From: Bugula neritina | Lineage: Eukaryota > Bryozoa > Gymnolaemata > Cheilostomatida > Bugulidae | NCBI GenBank assembly: GCA_964035545.1 | Contig: CAXIUT010000246.1 | Span: 1 to 49,203, forward strand | Length of the DNA stretch: 49,203 bases | Direction: 5' to 3' | In this document: one piece after another, positions 1 through 49,203 of the stretch | Position numbering within the stretch: the stretch's first letter is position 1 | Layout: each line of letters starts with the position of its first letter | Translations under genes and position numbers: made by a program | The notes under the pieces: generated by a model | Seen by the model: the letters and a program-made list of their open reading frames with translations, nothing else | Told to the model about the DNA's origin: nothing | Database searches by the model: none

Positions 1-75
1 CCCAACCCCAACCCCAACCCCAACCCCAACCCCAACCCCAACCCCAACCCAACCCCAACCCCAACCCCAACCCCC
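1..75. repeat. Left telomere, CCCCAA repeats
   Basis: Tandem C4A2 repeats from base 1, with one C3A2 variant near base 50 and a C5 run at the inner edge. The C-rich strand reads 5'->3' into the sequence, which is the correct polarity for a left chromosome end. C4A2/G4T2 is the telomere type of oligohymenophorean ciliates. The first gene starts within about 70-140 nt of the repeat, as expected for compact ciliate macronuclear chromosomes. Confidence 0.97.
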
Positions 76-211
76 TTCTTATATTTTAATTACAAATTCT
101 ACTAATTTAATATTAACTTAATTAATATGAACACATAAATATGAGTTATTTGAGGTAATAATAAAATTATTCTTAATGTCATATTTTAGTGCTTCAGAAC
201 GCAAAACAAAC

Positions 212-1790
212 ATGGCAAAACTAGGCTCTCCTTCACCTTGTAACCATCTTATCATAAAGGTGACTATATTCCAGGCTCAACACACGCAAAAAACTTTGCA
301 CATGTTCCATTCGGGTCAACTCAAAAATTGAATAGATCTTTAACTTTTCAACAAAATAACAACCAATAACAAACTAATAAAAGCCACAGAAGAACAACTC
401 AATGTCTTCAGTGATTTCAATACCAACGCAATCAATTAATTGAAATCTAAAATGAAACATGAAATGCAAATATCATCAGGATTCAAATCAGGAACCCAAA
501 GATTCAAAAATACAATAGAATAACAACCAGGGACCAGGGTAATATTAAGTCCTCAACAACTCAATGTCCAAGTCCCGTTCTCACAATGTCCCTTCCACAG
601 ACACAACCATGTACACTAAACATACAGTCCCATCTATTCCAGTCGACAACCTAGGTTTCAAATAGGACTAAAACAACAAGATGTCAAAAGTAATTCCATA
701 AGATAACTCAAATAAATATATTTATGTTCCTCCTTCTACACTACAAAACAAAGGAGTGGTAGCTTGGAAAACCTAAAGAATGGTAAAGAGATAAAATGAG
801 AGATATCCAGGTCCAGGATAATATCAACATGAATCAAAAGCCAACAAATCAATATCATCATGTTTCGCCTCATCATCTGATAGATTTGGTAAGGCAAAGA
901 AGATAAAATAGTAGAAAATACCTGGGCCTGGAGCATACAATTCAAATAATAGTAAGAAACTTAGTTATAATAAGAGTACATAGGCATTTTCAATTCAAAA
1001 ACATCAAGATTCGATCGAGACACGATAGATAGAAGTCTAGGACCTGGAACTTATTTTGATAAAAAAAATAAATCACATTCCGTACATCAAATCAAAAAAG
1101 TTATACATAGATAAGATGATATCCTACCTAAAACTATACAAAAAACTAGTATTTTTTGATATCAATAATAAAAATCCAGGTCCCGGACAATACAAAAACA
1201 ACTTCGGCATCTCACATCAACTAACTAAGATGTTAATAAAAAAACAAACAACAGATGTATTACCAAAATAAAAAAGATAAATATTTTAAAATAAATAATC
1301 AATCATGAATCCAGGTCCAGGATCATACCAAACACCCATAGTAAAGAACAAACCTAAAGGCAAACTATGGAAGAAAACCTAGATAATAAACCTCAAACAG
1401 TAATAATAAACAACTCCATCACCAGCAGATTATACTCACTCAAATAACACAATATAATAGAAAATAAAACACATGAATTCAAAATTAACACTAACTGATG
1501 AAAAACCATTTAATTCAGGAACATAGAGATTCAAACATTACTCAGATAATAAAGTTAATCCATAATATATAGTTTAATAAGATAAAAATCAAACTTAAAT
1601 GGAAATGGGCAAAACATAAAATAAAAAAGTTAAAAGACTAGTTATGACAGTAGTCAAAGTTAGAGTTCCCTTCGGTATGTCATCTAATAAGTACAATGAT
1701 AAAAATAACAACTACTAAGGCCCAGATTTTTATAATAAAAATAAATAATGGCTAAAACCTTCATTCAATATCAAAGGAAAAATACAATGA
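212..1790 (+). CDS. Sperm-tail PG-rich repeat (STPGR/SHIPPO) protein
   Basis: Repeated PGPGxY-type motifs (PGPGEY, PGPGAY, LGPGTYF, PGPGQY, PGPGSY) are preceded by F-x-S-x-x-R-F stretches, the hallmark of STPGR proteins. These bind the microtubule lumen or wall in axonemes. TAA/TAG are read as Glu and TGA at 1788-1790 is the stop. A 20-nt intron (GTAACC...TAAAG, about 257-276) joins SPSP to DYIPGS. The frame also slips by 1 nt near 410, 530, 1000 and 1150, where no GT-AG intron fits. The ATG at 212 is the first clear start; an ATG at 141 could be joined to it by a 35-nt GT-AG intron. The family call is firm. The exact exon structure is not, because of the indels. Confidence 0.8.
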
Positions 1791-1890
1791 TCCTACTATT
1801 AGTTATTATTTGCTATTATTATATATCAATTTATATCTATTTCTATTACTGATTTTCGATTATTAATAATTTCTATAAAAAACCATTCAA

Positions 1891-2865
1891 ATGGGTTCTA
1901 CCTGCGCCTGTCCCTCAAATTAAAGTCCCATCACCCCCAGACCACCACCTCAACAACATCCCTCCCAAGCTACTTCTACACATCGTAGTTGTAAATTTGT
2001 TGATATCAACCCAACGGATAATTATGATCTAAACGATACGGATAATAACATCCTCAAACTGACAAAACAAATAACCCAATTGTATCGATTAGTATCAGAA
2101 TAATAATGGTTAGATATCGAGTAGAATAGGTTTATTTAATTAGGAATAATATCGAAAATCAGCCATAATATGACTTTTTGTTCGACTCCTGTTTAGTAAA
2201 CTAATAAAAATATCATATTTAGAACCTAAAATAGTAGATAACTGTCAGAAATATCTAACTAAACATTCATTTCAAACTATAAGAATCATATATTTCAAGC
2301 AAAAATGCTACATAACCACTATAATTCAATGATAAAAGCTGTCTACTATCACAACCAAGTTGCATCCTATCTAACTCCATCTTCACAGATAGAAATCAAT
2401 AAAAATATATATTCTATGCCAAATATAATCACATCGGAAACATACAACTATCATAATGGACAGATATCAATAGAATTTCATATATTATTCAAAATCATTA
2501 ACTCTATCACCTATATACAAATAATTAGTATCATAAACTACAACTTACTATGCTAGCTATCAAAAACTATTCATAACATCATTAAGTCAACCTGATCTCT
2601 TATACTACTCATCCATCTGGGATAAAAAGTGCACTATAATGGACAAAAAAGATTACTACCTGTAGATATGTAGTAAAATAACAAACCTGGATTAGATAAA
2701 ATAATATAAACAGCAGGTCCATAACTATAACAGTATTAGATATCATAGATAACATACTATTTCTGTGGATGGATTCCATAACAACTAAAAATGTCAGACA
2801 TAAAAAGCTATCAAGGTATTTTCTAAAAACTATCAAATAATCTAAAAGATGGCAACATCATGATC
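1891..2865 (+). CDS. Unassigned protein with N-terminal acylation-like motif
   Basis: An ORF opens at ATG 1891 with MGSTCAC, a plausible N-myristoyl glycine followed by palmitoylatable cysteines, then a Pro/Gln-rich stretch. That frame runs to TGA 2593-2595 (234 aa). From about 2465 a second frame becomes more protein-like (aromatic and charged residues, no TGA until about 2865), so the real product probably continues with a 1-nt shift. No domain is recognised. Downstream sequence to about 3490 is open in one frame but increasingly AT-rich and poorly protein-like; I see no convincing gene there. The function is unknown. A membrane-attached protein is only an inference from the N-terminus. Confidence 0.5.
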
Positions 2866-3496
2866 TACTTCAGCAAAACATAACTACAAATCACATAATA
2901 TGTCTTACTCACTAAAGTAGATATGCATGCTGGCTTAATTACTGTAAATACATGCAAAAGAAAACAACCATTCCTTCGATGTTGATCTAGTATTCAGATA
3001 AAGAACAAGGATTGCTGACTTTCAAATTATAAATATTTATTGAGATATTTGATATCATTCATCTCAACTGGAACCCAATAGTTTACGACAATATAATAAG
3101 CAGATAAGGATAAATGAATAAAGACATATTAATAAATAAATTTTTATTAGTTATTCCTCCAAGTAGCCAATAAATATAAATTCGCTTATTCTGCAAAAAC
3201 ATCATCGCTGCTAAAAAAACAAAAAACACAAAAAAGTATTAATTAAATTATACTAATATTAAAGTTGTAGAGATATTAGATATGCATCAGCAATCAGAAT
3301 TATCTAAGCTGATTAAAATATAGTTTCAGATGTTTTTATTTTTTAGCCTTGTAAAAATAAAACTAGGTATCTTATTACCTTATAACCTATTGATAAATAT
3401 CAAAATTGCTAATAACTATTCAGTACCATAACCTTGCTTTCTTTTGTTTAAATATCTTTCAATCTTCTTAAATAATATTCTGTTCTTAAATAAATA

Positions 3497-4345
3497 ATGA
3501 TTTAAAGTTATATTAAACCATAAAATCAAGGTTTTGGCATAAATTCTCCTCATTTTGATAAAAATCTACAATATTTATGTTAAGTTTAAAATAAAAAATA
3601 ACTAACTGTATCTGTCAATGTAGATTTGGACTAACATATGAGATTTGTTTAATTCCTAACCCAGATAAAGTAGATTTTATGACTAAAGTTAAATTGTAAG
3701 ATATTATCAATCATTCTATGATATCAGACTAATTAAATGGACCTGGTAGCTTTACTATTGACACCCAATATTCTCATTACATTTTAGTTATTAACTCTTT
3801 TTCTGTATATAAAGGACCTTTAGAAATAAAAATGACCTTAAATGGTTAAAAAACATATCTGAAGAATAAATACTAAGCCTTAAAGAATTAAGAAAGGTAA
3901 ATAATGTCTATTTTTACTCAAAATATAAAATGGACTTAAATAACTCAGGCCCAAGAAAGAGATTAAAATTCAATAGCATCTAAACTTTTCAACCTGCTGA
4001 ACACTTTTCATAATATTTCAATAATCCTTTAATCGATAAATCTTTAAAAAAGGTAAATATCAATTTTATATTCAAAATATATCATTCCAAGATTATTTTG
4101 ATTAGTTAGATTAAATAGAAGATAAAAGTTAATGCTAGCCACCAGCATTATCCATGTCAGTCTTTAAAATATAAATGAATAGTTTTAAATACTTATCGAT
4201 GATGCTTTTTATGTACCTTTCGGAATTGGATTTTGGACAAGATAAATATAATTATAGTCTGGATAGTATCGATTCATTTGTCCCAAATGGAAAAAAGTTA
4301 TGCCACAGGAATCTTTGGAATAATCAAAGCATGAGTCTAGTTATT
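3497..4345 (+). CDS. Unassigned protein, frames interrupted
   Basis: Starting at ATG 3497 (MIESYIKPENQGFG...), protein-like segments continue in changing frames to about 4345. One reads GLTYEICLIPNPDKVDF and another DAFYVPFGIGFWT. The shifts need either 1-nt indels or longer introns (GTAAAT... sites occur near 3898 and 4050), and I could not settle which. No domain is confidently recognised. The VPFGIGF stretch vaguely recalls STPGR proteins next door, but no PGPGxY repeat is present. Annotated as probably coding with unknown function. Confidence 0.4.
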
Positions 4346-4379
4346 TAATATTTTATGATAATTTATATTTGATTTTTCA

Positions 4380-6362
4380 TCATTTCTTTTTGTTTCTTTT
4401 CTTGTTGGGCTCAACTTATGACTTAGATACTTATTTCTTCATCTCAACCTTTGGCTTCTACTTTCTTGCAGAAGATTCTTTCTTTTAGACCTCTTTTTCC
4501 TACTCAGATTCTTCTGCTTTCTTTTTCTTCTTGCCTCCTTTTTCAACTTTCTTCTCCTCAACTTTATCTTCAGCAATGGCTGAACTCTTCTTTTTCTTAT
4601 TAGTAGCTTATTTAGGAGATTTATCACCTTCATCAACTATAGCTGAAGAATTTTGCTTTTTACTCTTGTCTTCTTTTTTATTTTTTTAAGCATCAGCTTT
4701 CTTCTTCTTTTCAGGTTTAAATTCAGGATAAGATCGAACATATTCTTCCAATTTAGAGTTTAATTGTTGGAGATTTTTTCTTTTTAAATAAGAGTTCTTC
4801 TTCAAGAGCCTTATTCTTTTCTTCTTGTTTTTTCTTTTAGTTTTCTAAATCTCTGAGATAATTATTTTCTCCCCATTCAAGTTTTTCTCTATCTTGAGCC
4901 AAATTTTAATTTTCTTCAGTAATTTCTTCAATTATCTTTGATATTTCACTAAATCTTTCATTATTTGCGATAATAGTAGAAATCTTTTTATTCATGTTGT
5001 CAATAACAGCTGGAGGAACAAGTCTTTACATTTCAGCAACTTCCATCTAAACCTTTTGATTTATCTTTCTGATGTCTTTTTTTAATAACATCATTCTTTG
5101 ATTGAATCGCTAGCAATTCTTCAGGCACTTTTTCTTCATATTTTATAACTTTCTTTTCTTCTGATGAATTTTATAAAGCTGTTATTTATTATCTAATCTT
5201 TTATCTTGTTTGAAAGTAAGTCTTCTATCTTGTTTTTCAAATCATTAACTTTCTTTTATCTTTTTTTGTTGTCCTCTTTTGACATACCAGCTTCCTTTGA
5301 TTTTTATAATATCTGAGCCTCAATTTTCTTATTTTCTTATTTAAAGACTGACCTAGATCTTTAGCTTTATTAATTTCTTTTAACATTGAAGAATCATCTG
5401 CTTTAGCACTAGGAGTCTCCCTTTTCTTTGATATCAGCTAGCTCTTTTTTTTTATTGTTAATAATTTATTTTACTTGAGCAATTTTCAATGACATTTAAG
5501 TTTTCTTTCTAAGTTATTCTTGCATTTAGCTTGCTTGATTATTTTTCATCTCTTAAATCTTCTTATTTATTTAAATTTTGGCTAATTTCTATTTTAAATA
5601 TTGTTTAAAACTTCTTTTTTTACTTCCAACGAGGCTATTTCTTTCTTATTCAAAGATTATAAGTTCTCTTCTTCTTTTTTAACTTTTTCTCTCATATCAT
5701 TTAGCTTACTATCATTACTAGATTTTTTTTTATTGATTAGCTTTGTTTTTATCTGCAATTTGCATTTTTAATTGATTGATTTGTTAAAGAATCTTTGCTT
5801 TCTCTGATTGTTTCTTTCCTTTTCAAATTTAACAAGATTTATTTTTTAATTCATTTGATTATTCTTTTGTCTTAACTATTCTAGTTCTCTTTGAATATTT
5901 TTCATTTACTTCTTCACTTTTATTTTAATTTTGTAAGACATTTTGCTTGGCTTCCCATTCTTTTTAAAGTTTTTCTTTTCTTCTATCAAAGGGCCTCATT
6001 TAGATATTCAAAGTAGCAAATTTCTCTTCTTGATTGACATGAATTTTTTTACAATATCTAATTTACCCTTATAGACTCCAGGCGATTGAGGTCTTCTACC
6101 ACTTCCACTATTCTAAATAAAATAAAAGATACATTAGATCTTGGACTTCAATATTTCTTTTTTAGAAGTACTATTTTAATCTCCTTGAGAAGTTGGACTT
6201 TTTGGAGAACTGATATCTTCAGTTTTTGTTTAAATCTATTTGAGAGAAGTTTATTTTTTCTCTACTTTTTCAGGCTAGTTCAAACTGGATGAGGGGATTT
6301 AGTGTTTTAGAAACATCAGTGCTATTAGTCTCTGAAGGATTACTTTAGACTTAGTTTGACAT
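4380..6362 (-). CDS. Lys/Glu-rich coiled-coil protein
   Basis: Minus-strand gene from ATG at 6362 (MSNEVESNPSETNST) to TGA at 4380. It encodes a roughly 650-residue protein dominated by K, E, Q and L in coiled-coil spacing, with a KKKK/EEE-rich C-terminal tail. About one fifth of the way in is a short non-coil stretch (RRPQSPGVYKGKLD). A 20-nt GT-AG intron fits at 6113-6132. The reading frame slips several times at A or T runs (for example an A7 run near 6048), so the exact protein is uncertain. Coiled-coil proteins like this are often structural parts of cilia or basal bodies, and POC1 is divergently transcribed next to it, but no specific family is recognised. Confidence 0.65.
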
Positions 6363-6551
6363 AAAGTTGATATATATTATCTCACGTGTTATTTTAAATT
6401 CTCATCAAATGATATCCAGTCATAGATAAATCTATCAAAAATATTATTTTATACATTTATCAATAATGAAGGTTTTATTTTCAATCAACAAATATTTATT
6501 CAATAATTAAACAAACTAATTATTTTCAACGCTCCTTGTAATTTAAATCAA
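6363..6551. promoter_or_regulatory. Bidirectional intergenic promoter region
   Basis: About 190 nt of AT-rich DNA separates the divergent starts of the coiled-coil gene (6362, minus) and POC1 (6552, plus). It must hold both promoters if the gene models are right. No specific element is recognised. Confidence 0.4.
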
Positions 6552-7955
6552 ATGATAAAAGAACAATAAGACCCAAAGCTTTTAAGAACCTTTAAAGGCC
6601 ATAAAGACGAAATCAACTCCATTGCTTTTCATCCTCAATGGTACTTTCTACAATATACAGCAAACAAATCGCCACTGCCTCAAATGATAGCATGGTATTC
6701 GTTTGGAATCTCAACCAATCTGGCAACATCTATAAATATATCGGACATAGAGTATTCAATTTATTATTCAGGATGCAGTTACTGATGTTAAATTTTCACC
6801 TCTTGGAAATCAACTTGCAAGTTGTTCAAAAGATGAGACAGTTAAAATATGGACAATACTTCTGAAGGAAATTCCTTCACCATTAAAGCTCATAATGCTC
6901 CAATTAGAGCTCTTGATTATAGCTATGACGGAAAACTTCTTCTCACAGGATCAGATGATAAAACCCTCAAAGTTCACAGGATAGAAGACAAAAAGTTATA
7001 CTTTACTCTGACTGGTCATAAAAAATTGGATCAAAACTACAAGCTTTTCTCCTGATAATCGACTTATCTGCTCAGGTGGAGAAGATAAAACAGTTATCTT
7101 ATGGGATACTTAATCACAAAAGGTTCTATATAGTTTTAATGATCACCTGGGAGCCATTAATGACTGCAAATTTAATTCTGATGGAACTTGCTTAGCATCC
7201 TGCTCAACTGATAAAAAAGTCAAGCTTTATGACCTAAGATGTAAAAGATTAATTCAAAATTATGATGCTCACGGATAATCAGTGAGTAAAGTTGACTTTC
7301 ATCCTAAAAACAATTATATGCTGACTACTTCACTTGACTCTAAAATCAAAATATGGGAAATTAATAGAGGAACACTTGATTATACACTTTATGGACATAA
7401 TGGAAGTACTAACACTTGCGCTTTCTCCAATATGGAGATTATTTTGCGACAGGAGGTAGTGATTCTCTTGCAATGATCTGGAAAACAAATCTTGAAGTTG
7501 AACAGACTTATTTATAACTACTCTTGATGGGCCTAAAGCCAACAAATATCAAAGGTAAAAAGTTCAAAGAAACTTAAAAATGCAACAAGCAGAGTGTAAC
7601 AACAAGAAAATATGAACAAAAGCAAGACAAGTACATTAAAATAAATACCAAAATAGCAACCATCAGAAATATAAATGCCTTAAGATTAGATTTAGATTCC
7701 TCCGGAAGTTGAGTAAGTAGTTGATAAATATCATAACAATTAGCTTTGATTATAAAGTCTTTACAGACTATGGAAGATAGAGTATCAAAAAGTTAGGAAA
7801 GAATCTCTAAATTAAATTTAGTAATATTCAAACGATTAAGTTAAAAGAGACAATTAAAGAAGAAAATAATGAACCTTTAATAACTTTAAGAGCAAGAATT
7901 AAAAGTAACCATGAAACATACTAAACATCTGCCCTCATAATAAAATGTCAATTGA
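6552..7955 (+). CDS. POC1: POC1-like centriolar WD40 protein, frame-disrupted
   Basis: Seven WD40 repeats are readable ([54 protein letters not shown] and the last [12 protein letters not shown]), followed by a C-terminal PPEVEEVVDK...QLALIIKSL segment like the POC1 tail coiled coil. POC1 stabilises centriole and basal-body walls. Two 20-nt introns are certain from WD40 continuity: 6641-6660 and 6752-6771. Four further single-base shifts occur without any GT-AG intron: near 6853 (ACAAT for ACAAAT), an A6 run near 7020, near 7430 (TCCAATATGG) and in the tail near 7737. They may be sequencing errors in A-runs, a decayed copy or frameshift translation. TGA 7953-7955 is the likely stop. Confidence 0.85.
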
Positions 7956-8104
7956 TATTTTTATACATAAACCTATCATTTGATAACTATTTATTGCAAG
8001 TCAATATTATACTTCATATCTAATTATTGGAAATACCCCAAACAATCAACCTCGCACACTCAGAGCCTCATTCATCTGTCTTCGAATCTTCCTTCACTTC
8101 GACG

Positions 8105-9805
8105 ATGAGATTACTTACTCAAACATTTCAAACGCCTATGTCCGATTCAGCTCTTGGAGAAAGTCAAGATGGACATGAAGGCAATCAAATTTGCCATGAC
8201 ACTAAACCTACTCATTCACCTCAATGCCTTCAACAAGAAGAAATCAATACTATTTATGAAGATTCTCCTGAAGTCTCAAAGCGAATTAATTCTAGCCAAA
8301 GAGATGAATGGAGACTCAATTAAGGCAATGTATGTTCAATTGTTCTTATCTCTAAAGAACTCGTCTCTTTCTCTGAAAAATGTCAAGTGGATTCTTAAAG
8401 AAATTCGGATTCTTTACAACAGTCTTCTCAATCCTAAAAGTTTCCTCAACAATGCTTTAAAGAAAGGGGTCTTGATTGGTTATCAAAATTCTCGCCTTAT
8501 TTTAACTGAAGAATGTTAGCTTAGTGAATTATATGATGATTATGAAATCTACCTCTATAAACTAACTGATAAAGACATTGTCAAAGAGTGCACTGTCATT
8601 GGTTGTGAAATTCAAAAATTTATACACAGATATAAATAGGAAATTACTTAAAAGAATACCAAATAGCTTTCTCTGAATATATTTGATCGATTTCTTGAAA
8701 GCTTGTCACAAAATGATGGAAATATAAGAAGAAAATCACTTTCAGCCTGGAAATCTTCAGTAAAAATGTCATTTTTGTTGTCAAAAATTATATAAGAAGA
8801 AGAATACAACATCGAAAATAGCTCTAATAAGGAAGAAAAAGACATTATCGAAGTTTCTCAAGATCAAACTGAGCAAGTAATAAGTGAAAAAATAAAAGAT
8901 GGAAATAACTGATCCTTGATGAATAGTCTTCTACTGAACATCTCACATGCCTGTAATGAGTCAATATATTCTTAAAGATAACAAATCTAAGAAATGTAAA
9001 ATAAAAAACTGATCTACCAATTATAGTTCAAAATTTAGAAGAATTATAAACTGAACCAATCGAAGCGAATCCTTAAATTATTGACCTAATGGTTCAAAAT
9101 TAAACCTACAAGATAATGAAAATAACTAATAGCGTGAAAGGTAAATCCTTTCTAGTACTATGGATACTATCATCCATCTCCAAATCTTGATAACTAAGAA
9201 AATCCAATTATAATTTTAGAAAATGAGGAATAAAACAAAGAGATTTCAATTTGTGAATATTGATGAATAGGCTTCTTGTGTTCGACATAGTTCTTGTGTA
9301 GTTTAAATTTCTGATCAATATTAACCAGTTTTGAAACTCTTGAATTTTCTAAAGATGAAGATTAAATCTACCAGCCAGAAGTTGTTAACAAACAAGATGA
9401 TCTTTTCCAAGTCTCAGCAGAGGTAGTTGAAAGCATTCCATAATAAAATATATAAGGAAAAATAAGACAATCTCTTTGAACTGAATGTAGAGAATAAAAT
9501 CGAGTCCAATATTGAGGAAAAAGGTGAAATCAATCTATAATAAAATTCTGAATAGATTTCTTCAGATAAAATTGATTTATTTGAGTAAAACTTAAAAATT
9601 ACCTCAAAGAAAAAAAGATGCTATGCGAATAAGAGAAGATCGATGAGACATATGAGCCAATTGTTCAAAAGATAGTAGAGTTGGCAAAAGAATGAAAGCA
9701 GATGAATAACAGGTTGAACATTTGATTGAGTAGCAGATGGATTCGTTGGTTGAAGCTGTTGAGATATAGACCGTAGAAGTGAATCCCAATAAAGAGTATG
9801 TATGA
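8105..9805 (+). CDS. Unassigned acidic helical protein, frames interrupted
   Basis: A long frame (about 8120-8910) encodes a helical, Leu-rich then Glu-rich protein (DYLLKHFKRLCPIQLL, later EEEEYNIENSS). Protein-like sequence continues in shifted frames to a Glu-rich C-terminus ending ...EVNPNKEYV before TGA 9803-9805. A second frame over 8027-8500 is Ser/Gln-rich and also open, so the true N-terminus is unclear; the ATG at 8105 is tentative. Several 1-nt shifts near 8905, 8960, 9130 and 9700 break the model. No domain is recognised. TAA/TAG occur mainly where Glu suits the acidic context. Confidence 0.5.
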
Positions 9806-9847
9806 TCGTATGAGAATATGATAAATTTATATTAACTGTTTTTATTC

Positions 9848-10774
9848 ATGAGTGAAGGAGGCCTAGTTATTAATACTATTTATCAATATGATAAATCATC
9901 AGAATATTCCTTGGAACATAGTCGAGTATCAGCCAGTTAGATAATATTTGGATCCAGCTCATCAAATTTCATAAAGAAATAGATAAAATGGACAATACAA
10001 TTCTTCTAGATATGTTACTAAAAGAGGTTCTTTTATCGACCAACATATCAAAAATATAAAAAACTTACCTGCTCCATGTATTATTTCTTTATCAGGCGCA
10101 TATTAATTTCCAAGTGAATTTTGATCAGACATAAAATAAAAAACTTAAGCCAAAAAATTAAAATAGATTTCAAATTAAGAAAAAATAGCTATCTTGAACA
10201 AATATAAGCTTAAGCTAAAATACATAAAAGTCCAGGTGTTGGAATATATCATCTTTAAAATTCATAAAAAAAGAAATCAAAGAAAAAGAAAAGAACAATT
10301 GATAACAAAAGATACTTCTATGAAGATTCATAATTTCTATCAACTACTATTCCAGGATCAGGATGCTATTATCTCATGATGAAGGTCATTCATATTAAAA
10401 AATAAAGAACGAATCATGATTTTTGGAAATAAAAACACTCAAAATAAAAATAAAAACATCGAAAAAGAAGTCTAAAAGATCCAGATCCTGGAACTTATCG
10501 TCCTGTATCAGCATCTTTTAACTCTTTTGATAGAATGAAAGTAGATAATTAAAAAAGACTAAAAAAATTATCAAATAAAAAACCTTTAAGCGGATTTGGC
10601 TCATCTGATTCTAAGTTTGAATACTGCAGAACTAAAAAAAGCCTTGGAGAAACAAGACCAGACCCTTGTAATTACAACACCATGATAGAATGGAAAGGAA
10701 AAGGCAAAGATATAAAAAAGAATAATTGGGTGAGATGTCTATCAGCTGGACCAACTAGAAATGTTTATCATTGA
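9848..10774 (+). CDS. Second STPGR/SHIPPO-type protein
   Basis: From ATG 9848 (MSEGGLVINT) to TGA 10772-10774. It contains KSPGVGIYHL, IPGSGCYY, DPDPGTYRP and PDPCNYN motifs, degenerate versions of the PGPGxY repeat, plus an F-x-S-x-x-S-x-F stretch (SGFGSSDSKF). A possible 18-nt intron lies at 10078-10095 and would join PAP to AYEF. The frame slips near 9900 and 10125. It is probably an axonemal microtubule-associated protein, paralogous to the gene at 212-1790. The last 550 nt are open without interruption, so the gene is real even if its 5' half is uncertain. Confidence 0.7.
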
Positions 10775-10809
10775 TTTATTCGATAAGTTTATTTATAGCC
10801 AATTAAAAA

Positions 10810-12984
10810 TCATAATTACTACTCAAAAGTTTACTTTACATCCTTTTCTTATTTTTATTATTAAAATTACTGTTGCCTGTACTTTTAACCTAAATTCATC
10901 ACATTTAAAAGTACAATCTCATGATTGGCTTCATTTAGTAACTTCCAACCTTGATGAGCTTCATTACTGACTCCCATCAACTTATTACCAACTCTCTTCA
11001 ACTACCTATTCATATCCTGACATTTCTTTTAAAGATAATCTTGATGGATGCGAAGAATATGACTTTCTTATACTCTTTGCTTTTATTTGATTTTTAAAAT
11101 CTATAATTCTTTAACGTTTTAATGCAATTATTTAAGTTTTTCTATTCCTTTTTATCTATCGTACTATCCTTTTTCAAAAAATAAAAGCATCAAATCTTTT
11201 TATCTTGTTTAATATTTAATAACTTATTTTTACAACTATTCTATTCTATTTTTAAGTTATTTCAACTCAGTCTAGTATATTTATTTCTCATGAACTTAAT
11301 CTTGTAACTTATCTTCATATTAATCTTAAATATTTTCTCTTTCAAAAGATTTATTTACAATATCTTCTCCATGTTAGCGTTATCTTTGTTGAAGTTAACT
11401 AATTATGACCTAAAACTCTTCTATTTTATTAGAAAGTATCAAAATTTATTTTTCTTTTACTGCAAGTAAAGATTTTATTTAAAATATTTATATGTCAGAC
11501 TTTGCTTGTTTCTATCTTAACTCTTCATTTTTGATTGCACTCTTTTATTTTTGAGTTATGAATTAATCTATTTTAAGCTTTAATTTTTAGATTTGATGAT
11601 TCAAATGACTAATCTAGATATCACCTTCTTATACCTTTTTATTAGTTTATTATTTCTATTAAAGCAAAGTCAAACAAATCTTCTTCTATTCTATTATTTC
11701 TTTCTTCATCTATTTTATCTTTTATTCATATTATTTTTACTTCTCTTCAAAGTTATTTTTACTCTTAGCTTCAGCTATCTGCTTTGCTTCTCTTAATTAA
11801 TTAGATAAACTATCAATAGTTTTATTTTTCTAGATAATTATTTTACTTTTATCCCAAATTTATTTATTTTTTTAACTGATCTCCCTTGATTTATCTTAAT
11901 TCTATCTTTGTAAAATCATATTTTTATAGTCAATCTATCTCTTAGCACCACCATCTTCACTCTTTTCTTCTTCCATCTTTTTTATTCCCCTTTGTTCCAT
12001 TAATTTATTCAAATAAGCGTTTTTATTTTTCTATTTCTAGAATATCTAACTTGCTTTAATATTGACATTCTTTAAAGTATCATTTTCCCTTTAAACATTA
12101 CTTAGCGTTCGATCAATATGTTTTCTACTTGATGTTATTCCAACATGAGGAGATTCTTTCCTTACCTGATTATCACCAACAATAGAATTTTTAAATACAC
12201 TAGCATTAGTAGCTATTGCTGAACTATTCGATTTCAATGGCATTTTGCTTTGAGTTGATGAAAAATTCAAAGAAGTTGGCTTATCTTCAATCGTATTTTT
12301 AAAAGGTTGTGAAATATTAAAACCTTATGTCGATATCTCTTCATTCTACTTTTTTCTTTTCGATTGATTCGAATCATACTTGGGCATCGAAGGATACGGT
12401 GTTCGACTAAATTGAAATCCAGAAGGAGTACTAACATTGCTAACATTAGTATTCATTGGTTGACTAGTTGAATAATCAATATTCGGTCGATAAGTTTGAG
12501 TTGGAATTTGAAAATAACAATCTTACTTGATATTTTTACCCATTATCGACTAACTTCTTCTACTTTCTTTGATATTATCAATTCCTTCTTCAAAAGTTAA
12601 TCCAGCCGATGACCTCTTATCCTAAATAGGTGAGACATGGATATATTTTTTTTACTCCACCATTGGTCGAAACCCAGTTTGTGCGCCAGTAATCTGATGA
12701 TATGGACTCTCAGATCGTTGCCAGTAAGGTGAAGGATTTTGATGTACTATTGCAGGATTTCTTTGATAGTTATCTTGGTTTGATGTTAAATAGTTCGATA
12801 GCTAAGATCTCGTCTAACCCATTCTCATTTATGGATGTTGATTTATCTTTGAATAATTATTATTGTTCGTCATGACAGGAGAACGAGAAGGAATAGATGT
12901 TTGACCTTGGTCAAATGTTTGACTAATAAATTTCATATTGTTTGGGTCACTCGGAAAACCATTTACAGGTCGATAGGATTGCAT
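10810..12984 (-). CDS. 724-aa coiled-coil protein with disordered N-terminus
   Basis: A single uninterrupted frame runs from ATG 12984 (MQSYRPVNGFPSDP) to TGA 10810-10812. The first ~300 residues are Ser/Asn/Pro-rich and look disordered. The remaining ~420 form an almost continuous coiled coil rich in E, K, I and L. The frame is crowded with TAA/TAG, and reading them as Glu gives charged heptad patterns (ELREAKQIAEAKSK; LHENVKELEILKIKEK), which is independent support for the Glu reading. No introns. The upstream TTC1 gene on the same strand ends 23 nt away. The C-terminal EAHQGWKLLNEANHE resembles nothing I can name. Basal-body or scaffold role is only a guess. Confidence 0.9.
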
Positions 12985-13007
12985 AATGTTAATAATTTAA
13001 GTAATAA

Positions 13008-13685
13008 TCACTGTTTAAACGAAACGTTATATCCCCCGTTAGATCCTTGCTACATCTTAAAATTATCCAAACTTAGTCCGAAATAGCCAAGTATATTATT
13101 ACCTATATTCTTCAACCCATCGATTGCTTATTTTTTTTGTTTTTCATTTTTCTCCTAAACCCTTTTCTCCAGTTATTTTACCTTTAAAATGATAGTCACA
13201 TTCTTTGGATCTTCCTCTAAGATCTTTTTATTTTGTTCTAACGCCTCATCAAGTTCATCCAATTTTTAATATAAAATTGCTAGTCTAGCCTGAGCTTTTT
13301 GATATTTCGGATCCTTAAATAAAGAAATAAATACGGATTCTGATGATTTTATACAATAAGAAAGGGCATCTTTAAAGTTTTATAGTTTAGATAAACAAGC
13401 AGATATGTTGCAATAGAGGATAGCTCTATGTTTGTTTTATTTTTTATCAGCATATCTTAATCCTTCTTGGTATTTGCCAATTGCTTCCATATATTCTTGG
13501 CTTTTGAAAAGTTAATTCCCTTCTACTTTAAGTTATTGTGATAGCTCAATATTTGATTCTATAAATTGTTCTCCAACTGGCTCGATTGGTTCTTTTGCCT
13601 CCTCTCCTTTAACTTCATGAATATCCTCTTATTTAGAAGGAATTTCTTCCTCTTCAAGATGTTCTTACTTATCTTTTTCACTCAT
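13008..13685 (-). CDS. TTC1: TTC1-like TPR protein
   Basis: Intact 225-aa frame from ATG 13685 (MSEKDKEEHLEEEE). An acidic N-terminus is followed by three TPRs from about residue 50 to 160 (GNELFKSQEYMEAIGKYQ; AILYCNISACLSKL; ARLAILYEKLDELDEALE). The C-terminal tail (LKNIGNNILGYFGLSLDNF) matches the diagnostic TTC1 ending LKDLGN...FGLSTDNF. Length is close to TTC1 minus part of its N-terminus. TTC1 is a TPR adaptor reported to bind Hsp90/Hsp70-type chaperones and small G proteins. Here TAA/TAG sit at Glu positions of the family (LYEKLD, RVEEKNEK). No introns. Confidence 0.9.
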
Positions 13686-13746
13686 AATAGCTAATATATA
13701 ATTATAGTAATAGCTTATGATCAGAAGTAAATAAAATAACATATAT

Positions 13747-14217
13747 TCATTTGATATTCTCCAATATTTTTTAAAGTTCTTGGATTTATACAAGAATTTT
13801 TTATTGTTCTTTAATTTGTTTTTCAGATTTATTCAAAAGCAACCACTCCATCGATTCAACATTATCAAACATAGAATTACTCGATAAACTACTTTTACTA
13901 CTCCTGCTATCAATTATATTTTAAATTTATCGAGTCAAAGATACCACTCCCTTATCCAACTTCTCATATAAATAATTTTATCCGCTCTTCTGCAACCAAT
14001 TATTTCCAACAAATCTAAAGCGTTACTTCATCAGCTACTTATACTACTATTGCTTGTCTTTTCTCTTTTTATCTAATTATTGAACCTATGTATAAAGATG
14101 ACTGCCCTACCATTCACTCACTCCGTCAAGCAAAGCTTCCTGTTTTTGTAGTTTCTATTTTAGTTATGCTATTTCTTTTTTAAGTTCTGAATGAATATCA
14201 TTATCCTACTATTCCAT
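13747..14217 (-). CDS. Small coiled-coil protein, 156 aa
   Basis: Intact minus-strand frame from ATG 14217 to TGA 13747-13749. It begins MEEEDNDIHSELKKEI and ends in another helical stretch (LVEIQELEKILENIK). The middle (RFVGNNWLQKSGENYL) is not coiled coil. No family recognised. It lies 62 nt upstream of TTC1 on the same strand. The perfect frame with many TAA/TAG read as Glu makes it a convincing gene. Confidence 0.75.
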
Positions 14218-14343
14218 CTATTAATATTACATTAAATTAAAAGAAGATATAAATATTGTTAATTATTGAGTAAAAAGAAAAAGTTGTTGAAATTATACTA
14301 TAATAAAGGAGTTTTTAAATAAGTTTTTCTCATAATCACGATC

Positions 14344-14984
14344 TCAAACTATACTTCTGATGTTCTTATCGACTAAGGTTATTATTTATTTTTATATACA
14401 TTTTAAAACATCAAAGACGTCATGTTTTATACTTATTATTTGACTTTATTTTATTTAGTTTTCAATTTATAATTATCCAGATTTTATATTTCGAATATTG
14501 ATTTTTAAAAGAGCTTATTAATTCTTTATTTTTTATATCTGGACTTATAGTTCTTTTATCCTCTATATAAGATTTAACATCATTGAGTCTTGATGGTCAA
14601 TATGGGTTATTTATTAATATTTCGAAAGTAATTCATCTTAGTTCATATTCTTTATTTAAATTTATCTCAAGTAGATTTGTTCCATTTCTAATCTAAGTTA
14701 TATTTTTATTGTTAGTTTCTGTTTCAATTAGCTTTGTCGTAGCAACTATTTGTCTTAAGTTGACTAAACAATATTGTAATTGTATGAAACTGCACTTAAA
14801 CAGTTTCTAGATTTCTCTTATTCAATAATATAGAATTCTAGCTTTCTCTGATACTCCATCCTTAAAGTTGATAAACTCAATCTTTGTTTTGATTTTTCCT
14901 CTTCCTAAATCCCTCTATCCCGCGATGATTGTCTAGCCTCCAAAAATTTAAATATAGCAATTTTAAATCTAACCGTTCAGACAT
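14344..14984 (-). CDS. Coiled-coil protein, about 213 aa
   Basis: From ATG 14984 (MSER...) to TGA 14344-14346. After a 1-nt shift within the first seven codons (near 14970), one frame is open for over 200 codons and reads as a helical, Glu/Lys-rich protein (ARQSSRDRGIEEEEK; LNLIERIKELEVQIEKI). The total length is one base short of a whole number of codons, consistent with a single missing base. No domain recognised. Probably a cytoskeletal or ciliary coiled-coil protein by company only. Confidence 0.7.
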
Positions 14985-15172
14985 AAATTATAATCTTTAT
15001 TGAATTTATTTATTGCTTTCTAAAAATATATAAAATAAATTGATGTAATACAGAATGGAATAATAACTGCTAGACATTATAAAATAATATATGACTAACC
15101 TTCATAACTAGTGTTATATTTAGGATAAAATAAATATCTAATTTATTTATGCATACAAATTACTCCAATCAC

Positions 15173-15872
15173 TCAAAGCATAATTCGCTCAATATTCCTT
15201 TATATTTATTCCATTTATTATTCCAATTAATCATCCTTTTCATCTTTTTCTTACTTTATAGGAGTCTCTTAGAAATAAACCAAATCAATATTAGCCCAAA
15301 CACTCTCATTTTCAAATAATCCTCCTCGCTTGCTCTATATAAACATCCATATACCTAGCAACTTGCTGTCGCCTCAGTGTTCTTATATCGTTTTACTAAA
15401 GGACTTACACTTGGAAGTTCTTCTTTTTCCTTCTATTTTTCAGGAGTTCTCTAAAAAATATTGTCAGGACTTTTTTGCTGAGAGATCCAGGCTTCAGAGA
15501 GAGGATTTTTTTTATGAGATTAACTCTGATGTTTAAGATGTGAATTCAAAGAGGGAAAGTTTTATTTTTCAGGTTGATAGTAGTACTGTTGAGGAAGACA
15601 GTTGTAGTAGTAGGTAGATATCCTTTAATTTTCTTCTCTGGTTTGTAATTTGCAACGATTGCATTTCTTCCTAAATGAGAAGTTAAGGTTATTACAATGT
15701 AGACAGACCCAATCTCCATCCCTGCCTTGAATACTAGATTTTGGATACCTCTGCATATTAGTTGAGCTTTCTTTAAGAGGAGTCGTATACTAATTCATCC
15801 ACTCTTTCTTCTTCTTTTGGATTTAAATTATACTTTAATATTAACGAATTCCTAATCAGCAGATCTATCCAT
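15173..15872 (-). CDS. RanBP2-type zinc-finger protein
   Basis: About 226 aa from ATG 15872 (MDRSADEEF) to TGA 15173-15175. Residues ~60-85 form a RanBP2-type zinc finger, GDWVCLHCNNLNFSFRKKC-x2-C, with the W-x-C-x2-C, Asn, Arg and C-x2-C spacing of the family. Such fingers bind GGU-type single-stranded RNA or ubiquitin. The rest is low-complexity with acidic ends (EEKDEKDDELEEE). A 20-nt intron (15335-15354) is required to keep the frame. One A appears to be missing in an A/G run near 15815. It lies 79 nt downstream of RPA1 on the same strand. An RNA-binding role is more likely than ubiquitin binding because of the Arg, but this is inference. Confidence 0.8.
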
Positions 15873-15951
15873 CTCCTCATCTGTAGTATTTCCTATTTAC
15901 TCAACTAAATATTAAGATTCTTCATTAATATACTTTAATTATAGATCATAA

Positions 15952-17955
15952 TCAATTATTGCTCATCATTTATCTTATCCTTTACACATTCTACATAGCT
16001 CTTTTCTCAGGAACTATATGCTAAAGACGGCCCATATTGTGCTTTATCCTTCCCTCTTGATCTTTCTTTGTATAAATTCTGACTTTAAACTCTTGGAAGT
16101 AGTAGTCCTCAACTACTTCTTTTATCTGTTTCTCATCAAACTTCATCAACTTAAAAATAACTCCATCTTAATCCCAAAAGATCTTTTTGGCTTGTTCATC
16201 ATAAGCTGTTGTATATATAGATCCGAATCCATCACTCAACTCGGCACCCATAATGAAATGAGGTACTGTATTTTAAACATATTTTCCACAAAGACAAGAA
16301 GTATTCTTTTAGGCAGATTTATTGCAATGAGGACAACCTTAATAATACCATTTCTTCATCGATAACCTGTTAACATAAACATCAACATCAGTTTTTAATG
16401 TTTATCCTATTATTAGCATATCAATTGCATTACTAAGCTCTTTAAAATGTTTAAAGACTTATCCACTTGCATTTTCTTCTTCTTTTATTCTTCTATCAGA
16501 TAAACCTTCATAACCTTTGTAGTCTTGCATCACAGCATCTAAGTGCTTTTCATAAGCTGGATATTCAGCTATTTGAATACTAGATCTGGCTCTTGAGTTG
16601 AGAGTCAAACTTCCATTATAGTTATGAAGAACAAATCGACTCAAAATAACAGTTTTTCCTATAAGCGAGTAATCAGCTTTAATTTTATCATTCCACAAAA
16701 CCGCATTAATCTTTTTTTGTTGAACTGGATCAATGATGACCCAATTCCACCTAACCAATACTTTATTATCCTTTGTAATTTATTTTGGCTCTTCTATCTA
16801 AGCTAAAATACCAATAATATCAAACTATTGATCTTAAATCGACTTGATCAGTAGTTAATTGAGAGTGATGGCTGAATCTTCTGATTTAGAAATGATATTA
16901 ACATCTGATACTTCTTCAAAAATTGAACTAGTGTGAAAATTGAGTTTAAAAGGAGATAGTTTATTGTTTTTGCTATTATTATAAGTTTAGTTAACAATCC
17001 AACCTTCTGATATTTTGTAAACACTATTTAGTTTTAGTTAATCTTTAAATTTATCAGCTGCATCATAGAAAAAGTAACCAGATATTTTCACTTCAGAACG
17101 ATCCACTAACTACAATGCTAACATTCGAACCATCTTATCAGAATTCTTCTTTTTAAACTCACTATAGTCCATTTTTGTTATTCTACATAATAAATGCCAG
17201 TTTTTCAAACCGACAAATAAGCCCTTTATTGTTTAATAATCTTTTATACTACCATTGAGAGGTCTAGAATCAGGAACTCTCATCTATTTTCGATCTTCTT
17301 TCTTTACGACTGATTTCTATTCTTTTTTTATTGGTTTAGAGTTAGATTTCATCATTGATTCAGTCAAAGGTTCTCCTTTACTACCATACATTGAGATGTG
17401 TTGAGTTTTTATTTGTTAAGTTTATATTTAGAAGACTTTTGCATCTTATGGGTTGATAGTTATGTTATCATCTAGAGGTTAAGGAGTTCCCAATAGTTTT
17501 CCATATTAACAGATCAATTCGAATTCAATAATTCCTAATTTTTTACCAGTATCAGCCACTACATGTTATTTAATGCAAATAATCGCATTTTCGTGTTTCT
17601 CTTGTATTAATTGAAAGTTACCTGGTTTTAGAGATTCTTTTTCTTTGAGAAAAGCCTTGACACAGTGAGATCCATCAGAAATCAAACATGATAGTTTACC
17701 ACTTTTATTGAGTGCAATCTTATAAACCTGAACAACAATGAACTCTTCTTCTTTAGGAGCCGAGCAGAGTTCAATGATGGCACTTTTGTTGAGCTGTCTG
17801 TATTATTCTTTCAGCATTTGGATTATTTTTGAGCGCGAAAAACTAATATAATATTAACCTTCTGCCTAAATTGCTTGAATCACTGTTATTAGTAGCCCAG
17901 TTATATTCAAATAATTATACAGATCATGCTCTTACCCGAATAACTTTATACTCAT
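15952..17955 (-). CDS. RPA1: Replication protein A large subunit (RPA1)
   Basis: An intact, intron-free 667-aa frame. RPA1 is the large subunit of the heterotrimeric ssDNA-binding complex used in replication, repair and recombination. Domains in order: N-terminal OB fold (about 60-165), a Lys/Glu linker, DBD-A (about 225-340, with the aromatic NWHLLCRITK strand), DBD-B (about 360-470, VRWNWVIID...NAVLWNDKI) and DBD-C (about 520-640) carrying a zinc ribbon, GCPHCNKS...SCLCGKY. The start is uncertain. ATG 17955 directly abuts the start of the divergent SAM-FHA gene, while ATG 17817 (MLKEEYRQLNKSAI) lies closer to the family's usual N-terminus and would leave about 140 nt for promoters. TGA 15952-15954 stops. 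Confidence 0.93.
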
Positions 17956-19166
17956 ATGCCTAAAAAAGTCACATCATGGAAACCCGAAGATGTACAAACC
18001 TGGTTTCTTCTTCACTCCATTCCAATCGATCCTACCTTCAACTGTATATTAATCAATATGTAGTCAACGAATAACAGTTTGATGGTCCTTCCTTTTAAAG
18101 AGTTTCTCCATAGTATTTGTACTCTAAATGCGGAATTACTTCGAATTTTATGGTCAAAAAAATTATTGAATGGATTGAAGAAGATATTAGATAATTTTAG
18201 GAATATGTTGATTCTCAAAGTTCATAAAATGTTCTTTAATTTCACAAGAAGGATGTAAAAGTAGAAGATTATGAATAGAAAAATTAAAAGAACTAAAAAA
18301 ATAAAGAAAACTTTAATAAAAATAAGTAATAATAATAAGGCAGCTCAAAACACTCTTAAGGGATTATACCAATTGATAATATAAAGCAATGGAAAAGAGC
18401 TAAACCAAAAGCTCTCTCATACTAACAAAAAAAAATATTCAAGTAAAAAGTATATTCCTACGACTCTCAAAAAGTAATATCAAACGATAACTAATATATG
18501 AAATATGCCCAAAGCTAATACTAAATATGTTAGCATTATCTTTAATTCTCATATTAGCTACAAAATATAAGAATATCTAAAAGTGGGTACATTGGAAGAT
18601 ATCAAAAGAACGACGTTATGATCATACACGATTCAGTTTCAAGAGATCATGCTCAGGCTATCAAAATAGGAAATTAATATTATCTCAAAGATATTGGTTC
18701 TAAGTATGGCACCTATGTAGAAATTGGAAAAGATTGTAGAAAAGCAATAGAAGAAGGAAATATTTTATCATTTGATGATTATCAAATTGAAATAGAAAAA
18801 ATAAAAATATACAAACAAAAAGGAAAGTATTGTTTCGATCTTAAAATAAGAATGCTGAACTCTTCATCGTCAATAAAAACATTTTTTGCCAAACAATTTG
18901 TTTCTATTGGAAGATAGGATAAAGATATTAGTTTAAATTATCCTTAGATAAGTCAAAATCATGCAAGGATAGTAATATAAAATGATCAAAAACTATATTT
19001 GGTACGGGAAGAAGGTCAATCATTTTTGCGTTTGAAAAAAGATGAGCTTTATCCTTTAAGAAATGATCAAACTCTTTGTTTTGGTCTTCAAGCAGTAAAT
19101 GTAAGTATTATAAAAATAAGCAAACCAATGAATATTTCAGAGTTTTAGTCTTATAAACTGTAATGA
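17956..19166 (+). CDS. SAM domain protein with two FHA domains
   Basis: 396 aa after removal of one 20-nt intron (18044-18063). Without the intron the SAM domain breaks. Residues ~7-75 are a SAM domain (WKPEDVQTWFLLHSI...). FHA1 is at ~205-265 with the phosphothreonine-binding signature GRYQKND...SVSRDHA...DIGSKYGTY. A second, weaker FHA is at ~305-350 (SIGREDKD...ISQNHARIV). The middle is a Glu/Lys-rich linker. FHA domains bind phosphothreonine peptides and SAM domains self-associate, so a signalling scaffold is likely. The SAM-FHA-FHA order is not a standard family I can name. Its ATG abuts the RPA1 start codon; a shared function is possible but unproven. Confidence 0.9.
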
Positions 19167-19261
19167 TTTTGCTATCCTAAATATTTATTAAATAAATATT
19201 ACATAATTATCAGAACAAATGATCTTAATCATCATCATTATTTGTCAGATCATCATAATGT

Positions 19262-19965
19262 AATGGTTTCAATATCTTTGGAAGAGTCTATCGTTCCCTA
19301 TATTGCCTATCTGTCAAAAAATAATTTTAAAAACTATCACTATTCGTTATGTATCTCCAATATCAAAATATGATTCCAAACTAATAAAAATAAAAATATT
19401 GCTGAATGGTATTTAAATTATCAAGGGTCATCAAACAAGCTATTTTGATATTGATAACTTCCTCTTACAATAAACAAATAACATAATCAACTGAATAAAA
19501 AAAAGATATAATGAGCCAAAGATCAAAAATTTTCCATCATTTGCTCTCTTTCAGCACTATGTTTCACTAACAATCGAAAAATATAAAAAAAAGTGATAAA
19601 GTAAAATAGCCCTATTAATGTTAATATAAATCACAATATTTAGGTTAAAAATTCCCTTCAAACAGCAAATAGATAATTCTAAATGCCTGGACGTTTATTA
19701 AATATGAATATGAAGAAGCCTAGAGGGAAAGAAAGACTAAAATAAAACAATTTGAAAATAGAGTCAATTTGGTTTTATATATAAAATTAAATAATTTAAA
19801 ACAAAGAACTATCGAGCTATTGGTCCTGAAATAGCTTCTTTACTTGATTATTTGCTTCAATTACTACTATTTTCATTAAAAATCTAATAAATACAATTAA
19901 TTTTAATCGTTTTTTATGCTAATATTGCCATATTATTATACAATTCTGCAATTATAATTTGGTAA
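19262..19965 (+). CDS. Unassigned protein, frames interrupted
   Basis: Protein-like sequence (KTITIRYVSPISKYDSKL, then MSQRSKIFHHLLSFS and LNAWTFIKYEYEEAE) runs through two or three frames between about 19262 and 19965. The first stretch, with ILLNGIEIIKG, has the look of a beta-sandwich. The second, with YRAIGPEIASLLDYLL, is helical. One 1-nt shift lies near 19490 and another near 19800. No family recognised, and gene limits are uncertain; it could be two small genes. A short A+T-rich gap (19167-19261) separates it from the SAM-FHA gene. Confidence 0.4.
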
Positions 19966-19968
19966 ATA

Positions 19969-21108
19969 ATGGAAAGACAATCAAAAATGCCTGGTCTTTT
20001 AGAGGAAATAGTCAAGCAAAAAATGGAAAACATTACTCAGAAATCTAAATCATCAGTGTTTAAAAAGTTCAAAAGTATACATGAAGAATTTTTAAGGTTA
20101 AAATTCCCTGTCTTTGAAGATCTTCGTCTTGAAATCATTGAATTCATTAATAAAGAACAAAAACTCTTTAAATAAACACTTGTTGGCTTAATGTATGATG
20201 AGGATAAAATGGTACTGAACAATTAAATAAGTAAATATTTTGACGATAAGATCAGTCAATAATCTTCTCCTTCTGACAAATCTTATTGGAGTAATTTAAA
20301 AAGAGATTTTATCAAATAGCAAGAATAGAAAAGCAACAATCTTTTTGAAGATCTAAAATTGTCCATTGAATTACTATTATAAAGGTATTCGTAATTTGAA
20401 TAAAGAGTATCTTAGTCTTTTTAATACACTTCAAAAAATCTAAAAACACTATTTCACTAAAACTACCTTCGTTTTTATTCGAAAATAATTTCTTTGTATC
20501 AATAAATGCTCTACTAAAGTAATCCTAAATAAAACATGCTCCTAATTGAGTCAAATTCAGATTTATCAACTCCATAAAAATATAAGTAAATTGATGAAGT
20601 AAAATTGGACTTTAAAGGTTGGGTTTAAATGTAAATACTTTTGCCAAATAATGGTATTTATAAAGCTTTTAAAAGATAAACTGACCTCTTTGAAACAGTT
20701 TATGATTAAATATTCTCCTTTACAAAAGTTTCTAAAAACGATTTTGTTTTTTACTATAAATTCCCAAATGAAATTTAGACAGAAGGAGATTCTATGACTA
20801 AGAATCGAAGAAGGATGTCTATCATACACCAATGTACTAATCGAGAGAAGATCTTACTAGATGAGTAGGAATATGTTGAAATTTTACAATCTGATCAGAT
20901 TTCATCCTGGACGGGATACATCAATAAAGTAAAATGTAACTATTCTAAATCTTATGGAGAAAAGATGTCCCTCAAAATTGAACCTTTGAATATCACATTA
21001 TATTTTCTACCTGGAGACAGCTTTTCCTAAATTCAAGAAAGAATCAATCATTAGAAAAAATTTGTTAATTCAAATGTTCAATTAAAAGCAATAATCAATG
21101 ATATATGA
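19969..21108 (+). CDS. Unassigned 379-aa protein
   Basis: Intact frame from ATG 19969 (MERQSKMPGLLEEIVKQ) to TGA 21106-21108. The N-terminal ~200 residues are helical with Glu/Lys heptads (FEDLRLEIIEFINKEQ; LLLERYSEFEERVSESF). The C-terminal ~150 residues alternate beta-like segments (DEVKLDFKGWVEMEILL; NITLYFLPGDSFSEIQ). No domain is recognised. TAA/TAG are frequent and fit Glu. No introns. The next gene is convergent, with 116 nt between the stops. Confidence 0.85.
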
Positions 21109-21224
21109 TTAAACAAAAATATTTTTTTATTATTTTTGTATAAGTTAATGTTTCTATTTATTTTTGTTAAATTTATCAGATATTTATCATAATATAGATT
21201 ATTCTAAATTATTTCATGTACAAA

Positions 21225-22462
21225 TCATTGATAACTTTCAGCACAAAGTCTTTTAAAAGCTACAGATTGGAAAAATGTAGAAACAACTCTTGAATCTTTA
21301 TTAAATAGAGTTTCAGTCTTTATTCCAGCCTATCTTACCCAAGCCTAATCTTCATTCAAACGACCATAATCCCTAATCGGAATAATTCCCTCTGCATTTG
21401 ATTCAATAACTGGAGCACGATAACTTTTTTCATCTTGAATAATAAACTTCTTATTTGTCTTTCTATTTGACAATCTATTTTGCTTGTAAAAAATATTATA
21501 ATCTTCAGCACTTATTAGACTGTTTTGATGTTCTGTTGAAGGATGAGTCAAAAGCAATAAATGCTGACTAGGAGGCCAAAAGTTACTTGTCATATTTGGC
21601 ATCTCACCTCCATACTGTACTTCTACTGATTTTTTATCCATGTGTTTCCACATATCATTGTGATATCCATCACCTGTAATCTTTAATTTCTTCAAAGTAT
21701 TTTCTGAAACAAAATTCGATACAATAGCCTACCAACCCCATCGAATAACTGTAGGCATTGATAAAATATAACTAGCAAAAAGTCTTCCTCTATAGGCATT
21801 GCTCGTAAAAGAAAGAATTTTCATTATTACCTTAATTAACATAAAAAATACCCCTCTTAAGCTAAAACTAGCAGCTTCCAAATTCATAATCAAGACATAA
21901 TTTTAAACCTGACCTTCAATTAACAACTACTTTATCATAAATTCCATTATTGTGACTAATGACTTCTGAATCGACTCGTTTTAATCATCATCTGAATCGA
22001 ATTTACCAATATCCACTACTAATATAGGTCGATATTGACTATCTCTTCCACAAAAATAGAATGCTCCTGAGCTCTGAGTTATTATATATTTTACTAACAT
22101 CTTCTATGTCTGCAAATCCATTTTCAGTGGAAAACTAGTTGATCTCCATTTCGTTGTCTCAGTCATCGAATCAATAGTTTTTGATGTTTTGAACTTATTT
22201 GCCTGTAAAAATCTTAGCTTATTAGGTATATCGAACCATGGATCAATACTGATTCTTTTCACCTACATTTGATCATCTAATTTCGCAAGTGCTTTCTCTT
22301 AAAAATGATTAAATTGCTGTCCTCCTTAGAATATTTTCCGCCATTGCTTTTCTCCTTCACCAATTATGATTTACTAGCCTGTATTTGATCGAATCTACCT
22401 TGGGGAAAGTACAAAAATGCCTCATCTGGAATATACTTCCATTCTTCAACGTAATCCTTCAT
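21225..22462 (-). CDS. CRAL-TRIO (Sec14-like) lipid-transfer protein
   Basis: 405 aa after one 20-nt intron (22355-22374), which restores the frame exactly. A short N-terminal helical region (QWRKIFEGGQQFNHFEEK; NKLRFLQANKFKTSKT), the CRAL-TRIO-N type, precedes the lipid-binding domain (~110-280). Seen there: GRDSQYRPILVVDIGKF, VENYVLIMNLEAAS, AYRGRLFASYILSMP, and the closing YGGEMPNM in place of the usual YGG/FGG motif. Sec14-like proteins move phosphatidylinositol, phosphatidylcholine or other hydrophobic ligands between membranes. The ~110-residue C-terminal extension (from SNFWPPSQ) is not a known domain. Ligand unknown. Confidence 0.88.
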
Positions 22463-22908
22463 AGTTTTATAAGTTATAAATAGAATTTAGCTATAGCATA
22501 TGTAAATGAATCATTATTATAGAAACAATAAGAGGTTCTCTCATTTTTACGTTCCATTTAGAACACGAATTTTTTGCATAAACTTATGAGAAATAATGAT
22601 ATAAACATCAACAAAGACTTATTTGTTCCTCATATTTCTTAAATTTTTATTTTTAAAGGTTTTTTTAGACAGAATTAACCTTTTGCGGAGATGAGATGCA
22701 TCATCATGCAAAGTGAGATTCGTCTTAAAGACAGTGAGGAAGCACTTTTGGCTGAAAGAGATCAGGTACAGTGTATTGAGTAGAAGAAGGAGTCGAGAGA
22801 GGTGTGTTTGAGGTTTAAAAAAGATTATAGGATTGATTGTTGAAGGTTTATCCCATAATATAATGAGATTCGGTTTATATTTATAGATGTAATTTTTGAG
22901 TTTCTATC
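22463..22908. other. Intergenic region with a 50-codon ORF
   Basis: Mostly A+T-rich sequence between the CRAL-TRIO start and U3. One unusually G+C-rich plus-strand ORF (22691-22843, 50 aa, MRCIIMQSEIRLKDSEE...) is Glu/Arg-rich and ends CLRFKKDYRIDC. It could be a tiny gene, or part of one. No homology recognised. The U3 promoter should lie in 22844-22908; only a TATATTTATAG-like stretch is seen there. Confidence 0.3.
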
Positions 22909-23112
22909 AAGACTGTACTCTTACAGGGTCATTTCTATAGTCTTCTCTTATTATTTGCATCAGCAAATAAGACAACATTTCAATCTAGGATGATAAAAAG
23001 AACGTTCATATTCATAACGGGGAAATCGGAAAAACTACTTCGGTAGTTCTTTCCAGGATGATCATCCTTTGCAGTTTTCTGCATTGTGAGAATATGAACG
23101 AGTATGACTAGA
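22909..23112 (+). ncRNA. U3 snoRNA
   Basis: The 5' end, AAGACTGTACTCTTACAGGG followed by TCATTTCTATAGT, matches the highly conserved U3 5' domain (GAC box and box A), which base-pairs with pre-rRNA to direct 18S processing. The 3' domain folds well: an 11-bp closing stem (23003-23013 with 23090-23100), a UUCG-capped hairpin (23033-23048) and a GCAG-UUUU-CUGC hairpin (23071-23082). GAUGAU-type box C/B elements lie near 22988 and 23058. The 3' box D would be AUGA rather than CUGA at about 23104. The ends are approximate. Lies in its own gap between protein genes. Confidence 0.87.
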
Positions 23113-23185
23113 TTCCCTACTTAAACAAAAAAAATAACTTATTTATTCACTTATTACTCTTATTATCATTCTTAATAGAACTAGA

Positions 23186-23404
23186 TCAAGATTAGGCTAA
23201 TTTTTTAGTTGCCTATAAGATAGTTTTGAATTCTTCTGATGAAAAAAGAGTCTTTATTGAAGCATATCCCTTCACAAAAGATTCTTCTTTTCTGATAACC
23301 ACATCTCTTAGTTTATTTTCAGGAATATCCATAACAACTGGAGACTGTCTAATCATTTCAGATTCTCTTTGTTCATTTTTATTATTCTGTTGGTTTTATG
23401 GCAT
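23186..23404 (-). CDS. Small hypothetical protein, 72 aa
   Basis: Intact minus-strand frame from ATG 23404 (MPENQQNNKNEQRESE) to TGA 23186-23188. A polar N-terminus is followed by a helical, charged region (VIRKEESFVKGYASIKTLF; EEFKTILEATKKLAES). It uses TAA/TAG as Glu in plausible places. No family recognised. The short length leaves some doubt. Confidence 0.5.
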
Positions 23405-23558
23405 TCTTCAAATAAACAAATAATTACAGTTAACTATTAATGCTAAGGGAAATATTTAATATGAACAATAGATTATTTTTTATAAAAATAAATAAATACT
23501 CTTGATAAATATAATCATATTGTTTAATTCTTCTTTTACAATAATATCTTAAAAAACA

Positions 23559-25067
23559 ATGAAATAAAAAGTTGAAGAGAACCTATATTTTGTTGATAAA
23601 ATCCTTAAAATCTAATAGGTCAATGGAGAACTCAATGCTATCGTAAAATGGGAAAATTACAACTATAGAGAAACTACTAAATAACCTGTCTAGGTTCTAA
23701 AACTTAATCCTGCAATCCGTGAATAAGTCTAAAAGCACTAAGCTTTATTTAAATCAAGGCGCTAAACCAAAAAATTCGACTAACAAATAAATCTAGAAAC
23801 ATAAATGTTGAATTAAAGAGTTTTTGGAAAGAAACTATCATCCAAATATGATAGATATGAAGTATATCCTAAAGATGAAAACAAAAAGAAAAGTACAGAA
23901 CCAAGCAAATAGAAGAAAAATATATAACAAACAAAGAAATAGATTGAAAAAATAACTCCAGATCATCTTATTCACTGTCATTTGGTAGCAAAACAAAGAA
24001 TCAAGAAAAAAATTGCTTAAGGATTAGGATCAATGTCAAAATAAGACTACTTTCAACTTTCAGATTTATGTCAAAAAGCCTATGAATAAAGTAAAAAGAA
24101 AAAAATGTCTTCTAATCCAACAGAACCTGATATTCAGCAAGTTAAAGGGATCATAAAAGAGTAAAATAAGTATCTATTTTTACTTTTAATTCAAAATAAA
24201 ATGATAGTTTCCTGTCCAACTTTGAAAATGCTTGAATTTGCTCCAACTCATCTTTACAATTACCTTGTTGAGCTCTTAAAAAATGTTAGATTTATGATGA
24301 AAGATGATATATTAAGATAAGAATAAAGAATAAAAAAGAGAAAAATAAAAAATAGAGCAATAGACTCAGTCGTTAAGGCCTTTAATATGAATAAAAAAAT
24401 ACAAGCATAAAAGAATGCAGTTCACTTTGGTCTAGATTAAGAAGATACTTTGAATAATATTCGATAATATAAAGAACAATTTTTATAAAGGAACATTAAT
24501 TTTGATGATCAAAAATCTCGATCATCAGGACTTTCAAAAAGTTTATCAAAAGATTCTTCAAAACAAAGAGAAAAATCAAACAAAAAAGTTAATTAAGTAG
24601 GAGTAAAGAAAGTTTCTGAAGTTGAATAATTATATTTAGCTATCAAAAGTGACCTAGATAGACTTCAAAGAGGAAAAAAATAATAAAAATAAGCATTATA
24701 ACAAAAATAAAAAATAACTAAAAAAATTATAAATAAGCAACAAAAAGTAAATAAAAAGAATATTTAGAAAAATTCTAGCAATTTAGGATAAAAAAATAGT
24801 TCAAGTAAAAGCAAATCTTGTTCTAAAAGTCCTATTTCTTCTTATCATGAATCAAGTCATAAGAAATCTCAGAAATCTTAAGAAAACATAAATGATTCAT
24901 CAGTGCGAAGATCTCAGAGAATTGTGTCCAGGAAAAAGTCATAAAATCTAATGGAGAGTTAAAGTGAATTGAGTAGTTCAGATGAGCCTGATTAATCAAG
25001 CAAATTCAAAAGAAAAAGAACTCCATAAGAATATTTCCCGAAAAAACGTTTAAAAGACGACAATTGA
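23559..25067 (+). CDS. Chromodomain protein
   Basis: Intact 502-aa frame. Residues ~8-60 form a chromodomain: YFVDKILKIEEVNGELNAIV, then KWENYNYRETTKEPVEVL. In the usual W-E-P of this fold the Trp is replaced and the Glu is encoded by TAA. The first aromatic-cage residue is a Tyr/Phe, so methyl-lysine binding is plausible but not assured. The rest is Lys/Glu/Ser-rich; residues ~215-270 form a hydrophobic helical block (YLFLLLIQNKM; LYNYLVELLKNVRFMM) that might be a dimerisation or chromoshadow-like region. The C-terminus has Ser/Arg/Lys stretches and a KKR-type nuclear signal. Likely a chromatin protein. Confidence 0.82.
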
Positions 25068-25132
25068 TGATAAATATGTATTTACTTAAAAGTATAATTA
25101 CTAGAAAATTATTTTATTTATAATGAAATCTA

Positions 25133-26518
25133 TCAAAAATCTCCATCTTAACTAAACTAACTTATATAATATAAACTTAATACTTAACCATAATAATTAA
25201 TGACACTAGCCATCCTATTCGATGAATATATAATTTTAAGAATTCTATCGCTGACATGATTACAACTATTGCATTATAAGTATCTTAAATTTCTTAAAGT
25301 TTTGTTATTTTGTGTATTAATTTTTAATAAATCAGCTGTTTTAGGCTATAACATATCATATATTTCATCAGGCTGATATTATTTTAGTCTATTTAACTTT
25401 TTAAAATCAAACCTTAGTTGATCATAGAGTTTTTAATTAAAAGCTTATTTAGGTATGTTATACTACTCAAAAGCCTCATCACTCAAAGATTTAATTCCAT
25501 TCAAAACCAATCTTTCCAGAGAAGTACACTTTGATACAATACTTTTGACCGAATAGTTTGTAACTTAGTTACACCAACTAATATTCAAACACTTTAAATT
25601 AACTGCATATTATGATAGTGTCAATAAATGCTCATCTCTCAGATGTAAGGCTTCTGTAAGATCTAATTTTTATAGATTTTTAGATGATATTTTATTAATG
25701 ATATCATTTAACTCTAAATCGTAACACTTAGTTAAAGTAAGTTAAACGACTTATTTGCTCATACTTGAAGATATAGCTTATGGATTTATATATTTTTACA
25801 TATGAAAGAGACGTAATCTCTTTATATGAGGCAAGTTTCTCGTTATTTTTGTTAGTAACTCTTCAGAGCATTACTCAACATCTATCTAGAGTTATGTTAG
25901 CTGATTCAAGTTTTCATCTACTAGAATTTTTAGTAAAACTTAATAGTTAATTTGATATGGCTTTAGAATTAGACTTTACAAAGGTTCTTTTATACATTTA
26001 TCAAGGGTTTCTGCCCTAAAATCTAAAGAATCAACATTTATTTCAATATTCTTCACTTTTGTGCAGCTTTTCAACATTGCTTAAAGAAGTTAATCAGAAG
26101 TAGATTGAGAATGGAATATAATAGAGTGAATATTTGGACAAGAATGAGCTACAGCAAGATGTAAAAGACTACTACTACATCTTATTTAGATCTTTTATAC
26201 ATAATTTCTAGGTTTTAAAAATAATCCAAGTAATTACTTTTCTTCTTCATGCTATTCATCTGTTAAAAAGATAGATATCTCTTTTGGTTCGATTATTTAA
26301 ATATACTTACAAATCCATTTGATATACTAAGGCCATTTTACAGGCTTCATATAATCTTGTATAAGAAATTGATGAAACGTATTAGGTCGATAAATGATAT
26401 TTCTTAATAGACCACATGTAGAGGCTAGTGATATTTTATCTGAAGTTGTTAGATATTTTGTAAGGTTAGGAAACGATCTGCCTAGATCAAAGGGAAATTT
26501 TTATTCTTTACTCTCCAT
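25133..26518 (-). CDS. F-box/leucine-rich-repeat protein
   Basis: Intact, intron-free 461-aa frame from ATG 26518 (MESKEEKFPFDLG). Residues ~14-60 resemble an F-box (FPNLTKYLTTSDKISLAS, then CGLLRNIIY). From ~110 to 360 come cysteine-type LRRs (HLAVAHSCPNIHSIIF; SKNLEKLDLTEALHLRDEHL; NLKCLNISWCNEVTNYSV; TSLERLVLNGIKSLSDEA), the AMN1/FBXL style with L-x-L-x-x-C. Such proteins are substrate receptors of SCF ubiquitin ligases. The F-box is weak, so an F-box-less LRR protein is the alternative. Confidence 0.82.
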
Positions 26519-26622
26519 ATAAGATTCAAAATTATAGAATCATTTGCTTTCAAAAATAATCAATTTATATCAATTTATTAAAAATATGAAAAAAAGTTAT
26601 TTTTGATGTCCTTTATTTTAAG

Positions 26623-27114
26623 ATGCTTTCTTACATTTTTGAAGAGAGTTATAATAATTATTTATATAGCATGCCTCATCTAAAACATAAAAGTCCATGT
26701 ATGACAGGTGGTAGGTTTTCTTTATTCAATTTGCTCTCGCGCCAAATTGCCCTCCTTACGATCAACCACTCAGATGATATCGTCAAAGAGTTGATGATTT
26801 CTTAAACTTTCAAAATAAATCCCCAAAAACAAACTCAATGGAGACAACTCTCTGAGAAAAGAGCCTAGATTCCAATCATAGCCAGATAAAAGATCCAAAA
26901 CCTGAGCTTTGCAAGAGACTAAGACAATGATTTCTAGGAATCTGGATAAAAGAATTAATCTTTTATTCATGTTTTACAACTAGAGGATGAGTATGATGTC
27001 AATGATATTGAAACAGTTCAATCAGAATGCATAAGTAGACAAAGAAAATATTCTGATTTTAGCATTGATGGCAGCATATACTCTATTTCATCTGAAACAG
27101 CTTCAATCAAATGA
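26623..27114 (+). CDS. Hypothetical protein, 163 aa
   Basis: Intact frame from ATG 26623 (MLSYIFEESYNNYLYSM) to TGA 27112-27114. It has a GGRFSLFNLLSRQIALL stretch, then an acidic, Ser-rich C-terminus (DEYDVNDIETVQSEC; DGSIYSISSETASIK) with possible phosphosites. Several TAA/TAG are read as Glu. No domain recognised. Its stop is 61 nt from that of the convergent CAF1 gene. Confidence 0.65.
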
Positions 27115-27175
27115 TTATATGAGCTTCTATATTGAAAAATAACTTTATATATAGCAATACAATCGATCAAAGACC

Positions 27176-28330
27176 TCAATTTCTTTTATTGAACCTAGAA
27201 TGTTGATAGTTAGATGAATATCCATAATAACTCCCAGAAGAAGAACTGTTATTTACATAATAAGTTGAATTATTTGAAGAAATTCCGTTATTTCCTGAAG
27301 ATTATCCATAATCACTACTTTGAAGGTATTGATAGAGTGGACCTTTCTGATAATAGCCATGTGGAGGAACTATACTTTGTACATTTCCGAAACTATGGAA
27401 TTTTTGTGGCTGTGCTATAGGAATACCATAAATAGAATTCAAATTTTCTTCGAAAGGTTGACTTCCAAGTAAATTTCTCAATTGAAAATATGTTTTGATA
27501 GTAAGCAAGCTATCACTACCTGCTTGATGTTTTGGTCCTACTCTATAACACTAAATAAATCAAAGAATACTCCTATTTTTTGAGCTATTGAATTCAAGCC
27601 ACCTTATTTCAGATGATCTTATTTACTAACTATTTATTTAAGATCGTAAATGTTTGGAAAGTAAATGTGAATAGATTTGTAGAAGTCTTATGGCTTTTGA
27701 GGAAGCGGCTAATCTCTAAGAAGTTTGAGTAAATAGCCAAAATCATAGCATCCATGGAAAACAATCCATTTAAGAGTTTTATTCAAAATAAGACCTGAAT
27801 AAAAGTAAAAAAACCTGAGGAAATAAAGGCCTAAGCAAATCTTGAAGGAGGGATACCATGTTGTTTTAAACTATCAAAGGGAATACCTGCTTATTGAAGC
27901 AAAGCTATTGATTCTGGAACTAAATTTTCTGAATGAAGATCAAAAGCAAGATGAAATTGCCAAGTAGCCGGGTAAGGTTGTTTGCCTGATGAGTCTGCTA
28001 TAGTTAGTCCTATTTGTATTAATTTAGTTTTTTCAATATTGTGCCAGATGAGCTGATAATCTATTTCTTCAAGAGCATAGTATGGAGCAATACTGTTCCT
28101 TTTAACAAAGTTTCCTGGAAATTCAGTATCCTAATTGTATAATTATGTACTAATGCAATAACAGAGTAGTTTTTAGTCAATGCAGAAATGGTCTATAGGT
28201 GCTGATCGAGGTTGTGAGCCCATACATCGATGATAGGAGTATTAAAAGAAGAATTTGAAGTAAATTAAAGGTCTTAATCTCCTCCATCTTCAGTATCAGC
28301 ATTGCTTCGACTGTGATTTTTATTTCTCAT
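27176..28330 (-). CDS. CAF1: CAF1/CNOT7-type deadenylase (POP2)
   Basis: 364 aa once three 20-nt introns are removed (28131-28150, 27795-27814, 27551-27570); the sum is an exact number of codons. DEDD-family exonuclease signatures are present: LDTEFPG (~61), [23 protein letters not shown] (~180), [11 protein letters not shown] and the closing [14 protein letters not shown] (~245). As the catalytic subunit of CCR4-NOT it shortens mRNA poly(A) tails. The N-terminal [10 protein letters not shown] is also typical. An extra C-terminal tail of ~90 residues, rich in Asn/Ser/Tyr/Gly, resembles a prion-like region. All catalytic Asp/Glu are retained. Confidence 0.95.
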
Positions 28331-28711
28331 AGGTCGTTGTATTACTTTATTAATATAAAAAACCAAGACCTATATTATCAAAGATCAATACTTCAACTGC
28401 AAAGCTTTATTTCTTATTAATATTAAAAATTAGACGATGCTTAAATTTACTCCATAACATGAACTCAATCTATCACCCACCTACGATCATAAACTGCACA
28501 CTCAACTCACCATCTTCAACCCTTCCTCAAGACCAGCTCCCTTTAAAGTACCTTTCCTTTCATTTAGGTCAAATCAACTCGTCCATCTCTATTCCACATC
28601 GAACCTCCAACCGGTATCCTCTTACCTCATCAACAAACCCAAGTTTAAATCTTCACTAGAAATACAAACTCACCACAACTCGCCCACTAAATTTCATATC
28701 ACAATAAATTT
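28331..28711. other. Intergenic region with a C-rich ORF
   Basis: A+T-rich up to about 28455, then conspicuously C-rich on the plus strand. A plus ORF (28459-28755, 98 aa, MNSIYHPPTIINCTLNSP...) is rich in Ser, Pro, Thr and Leu and overlaps the start of the next gene in another frame. It may be the 5' part of that gene with a frameshift, or chance. No homology. Confidence 0.3.
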
Positions 28712-29254
28712 ATGATAGAATTCGCATTGTTAGAAAGAGTACCAGAATCTCTTGAAGAAGGACTCAGACAAATAAACTAAGATAACCGTCAAGAACATCG
28801 CCTATTTTTAGCTAGTGTTAGTAAAAATGATGCAAATGATGCCCGAGATGATCGATCTGGCATATCCAATCAATACACCTACAGAACAGTCCAAAACTAA
28901 GATACTCATATGGTAAGGAGTCGTTTTAACAGATAAAATACAGATACTATGAACAGTGATCAAAAATTTGACTTTCTAACTAGAGAAATCGATAGATTAG
29001 AAAAATAAAAGTCAGAACTAATGATGACATCAAAACCAAAACAATCTAAAAATATACTGAAAATAATAATTATAGTTATTATCGCAATTGTCTTAGGAAA
29101 TTTGGCAGGACGTTCCTTAGGTCTGGGATAAAAGAAAGTAAAGCATCATCAGAAGAAAGATACCTCATGGTCTTCCTATCTCGGTATTGATAAATGGTTT
29201 TAAAAGTCTCCTCCTCCTCAATAATAAAATGCCTGGTGGTAATTTTGGAAATGA
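28712..29254 (+). CDS. Single-pass membrane protein, 180 aa
   Basis: From ATG 28712 (MIEFALLERVPESLEEG) to TGA 29252-29254. The order is an acidic helical N-terminus, a coiled coil (DFLTREIDRLEKEKSELM), a strong membrane segment at ~110-130 (ILKIIIIVIIAIVLGNLAG) and a basic then Trp/Pro-rich tail. The coiled-coil-plus-TM order recalls SNARE-like or tether proteins, but no family motif is visible. If one A is removed near 29228, the frame instead continues EEMPGGNFGNDIDIIS... with no TGA up to the telomeric array, so the C-terminus is uncertain. The array begins 73 nt after the stop. Confidence 0.65.
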
Positions 29255-29327
29255 TATTGATATTATCTCTAATATATCTGATTTAATTTCTTAATTTATC
29301 TTATTTCTTTATAATTAGAAATAATAT

Positions 29328-29410
29328 GGGGTTGGGGTTGGGGTTGGGGTTGGGGTTGGGGTTGGGGTTGGGGTTGGGGTTGGGGTTGGGGTTGGGGTTG
29401 GGGTTGGGGG
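29328..29410. repeat. Internal telomeric array 1 (GGGGTT)
   Basis: About 14 copies of GGGGTT on the plus strand, ending in a G5 run. The polarity is that of a right chromosome end. It begins 73 nt after the stop of the preceding gene, similar to the true right end. The sequence after it starts inside an open coiled-coil frame without a start codon. Confidence 0.97.
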
Positions 29411-30057
29411 AGAACTTGAAGAACAAACAAACTTGATTATTAATGATCTTTAACAAGAAGTCAAATAAACTAAAAGAAAAAATGATCAGCAAAACAGATA
29501 AATAAATGAGCTAAAAGTAAATAATGAATAAATTAGTAAAAAAGTAAATCTTTTAAAAGTTCTATTCAAAGAGAAGTAGATTTAGCCCAAAAATAAAGAA
29601 ATTAGTTCAAAACTAAATTCATATAATTTGAAAAGAAAGTTATTTAGCTATAAATAGTAAATTAAAGCATCTAATCATAAGTTTAAGTTATAATATTTAG
29701 CTAAGAGCAACAAAATATCGTCTTTCTTAATACGAATCTCAAATATAAAAAACAATGGAATAATTGGCTTTAGCTCAACTCGAACAAGAATAAACCAAAT
29801 AAAGTAATAAATAGTCAGTAGCCAGGTTAAAAAATCAATTGAAATAAGCATAGGAATAACTCTTTGCTATGCATAGAATAAAACAAAAATAAACATAGAT
29901 ACCTAAATAATAAGTTCCTATCCAACCATAAGTCTAATCGAAAAAATAAAAATAACTCTTCAGATAAACTATGAAAGGAATAAGAACTTATATTTAAAGT
30001 CTAGACACCAAAAAAGCATAAGCCAGACAAATGATTCTTAAAATATCCTCTCAATGA
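29411..30057 (+). CDS. Coiled-coil protein, 5' end missing at array
   Basis: Open from the edge of array 1 (GELEEQTNLIINDLEQEV...) to TGA 30055-30057. The product is almost entirely coiled coil (LSEYESQIEKTMEELALAQ; ARLKNQLKEAEEELFAM). A frame shift near 29700 can be explained by a 19-nt GT-AG intron (GTTATA...CTAAG) or an indel. No start codon lies in frame after the array. Reading back through the array gives only Gly-Val repeats and then the tail of the preceding gene, so the gene is most likely truncated at its 5' side. No family recognised. Confidence 0.65.
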
Positions 30058-30100
30058 ATTAAATACATTGCTATTTTACAAAATCATTGAATTATCTTAG

Positions 30101-30177
30101 TTGGGGTTGGGGTTGGGGTTGGGGTTGGGGTTGGGGTTGGGGTTGGGGTTGGGGTTGGGGTTGGGGTTGGGGTTGGG
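30101..30177. repeat. Internal telomeric array 2 (GGGGTT)
   Basis: About 13 copies of GGGGTT, same orientation as array 1, ending GGGATTC. It starts 43 nt after the stop of the partial coiled-coil gene. On its right side the minus-strand kelch-like gene is cut in mid-frame: its last codons run straight into Asn-Pro repeats encoded by the array's C-rich strand. Confidence 0.97.
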
Positions 30178-32638
30178 ATTCAAACGTTCAACTTGATATT
30201 CCTGTTCAGTTATCGGTACTCCAGCTTTTAGAATCAGTTACATAGCAACTATATGATCATTAGTAGTTGAAGATAGATTCAAAATACCAACAAACATTTT
30301 TTTTTGATATTTCATCACTATTTTATATGATCCGTTATCTTACTCAAGAGAATCTTCATAAATATCTATTATGCTTTTAGAACTATTGATCTCTTCATTT
30401 TGCATTCCAATCTATAAACATAATTTAAAATTAACTACAACTTGAGATTTTAATTTCCATTGAGGAACAACTTACAAAGGAATCAATTATTCAACTACAA
30501 CTAAGACTGTTTCAAAATTAACAGCAGGTCTATTCAAAGTCAAAAAGTTAAGACTCATAACTGTATTTTTATTGAAAAAGAAAAATGATTGTTTGATTTA
30601 TTAATTAAGAGTTTATTTAGTTTTGATGATAGATTGTATGAGTTATGAACTATCTGATGAACTTTTTATTTTTTATTTGAATAAAAATCCTCGATTACTG
30701 TTTTTAAAAATATATTAAGGAAAATATATTTATGTATTAAATTGACTTCCATGAATCATCAATATTTACTATCCTTCAAGAACCTTCAAAACATATTGAT
30801 GTAACTTTTTATCAAAACAATATATTTATCTCAATTTGAGATATTATTTTTATTTCAAATTTTTAATATCATGCTGAAATATCACATCTGATTTACCTAA
30901 AATAGTCAATCCCTCAGTATATAGTGGATGGTATATTAAAGCATATGTTTGAGTTAGAAAAGTATCAATCGCTAATAGATTTTATTCAGATAAAGAAACC
31001 ATTGCTCCTTATAAATTCACGAATTTTTAAGCTTGTTATTGATCAAGTGAAAAAGACAACTTTAAAGATATTGGGTTGTTTTATTAACCTAATAAAGCTA
31101 CAGAAGATTGATGTATTCCTCTATAAGAACTAATTTTCAAATATAATTTTTAGTTTTACCTGATGTTGAGAGGAACCTACCCTTCTTTTTAAGTTTATCC
31201 AACTCCTATTTCATATTTCTTTGAAAAAGTCATTCTCTTATCAAGATCATTATATTTAAGAGTAAATGCCAAAAATGCTAATGAATTAGGATTAGATACA
31301 GTTTAAGCGGTATTAATATGTCTGTTTTGAGCTGTTCTAATTGTAGGTAAATAAGAATCTCCCTTAGTCCTCACTGGACCTCTAAGATTTACTGGCACTA
31401 AGTTATTTAATTTCAATTTTTTAATACTAACTATTAAACCTTTCTCGAAAACTATCATATATCCTTGATTGCTAAGAATAGAATAAGGACGAATATATTT
31501 TTGACCAACACCTCCTACAAGAAATATTTGTTAATATCCAGAATCATGTCCTTTTTGGTAAACTTAATATTAAACTCTAGGTCTAATTAAATCATTATTA
31601 ATACTTTTAACAAAAGAATTTCCAAATGAAAAGTAAAATTATTTAGGAATTGTCTATAATGTAATAGAATTTGAAAGTATATTTAATACAGATACATCTG
31701 TCTGAAAGTCTACATAATTTTTAAATCCATTATAAAAACCTCCAAATATATATATAGCTTCACTGTTGTTTGGCTGATAGCAAGTACAACCTGATCTAGG
31801 ATATATTTTGGCCTAATTACTTGGAATAACTGAAGATAGATAAAAAGGTTGATCTCTAGGTGCTATAAATATTAATGAAGTGATCAAAGGTTCATACATT
31901 AGACCTGCAAAAGAAGCAAGAAGAGCAGCTCTTTGATCATAGAGTTTAGGCCAAAAGAGAATAACCCATTTTTAGGTTTAACAAAAATTATATTAACAAA
32001 AATGTTGATGAGGACCCATTTCATATTATTTTTGAATAAGACTAATCTAATGTAGAACAACTCTTCCCTAACAACTATTTTATAGCTTACTATCGATAAA
32101 TCCAACATAGTTACAAAGAGTTGGACTGTTGTTGTCAGGTAAATGATTCATAAGAAAAATAGTAGAAGACGGATAATAACGTTTATTGCTCAATAAAATT
32201 TGAGAATTAGGATTGATACTTAGAGGTACACTTCCAGGTTTAGATTTTAATTAAAATTACAATGCAATAAGGTCATAGTTATTAAGCTATTCGTTATTAA
32301 ATTGAGGAAGTCTTGTAATATATTTAATAGTCTACTTTTATTTTTACTTTCCAACTCTAAGAGAATACTTTTCAATAAAAGAATTCCAATGTTCCTAGAA
32401 ATACAAACCATATCTACTTTTAATTAAACTAACTATTGAACAAAACTGATGCTGATCTGACTAAAATATTTCATTTATATTATTTAATAGAGATCTATAA
32501 TACAGAGATCCATGAATAGATTTAAAAGATTATTACTAAAGTAGTTTTTTAATATTTTTGATCTATTTCGATATTATAAAAATCTATTCCTATATTTTTA
32601 AACAGTAGGGTGATTTTGACTTATTTTACGTAATAATT
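30178..32638 (-). CDS. Kelch-like beta-propeller protein, 3' end truncated
   Basis: A single minus-strand frame is open for about 2.4 kb (over 800 codons) without TGA. Kelch-type segments are visible: PRSGCTCYQPNNSEAIYIFG, EQIFLVGGVGQKY and KISSYRGIHQSSVALLG. Other blocks (WVILFWPKLYDQRAALLASF) are not typical kelch. The right (5') end is unresolved: the frame opens after a TGA near 32640 without an early ATG, but an ATG at 32647 can be joined by a 40-nt GT-AG intron. The left (3') end is lost at the telomeric array, so the C-terminus is missing. Cellular role unknown. Confidence 0.75.
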
Positions 32639-32639
32639 T

Positions 32640-34191
32640 ATCAGCATATTAAAGTATTTTATAATTCTAATAATTTTGTTAAATATCTTAAAAACAGCTT
32701 TATTCCCTATTCAAACTATAAGTCCCAGATCCTATTTTCAAAAACATCGATATTCTATGCAAAAGATCCACATCTATTCCTAGTTGTTGATTATCCAAAT
32801 GACCATTTTTATGATTTTATTAATTTTATTGATATTTAGTCAAATGACAATAAAACATCAATTTAAAATTAGTTATCATTGCCAATTCCTTCAACATCAC
32901 TTAGAAATGTTTTTACTGTATATTAATTGTATTAGAATAAGATATAATAACCAACGATGGATTGAATTCTTTTATCTGGTGAAACAACATTTCTTTCATC
33001 ATAAATAAAAATAAAACTCGAATAGTAAGGCGATATATCAGATAAATTTAGTTTTTAACTTAAGTATTTAGAAAATAAAGGAAATACTAATAATCTTTTA
33101 TAATATTATAAGAGTTATTTCTATGATTTATCTTTTCCTTTGTATATTTTAGATTATTATCTTATTTTTTATTATGTCAAATCACCAGTAAGAAACAGTT
33201 CAGACAAAGAAGATGAATTATCAATTGGAAAGGATATATATTGGAGATATCTGCTTAGATATTAGCTAGATAGATATTTAAAGGATTTTATTAACCATCT
33301 AAATTGATAAAAGTTATTTTAGAACAGTTATAGTGTCCAATCTAATCAAATATACTTTATTTTTTATAATTATCTGAAGAAGTAGGACTTTTTATTTGAT
33401 TTTTAATACAACAATATGCACTGATCAACAAAGGATGAATAAAGTTATCAATTTATTAACTCGAGGTGATAGATGTATAAATGATGAGCCAATCCAACAC
33501 TACTGTATTCCTCTCATCTGTTTCTACATTATTTGAACATATCTAGTCAACTAGCCTACTTACTAAGGATAATTATATTAATTTGTTTGATTATTTATTC
33601 TAAAAAGTTAAGAAATAAGTTCTATGCCATATTGAAATGATTTTGTTAGTTATTATTTAATTTATTTTGTTTTTTATAGTTGTTTATTTATCTAGTTATT
33701 TGGACAAGATATATTATTACTTATTGAACCAAATTTCTTACTTTTTAATATTCAATTTGACCATTTTCTATAGTTGCCTGCCCAATAGTTCTCAATTTTT
33801 AAATTTTTAATAATTTCATCTTAAATATTCCTTCATCTTCGTGTTCATTTTTATACTTCTACAAAAATCTCATCATTAGATGACTTGAAGAGTTATATTT
33901 AGATTTTTTTGAATTATTTTCTTAAGAATTCTAACAAATAGCCACTAGATCCAGTTTAGTAAAAACATTACAAAGAGTTTAGTTCGATCATTAGCAAGTA
34001 CAGTCAAAGAATGTTCAGGTTTGGGATGTTCTGCTTGAAGAATATTTTGAGGATGAAGAAGCTATTGTTTTTTATCTTTGAAGCATATGAGGAGTTTTTT
34101 GGATAGTAAAAGATTAGATCTTTTTATCAAGACTATCTAGCATGTAGGTACTATTTTCAAAGATTATTCTTTATGCCATTCTGATGTCTGA
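32640..34191 (+). CDS. Large unassigned helical protein, frames interrupted
   Basis: Protein-like plus-strand segments continue through shifted frames: DFDLFYVIIYQHIKVFYN; LEYYKSYFYDLSFPLYIL; FLSSVSTLFEHIESTSLL; VQVWDVLLEEYFEDEEA; and LKHMRSFLDSKRLDLF before TGA 34189-34191. The helical, HEAT-repeat-like look with aromatic and Leu-rich blocks suggests an alpha-solenoid, but no family is recognised. At least four 1-nt shifts or undetected introns occur. Its 5' end overlaps the uncertain 5' end of the divergent kelch-like gene by a few bases. Confidence 0.45.
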
Positions 34192-34317
34192 ATAGTAATC
34201 ATTTTTCATTATTTTTAAATTATAAATCTAGTTTTAAATGTTGACAATAGATATGATATTCAATATATATTAGATTTAATGATATATTTATCATAAGTGC
34301 TTCAAAATATGAAGAAA

Positions 34318-36925
34318 TCACCATTAATCGAACTACTTGGGTCTGATTTCTCTTTTATCGATGGCAATTTATTGTTTTATTTCTGGAGTTCTATTGGTTC
34401 CTTTCTTCATCTCCTTTATAAAAAACTTTTCAACCTCCCGATATTCTGACAAACACACCTCAATCACCTTTAACTTCTTTTTATCAATTTATGGAGTTTT
34501 AACTAAAATAATAATAGTATTACATTAACTTTAGGGGATAATTCTATGACAAAAACTAGTTTTTTTTCCAATATGATCATGTTCATAAGAAATTAATTAA
34601 ATCTAGAATGTCTTCTTATCACTTCTTTTTTATTGGTATACTCATTCTCTTTGTTTATCATTTTTATTTTATCAGGCATCCATAGTTCAGAATTACACTT
34701 CTATGATTTTAACTCATCAATCTCAAATTCTATTTTACTTATTGATAAGTCTTTGTAATCCTTGTCTCTCATTTAACAAACACTTTTATTAAAAGATAAT
34801 TATTCTATTAAAGTTGTAGATTTTTGATGTTTTTGAAGATTTTTCTGTCCTCTCATATAACTTTATCTTCATCTTTTTATATAAATGCTTATCAAAAGAA
34901 GGATGTAACTTTGAAATGTTTTTAAGGTGATAATCTCGTTGTTCAATGGAAAGTATTTTTATAATATCTGCATATCTAGTAAGAATTTAGTTATTGCTTA
35001 TAGTTGTTATTTGCTGTGGTATTGATCCTTTTTCTTCAGGAAGAGCATCTTTATAAATTCTAAAAGCTAAAAGATGATGAAAAACATATCTCACGTTATA
35101 GCTCCAATGAAGAAATACATTATTAAATGCTGATCCCAAAAAGTACATTGATATATTTCTTCTAAAATCGATATTAAACAAAGTAAAATTCGTATATATT
35201 AGTGTCAAAGCAGCTGTCACAGCCATAGCAGAATCTCCTTAAATAATAATCTTAAGAGCCTTAAAGAAAATTCCATAATTAAAGTTGATAGGAAGGTGTC
35301 CTTTAAGATAATTTCCAACCGACTTGAATATCATTCCCAATATATCAAATAAACGAATAACTGTAGTTGTATCATAAGAATTTACTTTTGATATTAGAAT
35401 TTTAATCATAGGATTTATCAATCTCACATTTTTAAGAAGTTTCATAGTTGATTCTACCAATGCATCCGGATATTCAAGAATAGGTCTTTATTGTAATTCA
35501 AGTAAAATTCCTTTGACAAGACGATTATAACCTGGGAAGTTATTCCATTGATAATCTTGAGAGTTAGGAAGATGACTTTCAACATATGTTACCCAATATT
35601 TAATGAAATAAAAGAAAGCAAGACCTCTCTTAATAAATCTATCTTTCCATGAACTTTTGACTAATATCTAGTTTAAAGTTATATTATTTCCTTCAATCTC
35701 ATCATTTCTTTTAAGAAATTTGTAAAAATGATACTACCAATCGAAAATTTCCATAAATGTATTATTCTTATCTCTTTCTTCTGTTTAACTAATATCTTCA
35801 TGTAAATTGAAATCAATTCCTCTCCACTAATTTATTTCAGGATCACTTTACTTCAAAATCAATCGAACAATCTACTTCTGAACTATGGGATTCTAAAATA
35901 AGCATATGCACTAAAGACTTCAGCAAAAGTACGTTAATATTCAGATCCTTTATGATCAATCGAATTAAGAGCAAGATCCAAAAGATTAATCAAGAATACT
36001 TATACATAATAGCAACTTCTTCCTTGAAAAGAAGAAATTAATCAAAATTATTTTTCTTGATTTGATTTTTATGTTTTTAACTGAAACCCATATGATAAAG
36101 AGAAAACTATGATCTTTTAATTAAAGAAATAAGAATTAAAAAGTTAAGATCTTTAATAATTGGGTCCTATATTTCAATATATTGAGTTATTTTTATACCT
36201 AACTATATTAAGATTTTCTGTCCTTCAATAAGTTATCTTTCTGATAGATATTGATACAAAAAAGAAGGACTATGAGAGGATTTTTCTAACAATTTATATA
36301 TTTCAACCAATTAATCTTCAATAGATTCTTTTAATTTTCTATTATCTTCTCTAGAATCTTAGTCAATATGATGTTTATTAAGAGCTATCATATTTTGTTC
36401 AATAGAATGACTAATATCAAGAAGATCATGAAGCTAAGGACATTTATCTGTAGTTTGAGTTTCCTAAACTCCAAAAATAGGGTTGCTTTTAAGTATACCA
36501 ACTTAAGTTTGCACACATATTTGATACTGTTTAAAATAAGATTGATTTACAATAGTAAAGTGAAAACAACCAGTTCCAAATACTTTTCCACTATGCTCAA
36601 GCTTTTATGTCATTTTTATATTTCTTGATTAGTATTATTTTCCTCCCTTACGAAATACCTTAGCATCAGTTCCCAATAATTTATACACTGAGACATAACT
36701 ATCCACGAATAGCTACATGTTGGTTGATAATTAACTTTGATATTTCCAAACCAATACTTGTAAATATATATTTTGTAACTATGAAGCGACAACTTTTGTT
36801 TAAATATTAGGTAATTCACCTCCATCTTGAGTCCATTTAAGCTATCCGCCTTCTTAAATCTATTTAGTCGATTATCTTTTACTCTTTTTTCGAACCAAAC
36901 CACGTTCACTATCTAATTTCAACAT
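34318..36925 (-). CDS. DUF1765-like protein
   Basis: From ATG 36925 (MLKLDSERGLVRKKSKR). A conserved core between ~35900 and 34980 reads: FLINLLDLALNSIDHKGSEY; YPDALVESTMKLLKNVRLIN, then PMIKILISKVNSYDTTTVIR; and FLHWSYNVRYVFHHLLAFRI. This order (Leu-rich block, 'NVRLxNP', 'YDTT', 'FLHWS..VR..FHHLL') matches my recollection of DUF1765, a eukaryotic family of unknown function. Single-base shifts occur near 36040, 35880, 34760 and 34490. With them the gene runs to TGA 34318-34320; without them it could stop at 34723. The C-terminal part is charged and helical. Family call moderate; function unknown. Confidence 0.65.
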
Positions 36926-37640
36926 TAATCAAGTTATTTTTAATTTTATGGTTAATTTTGAAGCAAAACAACTGCAGGATAACTCGATTCGCTTTATACT
37001 GTTGATCCAGATACACCATTCTAAGTATTAAATATCTTACGATGGTTTTAATAGAAAAAGCAAAACTATTATCCAGGAATGTTTCTTAGTTAAAAATAAT
37101 TCTGATTCTAAACTCTATATTTTTAGATTTATTATCTGAGACATTTTGATCTCAAAACTTATTCTTCCTGTCTTCTCTTAAGGAAAATGCAACGCAAAGT
37201 CTTGATGAAAAGGACTCGGTTGCTAATCATAAATAAATTAATTCTTATATCAGCTACATGTATTTCATGTTAGTTGAGTATTGAAACCTCCAAAAACTGT
37301 TTTCTTAGTTCGTACTCAGTCATTTGGAAGTCAAAAGTCTCACTTATTTTCCACTAAATAATTTAATAAATACCATGATTGTTCCTCGATCTCCTCTGTT
37401 TTTTCTCAGAAAGAGCAAAACTTTAACCTTCCCTCACCCGAAAATAGGCCAGTAGCACTTGCCTACATATTTTTAGAAAGTTACATATGGATATTGTTTC
37501 AATTTGACGTTTGCCAAATTAGCATGAAATAACAATTTAGGCAGATTCTTGTCTTTAAGAGCCTCAGTACCCACTGGCTAGCATTCAAAAGAAAAAGGCT
37601 TTCGATTAGTGGACTTATCACCTGTTGCACATTGACCCAT
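36919..37640 (-). CDS. Unassigned protein with MGQC acylation motif
   Basis: Opens at ATG 37640 with MGQCATGDKS, a good N-myristoylation/palmitoylation sequence. It is followed by FSFECEPVGTEALKDKNLP and KYVGKCYWPIFG, then, after shifts near 37430 and 37400, a long open frame rich in Glu/Arg (FLKRRQEEEVLRSKCLREE). That frame ends at TGA 36919-36921. The stop overlaps the start codon of the next gene (sequence ATGTTGA). Possibly a membrane-anchored signalling protein; no domain recognised. Confidence 0.55.
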
Positions 37641-37800
37641 AACTATTCAAAATTAGAATTCTAGACAAAAAGTGTCAGAAAAGAATGTCATAATATAACC
37701 AACAACAATATTCTCTCTTTATCAAAAAGAATTATTTCCTATTTCTCATCAAATAAAATAAATCTATAAATACATCTCAAGAACATCAAATTCATAGTTA

Positions 37801-38928
37801 TCATTTTGAAAACGTTATATCTTCTAGGATTTGGTAACCATGTCTCTCATTATTGAGGTATTTATTGAGTTGTTCTTTTTCTTTAAACAAAACTGAACCT
37901 AAAAATCCTAAATTATCATATCTATACCAACTGCATTTACCGATATTTCATTAAAAGCTTTTTCTTTTCTACGAGGAACCATTAAAATAAACTACTCACA
38001 ACCAATCAAATTGTAAGGAGTGGCCTAGTCTTCTTCTTTTTCAATCAATAAACGATACAACTTTTCATAAGCCTTATGACTTCTTTCTTTATAGAGAGAA
38101 AGTTTGTTATGAAGTTTATCAAAGTATTATTTTCCCTTATCACTTTAGCTTTCACTATATTGACCACTTTATCCAACAATAACAATGCCATGTTTAAAGT
38201 TAAAAGGAGGATACTAAATAACTTGTGTATCTTCAAGATTTAAGTTCTGAAAATCTTTATCATAACTTCTTTTAACGACAAAACTCAAGGACATTCTTGA
38301 AAATAGGTAAATCTCTTCCTTCATTAGGAAATACCTGAATATGTTTATGCTTCTGAGAAGCACCAGCTGTAGGTCCACTATTGAAAAAAATATAAGCCTT
38401 TATTCGCTTTAAAAGCATAGATTGATTGCTTAAAATCATCTTTGGTCAAAGGTATTGATTGAAGTTAGAATTACTTAGTTGTAACTAAAAGATGACTCTC
38501 AAAGACATTGTATTTATTAAAAAGTAGTCGATGTGTCTTGCCAAGATCCTGGATAAAAATCCCCTTAATATTAAAGGTAATACTTCATCAAAAGGTGGTT
38601 TAAAAGGATTTCTCACAGCTTCATTAGTACTTCTTTATTTAACTTAAGTTTGAAACCAAGTGTACATCATAGCTATTTATCTACTTTCCATTTGATGTTG
38701 TTCTTAAATAATAAGTGGTTAAAGGCTTTTTTCACTATTTTATAAACTTTTTCTGATATTTGCGGCAATATTATGAATGTGTTGAGTGGAAGGACTTCTA
38801 TGTAAATGAAGATATCTCAGGAATAAATAAGAACCTCCAACAAAAGTAGCCACTCCAATTGTAGTTAAGACCTCTTTGTTTCTAAAAAAATTAAAAACTT
38901 TTTCTTTGTACTCTTAGAACGAAGACAT
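37801..38928 (-). CDS. Ap4A phosphorylase (ATP adenylyltransferase)
   Basis: The core reads THRLLFNKYNVFESHLLVTT, FFNSGPTAGASQKHKHIQVF (HIT-like H-x-H-x-Q active-site motif, from ~38400) and later ATPYNLIGCEEFILMVPRR and ISVNAVGFLGSVLFKEKEQL. This is the diagnostic order of fungal APA1/2-type Ap4A phosphorylases, which split diadenosine tetraphosphate into ATP and ADP. A 20-nt intron at 37908-37927 is required. Single-base shifts lie at T-runs near 38570 and 38390, and more in the middle part. Unusually, a hydrophobic membrane-like segment (TTIGVATFVGGSYLFLRYLH) precedes the enzyme domain at residues ~22-41. Start ATG 38928. Confidence 0.85.
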
Positions 38929-39039
38929 AATTAAAAATTAATTTATAAATAAATAATCAATTCTTTTATAGTTAGATCAATAGAAACTAATTATCAATAA
39001 GTTTGATTTGTTTTAATTGATTTATACAACTTATTTAAA

Positions 39040-41017
39040 ATGGCACCCAAACCTGCCCCAAAATTAACAAAGAAACAATTGGCTGAACTTGCAAAAGAGG
39101 AAGCAAAAAAAAAAGAGGAGTTATAAAAACAAAGAAGAGAAGAAGAGGAAGCTAGACAAAGAGAACAATAGCGATTAGATTAGATCGAACGTTAAAAGAA
39201 AACTTAATAATAAAGAGTAAGAATTGTCCTTGAAAAAGAACAATATAGAGACTACATACTAGGTAAAAAGAAATAAGAATAAACTGCTCTTCAAAAACAT
39301 ACCTAAGAACAAAATTGGGATCATCTTACTCTTGAATATCATAAAGACTATGATACTTCAGGTCCCAAACTATCAACATTCATAAATGCATTCCAAGAAG
39401 AGCCATATGAAGGACCTTAAAAGACTCTTAAAAGTTTATAAGAAGCATAAATCTATGTCAAAAATATTGGATATAGGATGCTTGAAAGAAGAAGTGAACA
39501 TGATGAAGCTAGATAGAAGTATTATTAAAAATCTATCAAGGAAATTAGGAAAATATAGCTTGAGAAATTATAAAGAGTGATGATATAGATGGCAAACACA
39601 GCATAAGAAATGGAAGATAAGAATAGTGAGATAAGTAAAAAAGGATAACCAAACAAAAAGGTATAAGGACAAAAAATACTAGAATATAAACACTGCATGA
39701 ATCTTTTCTCTAAAATAGGAATGTTCCTTAATTCTCCTACAACAAAAAATCTTAATAAATTCAGACCCATTGAAATAAAAGAATTTGGACTCAATACAGA
39801 AATACCTTCCAAATGGATGAACATGAATACTATTGCTAAATTCGAATGGATCAACTACAATCCTTATTTCTAGGATTAATCAAGCAAGTTTAATATCATT
39901 GGTGGTGTTTACATTCTTTAGTTCTTTGATTTAGTTATGGGATCAAAGAAGATTAATAACATTGTGCTCAAAAAGAATTACAAAGGACCTTAAATTCTTA
40001 TGAAACACTCTCCTAATCTTATCAAATAACCTTTCAATGTTACTTACCAAATCCCAAAATATGTATTTCTTCATACTTTCGATCAAGAATCAATAAAACT
40101 AGCACAATATGATACCACCACTTCTAAATGGTCACCTCTTCCCAGCGATACTCTGATCGAATACGATACTAAATAAAAAAAAGCTACTTGCAGAATATAT
40201 AAACCAGAACCTATTGCTTACATTCAAGATAGATGTACTGACTATCCTTATGTTGCCTGGTAACTAAGATGTGTTGAAGAAGGAGTTGCTCATCTGGATA
40301 TTTAATTAAAACGTTGTCATCTAAAAAAAAGTGATAGTTAATAATAATAAAACAACAACACTCTTATGTAGCATTTAATCTATTTAGACTTAAATTTTAA
40401 ATCACTTCTCATACAGTTAAACTTATAACTTCTTAAAGTTATCCCTAACTTTAAGATTTATAATCAGGTAACTGGACTCCATCATCCATCCTCTACGAAC
40501 TTTCAGAAAGAGGAATTCATCTACTACCTATCAACTAAGACTACTAAGAAGCTAAATTACCTGTTAAAGATAGAGAAGCCGAATAAAATGCCATTAGAGA
40601 TATTGCATATGCGATAGAATCTTTTTATATTCGAAGCTAAGTCAACGATTCTAGTGATATTAAAGTGAAGATAAGAGAAAATTTGTAATATTAGAGAGTT
40701 TTTTTGGAAGATCAAGAAAAAGATTGGAAATATATTCGTTGGCTTTCAAATAATAGATGTTAAGTAACCAACAGAAATATTGAAAAAAGACACCTAAACC
40801 TCTAAGTATAAATTTTAACATTAAGATTTTATTATAGACTTATGATTTCTGCCTTCCACAATGTCTTACTCGAATGAAATTCAATAAAAATTATTTATTC
40901 AAGAGAAACATCATGCAAATGCTTAAACTGACTAGAATTCTGAGCTTTACAACTTGTGAAGAAAGACATAGTCAACTTAGAAAAATCCTCAGAGAAAAAT
41001 AGCTTGTATCATATTGA
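39040..41017 (+). CDS. DNAI7: DNAI7/CASC1-like axonemal dynein-associated protein
   Basis: Starts MAPKPAPKLTKKQLAEL, then a long Glu/Arg coiled coil (EEARQREQERLDEIERE) as in CASC1/DNAI7 (CFAP94). Conserved blocks follow: IIGGVYILEFFDL, a beta-rich segment with YPYVAWELRC (the Glu encoded by TAA), GNWTPSSILYELSERGIHLL, RDIAYAIESFYIRS, and the C-terminal LKLTRILSFTTCEERHSQLR. DNAI7 is linked to assembly or function of ciliary inner dynein arms. One frame is open from 39040 to ~40488. Two single-base shifts (near 40488 and 40873) are needed to reach TGA 41015-41017; otherwise the protein stops at 40875-40877. Divergent from the Ap4A gene with 111 nt between. Confidence 0.85.
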
Positions 41018-41243
41018 TTATTCATCAGTATCAATCAAAATTTATTCATTAATAACTATTTTACAATGATATCAACTCAATATTAATCATCAAATATTAA
41101 TATTATTTCGAGGTATTAGTTATTTTTCACCTATTATTGACCATTTATATAAATCAATGATAATATTTATCATTTTAATCTTTGATAGCTTTAATTCATA
41201 CTATTTATTGAAGTTAAAGCTATTCGATATAATATATATTTGA

Positions 41244-43143
41244 ATGGACGAAGGGAAACAAACTGATAAAGAGGCAAATATCGACCAAGCCATCATCTAA
41301 GAAAAGATTACCAAAACTAACGGATAAGTAGTCATCAAAAAGTACTCTAAAGGAAAAGCTCTTGGAAGAGGAGGCTTTGCTAAGTGTTATGAAGTGACCA
41401 ACTTATAAACCAAAAAAATATCTGCAGCCAAAATAATTGCTAAAAGTTCTCTGAATCGTTCAAGAGCTAAACAGAAAGTAATAATCATGTCATTCAGTTG
41501 ATTACTTAAATTAAAATTCACAAATCCCTAAGTCATCATACCATCGTTAAGTTCTAACATGTGTTTTAAGACCATGAAAATGTCTATATTTTGTTGGAAA
41601 TCTGTTCCAATCAGACTCTGAATGAACTAATCAAGAGACGTAAGCGTCTAACAGAAATGGAAGTCATGTATTACTTACATCAAATCACTAACTCTTTAGT
41701 CTATCTTCATCAAAACAAAGTCATCCATAGAGAGTATTGCTTCTTTAACTTAGTTTGAAACTTGGAAATCTCTTCCTTAACGATAATATGGAAATCAAAC
41801 TTGGAGATTTTGGGCTAGCAACAAGACTATAATATAATGAAGAAAAAAAGAAGACTATCTGTGGAACTCCTAACTATATCGCTCCCTAAATTCTTTAAGG
41901 AAAAGGACATTCTTACGAAGTTGATATCTGGTCAGTTGGTGTTATCATGTACTTATAACTCTATTTAGTTATACTCAATTGATAGGTAAACCTCCATTTT
42001 AAACTCCTGAAGTTAAAACTACATACAAAAAAATCAAAGCTTGTAGTTATAGTTTCCCTTAACATGTTACTATTTCTGAAAATGCAAGAAATCTTATAAG
42101 CAAAATATTAGTTTTAGACCCTTCGAAAAGACCAAGTCTTGAAGACATTCTCAGTGATCCTTTTATGAGTGATCCTATTCCAAAAACAATCCCAAGAAGT
42201 ACTTTAGCCTGTCCTCCGGCTAAAAACTTTACTGACCAATACACTAAAACATCTCAAGGAACTCAACCAGCAGCCAGTCAACAACTATCTCAAAAACCAA
42301 GTACAAGCAATTTTGAAAAGGTAAGAAACAAAGAAGTTTAAAAAGAATTTAAACCTTTAAGCAAAGAAGTTGCTACTTCTAAGGTACCTTAAAACTTTGG
42401 ATCAAGTGGAAGTAATTTTAGATCATCTTCTAAAGATATAAAACAACCAAGCAATAAAAACATTCCTTTTAAAGCTTAGCCAACATCTAGTAAAAAAGGT
42501 ATATATCTCATAATATATAGAAAAAGGAACAGTTCATTCTGAAATTCATGTTAAGAAATGGGTAGATTACTCAACTAAATACGGATTAGGTTATTTACTT
42601 TCAGATGGCTCAACAGGTGTTTATTTCAATGACTCAACAAAGATAATAGTAGACCGCAATGGATAAAACTTCTAATACATCTAAAAGAAGCAAGGAGACA
42701 AAGCTGACACAATAACTCCATATAAAATGAGTGAATATCCATCAGAAAGATAGCTCCAAAAGAAAGTGACCTTACTTCAACACTTCAGAAACTATCTATA
42801 TGCTGATTCCAAGATATAATTCGATAAATAAACAGCTCCTGATAGCAGCTATTGCTATGTTAAAAAATGGATGAAAACCAAACATGCCATCATGTTCAGA
42901 TTAAGCAATAAAATTGTCCAAGTCAACTTCACAGATAAAACCTAAATTATCTTGTCCAGCTAACAAAAACTAGTTACCTACATCAACTTGAAAGGATAAC
43001 GTAGTTAGTATCCTCTAGCTACTGCTCTTGATAGCAAAAACGCAGAAATGGCCAAAAGACTTAAATATACAAAAGAAATTCTCACTCACATGCTCAATGG
43101 TACTAATGTACCCACCAACACCGGAGCATAAGATCTCAACTGA
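41244..43143 (+). CDS. PLK: Polo-like kinase (PLK)
   Basis: 605 aa after four introns (41478-41497, 41734-41753, 41949-41968, each 20 nt; 42499-42520, 22 nt), giving an exact number of codons. Kinase domain ~35-285: [10 protein letters not shown] (P-loop), SAAKII (Lys), [22 protein letters not shown] catalytic loop restored only by intron 2, [20 protein letters not shown] with the APE Glu encoded by TAA. The Ser/Lys-rich linker precedes two polo boxes ([19 protein letters not shown] at ~410; [17 protein letters not shown] at ~510). PLKs control mitosis, cytokinesis and centriole/basal-body duplication. Catalytic residues are intact. Confidence 0.97.
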
Positions 43144-43207
43144 TCCTCATTCATTAAATTTATTCAATTATTAAAAATATCAATCAAATAATATCATTAT
43201 AATACAA

Positions 43208-43651
43208 ATGAATCTACTCATAGGAATCCTTTTAATCTATTCCACCTTTTGTTTCACTGTATAGATCAACAATATCCATAATGGATATCGCAATATCTAC
43301 AAAGGAAAAGTTACTATCAAAAATACTAACTTGCTTCTCCACGATTATGTACTTTTTTATCTAAAAGAAACTCACAAAATATGAACTTACTTCAGAATAA
43401 ATCGAGTTTTTAAAAGTATAAACAACCAGTATTTCACTTAATTTTGATAATTTTGTGAGACAATACTAAGAAGAAGAACTAGACCCATCCGCACCTTTAC
43501 TCACATTTAGATACTTTAATCGTATATTTCTCTTAAAACAGAACCAACTATAGTTTTAACCTTGTCTTCTGAAGAATAAAAAGATGACTAAGTCCAAATT
43601 CTTCACTTGATTGTGCCACTTGGAAAAGATATGAATGATTTAGATATGTGA
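43208..43651 (+). CDS. Small secreted or ER-lumen protein
   Basis: Starts MNLLIGILLIYSTFCFTV, a clear signal peptide. It is followed by about 125 residues with beta-sandwich-like alternation (RNIYKGKVTIKNTNLLL; EIEFLKVETTSISLNF; PTIVLTLSSEEEKDDEVQIL). A 20-nt intron (GTATAT...AACAG, about 43510-43529) joins FRYFN to PTIVL. One 1-nt shift near 43360 is needed. TGA 43649-43651. No family recognised. Its stop is 18 nt from that of the convergent gene. Confidence 0.55.
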
Positions 43652-43669
43652 ATAAGATTCTTAATACTA

Positions 43670-45043
43670 TCATTACCACTCTTAGTCTAAAAACTATCTG
43701 ATTTTCCATAGTATCTAATCTGAGAGTTTGTCTTTAGGTTGATGCAAAGATGGCTCTGCAATAAAGTCATAATGCATGTTATTGATTTTATAATTCGATT
43801 ATAAGACAGTTCTCACTCTCTATATGATAGATCCACTCAAACTGAGCTAATCAACAGTATGACCTTCAATCTCCTTCAACAATTAAAGGTATAACTCATA
43901 GTTTCTTTGTTTTATTTTTTGTCTATGCATTTCAGAATTGCTTCTAAATTTTCCAATTTCTTGAATATTATCAGAACTGATAACTTTGTAATTTTTACGT
44001 CGAATATCGCTAGTTAAAGGTCTATCGTTCTTTAGATAGTGAACCATTTTCTTATAATCATCCTTTTTATGGCTTTTAGTCTTATAAAAATTACCCATAG
44101 TCGATATCACCTCCCTAGAATAATTCTCACTTCTAGTAAAAGTTCTTTAAGCATTTATTGATACATTCTATTCTTGTTTCACAGAATGAGTTTTCTTTCT
44201 TTTCATATTTTTACTGAATGTTCTCTTTCCCAGACCTTTAGTCAAATGACTATGATTTATATTTTGACTGATAAAAATATCTTAATGGTCATCTTTTTTC
44301 TTTTCACTACCCTGAACTTCACATCTTGGACATGAAAAATGAACTTATTTCTCTTTTTTGTCTGTCTAAGAATGAATTAAAGTTCCTCTGGAAGCAGTCG
44401 CCTATTTCTATCTGATAGGTGAACTAATATCTCGATTCCTTTTATGTTTAATTTTAGAATGAAGACCAATTATTGACTAAAATTTATTTTATATTGAAGA
44501 CAAATTAATACTATAATTAGTTTTATCTTTTTTAGACATAGTGCCTTCTAAGTAGTCACTCCACTTGGGTAGAATTTGCATTTATTTTTCTGGTAGACTA
44601 TTTTCCATAGATATGAATCTGGGTCTTGTTTAACTAATAGATTATTTATTTTTTTACTAAAAACGTACTTTTCTATTAGAATTAATTTTAATCATTTATA
44701 AGTTTTTTTAGCTTTCTTTTAAATCATCTCCCATTTGCAAATTATCATCATGTTTATATTTTTACTAGAACTGCTGCAATAGTTTATAGAGGACAGGATT
44801 TCTCATTTTATGTCTTCTTTTTTATGTTTTTTTGAATAAATTATTGTATTTATTCTACAACTTCTAGTTCTGTAACCTCCTACGATAAACCTCCACTTTA
44901 TCCTTATAACCCAAATGAGCAGTCGTCTACTCCTAGTTTTATTACTCAGATATAGAAGGTACTGTATAAGATTAAGAATCGATCTTGTAGTACTTTTTCC
45001 TATCATTATATATCTATATAACATATGTCTTTACATTTCCCAT
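43670..45043 (-). CDS. Hypothetical 457-aa charged protein
   Basis: Intact, intron-free frame from ATG 45043 (MGNVKTYVIEIYNDRKKYY) to TGA 43670-43672. The Gly2 start suggests possible N-myristoylation. The sequence is Lys/Glu/Ser-rich with short helices (EEKYKHDDNLQMGDD; LLKEIEGHTVDELSL) and one CPRCEVQG knuckle (~260) that lacks a partner pair. Later in-frame ATGs at 44806 and 44608 are alternative starts. No domain recognised. TAA/TAG as Glu throughout. Confidence 0.75.
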
Positions 45044-45212
45044 ATTTTAAATTTGCTCCTGGTCGATCAAAGATACCCTCAAGTGAGCTTCATTGGTCTT
45101 CAAATCTTTAACAAACTTCAACTTTCCTCGATTATATGGATACACTTGCCACATTTTTATTTTATATAACTTTAATACTAATAATAATAATGAAATTACA
45201 ATTTACATCAGT

Positions 45213-46609
45213 TCAAGGCAAATCCTACAACTACACATCATTGTTACGAATTGATCGTAAAATCAATAATAAATTCTATGGAATCCCTTGCATCCTTGTA
45301 AACCTTTGCAACATAGCCTAACGATGACTACTTCTATTCTCACCTTCAAGAGCTATCTTTCTCTTTGCAGCTTGATGAGTACTCTAAATATATAATAATT
45401 TACTATTAGCATTAACTGTCTTCCGCTTTCGTAAATAACAGAATTAGAAGGTCCAACACTTTATATAGTTACACTCTATCCCTCAAATTTATGTTTATAG
45501 ACTATTTTACCAGATTTCAAACTAAAATAGTAGATATAATTTTGCCAGTTAAAACATCTCAACCACTATGGACTCATCACATGACTCATGCCCAAGATCT
45601 TACCCATCAAACTATTGTTCTAGTCATAAGAAAATAACCCTATTGGAAAATCACGCAGGTTCAAATAATGTCTTGATCTTTCCATCATACAACCACTGTT
45701 ATTTAATTTGATTATCTAGTATTCTAAAGAAGGAGATTCTTTTGAACATTCTGACCTATCACCTCGATATTTGCTCTAGAATGAACGAGCTATAAGTAAT
45801 ATTAAGTAGTTTTTACATTTAGAGTTCATAAGTTCTTATATGCGAAATAATTTTTAAGTTTACCAAAAGACACCAGCTTTCTAAACAAGACCATCAAATT
45901 TAATGACATATTTTTGATTTTGAGTCAACCCATAATAATTATCATATTGATTATCCATCTAGCTCATCAACAACTTCATTTTCTAAGATTGCAAAGTCAT
46001 AGTGATAGTTTTCAAAGGCTAGTTGATAGGAAACATTAACTTATGCTAAATTATAAACTACATTCCCTTAAGAACAATTTTAACAGCCATAAATTTATTT
46101 TGACTACAAGATAAAACATAAATGATATGTTTTCTAGCATCCCCTGCAAAATAAATAGAATGATAAAGTATCTAATCTTTCCCCATCTTAATATCCTGAA
46201 GATTCTATAACGAAGATACCTGGTAAAACATCAACTTGTTTCTTTTTGTCAACAAAACCACCATGTCATCATTCAACCATCTCACACTCACCACCTTCTA
46301 TCTTGGTTATAGTTTTATCATACTCGGTCTGCTGTCACTAGCTTATAGAATATACAGATTATTATGGTTATCTAGCATGCATAGATTCTATTTTTAGTCA
46401 ATATCTATCAACTAAATATATTTGCTCTACAAGCCCAACTATAAAACTCTATGGATAGGAATCTGTATCTTCACTTTCACACTAAATAACTCCTGAATTG
46501 ATTTCTATACCTCGTAGTACTCTTTCATGCCCTTATACCCTCTTTTCTAGACCAACATATCCCCATCATCTTACTACTAAGGCATCATTGATGATAAATA
46601 ACTGATCAT
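45213..46609 (-). CDS. Beta-propeller-like protein, 458 aa
   Basis: From ATG 46609 (MISYLSSMMPEEEDDG) with one 20-nt intron (45384-45403); the spliced length is an exact number of codons. Short WD40/propeller-like strands recur: YIELIDIDEKENLCMLD; VVSVRWLNDDMVVLLTKRNK; HIIYVLSCSQNKFMAVKI; QNYIYYFSLKSGKIVYKHKF. The C-terminus is basic and helical (THQAAKRKIALEGENR). No clean GH-WD repeats, so assignment to a named family is not possible. A ciliary or trafficking propeller is plausible given the neighbours. Confidence 0.8.
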
Positions 46610-47020
46610 CGACTAATAATCTTTGGATTAGTGGATTATTTAATTTATTCTGGTTTGGATGTCAGTTTATTGTTATTTTACTAATTTTATTTTATTAGAA
46701 TCTTAAGGATTCGTAGCTGTTTTTTTATTAAACTAATTCTAAAAAACACTTAAAGTGTTCTTCAATCCAAGAGTATCTAATAAACATTTTATAAAATTTT
46801 GTTGTTTAAGTAAATGACCATTAGATTATTATTCTTGATTAACATTCTCATTGATTTCATGTTATTATATTTATTAGTTAAGAATGAGAGAAGAAACACT
46901 TTTATTTTATTAACTTTTCATTTTGGTCTATTTCTTTTATGTTTATTATGCACTATCCTATATCATAATTTTATAAGTTTTTATATTAGAAAAGATAATT
47001 ATAAAATAAAAACTAATTGA
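46610..47020. other. Intergenic region with a hydrophobic 68-aa ORF
   Basis: 410 nt of strongly A+T-rich DNA between the propeller gene's start and the tubulin-like gene's stop. A plus ORF (46814-47020) encodes two hydrophobic segments (LLFLINILIDFMLLYLLV; LLTFHFGLFLLCLLCTILY). It contains no TAA/TAG, unlike other genes here, and ends at the TGA adjoining the tubulin stop. It may be chance in A+T-rich DNA. Confidence 0.3.
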
Positions 47021-48277
47021 TCACTATTCTTCTTATTATACGTAAGATCCATACTATTAGTAATCTTAATCGGTCGGTTGCATATATTAAGAAGCCAAAT
47101 CATTCATATTAGACTATACCTCAGTAAATTCCATCTAGTCCATTCCAGCAGACATATAGTAATGAATAAAAGCTTTTCTTCTAAAACTATTTGTAAACTT
47201 TTAACCTATTTTGCTAAATATATGTTTAGAATGATAGCCATTGTAAAATATTGTTGCGCTTTATTCCTTCAAAGGAGAATGCATACTCAAATGACTATTG
47301 CCTGGTAGCCATTAGATATACTTATAATTTTTTTTATTAAATTAACTTTGAAATTCAGTCAATATCTCAGTTTATGAACGCCAATTGGTTCTCATTCCAA
47401 TATATGTATTAAAAAAACTATTATCATTTGATAGATAATTACTCAAAAAACAATTTTTAGGGTCCAAAGCCGAAACAAAAAGATTTTATCCTGATTTGTA
47501 TCTACTACTACTAAAAGATAAAAAATGCATTCTAGGAAATAAAACCATATTAGTAGCCAACTTCCTTTGACTAGTATTCAACTCCCCTCCAAACCGATAA
47601 GCAATAGTAGAATCAGCAATAGTCGTTCCTATCTTAGCATTCACATCCTCAAGAGAAGGTTTAATATTTCCATCCGCCAACAACATCGGATACACAGCTG
47701 CTGAGTCAAATAGGAAAGTCATATCTACATATTATGCCTCATAGAAAATACCAAATACAGTATTGTAGATCTATATCGGATGAGTATATTGATTGATTTA
47801 AGGGAGTTGCCTGAAAGTTTGAAAGATAGGCGATGGATGGTTCTATCTCATGATTGTTTACACTTGACATGTCAAACCACAACTTGAGCCTTCTGATAAT
47901 GATGATATCAACAAAAATCCTGATATGTTATCGCACATCTACACCTATTTCAATAACTTATCTGAGATTTAATCTTTATATGTTGAATCTAGCCTATAAC
48001 GAGATTCTCCATAAATTCCTTTCGAAAAAGTGTTGGCATTGAAGATATTTTACTTTCTGTCAAAGGGATATTCTGAAGGTTTTTATTTTTGTGGGAAGGT
48101 ATGATTAAGATCAAAAGATAAAGATCTAGGATAAATACTAGCTGATTTTTAATTAAAGAAAGATCGAATAATGCCCTTTGGCTATTCATTTTAGAAATGC
48201 TGCTTTTTAAGTATTTTCCAAAATGACTATGAAATAGAGATGCCAGTTTGTCCTATATTAATGTTAATTATATCCAT
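47021..48277 (-). CDS. Highly divergent beta-tubulin-like protein
   Basis: Intact, intron-free 418-aa frame from ATG 48277. The C-terminal half is clearly beta-tubulin: RFGGELNTSQRKLATNMVLF and PRMHFLSF (beta: [23 protein letters not shown]), FRRKAFIHYYMSAGMDE then MEFTEVESNMNDLASEY, and a Glu-rich tail. The N-terminus keeps IGQTGISISESFWK in place of QCGNQIGxxFWE. The tubulin nucleotide signature GGGTGSG is not recognisable; the corresponding region (~127) reads SSLSEGSSCGLT. It is ~27 residues shorter than beta-tubulin. In the C-terminal motif both TAG codons occupy invariant Glu positions. Likely a non-canonical, perhaps non-GTP-binding tubulin paralogue. The intact frame argues against a pseudogene. 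Confidence 0.88.
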
Positions 48278-48407
48278 CTTTATAATATCAATAAACCAAC
48301 CCGATAAAAACCTTTTTATTACTTTTTTTGTTAATTGTTAATTGATAATTGTCAGGTTTAAATACTGTTTTGAGATTATATTCAACACTTTATATCATAT
48401 ATTTATC
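48278..48407. promoter_or_regulatory. Bidirectional intergenic promoter region
   Basis: 130 nt between the divergent starts of the tubulin-like gene and the CDGSH gene; A+T-rich, with no recognised element. Confidence 0.4.
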
Positions 48408-48994
48408 ATGGCCTCAATCCTCAGGAAAGCAGCCAACTATAAACGGATAAGTACGGTTCTCATCGAAGGAGAAGCTCACCTCAAGGACCCACTCATGCCT
48501 CCACCTCAAATCCTAAAACCAATCTAAACATCCAAAAGTCCTTCCCCTGATGATGTCACCGACTTCCCAGCATACAAAACAATACCCATTCCATAAAGCA
48601 TTCCCTACAGATAAGGAAAATATCGTCCTCCCAGTATTCCCTTCATTCAAGGTACTAGTGTCGTCATCCAGGATGGTTCCCTTACAATACATACCTGCAA
48701 CAGGGCAAAGTGTACAGTTGGTGTGCTTGCGGTATGAGTCTAACGAATCCCAGCTGTGATGGTACATGCAATGCAGCAGTCACTCGATGCAGACCAGTTT
48801 CTTTCAATGTTAGTGAGAGCGGATACTATAAGTTATGTAATTGCAAAAATTCAGCTAATGCACCCTTCTGCAACGGCACTCACAGAGAAATGATAAAGTT
48901 CCATCATAAGACTCACAGAGGATTCTACTAGATTTGGGGAGATATTTCATTCTGGCTAGGATTCGTATATATGTACTGGAATTGGTATACGTGA
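48408..48994 (+). CDS. Dual CDGSH iron-sulfur domain protein (CISD3-like)
   Basis: 188 aa after one 20-nt intron (48652-48671). The intron restores the family's lead-in PYNTYLQQGKVYSWCACG. Two CDGSH-type modules: C-x-C-x2-S-x3-P-x-C-D-G-T-C (~98-112) and C-x-C-x2-S-x3-P-x-C-N-G-T-H (~137-152). CISD proteins hold [2Fe-2S] clusters by three Cys and one His. Here the first module has Cys in place of the His, and the second has CNG for CDG. A basic N-terminus could be mitochondrial targeting. A C-terminal hydrophobic, Trp-rich segment (DISFWLGFVYMYWNWY) looks membrane-associated. TGA 48992-48994, 105 nt from the telomere. Confidence 0.9.
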
Positions 48995-49099
48995 TCCAAT
49001 ATCAATCTAATAGATCATCAAGTATCCTTAATAGATCATACCTATCATAATCAACTATTATTCATATTTATTAATTTATATATTTTAAATAAAATTGAA

Positions 49100-49203
49100 G
49101 GGGTTGGGGTTGGGGTTGGGGTTGGGGTTGGGGTTGGGGTTGGGGTTGGGGTTGGGGTTGGGGTTGGGGTTGGGGTTGGGGTTGGGGTTGGGGTTGGGTT
49201 GGG
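49100..49203. repeat. Right telomere, GGGGTT repeats
   Basis: 104 nt of G4T2 repeats to the end of the sequence, with a G3T2 variant at the very end. Correct polarity for a right chromosome end. The last gene's stop lies 105 nt before it. Confidence 0.97.

Follow-up and report, generated by a model that had tools for sequence, protein, structure and literature searches.

The window, which is the whole 49,203-nt stretch of DNA analyzed here and comprises contig C235 of a 215.8-Mb assembly in 295 contigs, is very probably a chimeric contig, derived from chimeric long reads that the assembler kept (a probability of roughly 0.86). Telomeric arrays lie within it at two places, and the joins that they mark are most likely an artefact of a known kind and not a natural rearrangement. 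As listed below, four GGGGTT arrays were located in the window with Tandem Repeats Finder, two terminal and two internal, and there are no N bases anywhere in the window.

1 to 74, minus strand: left terminal telomere, (CCCCAA)n, starting with CCCAA, 74 nt (Tandem Repeats Finder)
1 to 29409, no strand assigned: block A, a complete-looking macronuclear chromosome of ~29.4 kb, telomere to telomere
28712 to 29254, plus strand: last gene listed for block A, encoding 180 aa (table 6), with its stop 72 nt ahead of array 1
29327 to 29409, plus strand: internal array 1, 83 nt, right-end polarity, 13.8 copies, 100% matches
29410 to 30099, plus strand: block B, a 0.7-kb right-end piece with a coiled-coil-like frame without a start
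30100 to 30177, plus strand: internal array 2, 78 nt, right-end polarity, 13.0 copies, 100% matches
30178 to 49203, no strand assigned: block C, a 19-kb right-end piece whose first frame, on the minus strand, is cut at 30178
49100 to 49203, plus strand: right terminal telomere, ending in TTGGG, 104 nt (Tandem Repeats Finder)

The original prediction, made from the sequence, had placed two G4T2 arrays of right-end polarity inside the window, and both are present as perfect repeats; the length of 83 nt given for the first was exact, whereas the second measures 78 nt and not 77 nt. The junction after array 1 can be read as TTGGG|GGAGAAC or as TTGGGG|GAGAAC, and that after array 2 reads TTGGG|ATTC. 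Reading frames were followed with the ciliate code of table 6, in which TAA and TAG encode glutamine. A stop codon had been expected about 45 to 75 nt ahead of each array; the distances found are the 72 nt of block A and 42 nt in block B, where the second frame reaches TGA at 30055-30057 (positions counted by hand). The pieces that follow the arrays begin inside genes, again as proposed, given that block B begins in frame with no start codon ("ELEEQTN...") and that the minus-strand frame of block C stays open to 30178 with no stop. Both joins in the window therefore interrupt reading frames (2/2 following pieces begin within frames). The plausible reading of block B shifts frame once, which points to a short intron or a frameshift within it. 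A 386-aa open reading frame that spans both arrays was discarded as meaningless, since GGGGTT contains no TGA in any frame. Overall, the structural reading of a complete ~29.4-kb chromosome followed by two right-end pieces with broken left edges is supported.

The "kelch-like" name proposed for the cut minus-strand frame found no support, as this frame matched no Pfam family at E ≤ 0.01 and none of 5706 candidates in a homologue search at E ≤ 0.001. Pfam matches at E ≤ 0.01 were obtained for 5 of 10 proteins, and three of these five (replication factor A, tubulin and DUF1765) scored above the curated cut-off. The tubulin match is a 418-aa Tubulin/FtsZ GTPase domain protein encoded at 47021-48277 on the minus strand (Pfam E 9e-27). 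A U3 small nucleolar RNA gene was also found at 22909-23112 on the plus strand (81.6 bits, full model length), and its interval falls within a 734-aa reading frame of the ORF list. A scan against a viral collection returned 42 loci, none of which is used as evidence here.

Next to the interrupted frames stands the copy number of the pieces. The sole match of block B in the assembly is block B itself, and the same holds for the start of block C (30178-33178); for these stretches, the proposed search of other contigs for intact versions of the cut pieces gave matches to the window only. For a 7.3-kb part of block A (22000-29320) there is no second full copy in the assembly, and four short weak matches with 72-80% identity all lie in C138. 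With its arrays masked, the window showed no match at E ≤ 1e-6, either to itself or to a sample of 10 other ciliate contigs or parts of contigs. The tested pieces are single copy, and intact overlapping versions of the tested stretches are therefore absent from the assembly, which would suit contigs that rest on few molecules.

Internal arrays are not peculiar to this contig. A 28-mer of the repeat matched the assembly 5716 times in forward and 3010 times in reverse orientation, counts that include one match from C6 as well as irregular tracts in other places. Three array-start patterns, each of which counts an array once and which together cover three of the possible array starts, detected 342+163, 77+52 and 37+26 arrays (forward+reverse), a total of 697; as a control, the same patterns read backwards gave 20 and 5, 2 and 1, and 8 and 1. 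Since 295 contigs have 590 ends, at least 107 of these arrays, including some at scaffold gaps, must be internal to contigs. The places listed for these patterns numbered 263 in 134 contigs (at least 100, at least 100 and 63 per pattern), and consisted of 68 minus arrays no more than 150 bases from a contig start, 29 further minus arrays at other positions and 166 plus arrays, a figure that includes those at right contig ends; in C51, two minus arrays follow one another near the contig start. Six ciliate contigs were picked by number alone, and a join was present within the first 10 kb in three of them (C150, C200 and C290, with none in the first 10 kb of C60, C100 and C250), while most other joins were chosen from listings for being internal to contigs. 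In total, 28 contigs had at least one join read, with up to three joins per contig (C10), and in C16, C18 and C41 the piece before the array is only 1, 2, 63 or ~180 nt long.

The far edges of the internal arrays were compared with natural chromosome ends. The register sample holds 36 joins from 27 contigs; it was drawn from 42 rows scored as internal by script, leaving out two irregular arrays reaching a contig end or gap (L080 and L095), a 23-nt minus stretch (L089) and three contig ends (L137, L144 and L148). The perfect period ended exactly at TTGGG in 25 of the 36 joins, where 6 would be expected by chance (1/6 each; p = 3e-12). Ten others fit a TTGGG edge if the next piece opens with G/T or if the final unit is a GGGTT variant, and one ends at TTGG (C20 at 30706). 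Two more joins, in C40 and C90, read TTGGG by eye. The same edge characterizes telomeric contig ends: after removal of a cut stretch (L130) from 29 rows, TTGGG was found in 26 of 28, or in 26 of 31 once three irregular ends are added (C24 left, C90 right and C100 right). One of these irregular ends, C24:1-40 in a ciliate contig, mixes both telomere units (CCCCAAACCCCAAACCCCAACCCC...ACCA). Scaffold-gap ends carry TTGGG in 4/4 cases by script and in 7/8 when those read by eye are added (C35, C39 and the second of C15 with TTGGG; C51 with TTGG). As joins and contig ends have this register in common, the internal arrays are true chromosome tips, and the edge that they share shows in which register double-stranded chromosome ends of this ciliate terminate. 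Recombination within arrays, germline arrays, and graph exits from a collapsed repeat were considered and rejected, as none would hold one register. A germline interstitial telomere array was further rejected since the far edges hold the tip register and no further copy of the three window segments was found in the assembly.

The DNA beyond the arrays has the composition of chromosome interiors. Over the 100 bases past the arrays, the mean GC was 0.293 (range 0.15-0.43; 20 joins), against 0.301 for random interior sequence (p 0.62), whereas the 100 bases on the natural side of 27 arrays had a mean GC of 0.216. Each following piece therefore starts at a random break, and the idea that it is a natural left end minus its telomere was rejected, as a rule, by composition. 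Other routes to the joins were also considered. A shared joining element or adapter was dismissed because nothing was common to the joins printed, and restriction-site joining, as in Hi-C, because the bases just past the arrays do not form a single site (both by eye). T/A-overhang ligation was dismissed because the base following TTGGG is not always T. Amplification hairpins were dismissed because the 11 rows of the masked comparison outside C11 are all direct repeats, with no inverted repeat among them. The C11 rows look like a tandem array among the matches listed (at least 60); the second C11 piece opens within 2.2 kb of tandem repeats spaced ~29 bases apart (C11:5311-7553). At C14:18551, the piece past the array opens, by eye, like the start of a serine-type tRNA gene (AGACACTGTGGCCGAGCGG...).

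The order of the pieces is one-way in short contigs. In ciliate contigs of known length below 50 kb, 26 internal arrays were found in 18 of 21 contigs, all of them plus; the 21 comprise the window and 20 others, most of which were covered in part through some array starts. The three contigs without an internal array are C60, C100 and C250, and a 23-nt minus stretch in C290 and an array in C49 at 22618, which is possibly terminal, were left out of the count. Minus arrays away from the contig start occur in 18 of the 134 listed contigs, and the 11 of known size are all at least 54 kb. Short contigs thus carry a complete chromosome first and right-end pieces after it, with a broken left end in C16 and C100. 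If whole contigs had been turned around during scaffolding, the complete chromosome should show a clean tip at a gap at its other end, and this held in C24, C35, C39 and C51; in C40 and C90 the array inspected, which may belong to a different gap-free contig from the minus array, runs on into other DNA, and the C212 stretch is all array.

Taken together, the recurrence of the joins, the random-looking breaks at which the partners begin and the publication of this artefact for other ciliates lead us to prefer a chimeric or assembly origin. Of the three causes offered by the original prediction, a chimera and an assembly join are thus the ones that fit best, and the macronuclear rearrangement fits poorly. 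In the chimera that we favor, a natural macronuclear tip, flush at TTGGG, would have become attached, outside the cell, to a second ciliate fragment at a randomly broken end, and the natural end of this second fragment would then have been joined to a third piece. This could happen during library making or amplification, either by end-to-end ligation or when a polymerase runs off the tip and jumps template, or alternatively during reading, if consecutive molecules are left unsplit. We propose that such a read may survive assembly because a tip is a dead end, so that nothing in the assembly contradicts it.

Precedents come from two ciliates. For Balantidium ctenopharyngodoni, passages of one report describe embedded telomeres in ~48% of corrected Nanopore reads and in ~3% of contigs, which PCR revealed as chimeras or artefacts (PMC10978948). 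For Oxytricha trifallax, part of another report describes the removal of chimeric corrected PacBio reads "characterized by embedded telomeric sequences" (PMC6937825). As far as these passages go, the likeness lies in nonterminal arrays that connect parts of distinct small chromosomes at the level of reads and, for Balantidium, of some contigs too. Set against what these passages describe, the present joins differ in that the DNA on their far side starts at a random break inside a chromosome and that, in short contigs, all arrays point the same way. The telomeric units differ as well, with GGGGTT in the present ciliate, CCCCAAT in Balantidium and GGGGTTTT in Oxytricha. In addition, a section of the protocol of a large genome program indicates that size selection would remove ciliate chromosomes of 5 to 20 kb (PMC12548527); concatenated molecules would probably outlast this step better than single ones.

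Several observations argue against a chimera. The ciliate-like GC on the far side is one, since random ligation should often catch DNA of other organisms; the GC of those organisms is hardly known here, and the assembler may have dropped joins to their DNA. Another is the single polarity in short contigs, which is not expected from double-stranded chimeras alone; a one-way order would result from strand-specific reads or from an assembler walking from dead ends, and polymerase extension at 3' ends was also considered. Free ligation further predicts tip-to-tip joins (TTGGG|CCCAA), and none was seen among the 36 joins. Facing tips were read across 200-N gaps in C15 and C58, and these are scaffold joins. 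Finally, size-selected fragments would not give pieces of 1-2 nt plus an array.

Among the alternatives to a chimeric contig, fusion in vivo, in which uncapped tips would be end-joined to broken chromosomes in the macronucleus or a dying one to give real concatemers, is unlikely. Joining within one nucleus would account for the single natural-end register and for the ciliate-like GC on the far side. However, the joins are frequent, both of those in the window cut frames, and a working nucleus with joins at such density is hard to imagine. The absence of intact overlapping versions of the tested pieces also means that the fused form is not one variant among many copies, and tip-to-tip fusions, as noted, numbered 0 of 36. 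That tip-to-break joining was repeated in vivo, as an end-joining wave in ageing or degrading macronuclei, is more doubtful still. If such joins were true in cells, they would mean telomere failure at a very large scale.

A pure software join, in which the assembler or scaffolder set unrelated contigs together without a chimeric read, is quite improbable. Scaffold joins do exist in the assembly, at the 200-N gaps of C15 and C58, and a walk from a dead end would fit the one-way order of pieces that short contigs show; nevertheless, the window is without N, whereas the scaffold joins seen carry N, and a gap-free join normally requires spanning sequence. Least probable of all is alternative telomere addition, by which a shorter form ending at 29409 or 30177 would have been merged with a longer one: internal addition sites are known for ciliates, according to part of one report (PMC6937825), and would likewise place arrays at sites interior to some other molecule, but here block A closes with a stop and an AT-rich tail, block B opens in mid-frame, the DNA past the array does not evidently continue the locus, and an array in a continuous locus would not give subtelomeric composition on one side and random-interior composition on the other.

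With the joins best read as chimeric, their biological weight is small, since a laboratory or computational origin is most likely for them. They matter for the use of the assembly: unrelated chromosome pieces are run together in no fewer than 28 ciliate contigs, and judging from the array counts the true figure is probably much higher. Wherever an internal GGGGTT array intervenes, gene neighborhoods, chromosome sizes and cut genes should therefore be distrusted.

The ciliate contigs most likely represent a companion organism within the genome project of another species. Tetrahymena also uses the table 6 code, and its macronuclear chromosomes are much larger than the ~5-30 kb that chromosomes seem to measure here, where terminal arrays are 74 and 104 nt long. 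Its macronuclear telomeres have the same G4T2 unit, and there are 181 macronuclear chromosomes per haploid genome, as given in parts of one source (PMC13368176). The telomere of the 16-Mb contig C6 differs, being (TTTGGGG)n, and its first 9890 positions (C6:1-9890) consist of ~9.9 kb of (CCCCAAA)n in which CCCCAA units are scattered. The CCCCAAA/T3G4 unit forms the inner part of Tetrahymena germline telomeres, according to a portion of the same source (PMC13368176), and a literature search for a T3G4 telomere gave only unrelated work among the matches listed. The CCCCAAA tract of C6 prompted the idea that the large contigs represent the germline genome of the ciliate, which was rejected because the three window segments have no match in the large contigs. 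Contig C13, judged from its GC of 0.496 and from gene products guessed by eye, looks bacterial.
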